Part shown: in pieces, positions 1-64,000 of the stretch | Layout: the number at the start of each line of letters is the position of its first letter | How positions within the stretch are numbered: position 1 is the stretch's first letter | Origin: an uncultured Alphaproteobacteria bacterium | GTDB lineage: Bacteria; Pseudomonadota; Alphaproteobacteria; UBA6615 | Direction: 5' to 3' | NCBI GenBank assembly: GCA_943787745.1 | Contig: CALSNJ010000002.1 | Location: forward strand, 694,125 to 758,124 | DNA length: 64,000 nucleotides | Notes under the pieces: model-generated | The model's database searches: none | Told to the model about the DNA's origin: nothing | The model's input: the letters and a program-made list of their open reading frames with translations, nothing else | Made by a program: the position numbers and the translations under genes

Positions 1-178
1 TCTACGCACTCTTCGCCTAGTAATTATTCACGAATTCGCCCCTTATTTCTCGCCTGAACCTTGACGCAAGGGTTCGCGCAGATGAAACTCGGGTGAGTTT
101 AGATTTTGATTTACTGCCCGCATAAAAAGGGCGGATAGGGAAAGCCCCACGGGGTGATCCAAAGCAGGGAGGATTGTT
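1..178. other. non-coding leader upstream of cox operon
   Basis: No convincing gene lies here. It holds a short imperfect inverted repeat near 56-75 (GAACCTT...AAGGGTTC) and ends in a good ribosome-binding site (AGGGAGGA) just before the first ATG. The promoter of the molybdenum hydroxylase operon is probably here, but I could not place -35 and -10 boxes with confidence. Confidence 0.4.
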
Positions 179-646
179 ATGCCCACCGTATCCATGACGG
201 TGAACGGAAAGTCTGTATCGGCCGAAGTCGAGCCGCGGACGCTTCTCGTTCAGTATCTTCGTGAACATCTTGGTCTCACCGGCACGCATGTCGGTTGTGA
301 CACCAGCCAGTGTGGTGCATGCGTCGTGCACGTCAACGGCGAGTCTCTGAAGTCCTGCACCATGTTGGCCGGACAGGCAGAAGGCGCCGACGTCACGACC
401 ATCGAAGGTCTGGCAAATGGTGACGATCTGCACCCGATGCAGGAAGCCTTCCGTGAGAACCATGGTCTGCAGTGCGGTTTCTGCACGCCGGGCATGGTGA
501 TGAGTGCGCTTGATCTGGTGAAACAGAACCCGGATCCGAGCGAGAAAGAAGTTCGTGAATGGCTTGAGGGCAACCTCTGCCGCTGCACCGGCTACCACAA
601 TATCGTTAAGTCCATTCTCGCCGGCGCTGAAGCACTGCGAGGATAG
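179..646 (+). CDS. coxS: molybdenum hydroxylase 2Fe-2S subunit (CoxS-like)
   Basis: Small electron-transfer subunit of a xanthine-dehydrogenase/CO-dehydrogenase-family enzyme. It carries two [2Fe-2S] clusters between the Mo cofactor and FAD. The 155 residues fit the family. The N-terminal plant-ferredoxin cluster is C40-x4-C45-x2-C48 plus C60. The C-terminal helical cluster domain has C99-x2-C102 (QCGFCTPG) and C134-x-C136 (CRCTGY). A strong AGGGAGGA precedes the ATG. It ends 4 bases before the Mo-subunit ATG, so the two are probably translationally coupled. The substrate is not given by this subunit. Confidence 0.95.
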
Positions 647-650
647 CAAA

Positions 651-3029
651 ATGTCGGCAACCGGGATCGGTGCATCCATCAAGCGTGTCGAGGACCTTCG
701 GTTCCTCACAGGCAATGGCCACTATACCGACGACATCAATCAGCTGGACCAAAGCCACGCGTGGATTTTGCGGTCTCCGCATGCCCACGCGAAGCTCAAT
801 TCGGTTGATACATCGAAGGCAGCCGCCGCCCCTGGTGTGATCGCAATTTTTACCGGCGCGGATATGGCAGCTGACGGTGTCGGCGGCATCCCGTGCGGGT
901 GGCAGATTCACAACAAGGATGGCTCTCCCATGGCCGAACCGGGTCACCCCGCCCTGGCCGTGGACAAAGTCCGTCATGTTGGCGATCAGGTTGCCATTGT
1001 TATTGCCGAAACACGCGATCAGGCCCGTGACGCGGCCGAACTGATCGCCGTCGACTATGCAGTCCTGCCCGCAGCGATCGACATGGACACCGCCCTTTCC
1101 GGCGCTTCGCTGGTGCATGACGACGCACCCAACAATCGCTGTTTCGACTGGGAAATTGGTGACAGGGACGCAACAGAGGCGGCTTTTGCAAAAGCTGATC
1201 ATGTTGTTTCCATCGATCTTGCCAACAACCGCCTGATCCCCAATGCGATGGAGCCCCGCGCGGCGATTTCCGAATTCGACAGATCGACCGGGCGCTACAC
1301 ACTTCACACGACCACGCAGAACCCGCATGTCATCCGACTGCTGATGGGCGCGTTCGTGTTGCAGATCCCCGAGCATAAGCTGCGGATCGTAGCGCCGGAT
1401 GTCGGCGGCGGTTTTGGTTCAAAGATTTTCCATTACGCCGAGGAAGCAATCCTCACCTGGGCCGCGGCCAAGGTACATCGTCCGATCAAATGGACAGCCG
1501 AGCGTTCAGAATCCTTTATGACCGATGCCCATGGGCGTGATCATGAGACCCATGCCGACCTCGCTCTCGACAAGGACGGCAAGTTTCTTGGATTGCGCGT
1601 GGCCACCAAGGCCAATGTTGGTGCCTATCTTTCGACTTTCGGTTCGAGCGTCCCAACCTATCTCTATGCGACCCTGCTCGCGGGCGTTTACGCGACCCCG
1701 GCGATTTATGCCGAAGTGCAGACGGTCTTCACCAACACTGTTCCCGTTGATGCTTATCGTGGTGCCGGGCGCCCGGAATGCACCTATCTGCTCGAGCGGT
1801 TGGTCACCAAAGCGGCGCGCGATCTGGGAATGGACCCGGTCGAGCTGCGCCAGAAGAACATGATCCAGCCCGATCAGTATCCCTACCAGACGCCAGTGGC
1901 GCTCGAGTACGACTGCGGAGACTCGCCTGCCACCTTTGCCAGCGCCCTCAAGGCTTCTGACTACGCAGGCTTCGAGGCGCGTCGGGGCGCAGCCGAGAAA
2001 AACGGCAAACTGCGCGGAATTGGGATTTCCACCTATGTCGAAGCCTGTGGCATCGCGCCTTCCGCTGTTGCTGGCGCGCTTGGCGCCCGGGCAGGCCTCT
2101 ATGAGTCCGCTCAGGTCCGTGTGCACCCAACAGGCTCCGTGACCGTCTATACCGGCACCCACAGCCATGGGCAGGGTCATGAAACGACCTTCGCGCAGCT
2201 GGTTTCCGAAAGTTTTGGTATCCCGGCAGATTTGGTCGAAGTCAGCCATGGTGATACCGATCAGGTTCAGTTCGGAATGGGCACTTACGGCTCACGGTCG
2301 CTTGCAGTTGGAGGCCCGGCAATCCTGAAGGCCTGCAACAAGGTCATCGACAAAGCCAAGAAGATTGCCGCCCATATACTGGAAGCCGATGTATCCGATA
2401 TCGAGTTTGCCGATGGTAAATTCACCGTCGTGGGAACAGACAAGGAAATGGCATTCGCTGAAGTGTCGCTGGCAGCCTATGTCCCGCACAATTACCCGAT
2501 CGAGGAAATCGAGCCGGGTCTGGACGAAAATGCGTTCTATGATCCCCTCAACTTCAGTTTTCCCGGTGGCGCACATATCTGCGAGGTCGAGGTCGACCCG
2601 GATACGGGCCATGTCGAGGTCATTGATTTTACCGCCGTTGACGATGTCGGACGTGTGGTCAACCCGATGATCGTCGAAGGACAGGTTCACGGCGGATTGG
2701 CACAGGGTGTCGGTCAGGCAGTACTCGAAGGCTGTGTCTATGACGCAGACGGTCAGCTTCTGACCGGGTCCTATATGGACTACACCATGCCCCGCGCGGA
2801 TGACCTGCCGAACTTCTCGGTGTCAACGCAGGGCGTCATGGGTGCCTCCAATCCTCTCGAAGTGAAGGGTGTGGGCGAAGTTGGAGCCATTGGCTCACCG
2901 CCCGCTGTGATCAACGCCATCATCGACGCATTGTCGCCCCTCGGCGTCACCGATATTTCCATGCCTGCCACGCCAAACAAGGTCTGGCAGGCCATTCAAG
3001 CATCCAGTGTCCGCCAGGCGGCGGAATAA
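651..3029 (+). CDS. coxL: molybdenum hydroxylase large subunit, form II CoxL type
   Basis: Catalytic Mo-molybdopterin subunit, 792 residues. The active-site loop reads A368-Y-R-G-A-G-R374. This is the form II signature; proven CO dehydrogenases (form I) have AYxCSFR with a catalytic cysteine. GGGFGSK for cofactor binding and the base glutamate E743 in GVGEVGA are present. The ATG at 651 (CGAGGATAGCAAA before it) was preferred to an upstream start at 555 inside coxS. Form II enzymes are best regarded as hydroxylases of unknown or varied substrates (aromatic N-heterocycles, aldehydes and similar), so CO oxidation should not be assumed. Confidence 0.93.
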
Positions 3030-3056
3030 CGTAGCGTCTGGCTAGGGAGAGAGACC

Positions 3057-3854
3057 ATGTATCAGTTCAATTATCAGAAGGCCGGTTCACAGGACGACGC
3101 CGTAAGCGCGCTGTCCTCCGCAGAGGACGGAAAGTTCCTTGCAGGTGGCATGACCCTGATCCCGACACTGAAGCAGCGCCTGGCGCAGCCTTCAGACCTC
3201 GTGGATCTGTCAGGCATCAACGACATGGTCGGTATTCAGGATGGTGGTGATTCCATCACCATCGGTGCCATGACACGCCACGTCGATGTCGCCAACTCCG
3301 ATGTCGTCGGAAGCAAGATCCCTGCCCTGCAGCATCTCGCCAGCCATATTGGCGACCCGCAGGTCCGCAATCGCGGTACCATCGGCGGTTCTATCGCCAA
3401 CAATGATCCCGCTGCCGACTATCCCGCAGCTGTTCTGGCCCTGAATGCCACCGTCATCACCAACAAGCGCGAATTTGCCGCCGATGACTTCTTCGACGGC
3501 ATGTTTGCAACCAATCTGGAAGAAGACGAGCTGATTACAGCCATTCGTTTCCCTGTTCCTGAAAAAGCTGGCTATGCCAAATTCCCGAACCCGGCATCAC
3601 GCTATGCGCTCGTCGGAGTCATGGTCGCCCAGACGGGAGGCGAAACCCGCGTCTCCGTGACCGGTGCCGGACAGGACGGCGTCTTCCGTGCCAGCGACAT
3701 CGAAAGCGCGCTCTCGGGCAATTGGAGTGCCGAAGCGGCCAAGGGCGTGAAAATGTCCGATGACGGCCTCAACTCCGATATCCACGCTTCCGCGGAATAC
3801 CGCGCTCACCTGATTTCGGTCATGGCGAGCCGTGCCGTGGATGCCGCTGGCTGA
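3057..3854 (+). CDS. coxM: molybdenum hydroxylase FAD subunit (CoxM-like)
   Basis: Medium subunit that binds FAD and passes electrons to the acceptor, 265 residues. The FAD-binding motifs AGGMTL (29-34) and TIGGS (108-112, within a conserved RNRGTIGGSIANNDPAAD stretch) are intact, followed by the CO_deh_flav_C domain. It follows coxL by 27 bases with a GGGAGAGAG ribosome-binding site, giving gene order S-L-M rather than the M-S-L typical of form I CO dehydrogenase operons. That order agrees with the form II assignment of CoxL. Confidence 0.94.
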   Translation: MYQFNYQKAGSQDDAVSALSSAEDGKFLAGGMTLIPTLKQRLAQPSDLVDLSGINDMVGIQDGGDSITIGAMTRHVDVANSDVVGSKIPALQHLASHIGDPQVRNRGTIGGSIANNDPAADYPAAVLALNATVITNKREFAADDFFDGMFATNLEEDELITAIRFPVPEKAGYAKFPNPASRYALVGVMVAQTGGETRVSVTGAGQDGVFRASDIESALSGNWSAEAAKGVKMSDDGLNSDIHASAEYRAHLISVMASRAVDAAG

Positions 3855-3879
3855 ACCTCGAATTCGCATCGAATTGCTG

Positions 3880-3904
3880 ACGGCCGGGGCATCGCTCCGG
3901 CCGT
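3880..3904 (+). terminator. hairpin after coxM
   Basis: Eight-base perfect stem ACGGCCGG/CCGGCCGT with a 9-base loop, followed by CTTCGTTTCTT. The U-rich tail is poor, so this may be a partial terminator or processing hairpin that lowers accessory gene expression relative to the structural subunits. Confidence 0.45.
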
Positions 3905-4037
3905 CTTCGTTTCTTGCCCGGAAAACATCCCACGACTTGGACGGGACACCCGCGTTGGGCTATATCAATCACAAGTTCCTATGGTTACGGCACACTGCCT
4001 AACAGATGATTCAATCACGCAGATCAGGCGATAAATC

Positions 4038-4964
4038 TTGAGCAAAATTCCTGAAAATGTTGAAGGCACCCTCGAACTTCTGGGCGACGGTAACTATGTC
4101 TCGGACCGCAGCCTAGCCACAGCGGTGCATCTCTCTCTGCAACTGGGCCGCCCTCTCTTCCTCGAAGGGGAAGCCGGCGTCGGCAAGACCGAGATCGCCA
4201 AGGTGCTCGCCGAAACTCTGGGCCGAAAGCTTGTGCGCTTGCAGTGCTATGAAGGCCTGGACGTCGCCTCAGCGGTCTATGAGTGGAACTACTCGGCGCA
4301 GATGATCGAAATCCGGATGGCCGAAGCTGAAGGCGTGAGCGATCGTGACCGTCTCGGCGACGATATCTTCTCGGACCGTTTTTTGATCCGCCGCCCGCTT
4401 TTGCAGGCACTTCAGCCCACCGATGGCGGTGCACCAGTGCTGCTGATCGACGAACTCGACCGGACCGACGAAGCATTCGAAGCTTATCTGCTCGAAGTCC
4501 TTTCGGACTTCCAGATTACAATTCCGGAAATCGGCACCATCAAGGCCGAAGAAACACCTATCGTGATCATCACGTCCAACCGCACGCGCGAAATCCATGA
4601 CGCTCTGAAGCGTCGTTGCTTCTACTACTGGGTCGACTACCCGGACGCCGAACGCGAGCTTGAAATTCTCTCCATCAAAGCACCTCAAGCCGATGAGAAG
4701 CTCTCGCGTCAGGTTGTCGAATTCGTCCAACGCCTTCGCGATATGGACCTCTTCAAGGTCCCCGGTATCGCGGAAACCATCGACTGGGCCTCTGCGCTGA
4801 ACCAGCTCGACATTATCGAACTCACACCGGAAGCAATCGATGACACGCTGGGTGTCCTGCTGAAGTATCAGGATGATATCGCCAAAATCCGCGGCAGCGA
4901 GGCGGCAAAAATCCTCGACGAAGTAAAGAGTGAGATTGCCATGGCACAACAGGCGTCCGCTTAA
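4038..4964 (+). CDS. coxD: MoxR-family AAA ATPase (CoxD-like)
   Basis: AAA+ chaperone-type ATPase, 308 residues. Walker A GEAGVGKT is at 44-51, Walker B VLLIDE at 134-139, and the arginine-rich sensor region follows. In CO dehydrogenase systems CoxD acts with CoxE to mature the active site. Here the same pair lies after a form II enzyme, so a general insertion or remodelling role in Mo-hydroxylase assembly is inferred. It starts at TTG; no in-frame ATG occurs before Walker A, and truncating it would remove the conserved N-terminus. It ends 3 bases before the next gene. Confidence 0.88.
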   Translation: MSKIPENVEGTLELLGDGNYVSDRSLATAVHLSLQLGRPLFLEGEAGVGKTEIAKVLAETLGRKLVRLQCYEGLDVASAVYEWNYSAQMIEIRMAEAEGVSDRDRLGDDIFSDRFLIRRPLLQALQPTDGGAPVLLIDELDRTDEAFEAYLLEVLSDFQITIPEIGTIKAEETPIVIITSNRTREIHDALKRRCFYYWVDYPDAERELEILSIKAPQADEKLSRQVVEFVQRLRDMDLFKVPGIAETIDWASALNQLDIIELTPEAIDDTLGVLLKYQDDIAKIRGSEAAKILDEVKSEIAMAQQASA

Positions 4965-4967
4965 GCC

Positions 4968-6275
4968 GTGTCTGATAAAGCGATCCCCGATGAGGCGCGC
5001 CCCGCGCTCGACGCCAAGGCAAAGCTCGACGAACTGAGCACCCTCGAAGGCGGAGCCTCAGGGAAGATCGCGACCAACATCATGCATTTTGCCCGGGTTC
5101 TGCGTTCAGCCGGGCTTCCGGTTGGGCCGGGTAAAGTCATTGAGGGCATTCAGGCTGTCGAAGCGATCGGGATTGAAAGCCGCGAGGATTTCTACTGGAC
5201 GCTACATGCTGTCTTCGTGAACCGCCGCGATCAGCGTGAAATCTTCGATCAGGCTTTTCACGTCTTCTGGCGCAATCCCAAACTTCTCGAACGCATGGCG
5301 TCTTTGGTTCTGCCGTCCTTCGTGGACCCTGAAGCCCAGCAACAGGCTGAGGAAATGAACCGCCGACTGGCAGAAGCACTTAAGCAGAACCCTGTAGAGA
5401 CTCCGGGTGAAGGCGAAGGCAATGATCCGGACGAGCCTGATATTACAGTCGATGCCGTGATGACGTGGTCGGCCAACGAGGTTCTGCAGGAAACCGACTT
5501 CGAAAAAATGTCACGCGAAGAGCTCGAAGCCGCCAAACGTGCCATTGCGCATATGCGTTTGCCGATCATGGAAGTTCCCACACGACGCTTCAAACGCGAC
5601 CCTCGCGGGCAACGGATCGACATGCGCACCACACTACGCGCCGCAATGCGCGGTGGCGGCGGCGCAATTCCGCTGCAATACCGCAAACGCAAACGGCGTC
5701 ATCCGCCTCTCGTCGTATTGTGCGATATTTCCGGGTCCATGAGCCGGTACTCCCGGATGGTGCTGCATTTCATGCACGCCATCACGAACGACCGTGACCG
5801 GGTACACACATTCCTGTTCGGCACGCGGCTGACCAATGTCACGCGCCAGCTGCGTTACAAGGATGTCGATGAAGCGCTAGATAAAGTCGGCGAAGCCGTC
5901 GACGACTGGTCTGGCGGCACACGTATTGGGCATTCCCTGCATGACTTCAATACGAACTGGTCCCGTCGCGTGCTGGGTCAGGGCGCGGTGGTGTTGTTCA
6001 TCAGTGATGGTCTGGATCGCGACGCAGCAGACGGACTGGAACGGGAAATCGAGCGCCTGCACATGTCCTGCCGTCGCTTGATCTGGCTGAACCCGCTCTT
6101 ACGTTATGATAGATACGAACCCAAATCGCTGGGGGCGCAGGCCTTGTTGCCGCATGTCGATGAGTTCCGTTCGATCCACAACCTCGAAAGTCTCGAGCAA
6201 TTGTCGGAGGTTCTCACGAAACCGGCCCTGAACAAGGACTTCAAGCACAACCCATGGCAGGAGGCAGCCGAATGA
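4968..6275 (+). CDS. coxE: VWA-domain maturation protein (CoxE-like)
   Basis: 435-residue von Willebrand factor A-like protein. The N-terminal half is an alpha-helical region common to CoxE homologues, with an acidic linker around 142-160. The VWA domain has MIDAS DISGS at 253-257 and the later T and D positions (GGTRIG, SDGLDRD). It is the expected partner of the preceding MoxR ATPase. GTG start at 4968, 3 bases after the ATPase stop; its own stop overlaps the next ATG. Cytoplasmic, with no signal peptide. Confidence 0.88.
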   Translation: MSDKAIPDEARPALDAKAKLDELSTLEGGASGKIATNIMHFARVLRSAGLPVGPGKVIEGIQAVEAIGIESREDFYWTLHAVFVNRRDQREIFDQAFHVFWRNPKLLERMASLVLPSFVDPEAQQQAEEMNRRLAEALKQNPVETPGEGEGNDPDEPDITVDAVMTWSANEVLQETDFEKMSREELEAAKRAIAHMRLPIMEVPTRRFKRDPRGQRIDMRTTLRAAMRGGGGAIPLQYRKRKRRHPPLVVLCDISGSMSRYSRMVLHFMHAITNDRDRVHTFLFGTRLTNVTRQLRYKDVDEALDKVGEAVDDWSGGTRIGHSLHDFNTNWSRRVLGQGAVVLFISDGLDRDAADGLEREIERLHMSCRRLIWLNPLLRYDRYEPKSLGAQALLPHVDEFRSIHNLESLEQLSEVLTKPALNKDFKHNPWQEAAE

Positions 6276-6619
6276 GTGAATCCGCAATCGATTTACAGTC
6301 CCTGGACCACGACGACGTAATCGAGAAAGCCGCAGCCTGGCGTCAGTCCGGCAAAAGCGTTGCCATTGCTACCGTGGTCAGCACCTGGGGGTCCTCCCCG
6401 CGTCCGACGGGAAGCCAGCTCGCCGTTGATGAGGATGGCAATATGGTCGGATCGGTTTCCGGCGGCTGTATTGAAGGTGCCGTGGTTCATGAAGCGCGTG
6501 GCGTCATGGAAGACGGAAAACCGCGTCTTCTCGATTTTGGTGTTACCGATGAAATGGCCTGGGAAGTCGGTCTTGCCTGTGGCGGCAAGGTCGAAGTCTG
6601 GGTTGAACGGGTCGACTAG
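6272..6619 (+). CDS. XdhC/CoxI N-terminal domain protein
   Basis: 115-residue stand-alone version of the XdhC/CoxI N-terminal domain. Conserved blocks GSSPRPTGSQ (40-49), GSVSGGCIEGAV (60-71) and GLACGGKVEV (100-109) are intact; the latter two contain the family's conserved cysteines. XdhC-type proteins bind the Mo cofactor, help its sulfuration and deliver it to the apoenzyme. ATG at 6272 is chosen because GGAGG lies just upstream and it overlaps the coxE stop (ATGA). The missing C-terminal half is supplied by the next gene. Confidence 0.88.
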   Translation: MSESAIDLQSLDHDDVIEKAAAWRQSGKSVAIATVVSTWGSSPRPTGSQLAVDEDGNMVGSVSGGCIEGAVVHEARGVMEDGKPRLLDFGVTDEMAWEVGLACGGKVEVWVERVD

Positions 6620-6637
6620 GAAAACTCCGAGAGCAAC

Positions 6638-7330
6638 ATGCGCCCAGACACAATCAATAACCTCCTCGCAGCCCGCGAAGCAAAACGCCCGGTCGCACTG
6701 GTGTCCAATCTGGACAGCGGCGAGCAATCCCTCGTCTACCGCGATGCCGTAGATGGCGATTTGAGCCTCGATCACGCGATTATCGACAAAGCGCGAAATG
6801 CCCTGCGTGACGACAAGAGTGGGCGTGTGGACGCCGACGGCACGCCTCTGTTCGTACAGGTCTTCAACCCGCCCAAACGCATGGTCATTGTGGGTGCTGT
6901 TCACATTGCCCAACCGCTCGTGACCCTCGCTCAGACGTCTGGCTATGAGGTGGTCATCGTTGATCCGCGGGGAGCTTTTGCAACACGCGACAGATTCCCG
7001 GGTGTGACCCTGAGTGAGGACTGGCCCGATAGCGCACTGGAAGAACTCAAAATCGACAATCGCACGGCCGTGGTCACCCTCACCCACGATCCCAAACTCG
7101 ATGATCCTGCGCTGCATGTCGCCTTGCGGTCGGAAGCATTTTATGTCGGCGCCCTCGGCAGCAGAAAAACCCATGGTCGCCGCGTCGAACGATTGACCGA
7201 GGAAGGCTACAGCGAAGACGAAATCGGCAAAATTCATGCGCCGGTTGGCCTCGCAATCAATGCCAAAAGCCCGGCCGAGATCGCCATCTCGATCATGGCG
7301 CAGATCACGCAAGTTCTGCGCACCGAATGA
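6638..7330 (+). CDS. XdhC Rossmann-domain protein
   Basis: 230 residues matching the XdhC C-terminal domain. The Rossmann-type MVIVGAVHIAQPL is at 82-94. The family blocks THDPKLDDPAL (149-159), YVGALGSRKTHGRR (169-182) and APVGLAINAKSPAEIAISI (201-219) follow. About 75 leading residues have no clear motif. With the preceding N-terminal-domain protein it probably reconstitutes a split XdhC chaperone for the cofactor of the upstream hydroxylase. The stop overlaps the next ATG by 4 bases. Confidence 0.88.
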   Translation: MRPDTINNLLAAREAKRPVALVSNLDSGEQSLVYRDAVDGDLSLDHAIIDKARNALRDDKSGRVDADGTPLFVQVFNPPKRMVIVGAVHIAQPLVTLAQTSGYEVVIVDPRGAFATRDRFPGVTLSEDWPDSALEELKIDNRTAVVTLTHDPKLDDPALHVALRSEAFYVGALGSRKTHGRRVERLTEEGYSEDEIGKIHAPVGLAINAKSPAEIAISIMAQITQVLRTE

Positions 7331-8970
7331 AATTCGGGCCCCTTCCCGTCACACAAACCCTTGGCACCATGCTGGTGCATGGCCAAACCCTTGGCGGGCA
7401 ACGCTATCGCAAGGGCCATGTGCTTACCGCAGGGGATGTCGCACAGCTTGAAGCGGCCGGCGTGGCGGAAATCACCGTCGCCATATTCGAACCCGACGAC
7501 GTCGACGAAAACACCGCCGCGCGGCGCCTTGCGACTGCAGCCGCCGGACAAGGTGTGCGCGCCGGCATCGAAGGAACCGGGCGGGTCAATCTGTTCTCTG
7601 AGCACAACGGGCTCGTCACCCTCGATACGGCTGCTATCGACCGTATCAATTCCATCGACGAAGGCATCACGATCGCAACGCTGCGCCCCCTCGACCGCGT
7701 GGAAGGTGATCAGGTGGTCGCGACGGTCAAGATCATTCCGTTTGCAGTCACCGAGCAGAACCTGGTCCGCGCAGAAGCAGCAGCCCGTGAGGGCGCCTCA
7801 TCAGTATCTGTACGTCCCTACCGGTCACGCAAGGTCACGCTGATCCAGACCCAACTTCCCGGATTGAAACAAAGTGTTGCGGACAAGACCAATGACGTCA
7901 TCCGTCAGCGGATTGAAGCCATGGGCAGTGAACTCTCGGAAGCCCGGATGGTCGCACACACCACCGCCAGCATCGCCGAAGAACTCTCAAGTGCCGTCGG
8001 GACAGGCGCGGAACTCATCCTCGTAATCGGCGCTTCGGCGACTGTCGACCGACAGGATGAAATTCCCGTCGCCATCGCGCAGGCCGGTGGGACAATCGAT
8101 CACTTCGGTATGCCCGTTGATCCGGGAAACCTGATCGTGGTCGCCCATATTGGTGACGTGCCTGTTCTGGCACTCCCGGGGTCGGCGCGTTCCCCACGCC
8201 CCGGCGGAAACGACCTCCTGCTCGAGCGAATTATGGCCGACATCCCCGTCGACAGTGCACACATCATGTCGATGGGCGTTGGTGGCCTGCTGAAGGAAAT
8301 ACCCTCACGTCCCATGCCGCGGACCGAAGCAGCGCCTCGCCGGCAACGCAGCGCGCAATCGGTGGCCAGCTATGCCGCCGTCATTCTTGCCGCCGGGCAA
8401 TCAAGCCGCATGGGAACGGTCAACAAACTGCTCATTGAAGTGGACGGCAAACCGATGGTCCGCCATGCAATAGATGCTGCACGTGCTGCGGGGGCCGATC
8501 CGATTATTGTTGTAACCGGCCACGCTGCAGAGGACGTTGGTGGCGCTGTGGGCGATGACGTGACCCTGGTGCACAACCCCGACTACAAACAGGGCCTGAG
8601 CACGTCCCTGCGTGCTGGAATTGGAGCTGTTCCAGACACCTGTGAGGGCGCTTTGATTGCACTCAGTGACATGCCGCGGATAAAGCCCAAACATATCCAG
8701 CAAATCATGCGCGCACACGACCCTGATGAGGGCCATGTCATTTGTGTTCCCACTTGGCAGGGAAAACGCGGTAACCCTGTGCTCTGGGATCGCCGTTTTT
8801 TTGACGACTTTATGTCGTTGGGTGGCGATGTCGGTGCCAAACACCTGATCAACGAGAATGCTGATCTGGTTGTTGAGGTCCCAATTGAGGATGATTCCGT
8901 TCTCGTCGACGTCGATTCACCCGAAGCCCTGGCCGACCTTGCGGCTCAGGGCATGGAGATCAAGACATGA
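7327..8970 (+). CDS. MoeA-like / MocA-like fusion (Mo cofactor biosynthesis)
   Basis: 547-residue two-domain protein. Residues 1-330 resemble MoeA/MogA-type molybdopterin-binding proteins: an N-terminal LGTMLVHG...GHVLTAGDVAQL block, then VIGASATVDRQDE and GMPVDPGNL (233-268) and LPGSARSP (283-290). From 351 an NTP-transferase domain begins with AVILAAGQSSRMG and continues with GNPVLWDRRFF, as in MocA-type molybdopterin cytidylyltransferases. Mo-hydroxylases of this family use the cytosine dinucleotide form, so the expected role is Mo insertion and CTP transfer. It overlaps both neighbours by ATGA junctions. Confidence 0.87.
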   Translation: MKFGPLPVTQTLGTMLVHGQTLGGQRYRKGHVLTAGDVAQLEAAGVAEITVAIFEPDDVDENTAARRLATAAAGQGVRAGIEGTGRVNLFSEHNGLVTLDTAAIDRINSIDEGITIATLRPLDRVEGDQVVATVKIIPFAVTEQNLVRAEAAAREGASSVSVRPYRSRKVTLIQTQLPGLKQSVADKTNDVIRQRIEAMGSELSEARMVAHTTASIAEELSSAVGTGAELILVIGASATVDRQDEIPVAIAQAGGTIDHFGMPVDPGNLIVVAHIGDVPVLALPGSARSPRPGGNDLLLERIMADIPVDSAHIMSMGVGGLLKEIPSRPMPRTEAAPRRQRSAQSVASYAAVILAAGQSSRMGTVNKLLIEVDGKPMVRHAIDAARAAGADPIIVVTGHAAEDVGGAVGDDVTLVHNPDYKQGLSTSLRAGIGAVPDTCEGALIALSDMPRIKPKHIQQIMRAHDPDEGHVICVPTWQGKRGNPVLWDRRFFDDFMSLGGDVGAKHLINENADLVVEVPIEDDSVLVDVDSPEALADLAAQGMEIKT

Positions 8971-9374
8971 GAATTCTGATTCTATTGGCTTTCGCCACCA
9001 CTTTTGTTTTTGGCCCTCAGATTCTGAGTTCGACAGATGCCGTTGCTCAGCAACGATCAAAAACCGAATGCACCGTTCGTGAAGGCGTCGAATTCTACCG
9101 ACAGAGGAACTACGGGCAGGCACTGCGTTGCTGGGAAGAAACAGCACGCCATGGCAACTCGGCAGCACAATTCAACATCGCGCGTATGTACGCACTGGGC
9201 GAAGGCGTCCCCTTTAACAAGATGGAAGCCTACAAGTGGATGACCATCGCGAGCCGTGCCGGTCGCCCTGAAGCCACCAAGGCGCTGACAAGCATTAAAA
9301 AGAACATGTCACCCGAGGAAATCGCCGAGGCTGAATCGCGTATCCGACGGTTCTACACCGAGGGTCGCCGCTAA
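8967..9374 (+). CDS. secreted Sel1-repeat protein
   Basis: 135 residues with a probable signal peptide (hydrophobic 3-20, cleavage near AVAQQ). One to two Sel1-like repeats follow (REGVEFYRQRNYGQALRCWEE; AAQFNIARMYALGEGV), then a charged tail. Sel1 repeats mediate protein contacts. It is the last gene of the Mo-hydroxylase operon, starting inside the stop of the cofactor fusion gene, but is predicted to be periplasmic whereas the enzyme is cytoplasmic, so its link to the enzyme is unclear. It converges with a 4-base overlap on the following minus-strand gene. Confidence 0.75.
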   Translation: MRILILLAFATTFVFGPQILSSTDAVAQQRSKTECTVREGVEFYRQRNYGQALRCWEETARHGNSAAQFNIARMYALGEGVPFNKMEAYKWMTIASRAGRPEATKALTSIKKNMSPEEIAEAESRIRRFYTEGRR

Positions 9375-9682
9375 GCCTTGCGATCGAGAATAACGCGGCT
9401 CATTTCCTCCGCGACCGAGAGCACCGCCAAACTTGACTTGTAGCCATGCGTGGCAATCTTCATATCGACGATCGCGTTGACCAATCCGACCTCCGGAACC
9501 GGACGAACGCCTGTTGGTGTGATTGATCGCGGTTGTGCCAGATGGCCCGCAAATGCGGTACTGGCCGTCGAACGGCCCTTTAGATGGTCTTGCGTGGCAG
9601 CGCTCACCTTCTGCGCAGCCTCGGAGAACCGTTGGGCATTTGTCTGCAGGCCAGATACAGCTGTGTGAATCGATTGGATCAA
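9371..9682 (-). CDS. short flagellar rod-like protein
   Basis: About 103 residues. The N-terminus IHTAVSGLQTNAQRFSEAAQKVSAAT resembles flagellar rod/hook proteins (FlgB/FlgC N-terminal A.SGL.A motif). The C-terminus VNAIVDMKIATHGYKSSLAVLSVAEEM resembles their C-terminal helix. The middle domain is missing, so it is essentially the two terminal helices. A TTG at 9682 sits 7 bases after AAGGAG; a GTG at 9688 is too close to that site. No other flagellar gene is in the window. Alternatives are an orphan axial-type protein or a degenerate FlgC relative. Confidence 0.6.
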   Translation of the reverse strand: MIQSIHTAVSGLQTNAQRFSEAAQKVSAATQDHLKGRSTASTAFAGHLAQPRSITPTGVRPVPEVGLVNAIVDMKIATHGYKSSLAVLSVAEEMSRVILDRKA

Positions 9683-9822
9683 AATCACTCTCCTTCGGGT
9701 TAGGTATGAGACGAAGGTTGCGTGAGTTCCATTCCAATCAATCGGTCTTTTAGCTAATTCCTCTGCAGTTGGCCGTATTTCTCATCTTCCGGATGATCGA
9801 ACACATACCGCCAAAATGAAAA

Positions 9823-9854
9823 TGGCCCCGGTGCACTTCATTGCACCGGGGCCA
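9823..9854 (-). terminator. terminator of the TPR gene
   Basis: Perfect 13-base stem TGGCCCCGGTGCA/TGCACCGGGGCCA with a 6-base loop, followed on the minus strand by TTTTCATTTTGG. It lies 23 bases beyond the stop of the minus-strand TPR protein gene. Confidence 0.75.
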
Positions 9855-9876
9855 CTTCCGCTAAATCTATGGAGTT

Positions 9877-10359
9877 TTACCAGTTGGCCTTGCTGGTCTG
9901 ACCACCAGACGCCATGGCCTCTCGGAGGTCATCGAGCTCTTCACATCCGTTCGGACAAATTTTTTCAAGTTTGGCGAGAGATTCCTCCGCCTTGTCGCGT
10001 CGATCCGTTTCGAGATAAAGCTCACCCACATACTCAAGCGCACCCTTGTGGTCCGGGTTCAAGCGCAACGCACGCTTGTAGTTACGCTCAGCGCGGCTGA
10101 AATCCTTCGACTTACGATAACTGTACCCAAGGAGATTGTAGGCATCTGCTTCACGTGGGTTGGTCTCAACAATGTTGTTCAGCACACCGATTGCTTCGCT
10201 GTAGCTCTCCTTGCGGATCAACTCTTCGGCACTGGCAAGCTGCGTGCGCACCTCGACAGGCGTAAGTTCGGTTGTTGTTGAGGTTCCGGCAGCAATGGCT
10301 GGGCCGGCGCCAAATGCCAGAAATGATGCGACAATTGCCGTCGCGATACGTGATTTCAT
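9877..10359 (-). CDS. periplasmic TPR protein
   Basis: 160 residues with a clear signal peptide (MKSRIATAIVASFLAFGAGPAIAA). Two to three tetratricopeptide repeats follow (AEELIRKESYSEAIGVLNNI; ADAYNLLGYSYRKSKDFSRA; GALEYVGELYLETDRRDKAE). A final CPNGCEE segment has two cysteines spaced C-x3-C. The start at 10359 is set by the signal peptide. It is divergent from the adenylate cyclase gene with about 145 bases between. Probably a periplasmic scaffold; the exact role is not visible. Confidence 0.8.
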   Translation of the reverse strand: MKSRIATAIVASFLAFGAGPAIAAGTSTTTELTPVEVRTQLASAEELIRKESYSEAIGVLNNIVETNPREADAYNLLGYSYRKSKDFSRAERNYKRALRLNPDHKGALEYVGELYLETDRRDKAEESLAKLEKICPNGCEELDDLREAMASGGQTSKANW

Positions 10360-10505
10360 TGGTTGGTACTCCGGTCGTTGGCCGGGGCTCCCTCGATGCC
10401 CCTGTTCAATTCTGTCCGAATGCCCCCCCTTAAAAAAGTTTCGGCATCCGTGGGGCATGTTACCCTTAGACTATAAGTAGTGACAATTGGGTCCCATTCA
10501 ACATC

Positions 10506-12272
10506 ATGTCAGCATCAGACAGCGCAAGCGCCCAAATTTCGCCAAAATCCGAGCGAAAGAGTTCGAATCCGTTCACAAAGCGTCGGCTTCGTCTCGGCAG
10601 CGGACTGGTCCTGTTCGCGTTCGTGGTCACGCATCTTGCAAATCATATCCTTGGGCTGATCTCGCTCGAAGCGATGGAAGCAGGTCGTCATTATTTCCTT
10701 CTGCTCTGGCGCAATCCGGTTGGGACGGCGCTGTTCGTCGGATCACTGTTGATCCACATGGCCTTCGCACTCCACGCGCTTTATTCGCGTCGGCGTCTCA
10801 AGATGCGTTTCGGCGAAGCCGCCCAGTTGATACTGGGGTTTGCCGCACCTGTCTTGCTGATCAGCCATATCCTGGGGACGCGCGCCGCAGTGCAACTCTA
10901 TGGCACCGACGACAGCTATACCTTCGTGTTGCTTGCCATCTGGGTAGACAGTCCGGTCTACGGACTTCGACAAATCGCGGCAACATTGGTGGTTTGGATC
11001 CACGCCTGCATCGGGCTCTACTACTGGCTCCGCCTGAAACCCTGGTTCATGCGGATCATGCCTGTTCTCTACTCGCTCGCGGTGCTTTACCCGGTCCTGG
11101 CATTGCTCGGTTTCATCAGCGCGGGCCGCACAGTCGGTCGTATGGCCGCCGATGATCCCGGCTTCCGTCTCGATGTTGCGATTGACAGCAACGCGCCCGA
11201 AGCCGCCCAGATCGCCTATCTGCACCAACTGGAAAGCTGGATTTTCATTGGTCTTGGAGCGGCAATTGCACTGACCCTGTTGGCCCGCGCGTTCCGTCTT
11301 TATCTCGAACGCCGCGAGGGAATTGTCCGTATCACCTATCCCGGGGGACGGACCGTCTCCGTTTCTCCCGGCATGACGATCCTGGAAGCAAGCCAGTTGA
11401 ACGATGTTCCCCATGCTGCGGTGTGTGGTGGACGCGGACGATGCTCAACCTGCCGTATTCGGGTCAATGGCCCCCTCGAAAACCTTTCCGAACCAGATGA
11501 GTCCGAGCAAAAAGTCCTCCGACGCGTTGGCGCAGCGCCAGACGTCCGTCTGGCCTGTCAGACCCGCACTTCTTCAGATACGTCCGTCACGCCGTTGCTG
11601 CCGCCCAATGCCACGCCACGCGACGGGTTTGCCAAGTCAGCGGCAATGCAGGGACAGGAACAGGAGATATCAATCCTGTTCGCAGATATCCGCGGTTTCA
11701 CCAGCTTCTCTGAACAAAAACTGCCCTATGACGTCGTGTTCCTGCTGAACCGGTATTTTCGCTCAATGGGTGAGGCCATCGAAGGGGCTGGCGGCCGCGT
11801 CGACAAATTTATCGGTGACGGCATCATGGCTCTTTTTGGTGTGGACGAAAATGCACAACAAGGTGCGACATCCGCGCTCAAGGCCGCCCAGGGAATGTCA
11901 GAAAAGCTCGATGAGCTCAATGAACTCCTCAAAGCTGACTTATCGGAACCACTTCGCATCGGAATTGGCATTCATGCCGGCCCCGCCATTGTCGGTGAAA
12001 TGGGCTATGGCCCTGCCATTTCGGTGACGGCCATTGGGGACACCGTCAATACTTCCAGCCGCCTTGAAGCCAAGACCAAGGATTTTGGGGCACAGCTCAT
12101 CGTCTCTGAACATGTGGCACATCTTGCCTCAATCGACGCCACATCCTTGCGCCGCGAGGAAATCGAGGTGCGAGGCCGCAAGGAGCCCATGCAAATTATT
12201 GTCTTTGACGATGCGCAGGTCCTGAGCGGATTGCCGCGCAAAGCCGCAGAAGAACCTCAGCCGGCGTCCTGA
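10506..12272 (+). CDS. membrane cytochrome b - ferredoxin - class III adenylate cyclase
   Basis: 588-residue fusion. Residues 30-265 contain about six membrane segments with histidines at 43, 47, 84, 90, 121 and 166, resembling the haem-binding membrane anchor of succinate dehydrogenase. Residues 275-365 form a plant-type ferredoxin domain (C307-x5-C313-x2-C316, C351). Residues 385-570 form a class III nucleotidyl cyclase domain with metal aspartates D394 (FADIRGFT) and D438 (IGDGIMALFG) and N515/R519 in GDTVNTSSRLE. It probably makes cAMP in response to quinone or redox state. A similar architecture is known from the Sinorhizobium CyaC type. Converges with SapC, overlapping it by 16 bases. 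Confidence 0.9.
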   Translation: MSASDSASAQISPKSERKSSNPFTKRRLRLGSGLVLFAFVVTHLANHILGLISLEAMEAGRHYFLLLWRNPVGTALFVGSLLIHMAFALHALYSRRRLKMRFGEAAQLILGFAAPVLLISHILGTRAAVQLYGTDDSYTFVLLAIWVDSPVYGLRQIAATLVVWIHACIGLYYWLRLKPWFMRIMPVLYSLAVLYPVLALLGFISAGRTVGRMAADDPGFRLDVAIDSNAPEAAQIAYLHQLESWIFIGLGAAIALTLLARAFRLYLERREGIVRITYPGGRTVSVSPGMTILEASQLNDVPHAAVCGGRGRCSTCRIRVNGPLENLSEPDESEQKVLRRVGAAPDVRLACQTRTSSDTSVTPLLPPNATPRDGFAKSAAMQGQEQEISILFADIRGFTSFSEQKLPYDVVFLLNRYFRSMGEAIEGAGGRVDKFIGDGIMALFGVDENAQQGATSALKAAQGMSEKLDELNELLKADLSEPLRIGIGIHAGPAIVGEMGYGPAISVTAIGDTVNTSSRLEAKTKDFGAQLIVSEHVAHLASIDATSLRREEIEVRGRKEPMQIIVFDDAQVLSGLPRKAAEEPQPAS

Positions 12273-13096
12273 GCCTCTGCCGCACGATCGGCAGCGCGTT
12301 GCAGCACAGCTGGCCAGTTCGACAGTGACGTCATGTGGGCATAGGCAATGGGCAACCAGTTTTTCGCGCGCCATTCAAGAAACACAGCATCGGGCAGGTT
12401 CTCGAACTTTTCACGATCAATTACCTTGTAGCCCTGCATCTGGATCTTTCGATCATCCGAGAGGCGAATTTCTGTCGAATTGTCGGTGAGCAGATCGCGC
12501 TCGCTGAGTTCCTCAACAAATTTCTGGGTCGCTTCAAACTGGGCGTGATAGGCGCGACAAAATTCAAGTGCCTGATTCGTGATTTCCGTTGGCTTGGCGT
12601 CATCGTCAAACAACCGGCGCTCACCATCTTCGCCCAGAAAACCAGACTCCTCATCCACACAGAGGATGAATTGTTGCTGCTCGGTATTTTCCATCAAAAT
12701 AAACGGATAGCGGCGCACATAGGCCGGAACATAACAGCCTCGCGCCCAACGCTTTCCATCCGCATCAAGAAATGCATTTGTCCCCGTCCGCAGCCCGGTA
12801 ATAGCAACCGGCAGAAACGGCGCCGAATTAGAAAACACCAGCGGATAGTGACGGGCAGCCACAGCGAACTCGACAATATTCAGCGGGATCGCGTTCGCAT
12901 TGCCTGCGAACCCCGTGCCGATATCGTCAGACAGTGTTGTTTTCGCATGACGTGCCGCCTCGAGTGGCCGTGGCGCGGTGTAAAACAACGGAAAGCGTGG
13001 CGCTTCACCCGCCTTGTCTTCAACCGGTGCGACGTCCGCCTTCTTTGCCTTAGCTTTAGGTTTTGCTGCAGCTTTACCTTTGGGGGCTTGTGCCAT
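12257..13096 (-). CDS. SapC family protein
   Basis: 279 residues. The N-terminal 1-30 are Lys/Ala/Pro-rich (KGKAAAKPKAKAKKA), then the SapC-family domain begins (HYPLVFSN, FLPVAITGLR, RWARGCYVPAYVRRYPF, FDDDAKPTEI). The family takes its name from an S-layer-associated gene and its molecular role is poorly known. No signal peptide or membrane segment is visible. GGAG precedes the ATG at 13096. Its last 16 bases overlap the end of the convergent cyclase gene. Confidence 0.8.
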   Translation of the reverse strand: MAQAPKGKAAAKPKAKAKKADVAPVEDKAGEAPRFPLFYTAPRPLEAARHAKTTLSDDIGTGFAGNANAIPLNIVEFAVAARHYPLVFSNSAPFLPVAITGLRTGTNAFLDADGKRWARGCYVPAYVRRYPFILMENTEQQQFILCVDEESGFLGEDGERRLFDDDAKPTEITNQALEFCRAYHAQFEATQKFVEELSERDLLTDNSTEIRLSDDRKIQMQGYKVIDREKFENLPDAVFLEWRAKNWLPIAYAHMTSLSNWPAVLQRAADRAAEAQDAG

Positions 13097-13215
13097 TTGA
13101 AGTTACTCCGTTGAAATATTCTCGCGAACTCGCGGAACGTTAAGATAATCCACTATGGAAAAGCAACGACGGTACAATGTCTTAGAAAGTGTTTCACTTT
13201 CATTGGCCGCCGGGC

Positions 13216-14007
13216 TCAAACACCGCGTTTGCTGACCCCGCCATCAATCGCCGTGGAGGTTCCGGTAATATACGAAGCACGCTCGCTTGCCAGAAATGCG
13301 GCCAGCGCTGCAAATTCGTCGACCCGCCCGATGCGTCCCATCGGAATGTTTGCCTCGGCCTCTGCTCTGACCTCCGCGATCTCCTTGTTCTGCTGCTTTG
13401 CCGCAGATTCAAGAAAACTCTGAATTCGGTCGGTATCAATGCGTCCGGGCATCAGGGCATTTATCGTGACGCCATCCGGCGCATATTCCAGCGAGATTGT
13501 TTTTGCCCAATTTGTCAGCGCAATGCGCAATGCGTTGGAAATACCTAGATGCGGGATCGGTTCAATCACCCCCGTTGATGTTACGAGCAACACCCGCCCC
13601 CACCCACGTTCACGCATTCCCGGCGTCAAAAGTCCTGTCAGATGCGTGACGGAGATGAACATAGATTCGAAAAACTTACGCCACGTATCCGAATCAACCT
13701 GACTGACCGGACCAAACGGCGGTCCTCCGGTGTTATTGACGAGAACATCAACACCACCGAACTTTTCCTCAGCAAAAACGGCGACACGATCAACGGCTGC
13801 CAGGTCCGACATATCGCATGCTGTGCCGATCACTTCGGTTCCATGCTGACGTGACAGATCATCAGCAACTCCCGCACAGGCTTCGCCATCGCGGCTCGCA
13901 ACGATAACGCGAGCACCTTCTGCCGCGAGTTCAGCGGCAATCCCACGCCCGATCCCCTTACTGGCACCCAGCACCAGAGCACGCTTCCCCTTAAGACCCA
14001 GATCCAT
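13216..14007 (-). CDS. SDR-family protein lacking the YxxxK motif
   Basis: 263-residue Rossmann protein annotated by fold as 3-oxoacyl-ACP reductase-like. The cofactor motif GASKGIG is at 14-20, NNTGGPP is in place of NNAG, and the C-terminal YITGTSTAIDGG is typical. Where the catalytic Tyr-x3-Lys should be, the sequence reads LGISNALR, so Ser and Arg occupy the Tyr and Lys positions. A subgroup of SDRs with this change exists, so it may use other residues or be non-catalytic. It is last in the minus-strand run after DUF4340, with a hairpin between. Confidence 0.85.
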   Translation of the reverse strand: MDLGLKGKRALVLGASKGIGRGIAAELAAEGARVIVASRDGEACAGVADDLSRQHGTEVIGTACDMSDLAAVDRVAVFAEEKFGGVDVLVNNTGGPPFGPVSQVDSDTWRKFFESMFISVTHLTGLLTPGMRERGWGRVLLVTSTGVIEPIPHLGISNALRIALTNWAKTISLEYAPDGVTINALMPGRIDTDRIQSFLESAAKQQNKEIAEVRAEAEANIPMGRIGRVDEFAALAAFLASERASYITGTSTAIDGGVSKRGV

Positions 14008-14023
14008 ATCTATCCCCTGAATG

Positions 14024-14054
14024 ACACAGCCCGAAACGACGTCTCGGGCTGTGT
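14024..14054. other. hairpin between DUF4340 gene and SDR
   Basis: Perfect 11-base inverted repeat ACACAGCCCGA/TCGGGCTGTGT with a 9-base loop, located after the DUF4340 stop and directly upstream of the SDR start on the minus strand. No T-tract follows it in the minus direction, so it may be an mRNA end or processing structure rather than a full terminator. Confidence 0.5.
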
Positions 14055-14079
14055 GAATACATTTTCCAAGATGGCCAGA

Positions 14080-15135
14080 TCAGGACGCGTCAGGACCGAG
14101 TGGCGTAAGAAGTTCCTCGACGGGACGGGTCAAGTTTGTAAAGACGCTGCCCGGCACCCAGTACACCCAGTCACCAACACGGGCATTGATCGTTTCGACC
14201 GCTGCCCGTGCCGCATTGGCACCCTCGGACGTATCGTTGGCTTCGCCAACATATGAGGCCTCAAAGGTCGCCCATTGTTTGCGATCTTCCTTCACCAATT
14301 CAGCGCGAATCGAAAGCCCGTCAAAGGTCACAACCTCGGCAACCGTTGCACCATCCGGCAACGAAAACTCACTGCGCTGTTTCACGTCTTCAAGCTCAGC
14401 ATTGGCCAGGGCACGATTGATAGGACGAACCTTTTCCGGGTCCGCGGTTCGCCCCTCTGGGGCGCCTTCGATTACGAACTCGCTCTCCGCATCAGCCCGG
14501 GACAAAACATACGCCTCCTCACCTTCACCGATCGCGATCCGCGCGACAGTGTCAGCAGGAATCTTTACGATCTCCCGGTTCAGCCAAGGCACGAGGCGTG
14601 TCTGAACATTGGTAACGCTGCTGACCAGCCAGGTGTCAGTGGTGTCCGGGAACCGGATATAGGTCCCGCTTGAACTTCCGCCGAAGAAACGCGCGCTGGG
14701 ACGCCCGACAATCAGTTCGGCCAGCACTCCGCCATCCGCATTGGACACTTTGACATAAGCTGAATCGGCTAATTCTTCGTCGATGTCCTGAACTTCAAGA
14801 CGACGAAACCGCTCCGGGTTTGCCGTCTTGCGCTCGACATAGCGCATATCGGCAAGGCTCACGATCAACCGTCGAACGTCGTTCGCCTCCACCGGGTAAT
14901 TTGCGCGTTCCGGTGTGACCCAGTCGTCCCCATCACGCACCAGCGTGAATTCGCCGAACCGGCTCTTAACCTCAATCTTCGAGGGCGAATCGGGATCTTC
15001 ACGAAGATTTTCGAAAACAGGTTCACCATTTCCCAGATCAAAACTCGCCGTTTCGCGTCCGAGACCGACAACAATGGCCAGCACCACAGTGACGACAGTA
15101 ACGACGAACCATGTCAGAAATATACGAGGGCTCAT
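14080..15135 (-). CDS. DUF4340 domain protein (gliding-type ABC module)
   Basis: 351 residues: one N-terminal membrane segment (IFLTWFVVTVVTVVLAIVVGL) and a large exported domain of the DUF4340 type, with repeated beta-rich blocks (FTLVRDGDDWV, YVLSRADAESEFVIEG). DUF4340 proteins regularly follow GldG-like genes. The start at 15135 is chosen for AGAGGAG upstream; it overlaps the end of the gldG-like gene by lying in another frame before its stop. It probably forms part of the extracytoplasmic portion of the ABC complex. Confidence 0.82.
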   Translation of the reverse strand: MSPRIFLTWFVVTVVTVVLAIVVGLGRETASFDLGNGEPVFENLREDPDSPSKIEVKSRFGEFTLVRDGDDWVTPERANYPVEANDVRRLIVSLADMRYVERKTANPERFRRLEVQDIDEELADSAYVKVSNADGGVLAELIVGRPSARFFGGSSSGTYIRFPDTTDTWLVSSVTNVQTRLVPWLNREIVKIPADTVARIAIGEGEEAYVLSRADAESEFVIEGAPEGRTADPEKVRPINRALANAELEDVKQRSEFSLPDGATVAEVVTFDGLSIRAELVKEDRKQWATFEASYVGEANDTSEGANAARAAVETINARVGDWVYWVPGSVFTNLTRPVEELLTPLGPDAS

Positions 15136-15148
15136 AAAGTCATCTCCT

Positions 15149-17083
15149 CTAGTGCAATACGGCGCGGTGATACCGCGCACGACGCATGCGCCGCACCACG
15201 GCAAGAATAATCGCGAGCAACGCGACCAATACCGGAACGGCCCAGATGTTCAGCAGGCGCACTTCACGCTGAAGGTTTTCAACATTCTCACGCAATGACC
15301 GCTGCACATCACGCAACTCTTTGCGCTGTGCCAGCATCTCAGTCCGGAAGTTGTCGATCTCCGTCTGTTGCTGAGAAGTCAGAAGAACACCCGTGGTCTG
15401 CTCTTCACGTTGCAGTCGTTCAATGGTCTGTTCCATTTCCGCAATACGTCCGAGCAACTCCTGCTCCTTGTCGCGGAACTTAACGTCAGCTTCCTGACGC
15501 ATATCCTCGATCACCGTAAATGGACGGATCGTCAGACCGCGTCCACGCAGGGACACCAGCCCCTGACTGCCACGAAGATTGTCGATCGCATTGATGAAGA
15601 AGTCAGCATTGTTTGCCGTCGGAATGGCCACTCTCTCACCGGCCACATCTCGGACCTGCGCCCAGTTCTGGTCGGCAAGCATATCAACATCACCGACGAG
15701 GATGATATTGGCCGGACTGTCAGCCTTACTCTTGTGGGCAGCACGGAGTGCTTCCTTATCGGCCTCATCTTCAATTGCCTCAAGCACCGCATCGGTCGGG
15801 CCATCGGGAAACGCCGAATTCACGGTCCCGATCACACGCACGGCCAGATTGAACACCATATCTTCGGATTCAAACTTGTCCCGCAAAGCAATCGGATTGG
15901 GCTGCTGAGCAATATCGAACGCACTCATCAGATCAGAATTCGGTGTTGTGAAGATCAACGGCTCCAAGGTTGTATCCGCGCCGTCTCCGGTCATGAACGC
16001 CCCTGAAGAGCTCATCACAATGCGTTGCAACTGCGCAGTAATCGCATCTTCCTTGGTGAAGCGATCGCCCTGCAGGTCCAGCCAGGCGACATAGTCTACA
16101 GCGACCTGCTGTCCCGTTTCGGGGTTGGGGAAACCAACGCGAATGGCATCGTCGAGATTGCCAACAAAATCGCCGCGCTCAACAACCACGCCCCAGGCAT
16201 TCAGCAAAGGCTCAATCGCGGCTTGCCCTACACCCGGCGGCGGCAATTGTCCCGCCGCAGGCCCGGCAAGCGCCATGGACTCCGCATAAGGATCGGCAAA
16301 CGCGAGCACGCGGCCGCCATTCATCACATACTGGTCCATTTCATAGAGCAGTTCGTCCTGAATGGTATGTGCGCCGGCAATCACCAGAACGGTGACATCC
16401 TCAGGCAACTCGGTTGAATCCTTGGTCAGAAATTTGACATCAAAGAACTGCCGCATACCGTCTGTCGCAAGCCACGGCGTATACTGATCGAACTGGTTAC
16501 CCTGCATGGGAAGGTCGGTCAGCAAGGCCACAACGGGTTTTTCCGGGTCGGCGAGATTGGAAATCAGGCGTGTGAGGTCGTGCTCGAGGAACGGACTGCG
16601 TTCGGGCGCGAGATACCCAATGGCATCGACATCATCGGTAGAGTTTGTGCCCGACACGCCGAAATAAGCGCGCGCACCCGACTGATCAAAGGGCAACCCC
16701 TGCAAGCCGTCACTGACAGCCAGATCTTCTTCGGTCGAAAACGGCTGCGGATCAAAAATTTCGATCCGAACCAGGCCGCCTGACAGGCGTTCATACTCGT
16801 CGAGCAACTCCCGAACCCGGTCCGAATGGCGCGCGATGTCCGGCCCGATCTCGTCAAACTTTTCGGAATAATAAAAGCGCAGATCAATCGGCTCTTCCAG
16901 ATTGGCAAGGACTTCACGTGTACCATCGGAGAGCGTGAACAACTGGTCCTCCGTCAGATCCAGCCGCGTGCTTGTAAAGACCGTATTGACCAGCGCGTTG
17001 AATGCGAGAAAGAAAACAATCGAGAGCGCCACAGTGCCCCAGGCAAGCGCGGCACGATCAGCATTGCGGATCTTGTCCATCAT
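15149..17083 (-). CDS. GldG-like ABC auxiliary protein
   Basis: 644 residues. A transmembrane helix near 15-35 is followed by the large GldG/ABC_transp_aux domain. A coiled coil at about 540-605 (EQELLGRIAEMEQTIERLQREEQ...) leads to a second membrane helix (WAVPVLVALLAIILAVVRRMRR). In Bacteroidetes GldA/F/G are tied to gliding; in proteobacteria the same set occurs without gliding and its substrate is unknown. It lies 3 bases after the permease gene and belongs to its operon. Confidence 0.85.
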   Translation of the reverse strand: MMDKIRNADRAALAWGTVALSIVFFLAFNALVNTVFTSTRLDLTEDQLFTLSDGTREVLANLEEPIDLRFYYSEKFDEIGPDIARHSDRVRELLDEYERLSGGLVRIEIFDPQPFSTEEDLAVSDGLQGLPFDQSGARAYFGVSGTNSTDDVDAIGYLAPERSPFLEHDLTRLISNLADPEKPVVALLTDLPMQGNQFDQYTPWLATDGMRQFFDVKFLTKDSTELPEDVTVLVIAGAHTIQDELLYEMDQYVMNGGRVLAFADPYAESMALAGPAAGQLPPPGVGQAAIEPLLNAWGVVVERGDFVGNLDDAIRVGFPNPETGQQVAVDYVAWLDLQGDRFTKEDAITAQLQRIVMSSSGAFMTGDGADTTLEPLIFTTPNSDLMSAFDIAQQPNPIALRDKFESEDMVFNLAVRVIGTVNSAFPDGPTDAVLEAIEDEADKEALRAAHKSKADSPANIILVGDVDMLADQNWAQVRDVAGERVAIPTANNADFFINAIDNLRGSQGLVSLRGRGLTIRPFTVIEDMRQEADVKFRDKEQELLGRIAEMEQTIERLQREEQTTGVLLTSQQQTEIDNFRTEMLAQRKELRDVQRSLRENVENLQREVRLLNIWAVPVLVALLAIILAVVRRMRRARYHRAVLH

Positions 17084-17086
17084 GGC

Positions 17087-17821
17087 TCAGACCCCCTTCT
17101 TGGCTTCGACGATCGCGGTGTTCACAAACAGCGCGACCCCGATCACAGAAAGGAAGAAAACAACATCACGAATATCGATCACGCCCTGCGCAATCTCTGT
17201 GAAGTTGGTGAGGAAACTCAGTTCCGCAATAGATTCTACGAAACTCGGAGGCGTCCAGGCCCTGAAGAAGGACTGGATAATTTCAACTCCGCTCATCATG
17301 AAGACGAAGCAGACCGCCGAGGCCAGAACGAACGCAATGACCTGATTCTTGGTCAAAGCTGATACGCAAGAGCTGAGCGCGAGGAAACCACCTGCCACGA
17401 GCCAGCTGCCAATATAGGCGGCCAAAATAATCCCGTTATCCGGGTTTCCCAGGAAGTTGACCGTCAGCCACATCGGGAAGGTCAGCGACAACGCAATGCC
17501 CGCAAAAACCCATGCAGCAAGAAACTTGCCGAGCACGATTTCTCCGGTTGATACCGGAAGCGTCAGCAGGAACTCAATTGTGCCCGTCTTGCGTTCTTCC
17601 GCCCAGAGCCGCATCCCCACGGCCGGGATCAGGAACAAATAGAGATACGGGTGGTAGATGAAAAAGACCTGCAAATCGGCCTGTCCTCGATCGAGCCAGG
17701 CACCGAAAAAGAAGGTCAGGCCGCCTGAAAGCGCGAGAAATATCACGATAAAAATATAGGCGAGCGGCGAAGTAAAATAGGCCGACAGCTCGCGGCGGCT
17801 CACAATCCAGATATTATGCAT
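17087..17821 (-). CDS. ABC transporter permease (GldF-like)
   Basis: 244 residues with six predicted membrane segments, starting with the family's N-terminal cytoplasmic stretch MHNIWIVSRRELSAYFTSP. The motif LWAEERKTGTIEFLLTLPVS is typical of ABC-2 permeases that work with GldA-type ATPases. ATG at 17821 was chosen; it overlaps the ATPase stop by 8 bases, indicating translational coupling. Inner membrane. It should pair with the upstream ATPase and the downstream GldG-like and DUF4340 proteins. Confidence 0.88.
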   Translation of the reverse strand: MHNIWIVSRRELSAYFTSPLAYIFIVIFLALSGGLTFFFGAWLDRGQADLQVFFIYHPYLYLFLIPAVGMRLWAEERKTGTIEFLLTLPVSTGEIVLGKFLAAWVFAGIALSLTFPMWLTVNFLGNPDNGIILAAYIGSWLVAGGFLALSSCVSALTKNQVIAFVLASAVCFVFMMSGVEIIQSFFRAWTPPSFVESIAELSFLTNFTEIAQGVIDIRDVVFFLSVIGVALFVNTAIVEAKKGV

Positions 17822-18806
17822 TGTCAGGCTCCGAACTGGCATAGGACCGTTGCTTCAATCCCTCGACCTCATATGTCAGGTCACGGAAGACATCTTCCAG
17901 ACGACCGCGCTCCACGAAAATTTCGTTCACACGAACGCTCTTTGCATCGATCGCGCTGCGAACGGGTTCAAGGATATCTTGCCCTTCAACAGACACGGCC
18001 AGAAGTTCAACTGTGTCGCGCACCTGTACCGAAGTCTGCACAGCGCTCACCTGGGTCATTCCGTTCAGAACTTCTTTGCAAGCCTGAACATGCTCAGCAG
18101 AAAGACGAATGCCGACTGCATTATGCAGCTTCGAGCGCGCCTGCAGGCTCAGAGGGTCCTGATCGGCAACCACCTTACCCTTGGCGATGATGATCGCACG
18201 CGAGCAAACCGCCTCAACCTCTTCAAGAATATGTGTCGAGATGATCACGGCCTTCTTGCCTGACATCTCGGTCAGGAGTTCACGAACTTCATGCTTCTGG
18301 TTCGGGTCCAGACCATCGGTTGGCTCATCAAGCACCAGAACATCAGGGTCATGCACTATGGCCTGTGCCAGTCCGACCCGCCGCTTATAGCCCTTTGAAA
18401 GAGTCTCAATCGGCTGATACAGGACATTGCTGATATGCAGTTTTTCAACGACATATTCGATCCCACGCTTGCTGTCTTCGGCTGAGAGACGGCGCAGTTT
18501 GCACACGAAGTTCAGCAGGGACATCGGCGTCATGTCGCCGTAAAGCGGCGCGCCTTCGGGCAAATACCCGATCCGGCGCTTCACAGCCATGGCCTCGCGC
18601 GCGACGTCATGACCGCAGACCTCCACCGAACCCTGTGTCGGGGCCAGAAAGCCGGTCACAATCTTCATCGTCGTTGATTTCCCGGCACCGTTTGGTCCCA
18701 GAAAACCCAGTACTTCGCCACGGTCGACGGAAAACGAAACATCGTCGACGGCAGTGATTGGCCCAAACTTCTTCGTCAGGCCCTTGATATCAAGGAGCTT
18801 TGTCAC
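17814..18806 (-). CDS. ABC transporter ATPase (GldA-like)
   Basis: 330 residues. Walker A GPNGAGKST is at 37-45, signature LSKGYKRR at 136-143 and Walker B VLVLDEPT at 156-163, with a C-terminal extension (about 220-330) as in GldA/ABC-2 ATPases. GTG start at 18806. First gene of a four-gene minus-strand operon: ATPase, permease, GldG-like, DUF4340. Confidence 0.92.
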   Translation of the reverse strand: MTKLLDIKGLTKKFGPITAVDDVSFSVDRGEVLGFLGPNGAGKSTTMKIVTGFLAPTQGSVEVCGHDVAREAMAVKRRIGYLPEGAPLYGDMTPMSLLNFVCKLRRLSAEDSKRGIEYVVEKLHISNVLYQPIETLSKGYKRRVGLAQAIVHDPDVLVLDEPTDGLDPNQKHEVRELLTEMSGKKAVIISTHILEEVEAVCSRAIIIAKGKVVADQDPLSLQARSKLHNAVGIRLSAEHVQACKEVLNGMTQVSAVQTSVQVRDTVELLAVSVEGQDILEPVRSAIDAKSVRVNEIFVERGRLEDVFRDLTYEVEGLKQRSYASSEPDNA

Positions 18807-19120
18807 GGCTCTTCCATTCCCTCCGTTGCGGACGCCACGGTTGCGGCCCCCATAAGGCTCAATCAGTTCTTCAATAGAAAACGCGGGTCATTCACCCGCA
18901 GAACCAGATTTCGCCGATACCGACAGACCGCCAGTATTCATTAATTTATTCAGACCAAGCCTTTAGACTTTTGGCCTCTCGCCGACCGATTTAGTCGCTT
19001 GAACCTATTGATTCAACTGCCCTTGTACTTTCGTCCAAACCGAAATACGCAAAACGCGCAGAACATAGGCCAATTCGTTACAGAACACCCGTGTCAAACA
19101 CATGATTTTGAAGTGAAATT
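18807..19120. other. 314-base intergenic region upstream of gldA-like operon
   Basis: No gene seen. It must hold the promoter of the minus-strand ABC operon. It contains a TTGACA hexamer on the minus strand near 19097 and a small perfect hairpin GCGGGT-CATTC-ACCCGC at 18883-18899. It is visibly more AT-rich than its flanks. None of these is assigned with confidence. Confidence 0.4.
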
Positions 19121-19855
19121 TTAGGATATCGGGCACTTCTGACCTGTGACCCGAACAAATGAGCGTGCACCTGCAACAGCTGTAAACCGGTACTCGACAT
19201 CTCCGACTGCCATAGAATTGTGAAGCGGCAACAATCCTGACACCTGAGAGTTCTCTCCGCCCAGATGAGAAAAATTCAAAGTGACCGGTGCATCGGGATT
19301 AAACCAGGCCTCAGGTTGATTGGCGGCATTGCGCGCAGCCACTCCATCGCCAGTAATCGTGATCGTGCCGTTTGCAAAACTGACGGCATCGTTTGCCCCG
19401 CGGCTAATCTCATTGTTCACAAAGAACCGTTTGGTCTCACCGAGCGGCTCGCAAGCCACGTCATCCCGCGCAATTGAAACAACCGTCTGAATCCGATCGG
19501 CTGAAACACCCGTTTCCAATCGCTCACGAACGGCTGCCAGAATCGGCATCTCGTCCGCACTGGGGACATCAGCTTCGTATCGCTTCTGCCAGTTGGTGAC
19601 CTTGTCACGTTCCGCACGCAATGCCGCCTGCAGTCCGGCTATCTCGGAACGCAGCTTCTCAGAAGCCTCGGTTTCCTCTGTCAGGCGTATCTGCAGTTCG
19701 CCGACCTGCTGTTGTGCGATCTCGGTCCCCACATCGTGGGCATAGAACCCGACGCCCAACCCAACAGCCAGGGCCAAGCCCCAACGGAATGTGGTTCCGA
19801 ATACCTGTTGGCGCCGGCGACGGCGATTACGATCATCTGATAAGCCAAGTGACAT
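19121..19855 (-). CDS. membrane-anchored coiled-coil protein, unknown function
   Basis: 244 residues, family not recognised. A basic N-terminus (RNRRRRRQQ) precedes one membrane helix (about 23-40, WGLALAVGLGVGFYA), giving an N-in topology. A coiled coil of about 50 residues follows (QQQVGELQIRLTEETEASEKL...). A beta-rich C-terminal domain contains two cysteines (VACEPLG and the near-terminal QKCPIS). The C-terminal part is probably periplasmic. It is 25 bases from the end of the upstream TauE-like gene and may be co-transcribed with it. Confidence 0.7.
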   Translation of the reverse strand: MSLGLSDDRNRRRRRQQVFGTTFRWGLALAVGLGVGFYAHDVGTEIAQQQVGELQIRLTEETEASEKLRSEIAGLQAALRAERDKVTNWQKRYEADVPSADEMPILAAVRERLETGVSADRIQTVVSIARDDVACEPLGETKRFFVNNEISRGANDAVSFANGTITITGDGVAARNAANQPEAWFNPDAPVTLNFSHLGGENSQVSGLLPLHNSMAVGDVEYRFTAVAGARSFVRVTGQKCPIS

Positions 19856-19880
19856 TGTATTTTCGTCTACAGGTTAGGCG

Positions 19881-20795
19881 CTAAAAAACCCCGAGTGTAC
19901 GGAGCGCGATATATCCCATCGCCAGCCCGATTATCCCGAACAAAATGGCAATTGTGCGTTCCATCGCACGTTGACTGACTTTTCCCTGCAACCGGGGACC
20001 GATCTGACCGCCGATGATTACTCCGGGAATGGTGTAGCAAACAAGATTCCAGGGGATGGCGTTGGCGCCACCTTCTGCGATTAACGCCGACACCTGCGTG
20101 AACGAGGCCGCCGCGATGGTCACGATCACAATAAACACCGACGTCGCCGCTGCAACAGGAACCGGCACGTGATTGCGTTTCACAAGTTGCGGCATGATGA
20201 CTTCGCCAATACCCACGCCCAGCAGCCCTGTCAGAAAGGCCCCCACCCCAGTCGTGGCCGCACCATCTGCACCCTGTTTGGGCTTTTTGAAGTTATAGGT
20301 CTGTCCGTCAGCCGCAGTAATGCTGACCGGTTCACGTCCCGAGCCATCGAAGCGATGGTCTTCTTCCTTTGCCAATTCCTGCGGCGGATGATGGCGGAAG
20401 ATGATCGGGGCCAGGGCAAGCATAAGCAGGGCATAAGCCAGCTTCAGAATGCCATCCTGCTCCTTCAAAGTGGCGAGCATGAGCGCACCAACCACAGCAA
20501 CCGGGACAGCAACCATCAGGAACGGAACGGCGCTGCGGAAATGAATGAGTTTCTTGCGATAGTAGCCTACGAATCCGGACGAAAATCCAAAGACTTCCGT
20601 CATCAGAGCCGTGCCAATTGCCGCCGCGGTTCCAGCCAGCACATATTCAGGTCCAAGGAATGGAAAGATGATCAGAAAAATCGGCGCAAACAAGGCCGCT
20701 CCTCCGATTCCGCTGAGCATTGCCGTGGTGGCAACGCCCATCGAGATCGGGAACATGAACCAGTAAATCGTCCAATCCAGATTTCCGAGTTCCAT
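19881..20795 (-). CDS. TauE/SafE family membrane exporter
   Basis: 304 residues with about eight hydrophobic segments in two halves, separated by a hydrophilic loop near 130-165 that is longer than usual. Family features include the glycine-rich GIGGAALFAPIF near the start and GVGAFLTGLLGVGIGEVIMPQL at the start of the second repeat. TauE/SafE proteins export sulfite, sulfoacetate or related anions in some bacteria, but substrates cannot be read from sequence. The ORF starts at an ATG at 20795, divergent from the next SDR. Confidence 0.85.
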   Translation of the reverse strand: MELGNLDWTIYWFMFPISMGVATTAMLSGIGGAALFAPIFLIIFPFLGPEYVLAGTAAAIGTALMTEVFGFSSGFVGYYRKKLIHFRSAVPFLMVAVPVAVVGALMLATLKEQDGILKLAYALLMLALAPIIFRHHPPQELAKEEDHRFDGSGREPVSITAADGQTYNFKKPKQGADGAATTGVGAFLTGLLGVGIGEVIMPQLVKRNHVPVPVAAATSVFIVIVTIAAASFTQVSALIAEGGANAIPWNLVCYTIPGVIIGGQIGPRLQGKVSQRAMERTIAILFGIIGLAMGYIALRTLGVF

Positions 20796-20987
20796 CTAAA
20801 GGCCCCTTGGTTTCAATATTGTGCTTCGGCCCTTCTGACGGGGCGGCGCAAGCTAACGCGCGGGCGTTCGAAAATCCATGCGCAATTGAGTGATGCTCGG
20901 AAGACGAAAAGCCCCGAATCACTTGACGAGGATGTACGGATCAAAACCAATCATACTGTGCAGAAATCACAATATCCGGGGGGAACA

Positions 20988-21893
20988 ATGGCAATCCGAT
21001 TTGATGGCCGCGTGGCAATCGTCACCGGCGCAGGACATGGGCTTGGAAAAAGCTACGCACTGGCTCTCGGCGCGCGTGGCGCGAAGGTCATCGTCAACGA
21101 TATCGGCGGCGCTATTGATGGTAGCGGTGGCTCGGCCACGCCTGCTGACGCTGTGGTTGCGGAAATTCGGGCGTCTGGCGGTGAAGCTGTCGCAAACTAT
21201 GACAGCGTTGCCGAACGTGACAGCGCCGCCAATATCGTCCAGAGCGCCGTCGACACGTTTGGCGGCATTGATATCGTCATCAACAATGCCGGGATCGTGC
21301 GCGACAAGTCATTCCACAAGATGACTCTGGACGACTACGAATTCGTGGTGAAGGTGCATTTTCTGGGCTCCGTCTATGTGACCCATGCCGCCATCCCCCA
21401 TATGCGCGAAGCCAATTATGGCCGTATCCTGATGGTGTCCTCGAATTCCGGCCTTTATGGCAATTTCGGCCAGACCAACTATTCGGCTGCAAAAATGGCA
21501 GTGGTCGGTTTCATGAACACGCTGAAGCTCGAAGGTGCGCGGAACAACATCATCATCAATGCCCTCGCCCCCCTGGCCGCAACGCGTATCGCAGAGCCCT
21601 CCGGCATTTTTGAGACCTATGACCCCGAACTGGTCACGCCCGAGGCCGTGGCGGCCATGGTGTCCTATCTGGTGAGCGAAGACTGCACAGATAGCGGCAA
21701 CATCCTCGCAGCCACCGCGGGATATTACTCACGCATACAGGTGATGGAGGGCGAAGGCGTTCGCGTCGATCCCCGCAAGACCATGACACCGGAGAAAATC
21801 GCCGAACTGTGGCCGCAGATCACCGCCATGGAAAACCCGCAGGGCTACCATGATGGCGTGGCAAACCTGACAGCCGTGATGGCCAAGGAGTAG
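20988..21893 (+). CDS. SDR dehydrogenase, HSD17B4/MFE-2-like
   Basis: 301-residue short-chain dehydrogenase. NAD-binding TGAGHGLGKSYA lies in the first 25 residues, followed by NDIGGAIDGSG as in the hydroxyacyl-CoA dehydrogenase domain of multifunctional enzyme 2. NNAG, the catalytic serine (VSSNSG) and YSAAK are intact. The start at 20988 follows GGGGGAAC; the longer upstream reading frame runs antisense through tauE and is not coding. A role in beta-oxidation-like acyl-CoA chemistry fits the convergent acyl-CoA synthetase. Confidence 0.88.
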   Translation: MAIRFDGRVAIVTGAGHGLGKSYALALGARGAKVIVNDIGGAIDGSGGSATPADAVVAEIRASGGEAVANYDSVAERDSAANIVQSAVDTFGGIDIVINNAGIVRDKSFHKMTLDDYEFVVKVHFLGSVYVTHAAIPHMREANYGRILMVSSNSGLYGNFGQTNYSAAKMAVVGFMNTLKLEGARNNIIINALAPLAATRIAEPSGIFETYDPELVTPEAVAAMVSYLVSEDCTDSGNILAATAGYYSRIQVMEGEGVRVDPRKTMTPEKIAELWPQITAMENPQGYHDGVANLTAVMAKE

Positions 21894-21902
21894 TCCGCAA
21901 GC

Positions 21903-23435
21903 TCAGTCTTTGTCTTCGGTGTCGAGCTGATTACGCAGCTCGCGTTTGACGATCTTGCCGTAGTTGTTCTTCGGCAAGGCTGCCGCCACCCGGTAGCCCT
22001 TGGGTCGTTTGAAACGGGCGATGTTTTCCAGGCACAGCGCATCCAGTTCGCCGGTATCAACGTCAGCCCCCTCGCGTGGCGTGACAAAGGCGATCACCTC
22101 CTCGCCCCACTCCTCATGCGGTCGACCCACCACGGCACATTCCATGACATCGGGGTGACGCAGCAAAATCTCCTCGATTTCCCGGGGATAGATATTGCTG
22201 CCGCCTGAAATGATCATGTCCTTTGAGCGATCCTTAAGAGTCAGATAACCATCGTCATCGAACGCGCCCATGTCGCCGGTGTGGAGCCAGCCGCCGCGCA
22301 GTGATTCTGCCGTGGCATCCGGACGGTTCCAGTACCCGCGCATCACCACGGCACCTTTGACCAGAATTTCGCCGACCTCGCCGGTCGGCAATTCGTTGTC
22401 GTCACCATCCACGACCTTCACATCCACAATGGACTGGGCGTAGCCCACCGAGGCCAGACGTTTTTCATGGCGGGGATGATCGGTGTCCACATGGTCTTCA
22501 CGGGGCAACACCGTGATGCACATCGGGCTTTCGCCCTGCCCGTAGACCTGCACAAATTTTGGCCCAAACCGTTCCAGCGCGGCCTTCAGATCGGCCACAT
22601 ACATCGGCCCACCGCCATAGGTCACCGTGCGCAAATTCGGTGCTTCACCGCCGCCCTGATGATTGACCAGGCGCTTCACCATGGTCGGCGCGGCAAACAA
22701 GGATACCTCTTCAAGTGACTGACACAGATGAAGTATCTCATCCGGCTCGAACCCACCGGATTCGGGAACAACCTGTCGCGCGCCCACCGCAAGGTGAGGA
22801 ATGCCATAGAAGCCCGACCCATGGGACATGGGGGCCGGATGCAGCGCAGCGCCATTCACCGGCACCCGGTCCACATCCAGAAAATAGGTGAGCGTCATCT
22901 CCCACAGATTGCGGTGCGACAGCATCGCGCCTTTGGGATTTCCTGTTGTTCCGGATGTGTAGAAAAGCCATGCCAAATCATCATCGGCCTGATCGACCAT
23001 GGCGACGGGATCGCTGTCCCGATATCCATTGTACTCAGCTTCTCCAACAACAACGATCCGGGCCTTGCTGCCCGCAATTTCGAGGCCTTTGGCGGCCTTT
23101 TCTGCCAGATCCGGCGTGACAAACAAGGCACCCGCGCCCGCATCGTCGAGAATATAGGCGAGTTCTTTTTCGTGGAGCTTGTTGTTGATCGGCAGCGCAG
23201 TCATGCCGGCATGCAAGGCACCGTGGAAGGCTTCGAGATATTCGGGCGTGTTGGTCATGAACAGACCCACGCGATCATTGGGTTTCAGGCCCAGCGATCC
23301 GCCCATCGCACCGGCAAGCCCAGCCACGCGGCGCGCCAGGGTTGCATAGTCACAGTAGTCGGCTGTGCCATGGGAGATCGCAATGCGATCGGGAAATGAA
23401 CGTGCAGCCCGCACAAGCAACTGATTGAGATTCAT
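21903..23435 (-). CDS. AMP-dependent acyl-CoA synthetase
   Basis: 510 residues. P-loop YTSGTTGNPKG is at 159-169, the adenylate-forming core TGDMGAFDDDGYL and hinge KDRSKDMIISGG follow, and the C-terminal catalytic lysine lies in NNYGKIVKREL. It activates a carboxylic acid to its CoA thioester; the chain-length class cannot be set. It converges with the SDR, 9 bases apart, and is divergent from the GST gene. The neighbourhood suggests a catabolic acyl-CoA route. Confidence 0.92.
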   Translation of the reverse strand: MNLNQLLVRAARSFPDRIAISHGTADYCDYATLARRVAGLAGAMGGSLGLKPNDRVGLFMTNTPEYLEAFHGALHAGMTALPINNKLHEKELAYILDDAGAGALFVTPDLAEKAAKGLEIAGSKARIVVVGEAEYNGYRDSDPVAMVDQADDDLAWLFYTSGTTGNPKGAMLSHRNLWEMTLTYFLDVDRVPVNGAALHPAPMSHGSGFYGIPHLAVGARQVVPESGGFEPDEILHLCQSLEEVSLFAAPTMVKRLVNHQGGGEAPNLRTVTYGGGPMYVADLKAALERFGPKFVQVYGQGESPMCITVLPREDHVDTDHPRHEKRLASVGYAQSIVDVKVVDGDDNELPTGEVGEILVKGAVVMRGYWNRPDATAESLRGGWLHTGDMGAFDDDGYLTLKDRSKDMIISGGSNIYPREIEEILLRHPDVMECAVVGRPHEEWGEEVIAFVTPREGADVDTGELDALCLENIARFKRPKGYRVAAALPKNNYGKIVKRELRNQLDTEDKD

Positions 23436-23498
23436 GGATTACGGCGCCTCCCCCGCGCTAGAGTAAATCAGGATACAGAAAGCGGCAGGTTCGAGACA

Positions 23499-24212
23499 AT
23501 GTATGAACTCTATTATTGGCCAACCATCCAGGGACGCGGCGAATTTGTGCGGCTTCTGCTGGAAGATATCGGTGCGGACTATCTCGATGTGGCACGGCAG
23601 CCCGAAGAGGATGGCGGCGGTATTCCGGGCTTGCGCGCATTCCTCGACGACCCGGGCCACGCCGAACCCCCTTTTGCGCCACCCATCCTGAAAGATGGCG
23701 ACACCCTCGTCACGCAAACGCCACTCATCATGGACTATCTCGGAGAACGCCATGGTTTGACGCCCCAAGATGATGGTGCCCGCCGCCGGACGCTACAACT
23801 CTCCATGCTGCTGGCCGACTTTCTGATCGAAGTCCATGACGTACACCACCCGCTGGCCAAGGAATTCTATTACGAAGACCAGAAGGACGAGGCCCTGCGG
23901 CGTGCACCGGGCTTTCGCGATGTGCGCATTCCAAAGTTCTACGGTTATCTCGATCGACTGCTCGGATCCTCCGGATATCTTGTCGGCAAGGATCTGACCC
24001 ATGCAGACCTGTCTCTCTTCCAGATCGTCGAGGGCATGCGCTACGCCTTCCCCCAAACCATGGCCCGGCTTGAGCCCGATTATCCGGCAATTGTGGCGCT
24101 ACGAGATACCATCGCCGCACGGCCGGGCATCGCAGCCTATTTGGCGTCAGAGCGACGCATCCCATTCAACACACACGGCATCTTCCGCCACTACCCGGAG
24201 CTGGACGCTTAA
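23499..24212 (+). CDS. glutathione S-transferase family protein
   Basis: 237 residues. The thioredoxin-fold N-terminal domain MYELYYWPTIQGRGEFVRLLLED has a tyrosine early in the first strand-turn, as in Tyr-type GSTs, and the QTPLIMDYLGE motif for glutathione binding. An all-helical C-terminal domain follows. ATG at 23499, divergent from the acyl-CoA synthetase. It may detoxify electrophiles or catalyse a glutathione-dependent catabolic step. Confidence 0.88.
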   Translation: MYELYYWPTIQGRGEFVRLLLEDIGADYLDVARQPEEDGGGIPGLRAFLDDPGHAEPPFAPPILKDGDTLVTQTPLIMDYLGERHGLTPQDDGARRRTLQLSMLLADFLIEVHDVHHPLAKEFYYEDQKDEALRRAPGFRDVRIPKFYGYLDRLLGSSGYLVGKDLTHADLSLFQIVEGMRYAFPQTMARLEPDYPAIVALRDTIAARPGIAAYLASERRIPFNTHGIFRHYPELDA

Positions 24213-24240
24213 GTCCGGGCGACATAGGAAACGTTTCATC

Positions 24241-24999
24241 ATGGGAATTCTGGACGACAAACATTGCATCATCACCGGCGGTGCCGGCAGCGTCGGCCTC
24301 GCAAGCGCCAAGGCAATGGCCGAGGAAGGCGCGCGGATTATGCTCGTTGATCGGGACATGGCCGCGCTTGAGCAGGCTGCCGACAGTATCGGCGCAAAAG
24401 ACACACTGATTGCAGCGGCTGACATTTCTGATTCCACCCAGGTTCAGGCCTTCGTGAAACAAGCTGCGGAGAACTGGGGAAAGATCGACGTGGTCTTTGC
24501 CAATGCCGGCATCAGCGGCACCAACGCGTCCGTTGCAGATTTTCCCGAAGATGTCTTTGACGATGTGATGGACATCAATGTGCGCGGTACCTTCCTCACC
24601 CTGAAACACGCGATCCCGCATATGCGGGATGGTGGTTCGATCGTGGTGACATCAAGCATCATGGGGGTTCGCACACGCCCCGGTACGGTGGCCTATATCA
24701 CCTCAAAACACGCGCTGATCGGCATGGTGCGCTGCGTGGCGCGCGAATTGGCGGGCCGGAACATCCGCGCCAACATCATCGCGCCCGGACCGCTGGAGAA
24801 CGAGTTTCAGCAAACCATCGAAGATCGGGTCAGCGCAGCCATGGGCGTCAACGCCACCGAGATGCTCAACAACATGATCCCGCTGGGACGCCATGGCACC
24901 GCAGAGGAGATATCCCGCGCCGTTCTGTTTTTGGCATCAGACCAGAGTAGTTTCACGACCGGTGCGGTCCTGATGGCCGATGGTGGCTGGCACAGCTAA
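24241..24999 (+). CDS. SDR family oxidoreductase
   Basis: 252 residues: GGAGSVGLASA cofactor loop, NAGISG, catalytic serine in VTSSIMG, YITSK and the C-terminal TTGAVLMADGG. A classical SDR of FabG-like size. The ATG at 24241 follows GGAAACGTTTCATC, 28 bases after the GST stop, so it probably shares its transcript. Substrate unknown. Confidence 0.88.
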   Translation: MGILDDKHCIITGGAGSVGLASAKAMAEEGARIMLVDRDMAALEQAADSIGAKDTLIAAADISDSTQVQAFVKQAAENWGKIDVVFANAGISGTNASVADFPEDVFDDVMDINVRGTFLTLKHAIPHMRDGGSIVVTSSIMGVRTRPGTVAYITSKHALIGMVRCVARELAGRNIRANIIAPGPLENEFQQTIEDRVSAAMGVNATEMLNNMIPLGRHGTAEEISRAVLFLASDQSSFTTGAVLMADGGWHS

Positions 25000-25008
25000 A
25001 TTAACGGC

Positions 25009-26001
25009 CTAGTGATTGTGCCCGTGATGCCCAAGACCGTTGGTTTTCTGGTGCTTGAACAGTTCGGCCATCCCCGCGAAGACTTCCATCGGGGTCATTC
25101 CTTCCCCATGAGGAACACCACGGATTTCGCGATAGATTGAGGCGACATTGGCGTAGACGCGCTCGGCATCCATCCAGTCTTCAAAATTGGCCAGCGCGAT
25201 GTCCTTGGCGGCTTCCATCTCGTCCATGCCCGCATCAAAGCGCTTGCGCACTTCGTGTTCGATTTCATCGAGATAGGCACGGAAGCGACGGACCTCTTCC
25301 TGGCCTGCCACCGGACCATGACCGGGTACGACAATGTCGGGATTGAGCTCCAGAATTTTGTCGCAGGCCTTGCGCCAGTTGTCGACCGGGCCATCCCAGA
25401 TGACCGGGTGGCCACCCACGAACAGGATATCGCCCGCGAACATCATGTTTTCGTCCGGCAAGTGAACCAAAACATCACCGCGCGTATGCGCCGGTCCAAC
25501 ACTGTAGAGATCGACCTTCTTGTCGCCGACCGTGATCGATTTCTCGTCGCTGAAGGTTGTTGTCGGCGGTGTTAATTCGATCCCGCGAATATCGAAGGGT
25601 GAGAAACAATGCTCCAGAAACTCGCCCAAGACACCAAGTTCACTGGTCTGCCCCATCATTTCGAGCAAAGTTTCAGGCAGAAAATGATCGAATTCTTCCG
25701 CACAGCCTGTCGACGCGATGATTTCGGCTTCCTTGACCAGCTGGTTGCCCCAGGTGTGGTCGGCATTGGCGTGGGTGTTGACCAGCTTACCTATGCGCTG
25801 TGCGGCCGGAACGGCGTCCCGCATGGTCGAGAGCATGTCTGAGGTCATCGGCAGGTCGAAAAGTGTATCGATCAGGACCGTTTCATCACCATCGACGATC
25901 AGACCCGCATTTGACCAGCACCAGCCGCCATCGGGCATCAGATAGGCATAGAGCCCGTTTCCGACCTCGTGCAGACCCTTTGTGTATTCCCATTTCGCCA
26001 T
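25009..26001 (-). CDS. metallo-beta-lactamase-fold hydrolase
   Basis: 330 residues. The metal motif reads H77-A-N79-A-D81-H82, so asparagine occupies the second histidine of HxHxDH. Later ligands GPAHTRGDVLVH, FAGDILFVGG and PGHGPV are present. A class of MBL proteins carries this HxNxDH variant, so it can still be a hydrolase. The start at 26001 is chosen because sequence further upstream is the palindromic repeat. It ends in a His-rich HHGHNH tail that could bind metal. Confidence 0.85.
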   Translation of the reverse strand: MAKWEYTKGLHEVGNGLYAYLMPDGGWCWSNAGLIVDGDETVLIDTLFDLPMTSDMLSTMRDAVPAAQRIGKLVNTHANADHTWGNQLVKEAEIIASTGCAEEFDHFLPETLLEMMGQTSELGVLGEFLEHCFSPFDIRGIELTPPTTTFSDEKSITVGDKKVDLYSVGPAHTRGDVLVHLPDENMMFAGDILFVGGHPVIWDGPVDNWRKACDKILELNPDIVVPGHGPVAGQEEVRRFRAYLDEIEHEVRKRFDAGMDEMEAAKDIALANFEDWMDAERVYANVASIYREIRGVPHGEGMTPMEVFAGMAELFKHQKTNGLGHHGHNH

Positions 26002-26021
26002 AGTCGTTCTCCCCTGTGCTT

Positions 26022-26133
26022 CCTGAGCATCCTTCGAGACGGACCTTCGGTCCTCCTCAGGATGAGGTTGGTGTATTACCTCCGACCTCATCCTGAGGAG
26101 CGAGCAAAGCGAGCGTCTCGAAGGATATTGAGG
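26022..26133. repeat. palindromic intergenic repeat, copy 1
   Basis: Large inverted repeat: outer arms ATCCTTCGAGACG and CGTCTCGAAGGAT, inner arms CCTCCTCAGGATGAGGT and ACCTCATCCTGAGGAG. It lies between the MBL and FAH genes. A second copy is at 32579-32682 with the same arms and different loops. RNA from either strand would fold into a long hairpin. Confidence 0.9.
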
Positions 26134-26140
26134 CTTTCCT

Positions 26141-27109
26141 CTATGTTTGCTTCACGACGCGATTTTTCAGCACGCCGATGCCTGTGACCTCAAGTTCGAC
26201 CACATCGCCGTCTGACAAATACAGATCATGTTCGAGTCCGCAGCCCCACGGCACCGTGCCCGAACAGAAGAACTCCCCGGGATAGACGGTCTCGGATTGG
26301 GCGGTATGGGCGATGCAATCCTCGAATTTCCAGTGCATGTCCCGCGAATTGCCGCGGGACCGCTCTTCGCCGTTGATCCGGACGATCATGTCGGCGTTGT
26401 AAGGATCGAACGCGTCAGCGGTCACAATGCACGGTCCGATAATGTTGCCGGTCTCGAAATCCTTGCCCTTGCCCGGTCCCAGACCGGCCGACATCTCGCG
26501 CGCTTGCGTGTCACGGGCGGAAATATCGTTGAAGATCGAGTAGCCGAAGATCATGTCGCGGGCCTGATCAGGCGTCACATCCTTGCCCTTGGTGCTAATC
26601 CAGGCCCCAAACTCCATTTCATAGTCCAGGAGCTCGGAAAACGGCGGCCAGGAGACATCATGGCCGGTGCCAATCACCCCAAACCGGCTGGGTTTGTAAT
26701 AGACCGGCTGCTCGTACCAGATATCCGGGATCGCAAAGACCCCTTCCCGCTCAAACCGCGCCAAGGCCTCAACCGGATCAGGCTCGGCTTCCGCCTTTTT
26801 CTTGCGGAGCATGTTGTAGCCATTGATCAGATGTTCCTCGAAGCACAGAAAATCCCGGATTTGCGGCGGGTCGGGCACCGGGGTCAGCAAGGTGACCTCA
26901 CTCATAGCCAAACCTGCCCCGTCGGCAGCAGACGCCAATATCTCTCGAGCCCGGCTGACCGCCGTGTCACCGGCTTCAATCATGGCCAGCATCGAACCGA
27001 AAAACGGCTGATTGTCTGCAGCAGCGAGATCGATCACTCGATCTTCGGCTGCGTTCAGCGCCCCAACCCGCGGCCCGCTGGCCGCTGTCGTAAATGTGAC
27101 GAGTTTCAT
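26141..27109 (-). CDS. fumarylacetoacetate hydrolase family protein
   Basis: 322 residues of the FAH superfamily. The C-terminal core has LDYEMEFGAWI and GYSIFNDISARDTQAREM with the metal glutamates and aspartate, followed by a GTGNIIGPC-like block (FETGNIIGPC) and FFCSGTVPWGCGLE. It probably cleaves or hydrates a beta-diketo or 2-oxo acid. The start is at 27109; residues upstream are not family-like. It lies 22 bases after the amidohydrolase and probably shares its operon. Confidence 0.88.
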   Translation of the reverse strand: MKLVTFTTAASGPRVGALNAAEDRVIDLAAADNQPFFGSMLAMIEAGDTAVSRAREILASAADGAGLAMSEVTLLTPVPDPPQIRDFLCFEEHLINGYNMLRKKKAEAEPDPVEALARFEREGVFAIPDIWYEQPVYYKPSRFGVIGTGHDVSWPPFSELLDYEMEFGAWISTKGKDVTPDQARDMIFGYSIFNDISARDTQAREMSAGLGPGKGKDFETGNIIGPCIVTADAFDPYNADMIVRINGEERSRGNSRDMHWKFEDCIAHTAQSETVYPGEFFCSGTVPWGCGLEHDLYLSDGDVVELEVTGIGVLKNRVVKQT

Positions 27110-27131
27110 TGTTCCCCCGAACCTTCCGAAC

Positions 27132-28400
27132 CTACTCGGCCGCGACCTGAATCTGTGCGCGATCTTCAGGCGGTGACTTATGGAATTCACCGTCCTTCAT
27201 GATTGCCAGAAAGCGGTCGCGGTCCTGCAAAATCGCAATATCTGCGACCGGATCACCATCGACCAGAAGCAAGTCTGCATAGGCACCCTGCGTCACAATG
27301 CCGAGTTCTCCGGCCATGCCCATGATCTCTCCGCCATGCTGGGTGGCAGCGCGAACGGCTTCGAGGGGCGAGAACCCAAAAAGCTCAACGAACATAAAGA
27401 GATCGCGCGCGTTCCTGCCATGGGGATTCCATTTGAAACCATAATCCCCACCGGGCAACACCCGCACCCCACGCCCCTTCAACTCGGCCATCTTGGCGCT
27501 GACGGTCTCGATTTCCTTCTCAGCCCGCGCACGCATGTAATCACTGGTTGTGACTCCGTACTTCTCGCCATCCTTGAGGCGCCCATAGGGCAACCCCATC
27601 GCCGGCGCGACAAAGACGCTGTCCTTTCGCGCCTCGAGCATATCCGTGGCTTCTTCATCAGCCAGCGTGGCGTGATAAATCACCTGCACACCGTTGCGCA
27701 CACACATCTTCACCGCATCCGCAGATCGGGCATGGGCGGCGACGTTCCGGTTTCGCTGGCGCGCGACCTCACAAACGGCCGCAACTTCTTCGTCCGTCAT
27801 CGCCGTATCTTCGGCCAAAACATCCGCCCCGACCGAACCGGGTGCCGAGGGTACGATCTTGAAGGTGTCGACACCAATCCGCGCGGCTTCGCGGCAGGCA
27901 TTCCGAAACTCCTGCGGGCCATTAAGCACAATGGAATAGGCATCGGTCTTGCCGATGTCGCCAAACCCGCCTGTTACGGTCATCTGGCGGGTGGCCGCTT
28001 TCAGTCGCGGGCCGGGAATATCACCCGCATTGATCGCATCCCGGATCGCGATATCGGTATTGTCGCGCGCCGAGCTCCCACTGAACATGCTGGTAAACCC
28101 ATGATCGAGCAGAAGTTTGGCGTTTTTGGCGGTTTCGAGCACAAGCCGCTCGGGCGACAGATCGGTGATACCCTCAAGCGTCGCGGAATTCAGAAAGCTA
28201 AGATGTCCGTGAGCGTCGGTCATGCCCGGCATCAGGCTGGCCCCGGCCCCATCGATGACCACAGCGTTGGAGGCATCAATCACAGCCCCGTCACGTGCCA
28301 CGTCAGCAATGCGGTTCCCCTTGACCAGAACCTGGCCGGAAAACGGCGCTGTGCCGGTGCCGTCAATCACGTTCACATTGATGAAGAGCGTCTCGGTCAT
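27132..28400 (-). CDS. amidohydrolase family protein
   Basis: 422-residue metal-dependent hydrolase of the imidazolonepropionase/prolidase-like amidohydrolase type. The N-terminal small beta domain leads to PGMTDAHGHLSF with metal H64 and H66. Later barrel positions include VAAHARS, VIYHATLA and PGGDYGFKWNPHG, and the closing YADLLLVDGDP is typical. Start ATG at 28400 follows AGAAGGATTGC. With the FAH gene it may open and cleave a cyclic or amide substrate. Confidence 0.88.
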   Translation of the reverse strand: MTETLFINVNVIDGTGTAPFSGQVLVKGNRIADVARDGAVIDASNAVVIDGAGASLMPGMTDAHGHLSFLNSATLEGITDLSPERLVLETAKNAKLLLDHGFTSMFSGSSARDNTDIAIRDAINAGDIPGPRLKAATRQMTVTGGFGDIGKTDAYSIVLNGPQEFRNACREAARIGVDTFKIVPSAPGSVGADVLAEDTAMTDEEVAAVCEVARQRNRNVAAHARSADAVKMCVRNGVQVIYHATLADEEATDMLEARKDSVFVAPAMGLPYGRLKDGEKYGVTTSDYMRARAEKEIETVSAKMAELKGRGVRVLPGGDYGFKWNPHGRNARDLFMFVELFGFSPLEAVRAATQHGGEIMGMAGELGIVTQGAYADLLLVDGDPVADIAILQDRDRFLAIMKDGEFHKSPPEDRAQIQVAAE

Positions 28401-28527
28401 CGTGCAATCCTTCTCACTGCCATGCGGCATTGAACGTTCTGGCAAGAGAACCTGTCAACCACACGCGACTGGAGGGCGCCTGACGCATTGGATATAACGA
28501 AGTAGCGAACAATGAGAAGCACACAGG

Positions 28528-29448
28528 ATGTCCCAGATCAGGAAATACAGCGGCGTCTGGCCCGTGGCACCGACGCCCTTCAACGATGATGGCGCGCTCG
28601 ACCTTGAAGGCATGAAACGCGTACTCGACTGCATGATTGATCAGGGCGTCGACGGAATATGCATTCTCGCCAATTTCTCCGAGCAATTTCTGCTTTCAGA
28701 CGAAGAGCGAGATGTCCTGACAAGGCTTTGCCTCGAACATGTGGCCGATCGGGTTCCCGTCATTGTCACGTGCAGCCATTTCGCCACCGATATTGTGGTC
28801 GCCCGCGCGACACAGGCCAAAGAGCTGGGCGCTGCCATGATCATGCTGATGCCACCCTATCACGGGGCATTGATGCGCGGCACGGCGCAACAGACCTTCG
28901 ACCAGTTCAAAGCAGCCGGAGCGGCTGGCATCCCGATCATGGTGCAGGACGCGCCGTTGTCCGGCGTCGAGCTGCCCGTGGAGCTTCTGGTGCGCATGGC
29001 ACGAGAGATCGAAGCCGTGACCTGCTTCAAGATCGAATGTGCACAGGCCGCCAACAAGCTGCGTGCGCTCATTGCGGCAGGCGGAGAGGCCATCGAAGGC
29101 CCCTTTGACGGCGAAGAAGGCATCACCCTGCTGGCTGACCTTGATGCCGGTGCCACCGGGTGCATGACTTCCGCACTCATTCCCGATCTCATTGGCCCGG
29201 TCATCGCAGCCCATCTGAACAATGACCGTCCCGCTGCGCAGTCAGGATATGAACGCATTCTGCCGCTGATCAATCACGAGAACCGGCTATGCGGCTTCCG
29301 TGCCGCGAAGGCCGTGCTTAAACAAGGTGGCGTAATCGGCTCCGACTTCTGTCGCCATCCGATTGCACCTCTCCCACCTGAAGTGCACGCAACGCTGCTG
29401 GCACTGGCCGGGTCCCTCGATCCGCTCGCACTGCGTTGGGGACACTGA
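28528..29448 (+). CDS. DapA-family aldolase/synthase
   Basis: 306-residue (beta/alpha)8 protein of the dihydrodipicolinate synthase/N-acetylneuraminate lyase superfamily. The tyrosine Y111 (MPPYHG) and Schiff-base lysine K168 (CFKIE) are present; the pyruvate carboxylate-binding GxxG/TT motif near 49-52 is altered (ANFSE), which is common outside true DapA. Catabolic aldolase or dehydratase acting on a 2-oxo acid is more likely than lysine biosynthesis. Followed after 6 bases by a GNAT gene. Confidence 0.85.
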   Translation: MSQIRKYSGVWPVAPTPFNDDGALDLEGMKRVLDCMIDQGVDGICILANFSEQFLLSDEERDVLTRLCLEHVADRVPVIVTCSHFATDIVVARATQAKELGAAMIMLMPPYHGALMRGTAQQTFDQFKAAGAAGIPIMVQDAPLSGVELPVELLVRMAREIEAVTCFKIECAQAANKLRALIAAGGEAIEGPFDGEEGITLLADLDAGATGCMTSALIPDLIGPVIAAHLNNDRPAAQSGYERILPLINHENRLCGFRAAKAVLKQGGVIGSDFCRHPIAPLPPEVHATLLALAGSLDPLALRWGH

Positions 29449-29454
29449 AGCGGG

Positions 29455-30300
29455 ATGACCGATCGATTGACCTTCCGGAACGGCACGCCGGACGATCTGG
29501 ACCTGATGGTGACCTGGGCGGCACAGGAAGGCTGGAATCCGGGTGCGCGGGATGCAGAGTGCTTCTACGCCGCTGATCCCGCCGGTTTCTGGGTTGCAAG
29601 ACGTGACGGTGAGATCGCGGCCTGTATGTCATTGGTGACTTACGATGCGGCGTTCGCATTTCTGGGCTTTTACATCACCCGACCCGATTTACGGGGACAA
29701 GGCATCGGTTACACGCTCTGGAAGCATGGTCTCGCAGACTGTAAAGCCCACACAATCGGCCTCGATGGCGTGGTGGACCAACAGGACAATTATCGCAAGT
29801 CGGGCTTTACGCTCGCGCACCGCAATATTCGCTATGGCGGCGTCCCGACCGGGGATTCGGGTCCGGACGAGACCCACAAACCCATTACATCGGTGCCATT
29901 TGATGCTTTGGCGGCCTATGACCGTTCGCTGTTTCCCGCCCACCGTACGGGGTTTCTCTCAGCCTGGCTCTCTACCCCCGGCCACATCGGTCTTGTTGCA
30001 CTGAAAAACGAGCAGATATGCGGCTATGGCGTCATTCGCCCCAGCAAGGACGGCAACAAGATCGGCCCGCTGTTTGCCGAGGACACCCAAACAGCAACCA
30101 GCCTCTTCGATGCGCTCGTCGCAAAAGTGCCCGGTGAAACGGTCATTCTCGATCCACCCGAACCCAACAAGGACGCGGTCGCACTCTGCCTTGCACGTGG
30201 GCTGAGCCCGGTCTTCGAGACAGCAAGAATGTATCGCGGAGATGCGCCCAAACTGCCTCTCCAAAACATCTTCGGGATCACATCTTTCGAACTCGGCTAA
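29455..30300 (+). CDS. GNAT N-acetyltransferase (YitH-like)
   Basis: 281 residues. The N-terminal GNAT domain carries acetyl-CoA motif A (YITRPDLRGQGIGYTLW) and VVDQQDNYRKSGF. The second half (from about 140) resembles the C-terminal domain of two-domain YitH-type acetyltransferases (LVALKNEQICGYGVIRPS). Six bases after the DapA-like gene, so co-translated. Substrate unknown. Confidence 0.82.
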   Translation: MTDRLTFRNGTPDDLDLMVTWAAQEGWNPGARDAECFYAADPAGFWVARRDGEIAACMSLVTYDAAFAFLGFYITRPDLRGQGIGYTLWKHGLADCKAHTIGLDGVVDQQDNYRKSGFTLAHRNIRYGGVPTGDSGPDETHKPITSVPFDALAAYDRSLFPAHRTGFLSAWLSTPGHIGLVALKNEQICGYGVIRPSKDGNKIGPLFAEDTQTATSLFDALVAKVPGETVILDPPEPNKDAVALCLARGLSPVFETARMYRGDAPKLPLQNIFGITSFELG

Positions 30301-30493
30301 TCCCGTGGCGGGTTCTGGACTTGCGCGGGGCTCCCTAGTACTTTCGTCGCATCCTTAAACGGGGTGCTGATGACCTTCCCGGCAACGCTTCACGTCTGTG
30401 AAGCAAATTGCTTATGGCTGGACAGCCTGCCCCCCGCCGACCCAATATCGGGTCAACGAAAACAAATAACTTTTGTCCTCAGGGGGAAATTCC

Positions 30494-31429
30494 ATGGCGA
30501 AACAATCCAAAGTCATTATCTCGTGCGCGGTGACGGGCGCAATCCATACGCCGACCATGTCGGACCATATTCCGATCACGCCAGACGAGATCGCGCAGTC
30601 CTCCATCGAGGCAGCAGAAGCCGGTGCGTCGATCATCCATCTTCATGCCCGCGACCCGGAAAACGGCAAGCCGTCTCCCGATCCCGACATCTTCATGGAG
30701 TTCCTGCCCCGGATTAAGCAGAACACTGATGCCGTCGTGAACATCACGACCGGTGGTGGTCTGGGCATGACCGTCGATGAGCGCATTGCTGCCGCCGTCC
30801 GTGCAGAGCCGGAAGTCACTTCCTTCAATATGGGTTCGATGAACTTCGGCATTTTCGGTCTGGCCAATCGCTACGACAGCTGGAAGTACGACTGGGAGAA
30901 GCCCTATCTGGAGATGACCGACGACTTCATCTTCACCAACACCTTCAAGCAGATGGAATACATCATCACCGAGCTGCACGATAAGCGCGGTGTGAAGTTC
31001 GAGCATGAGTGCTACGACATCAGCCATCTCTACAACACGCATTACTTCTACTCGACCGGTCGCCTTAAAGGCCCGATCTTCCTGCAGTTCATCTTCGGCA
31101 TCATGGGCGGCATTGGCGCCGACCTTGAGCATCTGATGCACATGAAGGCAACAGCCGACAAACTGTTCGGCGACGACTATGTCTTCTCCGTTCTGGCCGC
31201 CGGTCGTCACCAGATGAACTTCACCACCCAGTCGGCCCTGATGGGCGGCAGCGTGCGTGTTGGTCTGGAAGATTCACTCTTCATCGGCAAAGGCGAGCTG
31301 GCGACTTCAAACGCCCAGCAGGTCGCCAAGATCCGCCGTATTGTTGAAGACCTCTCGCTTGAGGTTGCGACACCGGATGAAGCCCGCGAGATCCTCGATC
31401 TTAAGGGCGGCGACATGGTGAAGTTCTAG
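30494..31429 (+). CDS. beta-keto acid cleavage enzyme (BKACE, Kce-like)
   Basis: 311-residue TIM-barrel protein of the BKACE (formerly DUF849) family, which uses acetyl-CoA to cleave beta-keto acids such as 3-keto-5-aminohexanoate or dehydrocarnitine. Zinc ligands H49 and H51 are in IIHLHARDPENG; FNMGSMNF and FSVLAAGRHQ are family blocks. ATG at 30494 follows AGGGGGAAATTCC. The substrate subgroup cannot be fixed without active-site comparison. Confidence 0.9.
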   Translation: MAKQSKVIISCAVTGAIHTPTMSDHIPITPDEIAQSSIEAAEAGASIIHLHARDPENGKPSPDPDIFMEFLPRIKQNTDAVVNITTGGGLGMTVDERIAAAVRAEPEVTSFNMGSMNFGIFGLANRYDSWKYDWEKPYLEMTDDFIFTNTFKQMEYIITELHDKRGVKFEHECYDISHLYNTHYFYSTGRLKGPIFLQFIFGIMGGIGADLEHLMHMKATADKLFGDDYVFSVLAAGRHQMNFTTQSALMGGSVRVGLEDSLFIGKGELATSNAQQVAKIRRIVEDLSLEVATPDEAREILDLKGGDMVKF

Positions 31430-31467
31430 GCACAAGCCAGAACACGCCAATAGTCGGCAATCAAAAA

Positions 31468-31495
31468 GCGCCGCGCGGTTTCGACCGTGCGGCGC
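31468..31495 (+). terminator. strong hairpin after BKACE gene
   Basis: Twelve-base stem GCGCCGCGCGGT/ACCGTGCGGCGC (one G-T pair) with TTCG loop. There is no T-tract, so it may stabilise or attenuate the transcript between BKACE and the SMP-30 gene rather than stop it. Confidence 0.5.
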
Positions 31496-31534
31496 GGCCG
31501 ACGCACCGAAATAACAACAACGGGGAAGAAACAG

Positions 31535-32563
31535 ATGTCAGCCAATCCAATTGACGGGTTTACCCTCACCAAAGACGATTTCCAGTTCATCGGCAAAGAC
31601 CTGCAGCGCCCGGAATGCATCCTCGCGGAAAAAGACGGCACCTTGTGGTCGGCCGATGCGCGTGGTGGTGTGGTTCGGATTGCCGCGGATGGCAGCCAGT
31701 CGATCATCACACAGTCCCACGACGCCGATGCTTTTGAATCCACAGATGACGAAAGCTCCAAATTCGTCGATGGCACCCTGCCCAATGGTCTCGCCTTCGC
31801 CAGCAATGGCGACATTCTGATTTCCAACTTCGGAACCGACTGCCTGGAACGCATGACGCGGACCGGCGAAACCGAAGTCATGTTCGATACAGTGAACGGC
31901 GAAGAAATCGGCAAGGTCAACTTCGTGGCCCGTGACAGCAAGAACCGCATTTGGATCACGGTCTCGACCATGCTCCATGACTGGCCGAAGGCGATCAGCC
32001 CCGACATCGTCGACGGTCGCATCCTGCTCTATGAAGAGGGCAAGGGCGTGCGGATCGTTGCCGACGACGTGCATTTCTCAAACGAATGCAAACTCGATGC
32101 GAACGAGGAATGGCTTTATGTCGTGCAGACCTGTGGCCGCAACATCGCGCGCTACCGGATTGGCGAGGATGGCAGCCTGTCGGGCAAGGAAATCTATGGC
32201 CCGACCGATCACGGCCGCCTGATCGACGGCATCGCCTTTGATGCCTATGGCAATCTCTGGGGCACCCATGTGATGAACGATGGCATCTTCGCCATCAAGC
32301 CCGACGGCGACCTGCACATCATCTTTGATGATTCCAATCCGGAAGAAGTCAAAAAGCTGAACGACGCCTTCCAGAAGAGCGAAGTGACAGCCGAGCTGCT
32401 GCTCGAATGCGGCGGCGACATCGCCAAGTGGTGTGCATCCGTGACGTTTGGCGGCCCGGACCTGAAAACGGTCTATGTCGGCAGCCTGCGGTCCACCAAC
32501 CTGCCCTACTTCACGTCTCCCGTCGCCGGCCTTCCGATGGTCCACTGGAACGAGACGTTCTAG
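31535..32563 (+). CDS. SMP-30/gluconolactonase-like protein
   Basis: 342-residue six-bladed beta-propeller of the SMP-30/gluconolaconase/LRE family. Propeller motifs recur: LWSADARGGVVRIA, PNGLAFASNGDILISNFGT, NRIWITVSTM, LIDGIAFDAYGNLWGTHV. The family comprises metal-dependent lactonases. Start ATG at 31535 follows GGGGAAGAAACAG. It may hydrolyse a lactone formed in the neighbouring catabolic route, which is an inference. Its 3' end is overlapped antisense by the long GIY-YIG reading frame. Confidence 0.87.
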   Translation: MSANPIDGFTLTKDDFQFIGKDLQRPECILAEKDGTLWSADARGGVVRIAADGSQSIITQSHDADAFESTDDESSKFVDGTLPNGLAFASNGDILISNFGTDCLERMTRTGETEVMFDTVNGEEIGKVNFVARDSKNRIWITVSTMLHDWPKAISPDIVDGRILLYEEGKGVRIVADDVHFSNECKLDANEEWLYVVQTCGRNIARYRIGEDGSLSGKEIYGPTDHGRLIDGIAFDAYGNLWGTHVMNDGIFAIKPDGDLHIIFDDSNPEEVKKLNDAFQKSEVTAELLLECGGDIAKWCASVTFGGPDLKTVYVGSLRSTNLPYFTSPVAGLPMVHWNETF

Positions 32564-32984
32564 GGGAGCTCTTTCCAAGCATCCTTCGAGACGGCGCTCT
32601 GCGCCTCCTCAGGATGAGGTTTTTGAAGTAACGACGAACCTCATCCTGAGGAGCACGCAAAAGCGTGCGTCTCGAAGGATGCTCAGGAAAACCCTGTCTT
32701 GCGCTTCGCGGCCCTGTCTGAAGCGCTGGCATATCTCCATTCATCAACGCTTCCTTCTTTGCGCGCGACCACCCCTTGAGCTGGCGTTCGGCAGCTATCG
32801 CATCGGTGATGTTCGCGAAGGTCTCGTGAGACACAAGTTTAACGGGGCGACGATTCCACGTGTGGCCCCGGTACTTGCCCGCATTGTGTTCCGCCACCCG
32901 GGCCTCGAGCGAAGTTCGTGTGGACCCGACATAATAGCTGTCATCCGAACATCTCAAGATGTAGACGAACGCCACCCTGCTCAC
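32511..32984 (-). CDS. GIY-YIG nuclease-like protein with repeat-derived tail
   Basis: 157-residue reading frame. Residues 1-85 are a GIY-YIG domain of the UPF0213 type: VYILRC...YYVGSTRT, R27/EHN and NRRPVKLVSHET. From about residue 100 the frame runs through the palindromic repeat and then antisense into the end of the SMP-30 gene, so the Arg-rich tail is derived from the repeat. The ancestral protein was probably about 95-100 residues, its stop lost to the repeat. Alternatively the tail is tolerated and translated. ATG at 32984. Confidence 0.72.
   Translation of the reverse strand: MSRVAFVYILRCSDDSYYVGSTRTSLEARVAEHNAGKYRGHTWNRRPVKLVSHETFANITDAIAAERQLKGWSRAKKEALMNGDMPALQTGPRSARQGFPEHPSRRTLLRAPQDEVRRYFKNLILRRRRAPSRRMLGKSSPRTSRSSGPSEGRRRET
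32579..32682. repeat. palindromic intergenic repeat, copy 2
   Basis: Outer arms GCATCCTTCGAGACG (32579-32593) and CGTCTCGAAGGATGC (32668-32682), with inner arms CCTCCTCAGGATGAGGT and ACCTCATCCTGAGGAG. Same arms as the copy at 26022-26133. It lies inside the C-terminal part of the GIY-YIG reading frame. Confidence 0.92.
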
Positions 32985-33014
32985 CCCTCAATCAATCCCG
33001 AGGCAGATACAAGC

Positions 33015-33614
33015 TCAACCGGTCCAGTCGTTTGTGTAGTCCCGTGCGTCGGGGCGTTCTTTCGGCGGCGCGGGTTCATCGGCACAGCCGATATAAACGA
33101 AGCCCAGAAGCTCATCCTCACGGTCCAGCCCAAAGGCAGCACGAACTTTGCCCGCATGGGCATTCGGACCAGTCAGAATAATCGCCCCATATCCCATCGC
33201 CTGTGCGGCAATGACGAGATGCTCCATAGCAGCGGCAGCCGTAACAACCTGTTCGACGACAGGAATTTTCGGAGCACGTGAAGGATCGACCTTGGCGCAT
33301 ACCGTAATGATCACCGGTGCACGCAACGGGCGCGCTTTTGCCTTCTCGATGGCCGCCGTCGGCGCGAACGGGTCATTGTCCAGCAGAACCTCAGCAAAAA
33401 GATCACCCAGCCGGTTCCGTGCCTCACCCTCAATCACATGGAAACGCCAGGGGTGTACCGCGCCGTGGTCCGGCGCGCTCATCGCAGCTGCCAGCATTTT
33501 GTCGATATCCGCACGCGGCGGCACCTTGTCGTTCAACAAACGTGGCGGCATGGAGGCCCGATTGATAAGGGCATCAAGAACGGGAGATTGGGTCATAGGG
33601 TCGGCTTCGGCCAT
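33015..33614 (-). CDS. nitroreductase (YdjA-like)
   Basis: 199-residue FMN-dependent nitroreductase-fold protein of the short YdjA type. The block SAPDHGAVHPWRF and the later AMGYGAIILTG are characteristic. It probably uses NAD(P)H to reduce nitro or quinone compounds. The start is uncertain between 33614 and 33596 because neither has a good ribosome-binding site. Thirty bases upstream of the GIY-YIG gene in the same direction. Confidence 0.85.
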   Translation of the reverse strand: MAEADPMTQSPVLDALINRASMPPRLLNDKVPPRADIDKMLAAAMSAPDHGAVHPWRFHVIEGEARNRLGDLFAEVLLDNDPFAPTAAIEKAKARPLRAPVIITVCAKVDPSRAPKIPVVEQVVTAAAAMEHLVIAAQAMGYGAIILTGPNAHAGKVRAAFGLDREDELLGFVYIGCADEPAPPKERPDARDYTNDWTG

Positions 33615-33688
33615 GTCAGGTTCACGTCCAGATTTGGGATATCAGACAGGTATGTCATGAAATCGCTTCAGACAAGGGCTTGAAGCAA

Positions 33689-34450
33689 CTATCTCGCCAC
33701 ATCAGAAACGGAATCGATGGGAATAGCGATGCCCGTGCTTTCGCCGGATTTGGGTCGACGGGTGGCGACATGCACCCCCAGAACGACCAGCGCATCACCC
33801 GCGATGCCCAGAATCGGTGAACCCGAATCGCCACTCACAGCATCGCAACGATGCATCAACAAGCGGTCCCCGCGCGGGGTATCGTCCACCTCACATCCTT
33901 CATGAATCGTCAGAATATGTGGCTTGTCCTTGCTGTAGCCAGCCTGAATATACTCCCGGACCGGCGTGCCCGAGACACCAAGCGGAAGAACACCGGTGAT
34001 ACCATCGATCGGTTCAGCCAGACGCAGGATTGCCCAGTCATTGGGTCGAAACCGCGCGGCGTCATTCGGGGTGATGAGCGGGTCGGCCAGCGTATAACTC
34101 ACGACTTTCCCATGGGCGATGAACTCTCCGCGCCGATACCCCGCCAGAAAATTGATCGCATCAGGCACCAACCAGTTCCGCGTCCGCTTGTTCCAGAGAC
34201 AATGCGCCGCCGTCAGAACCTCCTGGGGACCGATCACTGTGCCCGTACAGAAACCGCCGATACGGCTGTTCACCCGCCCGATCGCACTCCACGGGTAATC
34301 ACTGGTGTCGATGATGCGACGATTGTCCTCGCCCTTGATCCCGGGAAGCAACTTCTTGCGCAACGCTTCAATGTCTTCATCAGCAGTGGCAGCGCTTCCG
34401 GCAATTGCCAGAACCGCGCCAAGCAGGAGCGCCATAATGCCCGGGCGCAT
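33689..34450 (-). CDS. secreted trypsin-like serine protease
   Basis: 253 residues. Signal peptide MRPGIMALLLGAVLAIAGSAATA, then an S1 protease domain with H83 (LTAAHC), D138 (NDWAILRL) and S209 (GDSGSP). Cysteines near H83, CEVDD and RCDAVSG suit periplasmic disulfides. The ATG at 34450 shares a base with the stop of the preceding hydratase gene; a GTG one codon earlier is the alternative. Exported endopeptidase; substrate unknown. Confidence 0.88.
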   Translation of the reverse strand: MRPGIMALLLGAVLAIAGSAATADEDIEALRKKLLPGIKGEDNRRIIDTSDYPWSAIGRVNSRIGGFCTGTVIGPQEVLTAAHCLWNKRTRNWLVPDAINFLAGYRRGEFIAHGKVVSYTLADPLITPNDAARFRPNDWAILRLAEPIDGITGVLPLGVSGTPVREYIQAGYSKDKPHILTIHEGCEVDDTPRGDRLLMHRCDAVSGDSGSPILGIAGDALVVLGVHVATRRPKSGESTGIAIPIDSVSDVAR

Positions 34451-35244
34451 CACCCCTCGATCGTCACATGTACGTCGCCGACCCCATCAAACCGGGCAAC
34501 GACGTCCTTGGCTGCCCCAAGCGGAACAGGTGCGGCTGCGGCGCCCGTTGTGATCAGGTCGCCCGCCCGTATGCCAATCCCACGTGCAGAGAAGTGATTG
34601 ACGGTCCATGTCAGCGCCCAGCGTTCATCGCAGCGTGCGGGCAACGGCATACCTTCGGAGACCTTGCCGCCGTCGAACAACAATTCGATGCCCAGTTGCT
34701 TGAGATCGCGATTCTTCCAGTCGGGAATATCGGGACCCGCAACAAATGCCATCGCTGCACCATTGTCGGCAGCCAGATGCACCATGGGCTGACCCATCGG
34801 ATTGCTCAGGCGGGGCACAGCAAACTCAATACCGAGAATCGCGCTGTCGACTGCTGCGATAACTTCGTCCTCGCTGTAGCCACCCTCGCGTGCGGGGAGG
34901 TCTGCGCCCATTCGAAAGGACACTTCAGCCTCGATCAGGGCACCCGGCCCCACGTCGGAACGCTTCAGTGATCCGCCGCTGTTGATCGTGAAGTCCCGGA
35001 ACATGACACCGGCCATCGGCCCATCCGGTCCGGCCTTCTCCAGCATCGGCGGGTTCGTGAACCCGGCCTTATAACCTGACGCTTCGAGCCCCAGACGTTC
35101 CAACATCGCGACCTGCACCTGAACAGCCTCGGCAGCGTTGGCAGGCGAGCATGTTTCAGGCAGCCCGTCGATGGTGGTGCGCGCCTGAAATGTCTCAGCC
35201 AGTAGGTCGGCCGCCTGCGTCACCTGTGCTTCGTTCAGAGCCAT
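34450..35244 (-). CDS. 2-keto-4-pentenoate hydratase-like protein
   Basis: 264 residues of the hydratase/decarboxylase branch of the FAH superfamily (MhpD/DmpE/DmpH type). Features are GYKAGFTNP, LIEAEVSFRMG and the C-terminal AGDLITTGAAAAP. MhpD-type enzymes hydrate 2-hydroxypenta-2,4-dienoate in meta-cleavage pathways. Start at 35244 follows GAGGAAATTTCA. It lies 11 bases after the dehydrogenase gene and is overlapped by the protease start, so the three are one operon. Confidence 0.85.
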   Translation of the reverse strand: MALNEAQVTQAADLLAETFQARTTIDGLPETCSPANAAEAVQVQVAMLERLGLEASGYKAGFTNPPMLEKAGPDGPMAGVMFRDFTINSGGSLKRSDVGPGALIEAEVSFRMGADLPAREGGYSEDEVIAAVDSAILGIEFAVPRLSNPMGQPMVHLAADNGAAMAFVAGPDIPDWKNRDLKQLGIELLFDGGKVSEGMPLPARCDERWALTWTVNHFSARGIGIRAGDLITTGAAAAPVPLGAAKDVVARFDGVGDVHVTIEG

Positions 35245-35255
35245 TGAAATTTCCT

Positions 35256-36185
35256 CTAGTATCCTGCGGACCGGTCAACGGCCCAGATCTGGGGTTTTCC
35301 GGCTCGGTCGAGCCGTACGGCTTCAGCCACTTGTGGGCCAACGGTGTCGGGACGAACGCGGCGTGCGGTATGCGGCATGATCGTAACACGTTCATGGAGC
35401 CACAAAGGGCTCTCCTGCGGCAGGGGCTCCGGCTTGGTCGCATCAAGCGTCGCCGCGGACATATGGCCGGAATCCAGCATTGCTATCAGATCGTCATCGA
35501 TCAGATGCGCGCCACGCCCAAGATTGACCAGCGAAGCGCCCTGGGGCAATTGCGCAAGGGTTTGGGCGTTAAGAATACCTTCTGTCGCGTCCGTCAGGGG
35601 CAACAAACACACCAGAATGTCCGTCCGCGCCAGAAACGGACCAAGCTGATCGGGCCCGCAGAACATCGTGATATCCGGGTCGGTTTTGTCCGTCCGCACC
35701 CAGGCCGCCACGTCGAATTCCAAATTGTGCAACACCCGCGCCGGCGGCTCGGCCATGGTGCCAAATCCCATAAACCCAACGCGCTGATCTTTCGGCAATT
35801 TCTGCGGAATAACTTTCCAGTCCTTGCGGCGCTGCTGGGCCAGATAGTCGGGCATATGGCGATGGTGGCGCAGCACATGGAGCACCGCATATTCGGTCAT
35901 CGCGGGGTCACCGGCCGGCGGCCCCGTTCGCACGAGCGGCACATCGGGCATATTCGGGTTCGAGACCAGGTGATCAATCCCGGCAAACATGGGCATCACA
36001 AAACGCAGATTTGGCAGTTCGGGAAGTTCGGCGAGATCAAACCGCCCCACCAGCAGATAGAGAATATCTGCAGGATCGCCGACATCCGGCCAAAGACGGA
36101 TGTCCAGATCCGGAATTTCCGCGAGGATCCCGTCCCGCCAGGTTTCGAGAGTTCCCTGAACGGGGGGTGTCAGCAACAAGGCCAT
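35256..36185 (-). CDS. D-2-hydroxyacid dehydrogenase (GhrA-like)
   Basis: 309 residues. The NAD(P)-binding segment reads VGFMGFGTMAEPPA, so the third glycine of the usual GxGxxG is alanine. Catalytic residues are the arginine in NLGRGAHL, a glutamate in TKPEPLP and the histidine in MPHTARR. This pattern fits glyoxylate/hydroxypyruvate reductase A. It may link to the glycerate kinase found elsewhere in the window, but no direct linkage is seen. Confidence 0.87.
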   Translation of the reverse strand: MALLLTPPVQGTLETWRDGILAEIPDLDIRLWPDVGDPADILYLLVGRFDLAELPELPNLRFVMPMFAGIDHLVSNPNMPDVPLVRTGPPAGDPAMTEYAVLHVLRHHRHMPDYLAQQRRKDWKVIPQKLPKDQRVGFMGFGTMAEPPARVLHNLEFDVAAWVRTDKTDPDITMFCGPDQLGPFLARTDILVCLLPLTDATEGILNAQTLAQLPQGASLVNLGRGAHLIDDDLIAMLDSGHMSAATLDATKPEPLPQESPLWLHERVTIMPHTARRVRPDTVGPQVAEAVRLDRAGKPQIWAVDRSAGY

Positions 36186-36213
36186 GTTTTAGCTCCGCAA
36201 TCCACTGGCGCGC

Positions 36214-37086
36214 CTAGGCATGGGCCGCGCGATACCAATCCATGATGTCCTCACCCGGCACGATCGCAACATCGGAATGGCCCATGATGTAATCGAGGAT
36301 ATCTTCGAAATACTTGATCCGGTGCGCCGCCCCGGTGAGGTACATGTGCAGACTGATCGACATGACACGCGCAGAATTCTCACTCTCCTGATACAGCCGG
36401 TCAAACTGGTCCTTTGACCGCTTGAACATTTCATCAGAGGTGTGCTGTTGCAGTGCCATCATGGTGATGTCGTTGGTCTCCACGGTGTAGGGCACAGAGA
36501 GCATCGGACCATCCGTGGTTTCGATTTCCACGGGTTGATCGTCAAACACCCAGTCCGCCACATACTCGACCCCTGCCCGACGCAGAAAATCCACGGTCTG
36601 GAAGGTTTCGGTCAGGCCCGGGCTTTCCCAGCCGCGTACCTTTTTGCCCGAGAACTTCTCGATGGCGGCAACCGCGCGGTCGATCTGCTCCTGCTGGTCG
36701 TCATGCTTGTGCATCGGCCCCTGCAGATAGCCATGCCCCATAAACTCCCAATCGAGCTCCAAAGCGGCCTCAGCAATGCGCGGATAGTTTTCGCAAACGC
36801 GGCCATTGATCGCCATGGTTGGCTTGATGCCGCGATCGCGCAGCGCATCGCGGATGCGCCAGAAGCCGACACGCATACCGTACTCATGCCATGACCAGTT
36901 CGGCAGATCCGGCAACAAGGGAACGCCCATCGGTGGCGGCAGAACCGTGCGTGGCATGGGACGTGAAATGTCCCAGTCCTCAACATTGGCAATGATCCAG
37001 ACGGCCATGCGTTTGCCATCCGGCAGCTTCCAGGCCGGACGATCAACTATGGCGGAATACGGAACGCGGTCCTTGAAAATCTGCAT
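36214..37086 (-). CDS. polysaccharide deacetylase family protein (PuuE-like)
   Basis: 290 residues of the NodB-like carbohydrate esterase 4 fold, nearest to the allantoinase/PuuE branch: FWRIRDALRDRGIKPTMAINGRVCE, EFMGHGYLQGPMH, VRGWESPGLTET and the closing ISLHMYLTG. No signal peptide, so cytoplasmic, which supports an amide hydrolase rather than a cell-wall enzyme. Substrate not proven. ATG at 37086 after CGAGGGAAAAC. Confidence 0.83.
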   Translation of the reverse strand: MQIFKDRVPYSAIVDRPAWKLPDGKRMAVWIIANVEDWDISRPMPRTVLPPPMGVPLLPDLPNWSWHEYGMRVGFWRIRDALRDRGIKPTMAINGRVCENYPRIAEAALELDWEFMGHGYLQGPMHKHDDQQEQIDRAVAAIEKFSGKKVRGWESPGLTETFQTVDFLRRAGVEYVADWVFDDQPVEIETTDGPMLSVPYTVETNDITMMALQQHTSDEMFKRSKDQFDRLYQESENSARVMSISLHMYLTGAAHRIKYFEDILDYIMGHSDVAIVPGEDIMDWYRAAHA

Positions 37087-37155
37087 GTTTTCCCTCGGGT
37101 GTTAACTGCGCCCGATTATGGGCAAACACACGACGGAAAACCAGACGGTGGGCGG

Positions 37156-38490
37156 TTAAACCCAGCCGATGGAAAGCAGGTACAGGCTGAGCGACGGAAA
37201 GGCGATCAGGACCATCAGGACAAGGAACATCGTCACCGCAAACGGGAAGGCCCCGGCAAAGATATCCGCCAGACTGACTGTAGGATCGTTGATCGCGCTT
37301 TTGATAACAAAGCACGATATCCCCAGCGGGGGCGTCAACAAGCCGATCTCCGCACCAACCACTGTGATGATTCCAAACCAGACAAGATCAACGTTGAAGG
37401 CATCAAGGACGACCAGAAACAGCGGCACCACGATCAGGATGATCGAGGCCGTCTCGATGATGGTCCCCAGTGCGACCATCAGGAGCACATAGATCACCAT
37501 CAGCTGGATCAGGGTCAGGTCGAAACCTGTCAACCACTCCCCGAATACGGTTGGCAGTGCGGCCACTCCCAACATCCGGCTATACATAGACGCGGTCGTG
37601 ATCAGGAACAGGATCGTTGCGGTGATGTAGCCGGTCTCGACCAGAACTTCCCAGAGATCACGCCAGCTGAAATTCTTTTTGAGCAAGGCGATGACAAGAG
37701 CTGCGAGTGAGCCCGCGGCGCCCGCCTCGGTCGGCGTAAACACACCGCCATAGATACCGCCCAACACCACCAGAACCAGGACGATAACGGGGATGATCTT
37801 CTTGACCAGATCCAGCCAGCTCAGGTTCGCCCAGTCCTGAGCCGCAATATCGGCTGAATCCTGACCACCTACATATTTCGGGAAGGCGTAAGCCAGAAAG
37901 AGAATCAGAATGCCGAAACATACCGCCAGCAGAATGCCGGGGATAATTCCGGCAATGAACATGCGGCCGACCGATTGTTCGGTCACGATTGCATAGATAA
38001 TCAGCATCGCGCTTGGCGGGATCAGCATGCCCAGCACCGACGACCCCGCAACGACACCGACCGTAAAGCGGGGCTGATAGCCAAACCGGCGCATTTCGGG
38101 AATCGCAACACGGGTGAACACAGAGGCCGAGGCGATCGAGGAACCGGTGATCGAGGCAAAGATGGCATTGGCCGCCACAGTCGCAATACCCAGCCCACCG
38201 CGGATGCGATAGAAGGCGAAGTTGGCGACTTCGTAAACGTCCTTGCCCAAGCCTGCCTTGCTGACGATCAGCCCCATCAGGGCAAAAAGCGGCACCGAAG
38301 CGAAAACCAGCTCCGACACCGTATCCGCAATGGATTCCGACAGCAGCGCGACCGCGATATCCGGATTGCCACGAATCAGCCACACACCCACGAACGAGAC
38401 CAGCCCAAGCGCAACAGGAATGTACAATCCCATATAGATCAGGAACACAATCACCGCGACCGAGGCAATTCCGACCTCAATACCACCCAT
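37156..38490 (-). CDS. dctM: TRAP transporter large permease DctM
   Basis: 444 residues with about 12 hydrophobic segments, covering the full DctM/SiaM fold. Conserved blocks: FASVPLFALMGLIVSKAGLG, GSSIASASVFTRVAIPEM, GSSVLGMLIPPSAMLIIYAIVTEQSVGRMF. It is the sodium- or proton-coupled transport subunit. It follows the DctQ gene on the same strand, 24 bases after its stop. Confidence 0.93.
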   Translation of the reverse strand: MGGIEVGIASVAVIVFLIYMGLYIPVALGLVSFVGVWLIRGNPDIAVALLSESIADTVSELVFASVPLFALMGLIVSKAGLGKDVYEVANFAFYRIRGGLGIATVAANAIFASITGSSIASASVFTRVAIPEMRRFGYQPRFTVGVVAGSSVLGMLIPPSAMLIIYAIVTEQSVGRMFIAGIIPGILLAVCFGILILFLAYAFPKYVGGQDSADIAAQDWANLSWLDLVKKIIPVIVLVLVVLGGIYGGVFTPTEAGAAGSLAALVIALLKKNFSWRDLWEVLVETGYITATILFLITTASMYSRMLGVAALPTVFGEWLTGFDLTLIQLMVIYVLLMVALGTIIETASIILIVVPLFLVVLDAFNVDLVWFGIITVVGAEIGLLTPPLGISCFVIKSAINDPTVSLADIFAGAFPFAVTMFLVLMVLIAFPSLSLYLLSIGWV

Positions 38491-38514
38491 CTTGGTAAAC
38501 CTTTCCCTGGCCCG

Positions 38515-39060
38515 CTAGCGCGTGCCACGCAATGCCGGAATCACGTGCCGGATCGCGAATTTCAAGAACTGCAGCATGGTCACAACACAACCAAGCACGA
38601 GAATTAGCTTGATGGGCCACTCAGGGACTGTGAACAGCCCCTCTTCCCCAACGAAGTAGTTGAACCGCCAGGCGTCATAGAGTTCCGGTACCACCCCATA
38701 AAGGACGATCAGGAGGAACACGACGCCAAGAAAGTCGAAGGTCGCACCCATGACATGTCCCGCGCGTGGATTGCGACGCTGGACGAGGCCATAGAAGCCA
38801 TCCGAGCGGGTCAGCCGGCCCTTCCGGGTCGCATCACCAAGCTGCATGAAAACGATTGCGATGATCGACATTTCCACGAGTTCGTTGACCCCGTGAATGG
38901 GATGATTGAACAGCGTGCGACTGAACGCATCCGTATCGATCATCACCATAAGAGCAAAAATCCAGAGCGATCCGATCGTGTTCATCACGGTCAGAACACG
39001 ATCCAGCAAATCCTGAGGGGCGCCACCTGCTGGTGACGCCCCCTGGGTTAGATCCGTCAT
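38515..39060 (-). CDS. dctQ: TRAP transporter small permease DctQ
   Basis: 181 residues with four membrane segments and the DctQ pattern VDTDAFSRTLFNHPIHGVNELVEMSII. It partners the adjacent DctM. It lies 31 bases after the solute-binding gene, so the operon order is P-Q-M. The ATG at 39060 is close to the SBP stop. Confidence 0.92.
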   Translation of the reverse strand: MTDLTQGASPAGGAPQDLLDRVLTVMNTIGSLWIFALMVMIDTDAFSRTLFNHPIHGVNELVEMSIIAIVFMQLGDATRKGRLTRSDGFYGLVQRRNPRAGHVMGATFDFLGVVFLLIVLYGVVPELYDAWRFNYFVGEEGLFTVPEWPIKLILVLGCVVTMLQFLKFAIRHVIPALRGTR

Positions 39061-39091
39061 ATTAGAATCTACTTTCGGCTTAGACTTGGGC

Positions 39092-40189
39092 TCAGGAACC
39101 CGATTCCTTGTCCCACTGACGCAGGATCGGCTGATTGGCAGCGCGCATGGTGTCCATGTAGGACTTCATGACCACCTCACCCGGATTGCCTTCCTTCTCA
39201 CGAGCAGCAACCCAGTCCTGGGCCACGTTCGGCATGTTGTCAGCCCACTGCTGACGCTGCGCCTGGCTCAATTCAGTGGTCGTGCCACCATTTGCGGTGA
39301 AGGCCTTGTAGCTCTCATCCGCAAGCGCAAGGGCTTTCACACCCATGTCGTCACGATAACCGATGGCAACTTCCTGCATGGCCGTCTTCACTTCGTCCGG
39401 CAGATTTTTCCAGGTGTCTTTGTTGACGGTCACAGCCTTGGAGTTTGCGGTGCCGAGGTCAGCCTTCAGCATGAAAGGTGCAACTTCGTAGATCTTGCGA
39501 CCGACAACGGCTTCCGGCCACAGCATGAAACCATCAAGAACGCCCGTACCCACCTTGTTGTGATAGGTCACGAGACTGCCCGCGACACCAGCGGCACCAA
39601 AGCCTTCAAGCCAGCGCAGATTCAGACCTGCACTACCAAGCTTCAGCCCCTTCATGTCAGAAAGCTGTGCAACCTTGTTCTTGGTGAAGATCTGGTAGGT
39701 GTCGAGCACGGCCAGGTTCGTCAGGTAAACCTGATTGAACTTGTCGAAGGCCTGCCTGAATTCCGGATGCTTGTCCGCCAAACCGTCAACCGTCCGCGCG
39801 ACGAGGCCCGGATCGTTGGTGACAAACGGGGTGGCATAGGCGACCAGTTGCAACGGCACCTTGTCGGCATGGAACACGGTTGTGACGATACCGATATCGC
39901 CAAGGCCCTTTTGCAGACCACCGAGCACACCGCGAACTTTCACGATCTGGCCCCAGGCCTGATTCCACTCGATCTCGTAGTTGCCGGTTTCGGCCAGCTT
40001 CTTGTCGACTTCGGGAATGTAATAATTGATGAACTCCGCAACCCACAGTGATTTGGGCGAGTAACCATCGATCGCGGCGATCTTGATTTTCTCAGCGGCT
40101 GAGGACGGTGCAGCGAAAGCAACAGAGGCCATCAAGGCCCCAACGCCAACGGCGCCGAACTTCTTCGCAAGTGATTTGGTATTGATCAT
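39092..40189 (-). CDS. TRAP transporter solute-binding protein (DctP-like)
   Basis: 365 residues with a signal peptide (ending near AFAAPSSAA) and a periplasmic DctP-fold ligand-binding domain. Family signals include GLGDIGIVTT, LKGLKLGSAGLNLRWLE-like segment and DGFMLWPEAVVGRKIYEVAPF. TRAP binding proteins usually take carboxylates via a conserved arginine; the ligand is not identifiable. First gene of the minus-strand TRAP operon, divergent from a GntR regulator. Confidence 0.9.
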   Translation of the reverse strand: MINTKSLAKKFGAVGVGALMASVAFAAPSSAAEKIKIAAIDGYSPKSLWVAEFINYYIPEVDKKLAETGNYEIEWNQAWGQIVKVRGVLGGLQKGLGDIGIVTTVFHADKVPLQLVAYATPFVTNDPGLVARTVDGLADKHPEFRQAFDKFNQVYLTNLAVLDTYQIFTKNKVAQLSDMKGLKLGSAGLNLRWLEGFGAAGVAGSLVTYHNKVGTGVLDGFMLWPEAVVGRKIYEVAPFMLKADLGTANSKAVTVNKDTWKNLPDEVKTAMQEVAIGYRDDMGVKALALADESYKAFTANGGTTTELSQAQRQQWADNMPNVAQDWVAAREKEGNPGEVVMKSYMDTMRAANQPILRQWDKESGS

Positions 40190-40388
40190 GCTTGTCTCCC
40201 TTTGGGCATGGATCGTTTTGAACAGGCAGCGCTTCTTGACCGGCGCGGTTGAGTTAATGGATAGAAACGGCAGTCACGGCTTCGTGTCAACGATTTTCCA
40301 AATTAATTCACCTTTTGATTGATTTTGGAATATTATATCTCTGATGCCCGCTCAGGGACCTTTTCGTTTTTAGTCCACTTGAGAGCTT
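40190..40388. promoter_or_regulatory. divergent promoter region of TRAP operon and gntR gene
   Basis: AT-rich spacer between the outward-facing TRAP operon and the GntR gene. It holds a perfect 7-base inverted repeat TTCCAAA (40296-40302) and TTTGGAA (40324-40330), whose centres are 28 bases apart. It could be a binding site for the adjacent FadR-type regulator, although it does not match the usual TnGTnnnACnA core. Confidence 0.4.
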
Positions 40389-41111
40389 ATGCCGGTCAAA
40401 CAACGAACACCAAGTGACAGTCGCGCTGGCGGCCCGACGATAGCGACGTCGGTCTACGATCAGATTCGCCGTGACATTATCACCGGTGTTCTCGCGCCTG
40501 GGTACAAACTCGGCTCGACCGGGCTTCGCGAACGCTACAAAGTCGGCATCAGCCCGGTGCGTGAAGCCCTTAACCGGCTCGTGGCAGAAAAGCTTGTTTG
40601 CTTTGAAGACCAGAAAGGCTTCCATGTCGCCGGCGTTGGATCGGACGATCTGGCTGACCTCATCCGCACGCGGTGCTGGATCGAGGAAATCGCGCTTCGG
40701 GAATCCATTGCGAACGGAGACGATGCCTGGGAAGACAGTATCGTTGTTGCCTATCACCGGCTCTCAAAAGTACCCCGCTCTTCATCGGTCGACGGTTTTG
40801 AATTCAATCCGGAATGGGAAGAGCTTCACCATGCGTTTCATGGTGCCATTCTTGGTAACTGCGGTTCACCGAGATTGCTTGGGTACTGCGATTTGCTTGC
40901 CGATCAGGCCAACCGCTACCGGCAACTCGCAGCTTCTATCAGCTACCCACATCGCAGTGAGCGCGACGAGCACCGCGAATTGATGGATGCCTCGATCGCA
41001 CGCGATGTCGAGAAAGCTGTCGCTCTGCATCATGCCCATCTGAGCAAGACCAATGCCATTATCATGGAATCGGGCCTGTCCTTACCGGCTGAACAGTTGG
41101 TCGGGTTTTAA
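40389..41111 (+). CDS. GntR/FadR-type regulator
   Basis: 240 residues. The winged-helix domain (about 20-85) has IRRDIITGVLAPGYKLG and SPVREALNRLVAEKLV; the FCD ligand-binding domain follows, with histidines (HHAFHGAIL, HRSERDEHRELMDA, HHAHL) expected to bind a metal. Divergent from the TRAP operon, which it probably controls according to the imported carboxylate. ATG at 40389. Confidence 0.9.
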   Translation: MPVKQRTPSDSRAGGPTIATSVYDQIRRDIITGVLAPGYKLGSTGLRERYKVGISPVREALNRLVAEKLVCFEDQKGFHVAGVGSDDLADLIRTRCWIEEIALRESIANGDDAWEDSIVVAYHRLSKVPRSSSVDGFEFNPEWEELHHAFHGAILGNCGSPRLLGYCDLLADQANRYRQLAASISYPHRSERDEHRELMDASIARDVEKAVALHHAHLSKTNAIIMESGLSLPAEQLVGF

Positions 41112-41161
41112 CGCGAGGCGCGCCACTCGGACCCATGCCCATGCCTTTTCGTGAGGCAAGT

Positions 41162-41176
41162 CACATTCCGAATGTG
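41162..41176. promoter_or_regulatory. 15-base palindrome upstream of MetE-like gene
   Basis: CACATTC-C-GAATGTG, a perfect 7+1+7 inverted repeat 50 bases before the MetE-like start. Its position suits an operator, but the binding protein is unknown. Confidence 0.4.
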
Positions 41177-41225
41177 CTATTCTCTCCGGCAACAAACGAA
41201 CGCAATCAAGCGTTGGGGAGAACAC

Positions 41226-42371
41226 ATGAAACGTAGTACGGATCGAATTCTGACCACCCACACGGGCAGCCTGCCACGACCTCAGGACGTTGTAGATTTT
41301 CTCATCGAGGGTGAGAAAAACCCAGGCCCGATGCCCGCCGGATTTGATGAGGCCGTATCGCGCGCCGTCGCGGATGTCGTTCAAAAGCAGGTCGCCGCCG
41401 GCCTCGATGTCATCAATGACGGTGAACAAGGCCGCGCGGACTACACGATTCATGTGAAGGACCGTCTGACCGGCTATGACGGTCCGAACCAAACCATTCC
41501 CATGAGCGCGGACGAGGACGAATTTCCCGAACTCACTGAGATGCTCCGGCCCTTCGTTACGCCCCTGACTCACCGCCCGGCCTGCACCGGTCCGGTCGAC
41601 TGGCTCGACTGGGATGCAGCTCAGGCGGATATCGACCGTGCCGCCAGCGTGATCGGACAAGCCAAAGCCGAAGACGTTTTCATGACCTCCCCCTCACCGG
41701 GACAGATCGCCCGCTTTCTGCCCAATCTTCATTACAAGAGTGAGGAAGAATACATCTTCGCCCTCGCCGAGGTGATGAAGCGCGAATACGAGGCCATCGT
41801 GAATGCCGGGCTGATTTTGCAGCTCGACTGCCCCGATCTGGCACTGAGCCGCCACACGATCTTCAAACACCTCTCTCTTGAGGACTTCCGCAAGGAAATC
41901 TCGATGCATGTGGAAGCGCTGAACCACGCGGTCCGCGATATCCCGAGCGATGCCATGCGTATGCATGTCTGCTGGGCCAGCACACTCGGGCCGCATCATG
42001 AAGATGTGCCGCTTTCCGATATCGTCGATATCATCATGAGCGCAAAACCGGGGGCCGTGTCCTTCCCCGGAGCCAACCCGCGCCATGAGCACGAATGGAA
42101 AGTCTGGCGTGACGTCAAACTGCCCGACGGAAAGTTCATCGTGCCCGGCGTGATCGACACCACGTCCAACTTTGTCGAACACCCCGAATTGGTCTGCGAC
42201 CGTATCCTGAACTACGCGAGCGTCGTTGGGCGTGAGAATGTCATCGTCGGCGGTGATTGTGGTTTTGGCACCTTTGCCGGCCGGGTTCAGGTGGACCGGA
42301 ATATCGTCTGGATGAAGTTCGCCGCAATGTCAGAAGGCGCTGCCATGGCCTCCAAGAAACTTTGGGGCTAA
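41226..42371 (+). CDS. MetE C-terminal-domain-like methyltransferase
   Basis: 381-residue (beta/alpha)8 barrel of the cobalamin-independent methionine synthase C-terminal family (also used by thiol-alkyl transferases such as epoxyalkane:CoM transferase). Zinc site H247-x-C249 (RMHVCW) and C345 (GGDCGFG) is complete. The substrate half of MetE is absent. It may demethylate, transfer an alkyl group to a thiol or cleave a C-S bond; true methionine synthase is not proven. The start at 41226 follows TTGGGGAGAACAC. Confidence 0.85.
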   Translation: MKRSTDRILTTHTGSLPRPQDVVDFLIEGEKNPGPMPAGFDEAVSRAVADVVQKQVAAGLDVINDGEQGRADYTIHVKDRLTGYDGPNQTIPMSADEDEFPELTEMLRPFVTPLTHRPACTGPVDWLDWDAAQADIDRAASVIGQAKAEDVFMTSPSPGQIARFLPNLHYKSEEEYIFALAEVMKREYEAIVNAGLILQLDCPDLALSRHTIFKHLSLEDFRKEISMHVEALNHAVRDIPSDAMRMHVCWASTLGPHHEDVPLSDIVDIIMSAKPGAVSFPGANPRHEHEWKVWRDVKLPDGKFIVPGVIDTTSNFVEHPELVCDRILNYASVVGRENVIVGGDCGFGTFAGRVQVDRNIVWMKFAAMSEGAAMASKKLWG

Positions 42372-42422
42372 GCCGCCTGACGGGATTGACCTTCCAGCGG
42401 GGTAACCCTGTAAACGGGGTGC

Positions 42423-42923
42423 ATGACTAAGAAGACAAAAACACCTGCAACAGCGATGGTGATTGGAGTGACCGTTGCGGTCGCCCTTGCCGGCATTGCT
42501 TCCTATGTCGCTCTGAATTGGGCGCCTCTCCAGAGCTCTGCCGAAAGCGCATCAACCGAGAGCGATATGATCTCGCTTGGCAGCACGGTCTATGCGGCGC
42601 AATGCGCGGCCTGTCACGGTGCCAATCTGGAAGGCCAACCCAACTGGCGTGCGCGCAAGGCAAATGGGCGTTTGCCCGCCCCACCCCATGACGAGACCGG
42701 CCATACCTGGCATCACGACGACGACACCCTGTTCAACCTGACAAAATACGGTTTGTCGGCACTGGTGGGACAGCCGGTTGAGACCGATATGCCCGCCTAT
42801 GATGGCGTTTTAACAGATGCACAAATTCGCGCATCACTTGCTTACATCAAGTCACGCTGGCCCGAAGAAATTCGGAAGCGGCAGACAGAAATGAGCCGTC
42901 GGGCAGCCGCAGAACGCGGGTAG
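42423..42923 (+). CDS. membrane-anchored cytochrome c
   Basis: 166 residues. One N-terminal membrane helix (about 10-30), then a class I cytochrome c domain: haem motif C61-A-A-C-H65 and probable axial methionine in ETDMPAYDG. A charged helix ends the protein. The anchor places haem in the periplasm; it may donate electrons to an oxidase or accept them from a dehydrogenase. No neighbouring redox partner is clear. Confidence 0.87.
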   Translation: MTKKTKTPATAMVIGVTVAVALAGIASYVALNWAPLQSSAESASTESDMISLGSTVYAAQCAACHGANLEGQPNWRARKANGRLPAPPHDETGHTWHHDDDTLFNLTKYGLSALVGQPVETDMPAYDGVLTDAQIRASLAYIKSRWPEEIRKRQTEMSRRAAAERG

Positions 42924-42946
42924 TCCCCTTCGCAGCCAGACCGGGC

Positions 42947-43564
42947 CTATGCCAGCGGGATCATGATGTGTTCGGCAAAGCCCGGGCGCTCGGAGAGCCG
43001 GTCGTACCATTTGCGAATGTTTGGACGATCCGGCCGCTCGATGTCCATCGCATACCAGCGATAGATCACGCCGCCGATGGGAATATCCCCCATGGTGAAC
43101 TGGTCACCTGCCACAAAATCGCGTCCCTCAAGGAAGTGATCGAGCACGGCCGTGATTTCGCCAGCCGATTTGACGCTGCGATCGATCAGATCGCGGTCCT
43201 GTTTTTCCAGTGGCGTCCGGATGAGCTGATGGAATACCGGCCGCAAGGCCGGCCAGAAGGTGGCCGTCTGCCAATCCATCCAGCGGTCCGCATCCGCACG
43301 AATGTGCGGATCGTCCGGCCACAGAGTTCCGCGGCCATGCTTTTCTGCGAGATAGCGCAGGCAGGCGTTGGACTCCCATAAGATAAACCCATCATCATCA
43401 ATGGTGGGGACAAGGCGGTTCGGGTTCATCGCCAGATATTCATCGGTAAACCCAAACGCACCCGCCATATCGGGGCGCTCAAAGGCCACGCCCATCTCGA
43501 CGCAGCCCCAGAGAAGCTTCTGGACATTCGACGACGTGTGTCGCCCCCAAATTGTAAGTGCCAT
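42947..43564 (-). CDS. glutathione S-transferase
   Basis: 205 residues. The N-terminal thioredoxin-like domain begins TIWGRHTSSNVQKLLW with Ser in the position used by Ser-type GSTs, followed by NPNRLVPTIDDDGFILWESNACLRYLAEK for glutathione. The C-terminal helical domain has GDQFTMGDIPIG. Not part of an obvious operon; convergent with the cytochrome c gene. Confidence 0.9.
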   Translation of the reverse strand: MALTIWGRHTSSNVQKLLWGCVEMGVAFERPDMAGAFGFTDEYLAMNPNRLVPTIDDDGFILWESNACLRYLAEKHGRGTLWPDDPHIRADADRWMDWQTATFWPALRPVFHQLIRTPLEKQDRDLIDRSVKSAGEITAVLDHFLEGRDFVAGDQFTMGDIPIGGVIYRWYAMDIERPDRPNIRKWYDRLSERPGFAEHIMIPLA

Positions 43565-43586
43565 AGCGCCCCTCTTGTCTGACGGA

Positions 43587-44051
43587 TCAGTCGATCACGT
43601 TCCACTTTTCGACGACATTACTACCAGCTTCGCGGAACACTTTGGAGACCGGGCAGTAAATCGGCAGCATTTCTTCGACTTCAGCGAGCTGTTCGGGTGT
43701 CGCGTCGGTTTTCACATTGATCGTGATGGTGATGTTGGGGAACGGCACCGAAATCGGCTCGGCGAGAATAACACCCCGGCGATCGAATTCGACATCACAC
43801 TCAATGGTCTGAATCTCGAAGTTGAGCTTCTTGTGATGCGCGATCCGCGTGGCAACATTGTTGGTGCAACCAACCAGGGCTGCCATCATCGTTTCGGTGG
43901 GTGACGCACCGACATTGGTGCCATCACGCTCAAGCGGCTCATCTGTAATGACTTTGACGTCACGGACACTGATATCCGTCCGCGAATGAGAGACCGCTTC
44001 GCCAACCATCGTGTATTTGGCGCTTTTCACCTGAATTTTTGCATCTGCCAT
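43587..44051 (-). CDS. OsmC-family peroxide reductase-like protein
   Basis: 154 residues. The two redox cysteines are C62 (ALVGCTNNVA) and C133 (LPIYCPVSK), and the fold markers GASPTETMMAAL are present. OsmC-type proteins reduce organic hydroperoxides. Start ATG at 44051 follows GAGGAAATCTC-like sequence; a longer frame upstream is not family-like. Divergent from the coxM2 gene. Confidence 0.88.
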   Translation of the reverse strand: MADAKIQVKSAKYTMVGEAVSHSRTDISVRDVKVITDEPLERDGTNVGASPTETMMAALVGCTNNVATRIAHHKKLNFEIQTIECDVEFDRRGVILAEPISVPFPNITITINVKTDATPEQLAEVEEMLPIYCPVSKVFREAGSNVVEKWNVID

Positions 44052-44209
44052 GAGATTTCCTCGAAAATTGGTTGAAATATTTGCCGTTAACATAGGCATC
44101 ACGTGCGCGTTCGCATAGACTTGCCCATAGCGAGTATTTACAAAACATATGTTCCGGAACGACACGAAGTCCGGACGTTGAACCAAAATGGTTATGAGGG
44201 AGAAACGCA

Positions 44210-45064
44210 TTGAAACCCGCACCATTTGCGTATGTCCGCGCCGAGACACTTGATCAGGTTTTTGACCTGCTCGACGAGTACGGTGACGAAGCAAAAATTC
44301 TCGCCGGAGGCCAAAGCCTCATGGCAACGCTCAATATGCGTCTGTCGACACCCGAAGTGCTGATCGATATCAATCACCTTGAGGGGCTGTCCGACATCTC
44401 TTCAGATGGCGACGTGTTGCGTATTGGCGCCCTCGCGCGTCACTCAGATGTACTTGAGTCAGAGCATGTTCAAAAACATGCACCCCTGATCGCGAAAACC
44501 ATGCCCCATGTAGCGCATCAGGCGATCCGCAACCGCGGAACCTTTGGTGGCTCTGTTGCCTTTGCGGACCCGGCTGCCGAACTTCCGGCTGTGACCCGTG
44601 CACTTGGTGCAATCTTCGTTCTGCAGGGCCGAGACGGACAACGTAAGGTCGCGGCGGATGATTTCTTTCAGGGTTTGTTTGAGACGGACCTCAAAGAGAA
44701 TGAACTCCTTGTCGGGGCAGAAATTCCGGCCATCAAGGATGGCGAGCGAACGGCATTTATGGAACTGGCGCGCCGCCATGGCGATTACGCCATCGTGGGC
44801 CTCGCGGTTCAGGGCAGGCTAGAGGGCGACACCTTTGCCGATATGCGGCTGGGATTCTTTGGTGCAGGTGATCAACCCATACTTGCCAAGTCGGCGATTG
44901 CAGCACTCAACGGACAGCCCAACAACGAAGGCACGATCAAGAACGCGCAGGACGCACTTGATGCCGATCTCGACCCGATGCCCGACCTGAACGGTCCGGC
45001 CGAAATGAAAATGCATCTCGCACGCGTGCTAACCAAGCGCGCACTCGCAGAACTCGCAGCTTAG
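44210..45064 (+). CDS. molybdenum hydroxylase FAD subunit, second copy
   Basis: 284 residues of the CoxM family. FAD motifs AGGQSLM and RNRGTFGGSVAFADPAAE are intact; a CO_deh_flav_C domain follows. TTG start at 44210 behind GAGGGAGAAACGCA. It belongs to a different sublineage from the first CoxM (AGGQSL vs AGGMTL). It precedes the 2Fe-2S subunit gene by 17 bases. No Mo subunit gene is nearby in either direction, so the partner must be encoded elsewhere or be shared. Confidence 0.92.
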   Translation: MKPAPFAYVRAETLDQVFDLLDEYGDEAKILAGGQSLMATLNMRLSTPEVLIDINHLEGLSDISSDGDVLRIGALARHSDVLESEHVQKHAPLIAKTMPHVAHQAIRNRGTFGGSVAFADPAAELPAVTRALGAIFVLQGRDGQRKVAADDFFQGLFETDLKENELLVGAEIPAIKDGERTAFMELARRHGDYAIVGLAVQGRLEGDTFADMRLGFFGAGDQPILAKSAIAALNGQPNNEGTIKNAQDALDADLDPMPDLNGPAEMKMHLARVLTKRALAELAA

Positions 45065-45081
45065 CGCGCGGAGAAGAACAG

Positions 45082-45558
45082 ATGGACCAGAACGTCGATA
45101 TTACAATGAAGGTGAATGGCCAGACGGTCAGCCGCCGCATTCCAGCCCGCACCAATTTGGTGGATTTCGTGCGCTACGACATGGAGCTCACTGGTAGCCA
45201 TGTCGGCTGCGAGCACGGTGTGTGTGGTGCCTGCACCATCCGCGTTGACGGCGCTATCGTGCGCGGTTGCCTCATGCTGGCCGCGCAGGCCGAGGGCGCT
45301 GAGGTTGAAACCATCGAAGGCCTTTCAGATGCCGGCGAAATCGCCGATCTGCAGAAAGCCTTCCATGAGCGCAATGCTGTTCAATGTGGCTTCTGCACGC
45401 CGGGCATGCTGCTGACCGCGCAGGAACTCCTGACAAAGAACTCTTCGCCATCACGCGAGGAAATCCGGGAGTTCATCTCCGGAAACTACTGCCGCTGCAC
45501 GGGTTATCAGGCCATCGTCGACGCCATTGACCGGGTCGCCGAAGAACGCCGCGGCTAA
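45082..45558 (+). CDS. molybdenum hydroxylase 2Fe-2S subunit, second copy
   Basis: 158 residues. All eight cluster cysteines are present: C43, C48, C51 and C63 in the N-terminal cluster, QCGFCTPG and CRCTGY in the C-terminal cluster. Co-transcribed with the preceding FAD subunit, then a terminator. It is the second 2Fe-2S subunit in the window. The M-S order is that of form I CO dehydrogenase operons, but here no L gene follows. Confidence 0.93.
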   Translation: MDQNVDITMKVNGQTVSRRIPARTNLVDFVRYDMELTGSHVGCEHGVCGACTIRVDGAIVRGCLMLAAQAEGAEVETIEGLSDAGEIADLQKAFHERNAVQCGFCTPGMLLTAQELLTKNSSPSREEIREFISGNYCRCTGYQAIVDAIDRVAEERRG

Positions 45559-45588
45559 CCAGTTTCTCGAATCACACCAATTTGAAGA

Positions 45589-45615
45589 ACGGGCGCTGCG
45601 GCGCCCGTTTTTCTT
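45589..45615 (+). terminator. terminator after second coxMS pair
   Basis: Perfect 8-base stem ACGGGCGC/GCGCCCGT with TGCG loop, followed by TTTTCTTT. It closes the two-gene transcript, showing that no Mo-subunit gene follows on the same mRNA. Confidence 0.85.
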
Positions 45616-45620
45616 TGCCG

Positions 45621-46160
45621 CTAGTCCGCAGCCGCCTGAATAATATTGCCGTCCACATCGAGCTTAAGCCCTGTTGCGCGCGCCCGGTCCAGAATTTCTT
45701 CCGGCCAGTCGACCCGTGTGGCTTCGGTGCCGCCAACAATCCCGATCATCAACGCGTGCTCATTGCCTGCATTGTAGAATCCCCGCATGACCTTCGGGGG
45801 CACCGAGACGCAATCCATCGGCCCCAGGATCACCTCTTCACGCGTATCAACTTCGTTCCAGTAAATTGACCATACGCCTGTCAACGGAATGAACACCTCT
45901 ACCGTCGGGTGGGAATGCAGAGAGGCACCTTTTCCGGGTTCACATCCGATATAGGCCATGTGAAAGCCCTCAACATCGGTAATGGCCACCGGATTGTCAG
46001 GGTCCTCAGACACCCCTTCTCCGATAATCGAATACAGATCACGCTCATATTCAGGTAGCCGGGTGTCGACGAACATCTGAGGATTCGGCTTTTGGTCTTT
46101 CCAGAGGGCCACGCGCTTCATCATGTCGTCTCGGGACAGGATTTTGATATCGTCGCTCAC
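45621..46160 (-). CDS. cupin-domain protein
   Basis: 179 residues. The cupin core has a metal-binding HSHPTVEVF segment in the first motif and a second beta-barrel motif around VPPKVMRGFYNAGNEHA. The GTG at 46160 is chosen because GGGGGAG lies 4-10 bases upstream; an ATG at 46190 would add about ten non-family residues. Convergent with the coxMS pair and after the TRAP operon terminator. Cupins may be isomerases, dioxygenases or decarboxylases; this cannot be chosen here. Confidence 0.8.
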   Translation of the reverse strand: MSDDIKILSRDDMMKRVALWKDQKPNPQMFVDTRLPEYERDLYSIIGEGVSEDPDNPVAITDVEGFHMAYIGCEPGKGASLHSHPTVEVFIPLTGVWSIYWNEVDTREEVILGPMDCVSVPPKVMRGFYNAGNEHALMIGIVGGTEATRVDWPEEILDRARATGLKLDVDGNIIQAAAD

Positions 46161-46197
46161 GGTTGGTTCTCCCCCAGTTTGCTTTCGCATCTGTTTC

Positions 46198-46235
46198 AAA
46201 AAAAACGGCGGCGCCTCCTCAAGAAGACGCCGCCG
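46198..46235 (-). terminator. terminator of second TRAP operon
   Basis: Stem CGGCGGCG/CGCCGCCG (46206-46213 with 46228-46235) followed on the minus strand by eight T residues. It lies between the TRAP large permease stop and the cupin start. Confidence 0.85.
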
Positions 46236-46263
46236 CAATTCTAGACTGAATTTTCGCTTCAGT

Positions 46264-47610
46264 TTATCTGAAACTGAAACCAATCTGATGATTGAAGATG
46301 ATATCAGAGCTCCAGGTGATCGGCTCTGTCGCCAACTCTGGCAGCAGCCAGACAAGTGCCAGAACAATCAGGATCAGGATCCAGTATGGGATCGACCCGG
46401 CGAAGATCTCGGATAGCTGGACCGATCTATCCGGCACAGCGCCCTTCACCGCGTAGACCAGCAATCCGACCGGCGGTGTCAGCAGTCCCGCTTCAATCGC
46501 CAGAATGCCCATGATCGCAAACTGATACTCGTTGTAACCAAAGTTCTGCGCAATCGGCCAGAAGATCGGAACGGTCAGCAGAATGATCGAACCGGAATCA
46601 AGCAGTGTGCCAAGCACAAGCCAGATCACAATCATGATCAGAACCGCCACATTGGGATCGATACCAGCACCACCAACCGTATCTGTGATCAGGTTAACCA
46701 CGCCCCCGGTTGTCAGAAGACGCGAGTACATCTGAGCTGTGAGAAGCAGGAACAGAATTGGCGCAATGACCTTACCGGAGTCGATAATCGCTTCGCGAAT
46801 ACCGTCCCAGCGCACGCCCTTGATAAGCGCAAGCACCAACCCGAACAGCGCACCCAGCGCCGCGGCTTCAGATGGCGTTGCAAGACCGACCCAGATGCTA
46901 CCAAGCACAGCGACGATCAAGAAGATCACGCCACCACCACTAATCATCTCCTGTCGGGTCAGCGTTTCATTCGACAGGTCGACCGCAGGGGCCAGGTGAG
47001 GCTTCAGGATCGCGAAACCAGAACAATAGAACGCCATCAGGAGGGACAAAATCAGACCTGGCAGAATGCCTGCCAGGAACAGGAAGCCGATCGAGATTTC
47101 CGTCACGATGCCCCAGATAATCAGGAGCACACTTGGCGGGATCAGCATGCCGAGGCACGCACTGCCGGCAACCGAACCAAGAGCAAACCTGCGGCTGTAA
47201 CCGGCCTTCATCATTTCCGGATATGCCAGACGCGAGAACGCGGCCGCCGATGCCAGACTCGTACCGGTCACCGCAGCAAAGACCGCGTTACCGGCCACGG
47301 TCGCCACAGCCAGACGTCCCGGAATACGCTTCAGGCCGAAGTTCATAACCCGATAGAGGTCTGCCGCAGATCCCGATCTACTGACGAACTCTCCCATCAG
47401 CACGAACAACGGAATGACCGCGAACACAAAATCCCGCAGTGCGAAGAAGGATGTGCTGCCCACCTGCCCTGCTGCCAGTTCGTAAGAACCGAACATGAGC
47501 CATGTGCCGACAAGGGCACAGACGCCAAGTGAGATGCCGATATGAATTCCGCCGATAACGGCAAAAATCAAAACAACCAGCATCAAAAGTACGGCTGAAG
47601 TTGGATCCAT
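46264..47610 (-). CDS. TRAP transporter large permease DctM (second system)
   Basis: 448 residues, full DctM topology with family blocks FAVIPLFVLMGEFVSRSG, GTSLASAAAFSRLAYPEM and GSACLGMLIPPSVLLIIWGIVTEISIGFLF. It follows the small permease with a 69-base spacer and is terminated after its stop. Divergent from the triplicated binding-protein genes, with which it presumably works. Confidence 0.93.
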   Translation of the reverse strand: MDPTSAVLLMLVVLIFAVIGGIHIGISLGVCALVGTWLMFGSYELAAGQVGSTSFFALRDFVFAVIPLFVLMGEFVSRSGSAADLYRVMNFGLKRIPGRLAVATVAGNAVFAAVTGTSLASAAAFSRLAYPEMMKAGYSRRFALGSVAGSACLGMLIPPSVLLIIWGIVTEISIGFLFLAGILPGLILSLLMAFYCSGFAILKPHLAPAVDLSNETLTRQEMISGGGVIFLIVAVLGSIWVGLATPSEAAALGALFGLVLALIKGVRWDGIREAIIDSGKVIAPILFLLLTAQMYSRLLTTGGVVNLITDTVGGAGIDPNVAVLIMIVIWLVLGTLLDSGSIILLTVPIFWPIAQNFGYNEYQFAIMGILAIEAGLLTPPVGLLVYAVKGAVPDRSVQLSEIFAGSIPYWILILIVLALVWLLPELATEPITWSSDIIFNHQIGFSFR

Positions 47611-47679
47611 TTTTTACGCCCCCTTGTCCCGCGCGCTTACAAGCGCCAATGCGCTGCGCAGCGGGAATTCATTAAATTG

Positions 47680-48216
47680 CTATATCTGAGAACCGGATAC
47701 AGGTTCGTATTTGCCTTCTTCCTCTTCCGTGATGGCCTGACCGCCAAACAGGAAGTGGACCAAAAGCACGAGATAGGTGAATGCCGAAACCAATGCGAAC
47801 ACGAAGATGAGTGTCCGAACCGGGTAGACCGGAACGCGGATAGAGCCTTCGCCCTCACGCTCGTCGACTTCCCAGCCGATGAGCATGTCCTCATAACCGC
47901 CGAAGGCGATGGAAAGGAAGAACCAGACACCCAGAACCGCAACGGTGACATCAATCGCGCGCCGCCAGAATTCGGAGACGTTCTGATAGATCACCGTCGT
48001 CCGCAAATGTGCGCCACGATAAATGGTGTAGGGCATCTGGAGGAAAAGAATGGAAACCATCGAATTGGCAACAATCTCAATCGTTCCATCGAAGGGATGG
48101 TTAAAGAACGTCCGCCCCATGATGTCGTAGAGAATTAAAAACGCGAGAGCCAACGCCCAGAACGCGGCGATCGTACTCAGTACGCGCGTGACAGTATAAA
48201 CAACCCGATCGACCAT
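47680..48216 (-). CDS. TRAP transporter small permease DctQ (second system)
   Basis: 178 residues with four membrane segments and the DctQ pattern LIYDIMGRTFFNHPFDGTIEIVANSMV. First gene of the minus-strand permease operon. It shares the 438-base upstream region with the plus-strand binding-protein genes. Confidence 0.92.
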   Translation of the reverse strand: MVDRVVYTVTRVLSTIAAFWALALAFLILYDIMGRTFFNHPFDGTIEIVANSMVSILFLQMPYTIYRGAHLRTTVIYQNVSEFWRRAIDVTVAVLGVWFFLSIAFGGYEDMLIGWEVDEREGEGSIRVPVYPVRTLIFVFALVSAFTYLVLLVHFLFGGQAITEEEEGKYEPVSGSQI

Positions 48217-48654
48217 AAATGCCTCCGTATGACATTGCCGCTGGTCACAACGGCAATGTTTGAACCTAGAATCACGCCCTCCCGCGTGGATTCGGATGGG
48301 AAGTTAGCAGACTGTAAGCCTTTGTAAAATCGGGGATCACATAGTTTTTCTTTTTTTTATCACTTCACGGCCATGTTTCGATCAAAGCCCCGTGATGAAC
48401 TTGTCGCAATGACAGGAAACGCTTACGAACATCAGAATTGTACAAGTCAAATCGAGTGCACGCATAAGGCGTACCAAAGGCTGGAATTCTCATGACTTTT
48501 AATTCAATCAATCGTTTGAATGTCTCTAGCTTTTGCCTGCGATTCCTGCTTTTCTTGGGAGAGTCATAAGAAGGACCGCATGGGATTCAGACGGTTCGGC
48601 TCTTTCGTCGTTTTACGTTAATTGCAAATACTTCATGTTTTAGGGAGACAATCA
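48217..48654. promoter_or_regulatory. 438-base divergent region between TRAP permease and binding protein genes
   Basis: No gene seen. It must carry the outward promoters of the dctQM operon and the first binding-protein gene. It includes a poly-T stretch (TTTTTCTTTTTTTT, about 48343-48359) and an AT-rich zone near 48495-48530. The last part ends in AGGGAGACAATCA before the GTG start. No regulator gene is adjacent, unlike the first TRAP system. Confidence 0.5.
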
Positions 48655-49737
48655 GTGACAGCACGTAAACACCTGGTAAGCGTTGCCGCAGCCGGCCTCA
48701 TGGCCGTCGCAGCGACCGCGACCACCACCACGGCATTTGCCGACAACTTCAACCTGCGTATCGCTGCCGGCCATCCGGCTGCACCGCTCGCCACCGTGAA
48801 CCAGCTCAACAAGACCCTGGTTCCCAATGTGACCAAGCGCGTCGCGGCTGAGACAGACCACACGGTCCGTTTCATCGAAGGCTACGGCGGCACGATCGCC
48901 AACCTCTTCGAGGTTCTCGAATCCACCCAGAAGGGCATCGTCGACATTGGCGCCATGTGCTCCTGCTTCGAGCCGACCAAGCTGTTCGTCCATAACCTGA
49001 ACTACTTCACCCCGTTCATCTCGGGTGATCCCAAGATCATGGGTCCGACCACACGTCAGATCCACGAGGAGTTCGATTACTTCAGCACGATCTTCGATCA
49101 GTACGCACAGACCTATGTCGGTGGCGGTGCATTCGATGATTATGGCCTCGGAACAAAGTTCCCGTGGACCAAGATGGAAGAGCTCAAGGGTGTGAAGATC
49201 GGTGCCGCTGGCCCGAACCTTCCCTGGCTCGACTTTGCTGGTGCCTCCAAGGTCCAGACCAACCTGAACGAAGTCTACAATGCACTGCAGTCCGGTGTGT
49301 TCTCGGGTGTCGTGATTTTCCCGGCGCCGTATTTCGGCTTCAAGTTCGGTGAAGTGGCCAAGTACTACACGACCATGGGCTGGGGTTCGGTCCTCGCCTA
49401 CCCGGTCACCGTCAACAACAAGACCTGGGCCAAGCTGCCTGATGACGTGAAGAAGATCTTCCTCGAAGAAATGCAGGTCTATCAGACAGCCGTCGAAGAC
49501 GAGGGCGTGGCCAAGTACACCTCCGCTCTTGAGAACCTCAAGAAGCAGGGCGTCACCGTTCGTGACCTCGGCTCCGAAGAGCGTGGCAAGATGGCTCTCG
49601 CCATTGAGCCGTGGGTCAACGAGAAGGCAGCCGAATACGAAGCTCAGGGTTTCCCGGGCAAGGCCACCTTCAATCGTCTGATCGAACTCGCCAAAGAGAA
49701 CGGCGCCAAGCCGGTTCACGAGTACACAATCAAGTAG
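48655..49737 (+). CDS. TRAP solute-binding protein, copy 1
   Basis: 360 residues. Signal peptide up to about TTTTAFA, then a DctP-fold domain with FIEGYGGTIANLFEVLEST, FDDYGLGTKFPW and GVKIGAAGPNLPWLDFAG. GTG at 48655 after AGGGAGACAATCA; a TTG start at 48622 gives an odd leader without signal character. This is the first of three tandem copies. It is very close in sequence to copy 2, including the signal peptide, so the two arose recently. It presumably serves the divergent TRAP permease. Confidence 0.93.
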   Translation: MTARKHLVSVAAAGLMAVAATATTTTAFADNFNLRIAAGHPAAPLATVNQLNKTLVPNVTKRVAAETDHTVRFIEGYGGTIANLFEVLESTQKGIVDIGAMCSCFEPTKLFVHNLNYFTPFISGDPKIMGPTTRQIHEEFDYFSTIFDQYAQTYVGGGAFDDYGLGTKFPWTKMEELKGVKIGAAGPNLPWLDFAGASKVQTNLNEVYNALQSGVFSGVVIFPAPYFGFKFGEVAKYYTTMGWGSVLAYPVTVNNKTWAKLPDDVKKIFLEEMQVYQTAVEDEGVAKYTSALENLKKQGVTVRDLGSEERGKMALAIEPWVNEKAAEYEAQGFPGKATFNRLIELAKENGAKPVHEYTIK

Positions 49738-49760
49738 CTTCGGCTCCTTTGAAACGGAAA

Positions 49761-49789
49761 AGGGCGGTCTTCGGACCGCCCTTTTTTTT
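49761..49789 (+). terminator. terminator after binding protein copy 1
   Basis: Perfect stem AGGGCGGTC/GACCGCCCT with TTCG loop and eight T residues. A near-identical sequence follows copy 2, and a related one copy 3. Confidence 0.9.
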
Positions 49790-49944
49790 GTGCCCAAAAC
49801 CCCTCATAGGCGGAAGATGGAAAATTGGCTTTACCTTCGCAGGTGTTTCGCTCACAAGGGGGGCGTGCGTAGACATTCCTTTGCGCATTAGGAAAGTGGT
49901 CGACTTGAGGGTCGACCGCTGTTGTTTAATTGGGAGAACAATCC

Positions 49945-51030
49945 GTGACAGCACGTAAACACCTGGTGAGCGTTGCCGCAGCCGGCCTCATGGCCGTCGC
50001 AGCGACCGCGACCACCACCACAGCATTTGCCGACAACTTCAACCTGCGTATCGCTGCTGGCCATCCGGCTGCACCGCTCGCCACTGTGAACCAGCTCCAA
50101 CAAGACCCTGGTTCCCAATGTGACCAAGCGCGTCGCGGCTGAGACAGACCACACGGTCCGTTTCATCGAAGGCTACGGCGGCACGATCGCCAACCTCTTC
50201 GAGGTTCTCGAATCCACCCAGAAGGGCATCGTCGACATTGGCGCCATGTGCTCCTGCTTCGAGCCGACCAAGCTGTTCGTCCACAACCTGAACTACTTCA
50301 CCCCGTTCATCTCGGGTGATCCCAAGATCATGGGTCCGACCACACGTCAGATCCACGAAGAGTTCGACTATTTCAGCACGGTCTTCGATCAGTACGCGCA
50401 GACCTATGTCGGTGGCGGTGCATTCGATGATTATGGCTCTGGGCACCACATTCCCGTGGACCAAGATGGAAGAACTCAAGGGTGTCAAGAGTCGGTGCGG
50501 CCGGTCCGAACCTTCCCTGGCTCGACTATGCTGGTGCCTCCAAGGTCCAGACCAACCTGAACGAAGTCTACAACGCACTGCAGTCCGGTGTGTTCGACGG
50601 CATGGTGATCTTCCCGGCGCCGTATTACGGCTTCAAGTTCGGTGAAGTGGCCAAGTACTACACGACCATGGGCTGGGGTTCGGTCCTCGCCTACCCGGTC
50701 ACCGTCAACAACAAGACCTGGGCCAAGCTGCCTGATGACGTGAAGAAGATCTTCCTGGAAGAAATGCAGGTTTATCAGACAGCCGTCGAAGACGAAGGTG
50801 TCGAGAAGTACACCTCCGCGCTGGAGAACCTCAAGAAGCAGGGCGTCACCGTTCGTGACCTCGGCTCCGAAGAGCGTGGCAAGATGGCTCTCGCCATTGA
50901 GCCGTGGGTCAACGAGAAGGCAGCCGAATACGAAGCTCAGGGTTACCCGGGCAAGGCCACCTTCAATCGTCTGATGGAACTCGCCAAAGAGAACGGCGCA
51001 ACGCCGGTTCACGAGTACACAATCAAGTAG
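49945..51030 (+). pseudogene. broken TRAP solute-binding protein, copy 2
   Basis: Near-duplicate of copy 1 from its GTG to the terminator. Compared with copy 1 it has one extra base at three places: a C near 50097 (CTCAAC becomes CTCCAAC), one in the altered stretch 50437-50450 (TATGGC...TTCCCGTGG is one base longer), and a G near 50491 (AAGATCGG becomes AAGAGTCGG). The net shift is +3, so the last third is again in frame and reads normally to the stop at 51030. Translation from GTG would stop after 50142. GTG at 49945 with GGGAGAACAATCC is kept. Either a real pseudogene or a consensus error. Confidence 0.85.
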
Positions 51031-51053
51031 CTTCGGCTCCTTTGAAACGGAAA

Positions 51054-51080
51054 AGGGCGGTCTTCGGGCCGCCCTTTTTT
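51054..51080 (+). terminator. terminator after binding protein copy 2
   Basis: Stem AGGGCGGTC/GGCCGCCCT (one G-T pair), loop TTCG, then TTTTTT. The sequence before it matches the region after copy 1, so the terminator was duplicated with the gene. Confidence 0.88.
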
Positions 51081-51242
51081 ATGCCCTGTTCCAAATACAC
51101 GAATGTTGATCAAACAAATTTGTCTTCACACGGCCACATTTCCGTTTCACACTTCCCCTATTGCGTCTCGAGTACGTCCCAAAACAATCACTAAGCCCGG
51201 CCTGTCCGGCCGACAATGATAACGTTACAGGGAGTAAATTCG

Positions 51243-52328
51243 GTGAAGCTCAATTCAACAATCACAAAATCTGTCTGGTCCGTCGGGGTCATTGCCTCGG
51301 GGTTGGCCTTTTCCCAATCGTCAGCCATCGCTGATAATTTCAACCTGCGCATTGCGGCCGGTCATCCTTCTGCGCCTCTTGCCAGTGTCAACCAGGCCAA
51401 CAAAACCTTCGTGCCCAATGTCACCAAACGCGTGGCCGCAGAAACCGACCACACGGTCCGGTTCATTGAGGGTTATGGCGGTACGATCGCCAACCTCTTC
51501 GAGGTTCTCGAATCTACCCAGAAAGGCATCGTCGATATCGGCCTGATGTGCTCCTGCTTCGAGCCAACCAAGCTGTTCGTCCACAACCTGAACTATTTCA
51601 ACCCGTTCATCTCGGGTGATCCCAAGATCATGGGGCCGACCACGCGTCAGGTTCACAAGGAGTTCGACTATTTCAGCACGATCTTCGATCAGTATAACCA
51701 GACCTATATCGCAAACGGTGCGTTCGATGATTATGGCCTCGGCACCAAGTTCCCATGGACCAAGATGGAAGAGCTCAAGGGTGTGAAGATCGGTGCCGCG
51801 GGCCCGAACCTTCCCTGGCTCGACTTTGCTGGCGCTTCCAAGGTCCAGACCAACCTGAATGAAGTCTACAACGCTCTGCAGTCCGGCGTGTATTCGGGTG
51901 TCGTGATTTTCCCGGCGCCGTATTTTGGCTTCAAGTTCGGCGAAGTCGCCAAGTACTACACGACCATGGGCTGGGGCTCGGTTGTTGCCTATCCGATGAC
52001 AGTCAACAACGACACCTGGGCCAAGCTGCCGGATGATGTGAAGAAGATCATCATGGAAGAGACCGGTGTCTACAACGTTGCCGTTGAGGACGAAGGCGTT
52101 CGCAAGTTCACCTCTGCCCTTGAGAACCTCAAGAAGCAGGGTGTGACCGTGCGCGACCTCGGCAATGACGAGCGCAACAAGATGGCCGTTGCCATTGAGC
52201 CGTGGGTCCAGGAAAAGGCGGCTGAGTACGAAGCTCAGGGTTACCCGGGCAAGGCCACATTCAACCGGCTTTATGAGCTGGCAAAGCAGAACGGCGCCAA
52301 GCCCGTTCATGACTACTCCATCAAGTAG
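51243..52328 (+). CDS. TRAP solute-binding protein, copy 3
   Basis: 361 residues, intact. Signal peptide MKLNSTITKSVWSVGVIASGLAFSQSSAIA differs from copies 1 and 2, whereas the mature protein is clearly homologous throughout (FIEGYGGTIANLFEVLEST, FDDYGLGTKFPW). GTG at 51243 is preferred because CAGGGAG lies just upstream. It differs from copy 1 in several ligand-site-adjacent regions, so it may recognise a different ligand. Followed by a terminator. Confidence 0.92.
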   Translation: MKLNSTITKSVWSVGVIASGLAFSQSSAIADNFNLRIAAGHPSAPLASVNQANKTFVPNVTKRVAAETDHTVRFIEGYGGTIANLFEVLESTQKGIVDIGLMCSCFEPTKLFVHNLNYFNPFISGDPKIMGPTTRQVHKEFDYFSTIFDQYNQTYIANGAFDDYGLGTKFPWTKMEELKGVKIGAAGPNLPWLDFAGASKVQTNLNEVYNALQSGVYSGVVIFPAPYFGFKFGEVAKYYTTMGWGSVVAYPMTVNNDTWAKLPDDVKKIIMEETGVYNVAVEDEGVRKFTSALENLKKQGVTVRDLGNDERNKMAVAIEPWVQEKAAEYEAQGYPGKATFNRLYELAKQNGAKPVHDYSIK

Positions 52329-52350
52329 TCCACGCCTCTTTGAAATGGAA

Positions 52351-52379
52351 AAGGGCGGCCTCACGGCCGCCCTTTTTTT
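52351..52379 (+). terminator. terminator after binding protein copy 3
   Basis: Ten-base stem AAGGGCGGCC/GGCCGCCCTT, loop TCAC, then a T-run. It lies between the convergent copy 3 and HisD-family genes. Confidence 0.88.
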
Positions 52380-52398
52380 ATTCCTAAATCAGGAAAAT

Positions 52399-53712
52399 CT
52401 ATTCGGCGGCGTCCGTCGCACCGATGCCGATGTTGCGACCCGCGTAACGGCGCAGGCGTAGATCGGCCTGTTCCTTGTGGCCCCAGAACCGTTCGATTTC
52501 GCACAGGCGCGAGCAGTAATCGCCGATCACCGCACTGCCCTCTTCGGTCACCTGCTGATAGGTGCAGGTCTTGAGGAACTTGCCGACCCACAGACCGCCT
52601 GTGTAGCGGGCCGCGCCCTTGGTCGGAAGCGTATGGTTGGTTCCGATCACCTTGTCGCCATAAGCAACGTTGGTTTCCGGCCCGATGAACAGGGCGCCAA
52701 AGTTGGTCATGTTGTCGAGATACCAACGGGGATCTTCAGTCAGGATTTCCACATGCTCATAGGCAATGCGGTCGGCTTCATCGCGCATCTCATCGCGGGT
52801 ATCGCAAAGGATGATCTGGCCGTAGTCCTTCCAGGCGACCGAAGCCACATCGGCTGTCGGCAAAATCTTCAACTGGCGCTCGATTTCAGCCGGAATGGCT
52901 TCGGCCAGTTCACGTGAATCCGTGATGACTGCGGCCGGAGAGTTCGGGCCGTGTTCGGCCTGTCCAAGCAGATCGACAACGACCATCTCGACATCGGCGG
53001 TATGATCGGCAACGACGAGAACTTCTGTCGGGCCTGCGAACAGATCGATACCAACCTTGCCATAGAGCTGGCGCTTGGCTTCGGCCACATAGGCATTGCC
53101 CGGGCCAACCAGCATGACACAGGGATCGATGGTCTCCGTGCCGAGCGCCATGGCCGCGACAGCCTGTACGCCGCCCATGCAATAGATTTCATCGGCACCC
53201 GCCAGATGCATCGCGGCGATCGTCGCCGCGTGCGGTCCGCCTTCGTTCGGCGGCGTGCAGGCGATCACCCGCGGCACACCAGCCACCTTGGCGGTCACGA
53301 TCGACATATGGGCCGAGGCGACCATCGGGTAGCGTCCGCCCGGGACATAGCAACCAACGCTTTCCACCGGAATATTCTTGTGGCCGAGCGTGACGCCGGG
53401 AAGCGTTTCGACCTCGACATCCTTCATCGAATCCCGCTGGACCTGCGCAAAGTTACGAACCTGCGTCTGCGCAAACTTGATGTCCTCAATGGTCTGCTCG
53501 GGCAGGGAATCCATCAATTCCTTGATCTGGGCATCGGACAGACGAAAGCTTTCCGGCGACCATTTGTCGAACTTCTCCGACAACTCGCGCACGGCGGCAT
53601 CGCCACGGCTCTTCACATCATTGAGGATACCTTCAACGATTTCGCGAACCTTGGCATCGGCTTCGTCGGTCGCTTCGGAGTCCATTCCCTCTTTCAGGAT
53701 TTCGATGGCCAT
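52399..53712 (-). CDS. HisD-family dehydrogenase (sulfopropanediol-dehydrogenase-like)
   Basis: 437 residues of the histidinol dehydrogenase family with all key positions kept: Q251 and H254 ([10 protein letters not shown]), E319-H320 (AYEHVEI), D353 (YGDKV), H360 (TNHTLPT) and H412 (WGHKEQ). The block [19 protein letters not shown] is like the catabolic HpsN type that oxidises diols such as (R)-2,3-dihydroxypropane-1-sulfonate. No other histidine biosynthesis gene is near, so a catabolic NAD- and zinc-dependent alcohol oxidation is inferred. Convergent with the TRAP binding protein. Confidence 0.87.
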
Positions 53713-53758
53713 TTCACAGTTCCTCGGTTGGCTGAATTTGCAGTTTCTTAAAACACGA

Positions 53759-53789
53759 CGGGCGGCACCGGCAACCCCGGCACCGCCCG
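53759..53789 (-). terminator. terminator of cyclase-1 gene
   Basis: Outer stem CGGGCGG/CCGCCCG with an additional GC-rich inner stem, followed on the minus strand by TCGTGTTTT. It lies just after the cyclase stop and before the HisD-family start. Confidence 0.7.
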
Positions 53790-53816
53790 AAAATCGTAGA
53801 TATTTTGACGCAGGCG

Positions 53817-54800
53817 CTACTTGATCGCCTGCGGGTTGATCGGCGAGCCAACACCACGGGTGATCGGCAGCGGCGGGGCGACAAACATGAACTCATACAC
53901 ACCGTCATTGGCACAATCATTGGCGAGGTCCTTAAGATAGAAAATCTCGCCCATGGTGATGCCGATCTGCGGAATCACGATCCAGTGCCAGGGCTGGAAC
54001 ACATCATCCGTCTCGTTTGGAATGACTTCGCAGCCCCAAGTATCTGCACAGATCGCCGCGATCTCCATATCGTGCATCCAGTCGCAGGTGTGGAACGACA
54101 CGCCCGGGGCTTCACCGCCCGCATAGCCGCCCCATTCGCCGTTCTTCAGGCAGCGCTCCATATGACCTGTGCGGTAGATCACGAAATCACCACGCTTGAT
54201 CTCAACGCCTTGCGCCTTGGCGCAGGCGTCCAGATCTTCCGCGTCAATTGCCGTGCCATCGTCGAGGGAATCGACGCCCGCCCAACGCGCGACGTCGAGC
54301 AGCACGCCACGCCCGACCATCTTGTTGCGCATCTTGTGGATCGCGTTCTTTTCAGCACCGTTGGAACCAACCAACGTGGCGTCATAGCCATTCCACATCT
54401 TGTCGTTGTTGAAGACATGGCCGAGGGCGTCCCACTGGGTGCCACACTGCAGTGGCAACGAAATCGAATCATCGGCGTACTGGCTCGGATATTTCTTGCC
54501 CGGAACCTTCTGCTTGCCCTGAACGGCGTCCGTGCCCGTTGCGAGCATGGTGTGGATCGGATTCCAGCGACCACCAAACAAACCATTCTGTGGACCCTCA
54601 CTGTCAAAGTTAAGACCGAGGGCAAACACCTCGCCGCGTTTCACGAGGCCTGCCGCTGCCTTGCGCTCTTCGTCGCCGGCGTAATTGATCGTGCCCCATT
54701 CGTCATCGGGGCCCCATTTGCCCCAGTTCTTATTGCGTTCGGACTTCTCTTTGATCATTTCCATATCGAAACGGTACTGCGGGTCGTCAAACTTATGCAT
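53817..54800 (-). CDS. cyclase-family protein 1 (kynurenine formamidase fold)
   Basis: 327 residues of the PF04199-type 'cyclase' family. The usual metal motif HGTHxDxxxH reads C119-G-T-Q-W-D-A-L-G-H128, so the two first histidines are Cys/Gln. [19 protein letters not shown] and [12 protein letters not shown] are other family blocks. Start at 54800 after GGGGGAGACCTGAG. It is a paralogue of the next gene. It could hydrolyse amides or esters, but the altered ligands leave this open. Confidence 0.83.
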
Positions 54801-54878
54801 CTCAGGTCTCCCCCGTTTGAATTTGATGGCAGGTGTGTCCCTGCCAATTTTCTTATAATCAAACTCTAACAAAACAAA

Positions 54879-54907
54879 GGGGCCACGCTCCATCGGAACG
54901 TGGCCCC
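54879..54907 (-). terminator. terminator of cyclase-2 gene
   Basis: Perfect 9-base stem GGGGCCACG/CGTGGCCCC with an 11-base loop, then TTTGTTTTG on the minus strand. It separates the two cyclase genes into their own transcripts. Confidence 0.8.
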
Positions 54908-54934
54908 AAAACTAAAAATATTTCGTGATTTTGC

Positions 54935-55948
54935 TTACTTGATCGCCTGAGGATTGATCGGCGATCCGGTTCCGCGAGTGATAACGAGCGGCGGTGCCGA
55001 GAGGAAGAACTCGTAAACACCGTCTTCGGCGCAATCTTCAACGAGTTCACGCAGATACCAGATTTCACCATGGACGATGCCGATATGCGGGATCGTCACC
55101 CAGTGCCAGGGCTGATTGATGCCCGGAACGCTGCGGTTCGGGCGCACTTCGATGCCCCAGGTATCAGAGCAAATGCCCGCAATCTCTTTCTTGTGGATCC
55201 AGTCGGCCGTCTCAAAGGCGAGACCCGGCGCATCGCCACCGGCGTAGCCACCCCAGTCACCCTTATCCAGACAATCGGCCATCTGACCGGTGTTGAAGAT
55301 CACAAAGTCACCACGACGCACTTCCACGCCCTGCTTCTTGGCGGTTTTCTCCAAATCCGCAATGGTGATTTCCTCACCGTCTGCCAGGCGCTTCTTGCCC
55401 TTCATCTTGGCTACGTCGAGCAGAACACCACGGCCGACCATCTTGTCGGCGAAATGCTCAATGCCGTTCTTGTGGGCGCCACGGACGTCGACGAGAGTCG
55501 CGTCATAACCGTTCCACATCTTGTCATCGGTGAAGACATGAGCAAGCGCATCCCACTGGGTCGCACACTGGGTCGGCAGATTGATCGCGTCATCGGCATA
55601 GCGCATGCCAGCAAGCGGCTCCTGAATACCCTGGACAGCGTCCGTACCGGTTGCGAGCATCTGGTGCATCGGGTTCCAGCGACCACCGAACAGACCGTTC
55701 TGCGGACCGTTCTCATCAAGGTTCAGACCAAGGCGGAAGACCTTGCCCTTTTTCACCAGTTTGGCCGCATCTGCGATCATTTCCGGCGTGATGTAGTTGA
55801 GCACACCAAGCTGGTCGTCCTTGCCCCACTTGCCCCAGTTGTTCAACTGACGGCATTTGCGCATCACGTCTGCTTTGGTCAGCAGCTTTTTCTTTTTGCT
55901 GGGTGCGCGTTTTGCCGCTGGCTTTTTCGCGGTTGCTTTCTTCGCCAT
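54935..55948 (-). CDS. cyclase-family protein 2, with Lys/Ala-rich N-terminus
   Basis: 337 residues, paralogous to the adjacent cyclase. The motif corresponding to HGTHxDxxxH reads C128-A-T-Q-W-D-A-L-A-H137. Residues 1-23 are a basic Lys/Ala tail (MAKKATAKKPAAKRAPSKKKK) absent from the paralogue. [19 protein letters not shown] and FVIFNTGQMADCL are shared. ATG at 55948 after AGGGAATAATTC. It ends in the same INPQAIK as its neighbour, so the pair came from a tandem duplication. Confidence 0.85.
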   Translation of the reverse strand: MAKKATAKKPAAKRAPSKKKKLLTKADVMRKCRQLNNWGKWGKDDQLGVLNYITPEMIADAAKLVKKGKVFRLGLNLDENGPQNGLFGGRWNPMHQMLATGTDAVQGIQEPLAGMRYADDAINLPTQCATQWDALAHVFTDDKMWNGYDATLVDVRGAHKNGIEHFADKMVGRGVLLDVAKMKGKKRLADGEEITIADLEKTAKKQGVEVRRGDFVIFNTGQMADCLDKGDWGGYAGGDAPGLAFETADWIHKKEIAGICSDTWGIEVRPNRSVPGINQPWHWVTIPHIGIVHGEIWYLRELVEDCAEDGVYEFFLSAPPLVITRGTGSPINPQAIK

Positions 55949-56096
55949 GAATTATTCCCTCGACTCTATTGATCGTAAATTGAAACTCGATTGCCGGTCT
56001 TACAACCGGTCATGGCGTCGGTTATGGTCGCACCAAATTCGGATTGCAAGATTGCATTCACGGGATTTTTCGACAACGTGATGTGGAGTTACAGAA

Positions 56097-56876
56097 ATGA
56101 GTGTTTCGGAAGCAAACAACCTGACGACCCCTTCCCTGCGCCTTGATGGTCTGGTCGCGGTGGCGAGCGGCGCGGGACGCGGTATTGGTCGCGGTGTGGC
56201 GATCTCACTCGCCGAAGCCGGTGCAGAAGTTGTGCTGGTCAGCCGCACCCAGTCAGAGCTGGAATCTGTTGCGGACGAGATCAACGCCGCTGGCGGCAAG
56301 GCCACGCCTGTCGTCTGTGATGTGACCGATCTGGCGCAAGTCACCGAGAAAATCGAAAGCCTCGAACGGATCGATATTCTGTTCAACAATGCTGGCGGCA
56401 ATCGCCCCGAACCCTTCATCAATGTTTCCGAAGAAAATCTCGATTTCATCCTCGACCTGAACGTTAAATCGATGTTCATTGTGGCCCAGGCCGCTGCCCG
56501 GCGGATGCTTGCGGGTGGTCGCGGCGGTGCCATGATCCACATGTCATCCCAGATGGGTCATGTGGGCTCCCCCAACCGCACCGTTTACTGCGCCACCAAA
56601 CATGCCGTCGAAGGCATGAGCAAGGCCATCGCGGCGGAATTGGCACCCGAAAACATTCGCAGCAATTGCATCGGCCCAACGTTTCTGGAAACCCCGATGA
56701 CCGCGCCGATGTTTGAAAATCCGGAATTTCGGCAATTCGTGATGGACCGCATCCCGATGGGTCGTCTGGGAAAGATTTCGGACGTGACAGGTTCGGTGGT
56801 GTTCCTTGCTTCACCGGCCTCCGAACTCATCACGGGCGCAAGCCTGACCATCGATGGTGGCTGGACGGTCGTTTAG
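56097..56876 (+). CDS. SDR family oxidoreductase
   Basis: 259 residues. GAGRGIGRGVA cofactor loop, NNAGGNRPE, catalytic serine (MSSQMG) and YCATK are intact, and LTIDGGW closes it. Glucose/ribitol-type SDR. Divergent from the cyclases and convergent with the RibF-like gene, overlapping its end by 4 bases. Probably oxidises an alcohol in the same catabolic set, which is an inference from position. Confidence 0.88.
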   Translation: MSVSEANNLTTPSLRLDGLVAVASGAGRGIGRGVAISLAEAGAEVVLVSRTQSELESVADEINAAGGKATPVVCDVTDLAQVTEKIESLERIDILFNNAGGNRPEPFINVSEENLDFILDLNVKSMFIVAQAAARRMLAGGRGGAMIHMSSQMGHVGSPNRTVYCATKHAVEGMSKAIAAELAPENIRSNCIGPTFLETPMTAPMFENPEFRQFVMDRIPMGRLGKISDVTGSVVFLASPASELITGASLTIDGGWTVV

Positions 56877-57895
56877 TCGGTTTCCGAAGGGTCCGCGTCC
56901 CAGCGGTTGCCGAGATAGTCGACAAACGCAACGCGGACCGGTTTGCCGAGCAGTTTCACAAAATCGGTTTCCGGCAAGTCCAGCAACGACACAAATGCAT
57001 CCGTGCTGCCGACCTGCCCACGTAATGTGTGCCAGTTCGCCTTGTCCGATCCGGCGCGCGCGAGGGTAACCGTGTACCAGCCTGGCGCGGGCATCTGATA
57101 AGACGCCAGAGAAACCCCCGGCAACTCCGCACCATTTGGATCGGCCAGTTGTTCCAGTGTGCCCTCGATTTCCCAACACCCACCAAGAATACGAGCTGCG
57201 GCACGCGGACGACCCGAGGCGATCAGGGTGCGCAAACGGGTCGATCCCGCCAGGTCACCGTCGACCGACACCGCGGCAACCACCGTGACCCCAAAACCAT
57301 TCTCCGCCCCCATTTTTCGCAGCAGGTCCGGATCCCCCGCGCGTTTGCGGCCAAACCGAAAGTCATGCCCCACCACCACGTGCTGGACCTTCATGCCCTC
57401 GATGAGAACCGAACGGACGAAGTCTTCGGGTTCCAGGCTTGCGAATTCACGATCAAAGGATTGCGCAAGAAGTACATCCACGCCCAATTCGGCCATGGTC
57501 CTCGCGCGTGCTTCGGGCGTCGAGAGCAGAAAAGGCTGGCTGTCGGGCTCAAACACCGCACGCGGATGGGGCTCGAATGTCAAAACGCCCAGCGGCGCCT
57601 CAAGTTCATCGGCCTTCTCTGCGGCCGCATCAATGAGAGCCTGATGGCCCAGATGGACTCCATCGAACTTGCCGATCGCCACAACAGCGCCACGACAGCG
57701 TCCAGGCACCGAGGAATATTCGCGGAACATGCTGAATTCGCGCGGGAAGTTGTCCGGCGCGTCAAACCACACGCCCATTAGATCAAGAAACTGGGGCGCA
57801 TCTGTCTCGACTTGATCAACACGCGTCTTCGCGAACTGGGAGTCTGCATCCAGTTCGAACAGCTGAAAATCCAAATCGTTATCGTTTGCAATCAC
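56873..57895 (-). CDS. RibF-like FAD synthetase domain protein
   Basis: 340 residues. The FMN adenylyltransferase half is good: GKFDGVHLGH (75-84), TFEPHPRAVF and GHDFRFGRKRAGD (176-188), STRLR (218-222). The riboflavin kinase half (from about 235) lacks the GFPTAN-type block and other kinase residues. So it may only make FAD from FMN, or be non-canonical. GTG start at 57895 gives about 55 extra acidic residues; ATG at 57730 (M56) matches the usual RibF start, so the true start is open. Flavin supply could serve the FAD-dependent hydroxylases in this window, but that is inference. Confidence 0.78.
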   Translation of the reverse strand: MIANDNDLDFQLFELDADSQFAKTRVDQVETDAPQFLDLMGVWFDAPDNFPREFSMFREYSSVPGRCRGAVVAIGKFDGVHLGHQALIDAAAEKADELEAPLGVLTFEPHPRAVFEPDSQPFLLSTPEARARTMAELGVDVLLAQSFDREFASLEPEDFVRSVLIEGMKVQHVVVGHDFRFGRKRAGDPDLLRKMGAENGFGVTVVAAVSVDGDLAGSTRLRTLIASGRPRAAARILGGCWEIEGTLEQLADPNGAELPGVSLASYQMPAPGWYTVTLARAGSDKANWHTLRGQVGSTDAFVSLLDLPETDFVKLLGKPVRVAFVDYLGNRWDADPSETD

Positions 57896-58083
57896 AATAT
57901 TATCCGTTTTTACAATACCTTATGAGCTCACCCTAAACTGTTTGGGTCATTTGAGAAATGCGACAAACACATTTAAAGCGGGCCGATCACACTTATGTAG
58001 GAGTTGTTTCAACATCGCGCTCGGATCGTTACAATGCGCGCTTATAAGGACAAACAATTAAAGTCCAATTAGGAGGCCCGAGA

Positions 58084-58821
58084 ATGGCAGAGCCAGCACG
58101 TGGGGAAACCTACGCTTATCCGCGTTTCAAAATGAGCAACTACGAGCTCGGTTATTTTCCAGGACCAAAGGCAGGTGAAGAGGTCGATTACGACTACACC
58201 CTGACCGACCTGGACGGGAACGAAGTGTCCCTCGCCGACTATAAAGGCAAATGGCTGGTTATCGAATCTGGCAGCCTGACATGCCCGATGTACGTCAAGA
58301 ACGTGAAACCCTATGCCAAGCTGAAGGAGAAGTATCCCGATGTTGAATGGCTGGTGGTCTATGTCCGCGAGGCCCATCCCGGCGAAAAAGCCAAACAGGC
58401 TGAAAATATCGAAGACAAGATCGCCTTCGCGAAGCGCAACCGCGATGACTACAACGAAGAACGTAAAATCATCGTCGATGACGTGGCCGGCAAATGGCAT
58501 CACGACTGGGGCCTATTGCCCAACACGGTCTATGTGATCAACCCGGAGGGCAAGGTGATCTACCGTGCCGACTGGTCCTTTGCGCACCTCGTCGAGAGGG
58601 CTTTGGAGAACCGCGACACCATCAATACGGATGAGCATGTCGCGATCCTGGGCGCTTCACCTTTCATTACGATCCCCGTGACACTCAAAGGCGGATGGAT
58701 CGCGCTGTATGACATCCTGATTATTTTTCCCAAGGTCTATTACATGCATTTCAAGCTGGATATTCAGACCTGGTGGGCCAAGCGCAAGGCACGCAAAGAA
58801 GCCGCGTCCGCTACGCAGTAA
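58084..58821 (+). CDS. deiodinase-like thioredoxin-fold protein
   Basis: 245 residues. The central domain resembles iodothyronine-deiodinase family proteins: LVIESGSLTCPMY with a single active cysteine C67 (TGC codon, not UGA) and VVYVREAH (91-98), followed by PNTVYVINPEGKV. No CXXC. A hydrophobic patch near 205-222 may associate with membranes; the C-terminus is basic. Bacterial members are redoxin-like with unknown substrates. ATG at 58084 after AGGAGGCCCGAGA. Confidence 0.8.
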   Translation: MAEPARGETYAYPRFKMSNYELGYFPGPKAGEEVDYDYTLTDLDGNEVSLADYKGKWLVIESGSLTCPMYVKNVKPYAKLKEKYPDVEWLVVYVREAHPGEKAKQAENIEDKIAFAKRNRDDYNEERKIIVDDVAGKWHHDWGLLPNTVYVINPEGKVIYRADWSFAHLVERALENRDTINTDEHVAILGASPFITIPVTLKGGWIALYDILIIFPKVYYMHFKLDIQTWWAKRKARKEAASATQ

Positions 58822-58844
58822 AAAACTGCAGAAACCAAACAAAA

Positions 58845-58871
58845 AGGCCGGGCAATCGCCCGGCCTTTTTC
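58845..58871. terminator. bidirectional terminator
   Basis: Nine-base stem AGGCCGGGC/GCCCGGCCT, loop AATC, with A5 before and T5 after. It can stop both the convergent deiodinase-like gene and the minus-strand TetR gene. Confidence 0.9.
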
Positions 58872-58890
58872 GTTCTTGATACTGTACCGA

Positions 58891-59559
58891 CTATCTCGGC
58901 AAGACATCACGCCGGGTCACCGCCAAGGCACCATCAAGTGTCCGGTCAACCGCATCGATGATGAACGCATCCAAATCTGCCTCGGTCTTGGCCTGATAGA
59001 TATGCTTCCGCACGAAATAGTAAAAAACAGCGGCATGAATGTGCCAAGTCGCTTCGATTTCAAGTGTACTGACAGGAACCTCATCCAGCCCCGGTGCACC
59101 CGCAGCCTTCCGAACTTCTGTCACGATCGGAACCAGGAGCTGATCTTCCAGAAGCCCAATATAACGCCGGTTGATATCTTCACCGGCAAGGCCCGCAAAC
59201 ATGTAAATTCTGATCCATTCATAGGTCAGAACATCGCGCGCATAGATGCGGTAGAAATCGATCAGTCGATCGCGCAAATCGCGGCTTTGGTCCGAAATCA
59301 GATCCGTCCATTCGGGACGCCAGCGCCCCACAAAAACTTCCTCATAAACCCGATCAATCAGGTCCTGCTTGGTGGGGAAATACCGGTAGATGAGCGGCTG
59401 CGTTACGCCAAGCCGCTGCGCGAGTTCACGCGTCTGACCACCAAGCCCAACCTCCGCGAAGAACGCGATTGCGCCATCCACAATCAGCCGCTCCCGTTCT
59501 TCGGGGGAAAGCCTTTGGCGCGGTGCGGCATTAATGGGATTTTCCTTGAGCGCAACCAA
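58891..59559 (-). CDS. TetR-family regulator
   Basis: About 222 residues. The helix-turn-helix is in the first third (TRELAQRLGVTQPLIYRYFPTKQDLIDRVYEEVF), followed by a helical ligand domain. The longer frame to 59715 runs through the end of the upstream flavoprotein gene. TTG at 59559 is the best start, 2 bases beyond that gene's stop, but has no strong ribosome-binding site. It probably regulates the flavoprotein gene in front of it. Confidence 0.75.
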   Translation of the reverse strand: MVALKENPINAAPRQRLSPEERERLIVDGAIAFFAEVGLGGQTRELAQRLGVTQPLIYRYFPTKQDLIDRVYEEVFVGRWRPEWTDLISDQSRDLRDRLIDFYRIYARDVLTYEWIRIYMFAGLAGEDINRRYIGLLEDQLLVPIVTEVRKAAGAPGLDEVPVSTLEIEATWHIHAAVFYYFVRKHIYQAKTEADLDAFIIDAVDRTLDGALAVTRRDVLPR

Positions 59560-59560
59560 C

Positions 59561-60775
59561 CTAGAGAACCGCGTTGTCCGACCCCAGGCCCATGGCGATC
59601 TTGCCGAAGGTCGTGCCCGCAACATCCATGCTGAAGGCAATATGGGCACGTGCCGCGTGGATATCGCTAAAGGCGCGCGCCAGTGGGTTGCGGGTGTAGA
59701 TGCCACCGCCGCCACTGGCCTGATAGAGCTTGTTTACAGCTTCAACGCATAGTGTCGCGGTGAATGCGCCGTTCCGGCGGAACTTTGCCTTTGTTTCGAT
59801 GTCCGGAACCTCATTCCGCTCGGCGATCTGCATCGACAATTCACAATCCGCCCGCATCATCAGCCGCGCCGCGTCAATTGCGGCTCCCGCCTCTGCGACC
59901 TTGATCTGGATATTCTGAAGTTCTGAAATACGGGCACCGGTGTAGTTCGCAGTCCGCGCCTTCATGCCATCGATGTAGTTCTGGTATACGCCCTCTGCGA
60001 TCCCCAGCGGGGTCCCTGAAAGGACATAGGGAAACGGTGCAATGACCGGCACCTTGTAGAGCGCACCCGGATTGACATCACTGCCTGGCGTTGCGCCGCC
60101 TTTCACATCATTTGCCGAGACGGTCATGTGTTCGGGAATGAATATGTCCTCAGCAACTGCATCTTTTGAGCCCGTGCCCTTCAAGCCGGACGTAAACCAG
60201 GTGTCGATCACCTCATGCTCGGATTTGCGCATCAGGAACAGCCGCGCCTCCTTCTCCGGATGATCCGCGTCTTCCTCCACCATGCCGCCGAGCATGTTCC
60301 ATTCGCTGGGATCAATGCCCGAGCAGAACGGCCAGCGACCATTCAGGATATAGCCTCCATCCACGCGCTTGGCGCGACCCGCAGGGAAAATCACAGACGC
60401 ACAGATCAGCGTGTCTGCGGTCTCTCCATTCTTTCCCCAAACCTCATCCTGAGCCTCTTTCGGCCACATGCCGAGCATCCAGTGATGACTGGCCAGATTC
60501 GAAACGTTCCAGCCGCTCGAGGCACAGGCCCGGGAAATCATGGCCCCGGTGTCAACCAGCATGCCGAAATCCAACTCGTAGCCGCCAACGCGCTTGGGCT
60601 GGAGAATCTTGAACAGGCCCGCATCGAGAAAATCACGGACATTGTCTTCCGGCAGACGACGCTGTTCGGAAGCTTTTTCCGAACGTTCGGCAACAACCGG
60701 CAGAAGTTCCTCTGCCCGCGCCAGAACATCCTCACGGGTCACAGTGTTCGGTTCGATCTCAGCGACCTGGCTCAT
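59561..60775 (-). CDS. acyl-CoA dehydrogenase-like flavoprotein monooxygenase
   Basis: 404 residues of the acyl-CoA dehydrogenase fold, type 2/HpaH-C2/DszC branch: ASSGWNVSNLASHHWMLGMWP, SGLKGTGSKDAVAED, SGGGGIYTRNPLARAFSDIHAARAH. This branch uses FMNH2 or FADH2 with O2 to hydroxylate aromatics or organosulfur compounds rather than dehydrogenating acyl-CoA. No flavin reductase gene is nearby. Four-base proximity to the TetR gene suggests co-transcription. ATG at 60775. Confidence 0.85.
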   Translation of the reverse strand: MSQVAEIEPNTVTREDVLARAEELLPVVAERSEKASEQRRLPEDNVRDFLDAGLFKILQPKRVGGYELDFGMLVDTGAMISRACASSGWNVSNLASHHWMLGMWPKEAQDEVWGKNGETADTLICASVIFPAGRAKRVDGGYILNGRWPFCSGIDPSEWNMLGGMVEEDADHPEKEARLFLMRKSEHEVIDTWFTSGLKGTGSKDAVAEDIFIPEHMTVSANDVKGGATPGSDVNPGALYKVPVIAPFPYVLSGTPLGIAEGVYQNYIDGMKARTANYTGARISELQNIQIKVAEAGAAIDAARLMMRADCELSMQIAERNEVPDIETKAKFRRNGAFTATLCVEAVNKLYQASGGGGIYTRNPLARAFSDIHAARAHIAFSMDVAGTTFGKIAMGLGSDNAVL

Positions 60776-60887
60776 CTTTGCTCTCCCGAAGGGTCAGCGA
60801 GGTGCCAACCAGTTTCATTTATCAATCGATAAATAACAAACTTACCCGGCACCCGCAACAGTTATTTTTCGTTTGATAATTTACCAA

Positions 60888-62192
60888 TCAAAGAATCAAT
60901 ATAGCCCTGAAATCGTTAACATTTGTTCTTGTTGGACCCGTCATAACGAGACTCCCGATTGCAGCAAAAAAGCCATAAGCATCGTTTCTCAAAAGTGAAC
61001 CCGAAGCAGAGACCTGTGATTTGCGCGCTCTCTTGAGTGTGTCTGGGTCGACAATAACCCCGGCATTGTCTTCCACACCATCGATCCCGTCGGTGTCACA
61101 AGCCAGACCATGAATACCAGTGGCCCCGTCCAGTTCCACGGCTAAGCCCAGCGCATACTCGGCATTTCGCCCACCGCGGCCGTCACCGCGCACCGTGACC
61201 GTCGTCTCACCTCCCGACAGGATCACGATCGGCTGATCATCCTGTCGTTCATTCCTGAGCTGTATTGCAAGCTGCGCATGCTCGCGACCAAGTTCGCGTG
61301 CTTCGCCCTCAAGATCCGCGCCCAGCGATACGACTCTCAACCCGATATCGACTGCATGGCGCTCAACGGCCGCGAGCATTTCAGAGGGTTTGGAAACAAT
61401 GATGTTTTCAACATGCGCGAAAATCGGATCCCCGGGTTTGGGGGTCTCACCCCCCTCTCCTTCGAGCATTTCGCGGACACTTGCCGGAATATCGATTTTG
61501 TAGTGCTCAAGAATCCCCAGCGCATCATGGACCGTAGTCGGGTCCGGCACCGTCGGGCCGGACGCAATCACAGACGGGTCGTCAAAGGGCACATCCGAAA
61601 TCATCAGGCACACCACACGTGCCGGGTAGGCTGCGGCAGCCAAACGCCCGCCCTTGATGGCTGAGATGTGTTTGCGAACACAGTTCATCCGGTCGATGGG
61701 CGCACCACTTCGCAACAGTGCTCGATTCAAAGCCGTCTTTTCCTCCGCGCTGACCCCATCGGCCGGCAACGCCAAGAGCGCCGACCCGCCGCCCGACACC
61801 AGACAGATCAGCGTATCTTCCGCTGTCAGTTCCGTCACAAGTTCCAGAATACGTCGTGCGGCAATCTCTCCGGCGATATCCGGCACCGGATGGGACGCCT
61901 CCACAATCTCGATTTTTTCACAATCAACCCCGTGTTGATAACGGGTCACAACCAGTCCCTCGACACGTTCAAGCCAACCGCGCTGCCGAGCTTCGGCTTC
62001 AACAGCTTTTGCCATCGCGGCAGAGGCCTTGCCGGCACCGATCACAACCACCCGTCCCCGCGCAGGAATGTCCGGTAGAAAATCGGGTACGCAATGCATG
62101 GGATTGGCGGCGCGTAACGCACATTCAAACAATTCACGCAAAATACTGCCCGGGGACCCTGCCTCCACATCAACTGCCTGCATTTCGATCAC
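60888..62192 (-). CDS. glycerate 2-kinase, MOFRL family
   Basis: 434 residues of the GckA/TtuD (MOFRL) family: VVIGAGKASAAMAKAVE, EASHPVPD, LVSGGGSALLALPADG and ILSGGETTVTVRGDGRGGRNAEY. It phosphorylates D-glycerate, feeding 2-phosphoglycerate to central metabolism. GTG at 62192 is preferred because AAGGGGG lies 6 bases upstream; GTG 62198 and ATG 62183 are alternatives. It could use glycerate made by hydroxypyruvate reductase-type enzymes such as the GhrA-like protein at 35-36 kb. Confidence 0.88.
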   Translation of the reverse strand: MIEMQAVDVEAGSPGSILRELFECALRAANPMHCVPDFLPDIPARGRVVVIGAGKASAAMAKAVEAEARQRGWLERVEGLVVTRYQHGVDCEKIEIVEASHPVPDIAGEIAARRILELVTELTAEDTLICLVSGGGSALLALPADGVSAEEKTALNRALLRSGAPIDRMNCVRKHISAIKGGRLAAAAYPARVVCLMISDVPFDDPSVIASGPTVPDPTTVHDALGILEHYKIDIPASVREMLEGEGGETPKPGDPIFAHVENIIVSKPSEMLAAVERHAVDIGLRVVSLGADLEGEARELGREHAQLAIQLRNERQDDQPIVILSGGETTVTVRGDGRGGRNAEYALGLAVELDGATGIHGLACDTDGIDGVEDNAGVIVDPDTLKRARKSQVSASGSLLRNDAYGFFAAIGSLVMTGPTRTNVNDFRAILIL

Positions 62193-62295
62193 TGACACCC
62201 CCTTGCGAACACTTTTTAGGCAGATATTATCGGCGCCCTAGCCTACCGGCGGCAAAACAAGAAATAAGATCGCACAAAAGCCGTATAGGGGGGAC

Positions 62296-62311
62296 TGGCA
62301 AAGTTGGGGCA
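62296..62311 (+). promoter_or_regulatory. possible sigma-54 promoter of amtB
   Basis: TGGCAAAGTTGGGGCA has GG and GC at the -24/-12 spacing of sigma-54 promoters, matching TGGCA and GCA but not the central TT. It lies 107 bases before the amtB start. Nitrogen-regulated control through NtrC would be expected for an amtB-PII pair. Confidence 0.4.
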
Positions 62312-62417
62312 GCGCATGCCGATCGCATGTGCACTGTACGATGCTGTTTGCGCCAACCAAGCCCTACCTCCGTCAAACAATAAAAACATATCAACAACCA
62401 ATACTAGGAGTTGAATC

Positions 62418-64000
<1,583 letters not shown>

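Follow-up and report, generated by a model that had tools for sequence, protein, structure and literature searches.

Substrate-binding proteins of the DctP-type TRAP family usually carry an arginine (Arg) that anchors the ligand by holding its acid group, and this residue occurs in 96.8% of family members (PMC4646407). The use of several binding proteins by one permease has been documented for ABC transporters, and has been proposed for a TRAP system in the form of a non-cognate interaction (PMC12599236). In DHPS catabolic loci, the R-DHPS 3-dehydrogenase HpsN is distinguished by His126, which recognizes the sulfonate (PMC11382572). We examined a TRAP locus within a 64,000-nucleotide stretch of the genome of an uncultured marine alphaproteobacterium (the window). 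Its binding proteins resemble SiaP, TeaA, IseP, and the protein of PDB entry 4n6d in family match, predicted fold, and adjoining dctQ and dctM genes, but they have glycine (Gly) instead of the usual Arg, and three copies stand in tandem beside one permease. Shared-permease systems likewise have several binding proteins, whereas those found here are tandem paralogs next to the permease that they would share. We consider it fairly probable that the locus is a tandem array of variable copy number, in which binding-protein genes beside a single TRAP permease undergo birth-and-death evolution.

The tandem triplication described in an earlier note on this DNA was borne out by our analysis. Three DctP-type TRAP binding-protein genes (hereafter copies 1, 2, and 3) lie in tandem on the forward strand at positions 48655–52328 of the window, with a spacing of ~1,290 and ~1,300 bases. 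Copy 1 (48655–49737) is intact and has an open frame of 360 amino acids with a GTG start. Copy 2 (49945–51030), defined by open reading frames and by alignment with copies 1 and 3 and the two copies of a related genome (G001), carries three one-base insertions that break it in the assembled sequence. Copy 3 (51243–52328) is intact and, based on its open frame of 361 amino acids, PF03480 match, and tree position, is an older paralog of copy 1. Its likely start is the GTG at 51243, which was preferred to an ATG at 51216 because it is preceded by a sequence of Shine-Dalgarno type and has a counterpart in the second G001 copy, whose N-terminus is shared. To the left of the array, dctM and dctQ are encoded divergently on the reverse strand (46264–48216), the former for the large membrane subunit (46264–47610, PF06808, E 3e-69) and the latter for the small one (47680–48216, PF04290, E 1e-20). 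On the right are a gene of the HisD dehydrogenase family (52399–53712, reverse strand) and two cyclase-family genes.

An intrinsic terminator of its own had also been reported for each copy, and we found a 12-pair hairpin with a U tract downstream of all three stop codons on the forward strand (49758–49789, 51051–51080, and 52349–52379 for copies 1, 2, and 3, with fold z of -3.4, -2.4, and -4.4, respectively). These terminators were counted toward separate transcription of the copies; a promoter scan gave nothing better than chance, and an Rfam search of 46000–54000 returned no matches. The forward-strand spacer between copies 1 and 2 (49788–49944) occurs once in the genome and has no match in related loci. 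It contains an 11-pair inverted repeat (49895–49920) located just 5' of the ribosome-binding site of copy 2.

By family and predicted fold, the array proteins can be assigned confidently to the TRAP binding proteins. Copies 1 and 3 matched PF03480 with scores of 80.3 (E 2e-22) and 74.9 bits, respectively (cut-off 23.4), and copy 1 also matched the NCBIfam TRAP_S1 model above its cut-off. The predicted structural model has a pLDDT of 85.7, and every one of its top-ranking PDB matches is a TRAP binding protein (TM about 0.7–0.8). The adjacency to dctQ and dctM is that of a TRAP system, and the gene order is conserved in relatives. At the position of SiaP Arg147, all array copies have Gly, whereas four of the four solved relatives aligned have Arg. 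Since the anchoring Arg is found in most but not all members of the family, a Gly at this position is compatible with membership. The more distant paralogs aligned from the same genome (its other TRAP binding proteins, L005–L010) also lack the Arg, the residue in these and the array copies being Gly, Leu, Ser, or Tyr; judged from these alignments, there may be a sizeable Arg-less group of TRAP binding proteins awaiting a ligand.

Comparative analysis revealed that the position of the array between dctQM and the HisD-like gene is conserved across the family of this bacterium, with one (G006, G014, and G022), two (G001, G011, and G019), or three copies (G009) at the same locus; the count for G017, a lower bound, is at least two. 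Of 289 genomes sampled across the class, just three had a close match, and all of these belong to the same family. In the DNA tree, copies 1 and 2 group together (support 100/100), this pair groups with the first G001 copy (98/96), and copy 3 groups with the second G001 copy (99/98), indicating that the duplication separating copies 1 and 3 is older than the split from G001 and that the pair of copies 1 and 2 is younger. The signal peptides group in the same way as the tree. The signal peptide of copy 3, previously regarded as new, is shared with the second copy of G001 and hence is not new.

Copies 1 and 2 are 96% identical. That their similarity continues past the stop codon, as the earlier note had remarked, was confirmed: it extends from ~20 nt upstream of the start codon through the terminator. 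The two genes share exact tracts of 186 (the longest, starting at 48807/50098), 129, and 121 nt, which alternate with divergent stretches, and their differences are clustered compared with shuffles (p = 0.002 for the longest agreeing run, p = 0.00015 overall). The proposal that duplication or conversion was recent holds for the patches of long identity only, since divergent tracts lie between them and the overall dS of copies 1 and 2 is 0.14 (0.67 for copies 1 and 3, 0.49 for copy 1 and its G001 ortholog). Such patchy identity, as read from patterns under the assumption of even constraint along the gene, suggests gene conversion. At sites where copies 1 and 2 differ, matches to copy 2 and copy 1 number 24 and 12 for L068, 23 and 13 for L022, and 13 and 23 for the first G001 copy. 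With the L068 and L022 rows picked from many, these counts are suggestive of import of a divergent tract of copy 2 from another paralog clade.

Relative to copies 1 and 3 and both G001 copies, alignment located the three +1 insertions of copy 2 where the earlier note had placed them, at 50097, within 50437–50450 (a stretch that also has substitutions), and at 50491, all on the forward strand. It had further been stated that the insertions together restore the frame. Their sum is indeed +3, or one codon, but translation is not rescued: reading from the GTG start of copy 2, the frame entered after the first insertion meets a TGA stop at 50140–50142. Therefore, copy 2 as assembled gives a short fragment and no full-length protein, and its reading frame is disrupted in this sense. 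Programmed frameshifting was judged implausible, as it would take three separate shifts. We also rejected slipped-strand phase variation, as none of the insertion sites is a long simple repeat.

We then assigned changes to the branches of copies 1 and 2 with G001 and copy 3 as references. The branch of copy 2 has 14 synonymous and 13 nonsynonymous changes and that of copy 1 has 10 and 1, with five changes unassigned. Amino-acid changes are proportionally more frequent in copy 2 than in copy 1 (Fisher p = 0.03), and the nonsynonymous share of copy 2 is below the neutral expectation (p = 0.002, assuming that 75% of random changes are nonsynonymous). The dN/dS of copies 1 and 2 is 0.117, and every comparison among copies falls at about 0.06–0.12; the value near 1 that relaxed selection over the history of a pseudogene would give was not observed. 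By these estimates, purifying selection acted on copy 2 once it had separated from copy 1, and did so until lately. Eight of nine copy 2-specific residues tested occur in intact relatives, and several of the amino-acid changes on the copy 2 branch match a separate paralog clade. Considering the low dN/dS and the presence of its residues in intact relatives, copy 2 was working until recently or still is, and any loss is recent.

Whether the insertions exist in the living cell bears directly on the fate of copy 2. We lean slightly toward a very recent inactivation by small insertions. Besides copy 2, no coding frameshift was found in the 57,041 bases of the window that could be compared with the G001 contig or in ~40 kb elsewhere in the genome (~97 kb in total); the candidate breaks examined in the latter were in G001 where the frame of the window genome is open, or at gene starts or outside coding sequence. 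Thus, the breaks of copy 2 are a local matter, and generally poor genome quality is unsupported over this length. The G001 frames are broken at about 15995–17313 in L084 and 13258–16523 in L086, where those of the window genome are open, and from this comparison G001 itself probably carries indel errors. A rival possibility is plausible but somewhat less so: the insertions would be errors of the consensus or assembly within a nearly identical repeat, and the organism itself would carry copy 2 as a third intact gene. The exact tracts shared by copies 1 and 2 reach 186 nt, contigs of several related assemblies break off inside such binding-protein genes, and the remaining sequence of copy 2 looks selected. 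In addition, three insertions that are all +1 and sum to one codon, with no deletion, nonsense substitution, or other decay, form an odd pattern for a true pseudogene. Inactivation is favored over such errors by the otherwise clean assembly and by the location of two insertions where copy 2 is most distinct from copy 1, at which reads should be placed unambiguously.

An assembly artefact had also been considered by the earlier note. Although the three insertions may be artefactual, an origin of the whole array from collapsed or duplicated contig ends, which the high identity of copies 1 and 2 might bring to mind, was rejected as highly improbable: the spacers differ from each other, the one between copies 1 and 2 is single-copy in the genome, the tree places copy 3 as an old paralog whose ortholog is present in G001, and relatives have one to three intact copies in synteny. 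It is unlikely, too, that the copies are diverging in ligand, with copy 3, and copy 2 before its loss, having taken different specificities. The excess of amino-acid changes in copy 2, its matches to a separate paralog clade, and the 34 mature residues that differ between copies 1 and 3 would fit such a divergence; on the other hand, copy 2 is broken as read, and the low dN/dS throughout, together with a core strongly conserved in all array copies, argues against strong ligand divergence. As far as their sequences tell, copies 1 and 3 probably work with one and the same permease and bind ligands that are identical or closely similar. A more elaborate idea, which we regard as doubtful, is a TRAP system specific to this family and devoid of the usual Arg anchor. 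In it, a changing set of tandem binding proteins, reshuffled through gene conversion, would adjust the affinity or the range of ligands of a single permease, and copy 2 would be a silenced member of the set.

The HisD-like neighbor was compared with solved relatives, among which HpsN was the best (E 4e-123; 6e-81 for histidinol dehydrogenase). As in HpsN of DHPS loci, residues corresponding to Glu318, His319, and Asp352 are conserved (the numbering of the HpsN chain is offset by one from that of the paper, judged from Glu318 and His319). In contrast to HpsN, the equivalent of His126 is Met in the window protein and in all related loci checked, and the array binding proteins lack the Arg that holds a sulfonate or carboxylate. 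DHPS, which an HpsN-like neighbor would bring to mind as the ligand, is weakened as a candidate by both absences, and the ligand could thus be something other than a carboxylate or sulfonate. The HisD-like protein is possibly a member of a separate dehydrogenase group acting on another substrate, to judge by these residues. ORFs resembling E1/E2 of the acetoin dehydrogenase type, named by eye, lie between the array and the HisD-like gene in G023, G005, and G009 (L020 3410–6728, L017 1364–7005, and L059 10443–18073). The surroundings in the window (42950–45558 and 53817–62198) look catabolic and include molybdenum-hydroxylase subunits, two PF04199 cyclases, an HsaA-like monooxygenase, and a glycerate-kinase-like gene.

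In the birth-and-death scheme that we favor, a binding-protein array of variable copy number would serve the single, divergently encoded permease DctQM. Copies would be born by duplication, homogenized in patches (likely by gene conversion), and sometimes lost. As the comparisons show, an older duplication gave copies 1 and 3, both intact, and a younger one gave copies 1 and 2. Loss of copy 2 would leave two working binding proteins. The copies would be transcribed separately, so that additional ones would increase the amount of binding protein over that of permease. A search of the literature for TRAP binding-protein genes arrayed in tandem and showing gene conversion gave no hits, which carries little weight.

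The array is a product of ordinary gene duplication, likely conversion, and probable loss, and nothing beyond that; the triplication as such alters no general idea. It provides a readable case of the birth, partial homogenization, and probable loss of binding-protein genes, with intermediate stages in relatives. As the anchoring Arg is missing in this clade, the ligand is not guessable from the usual carboxylate rule, making a binding screen worthwhile.
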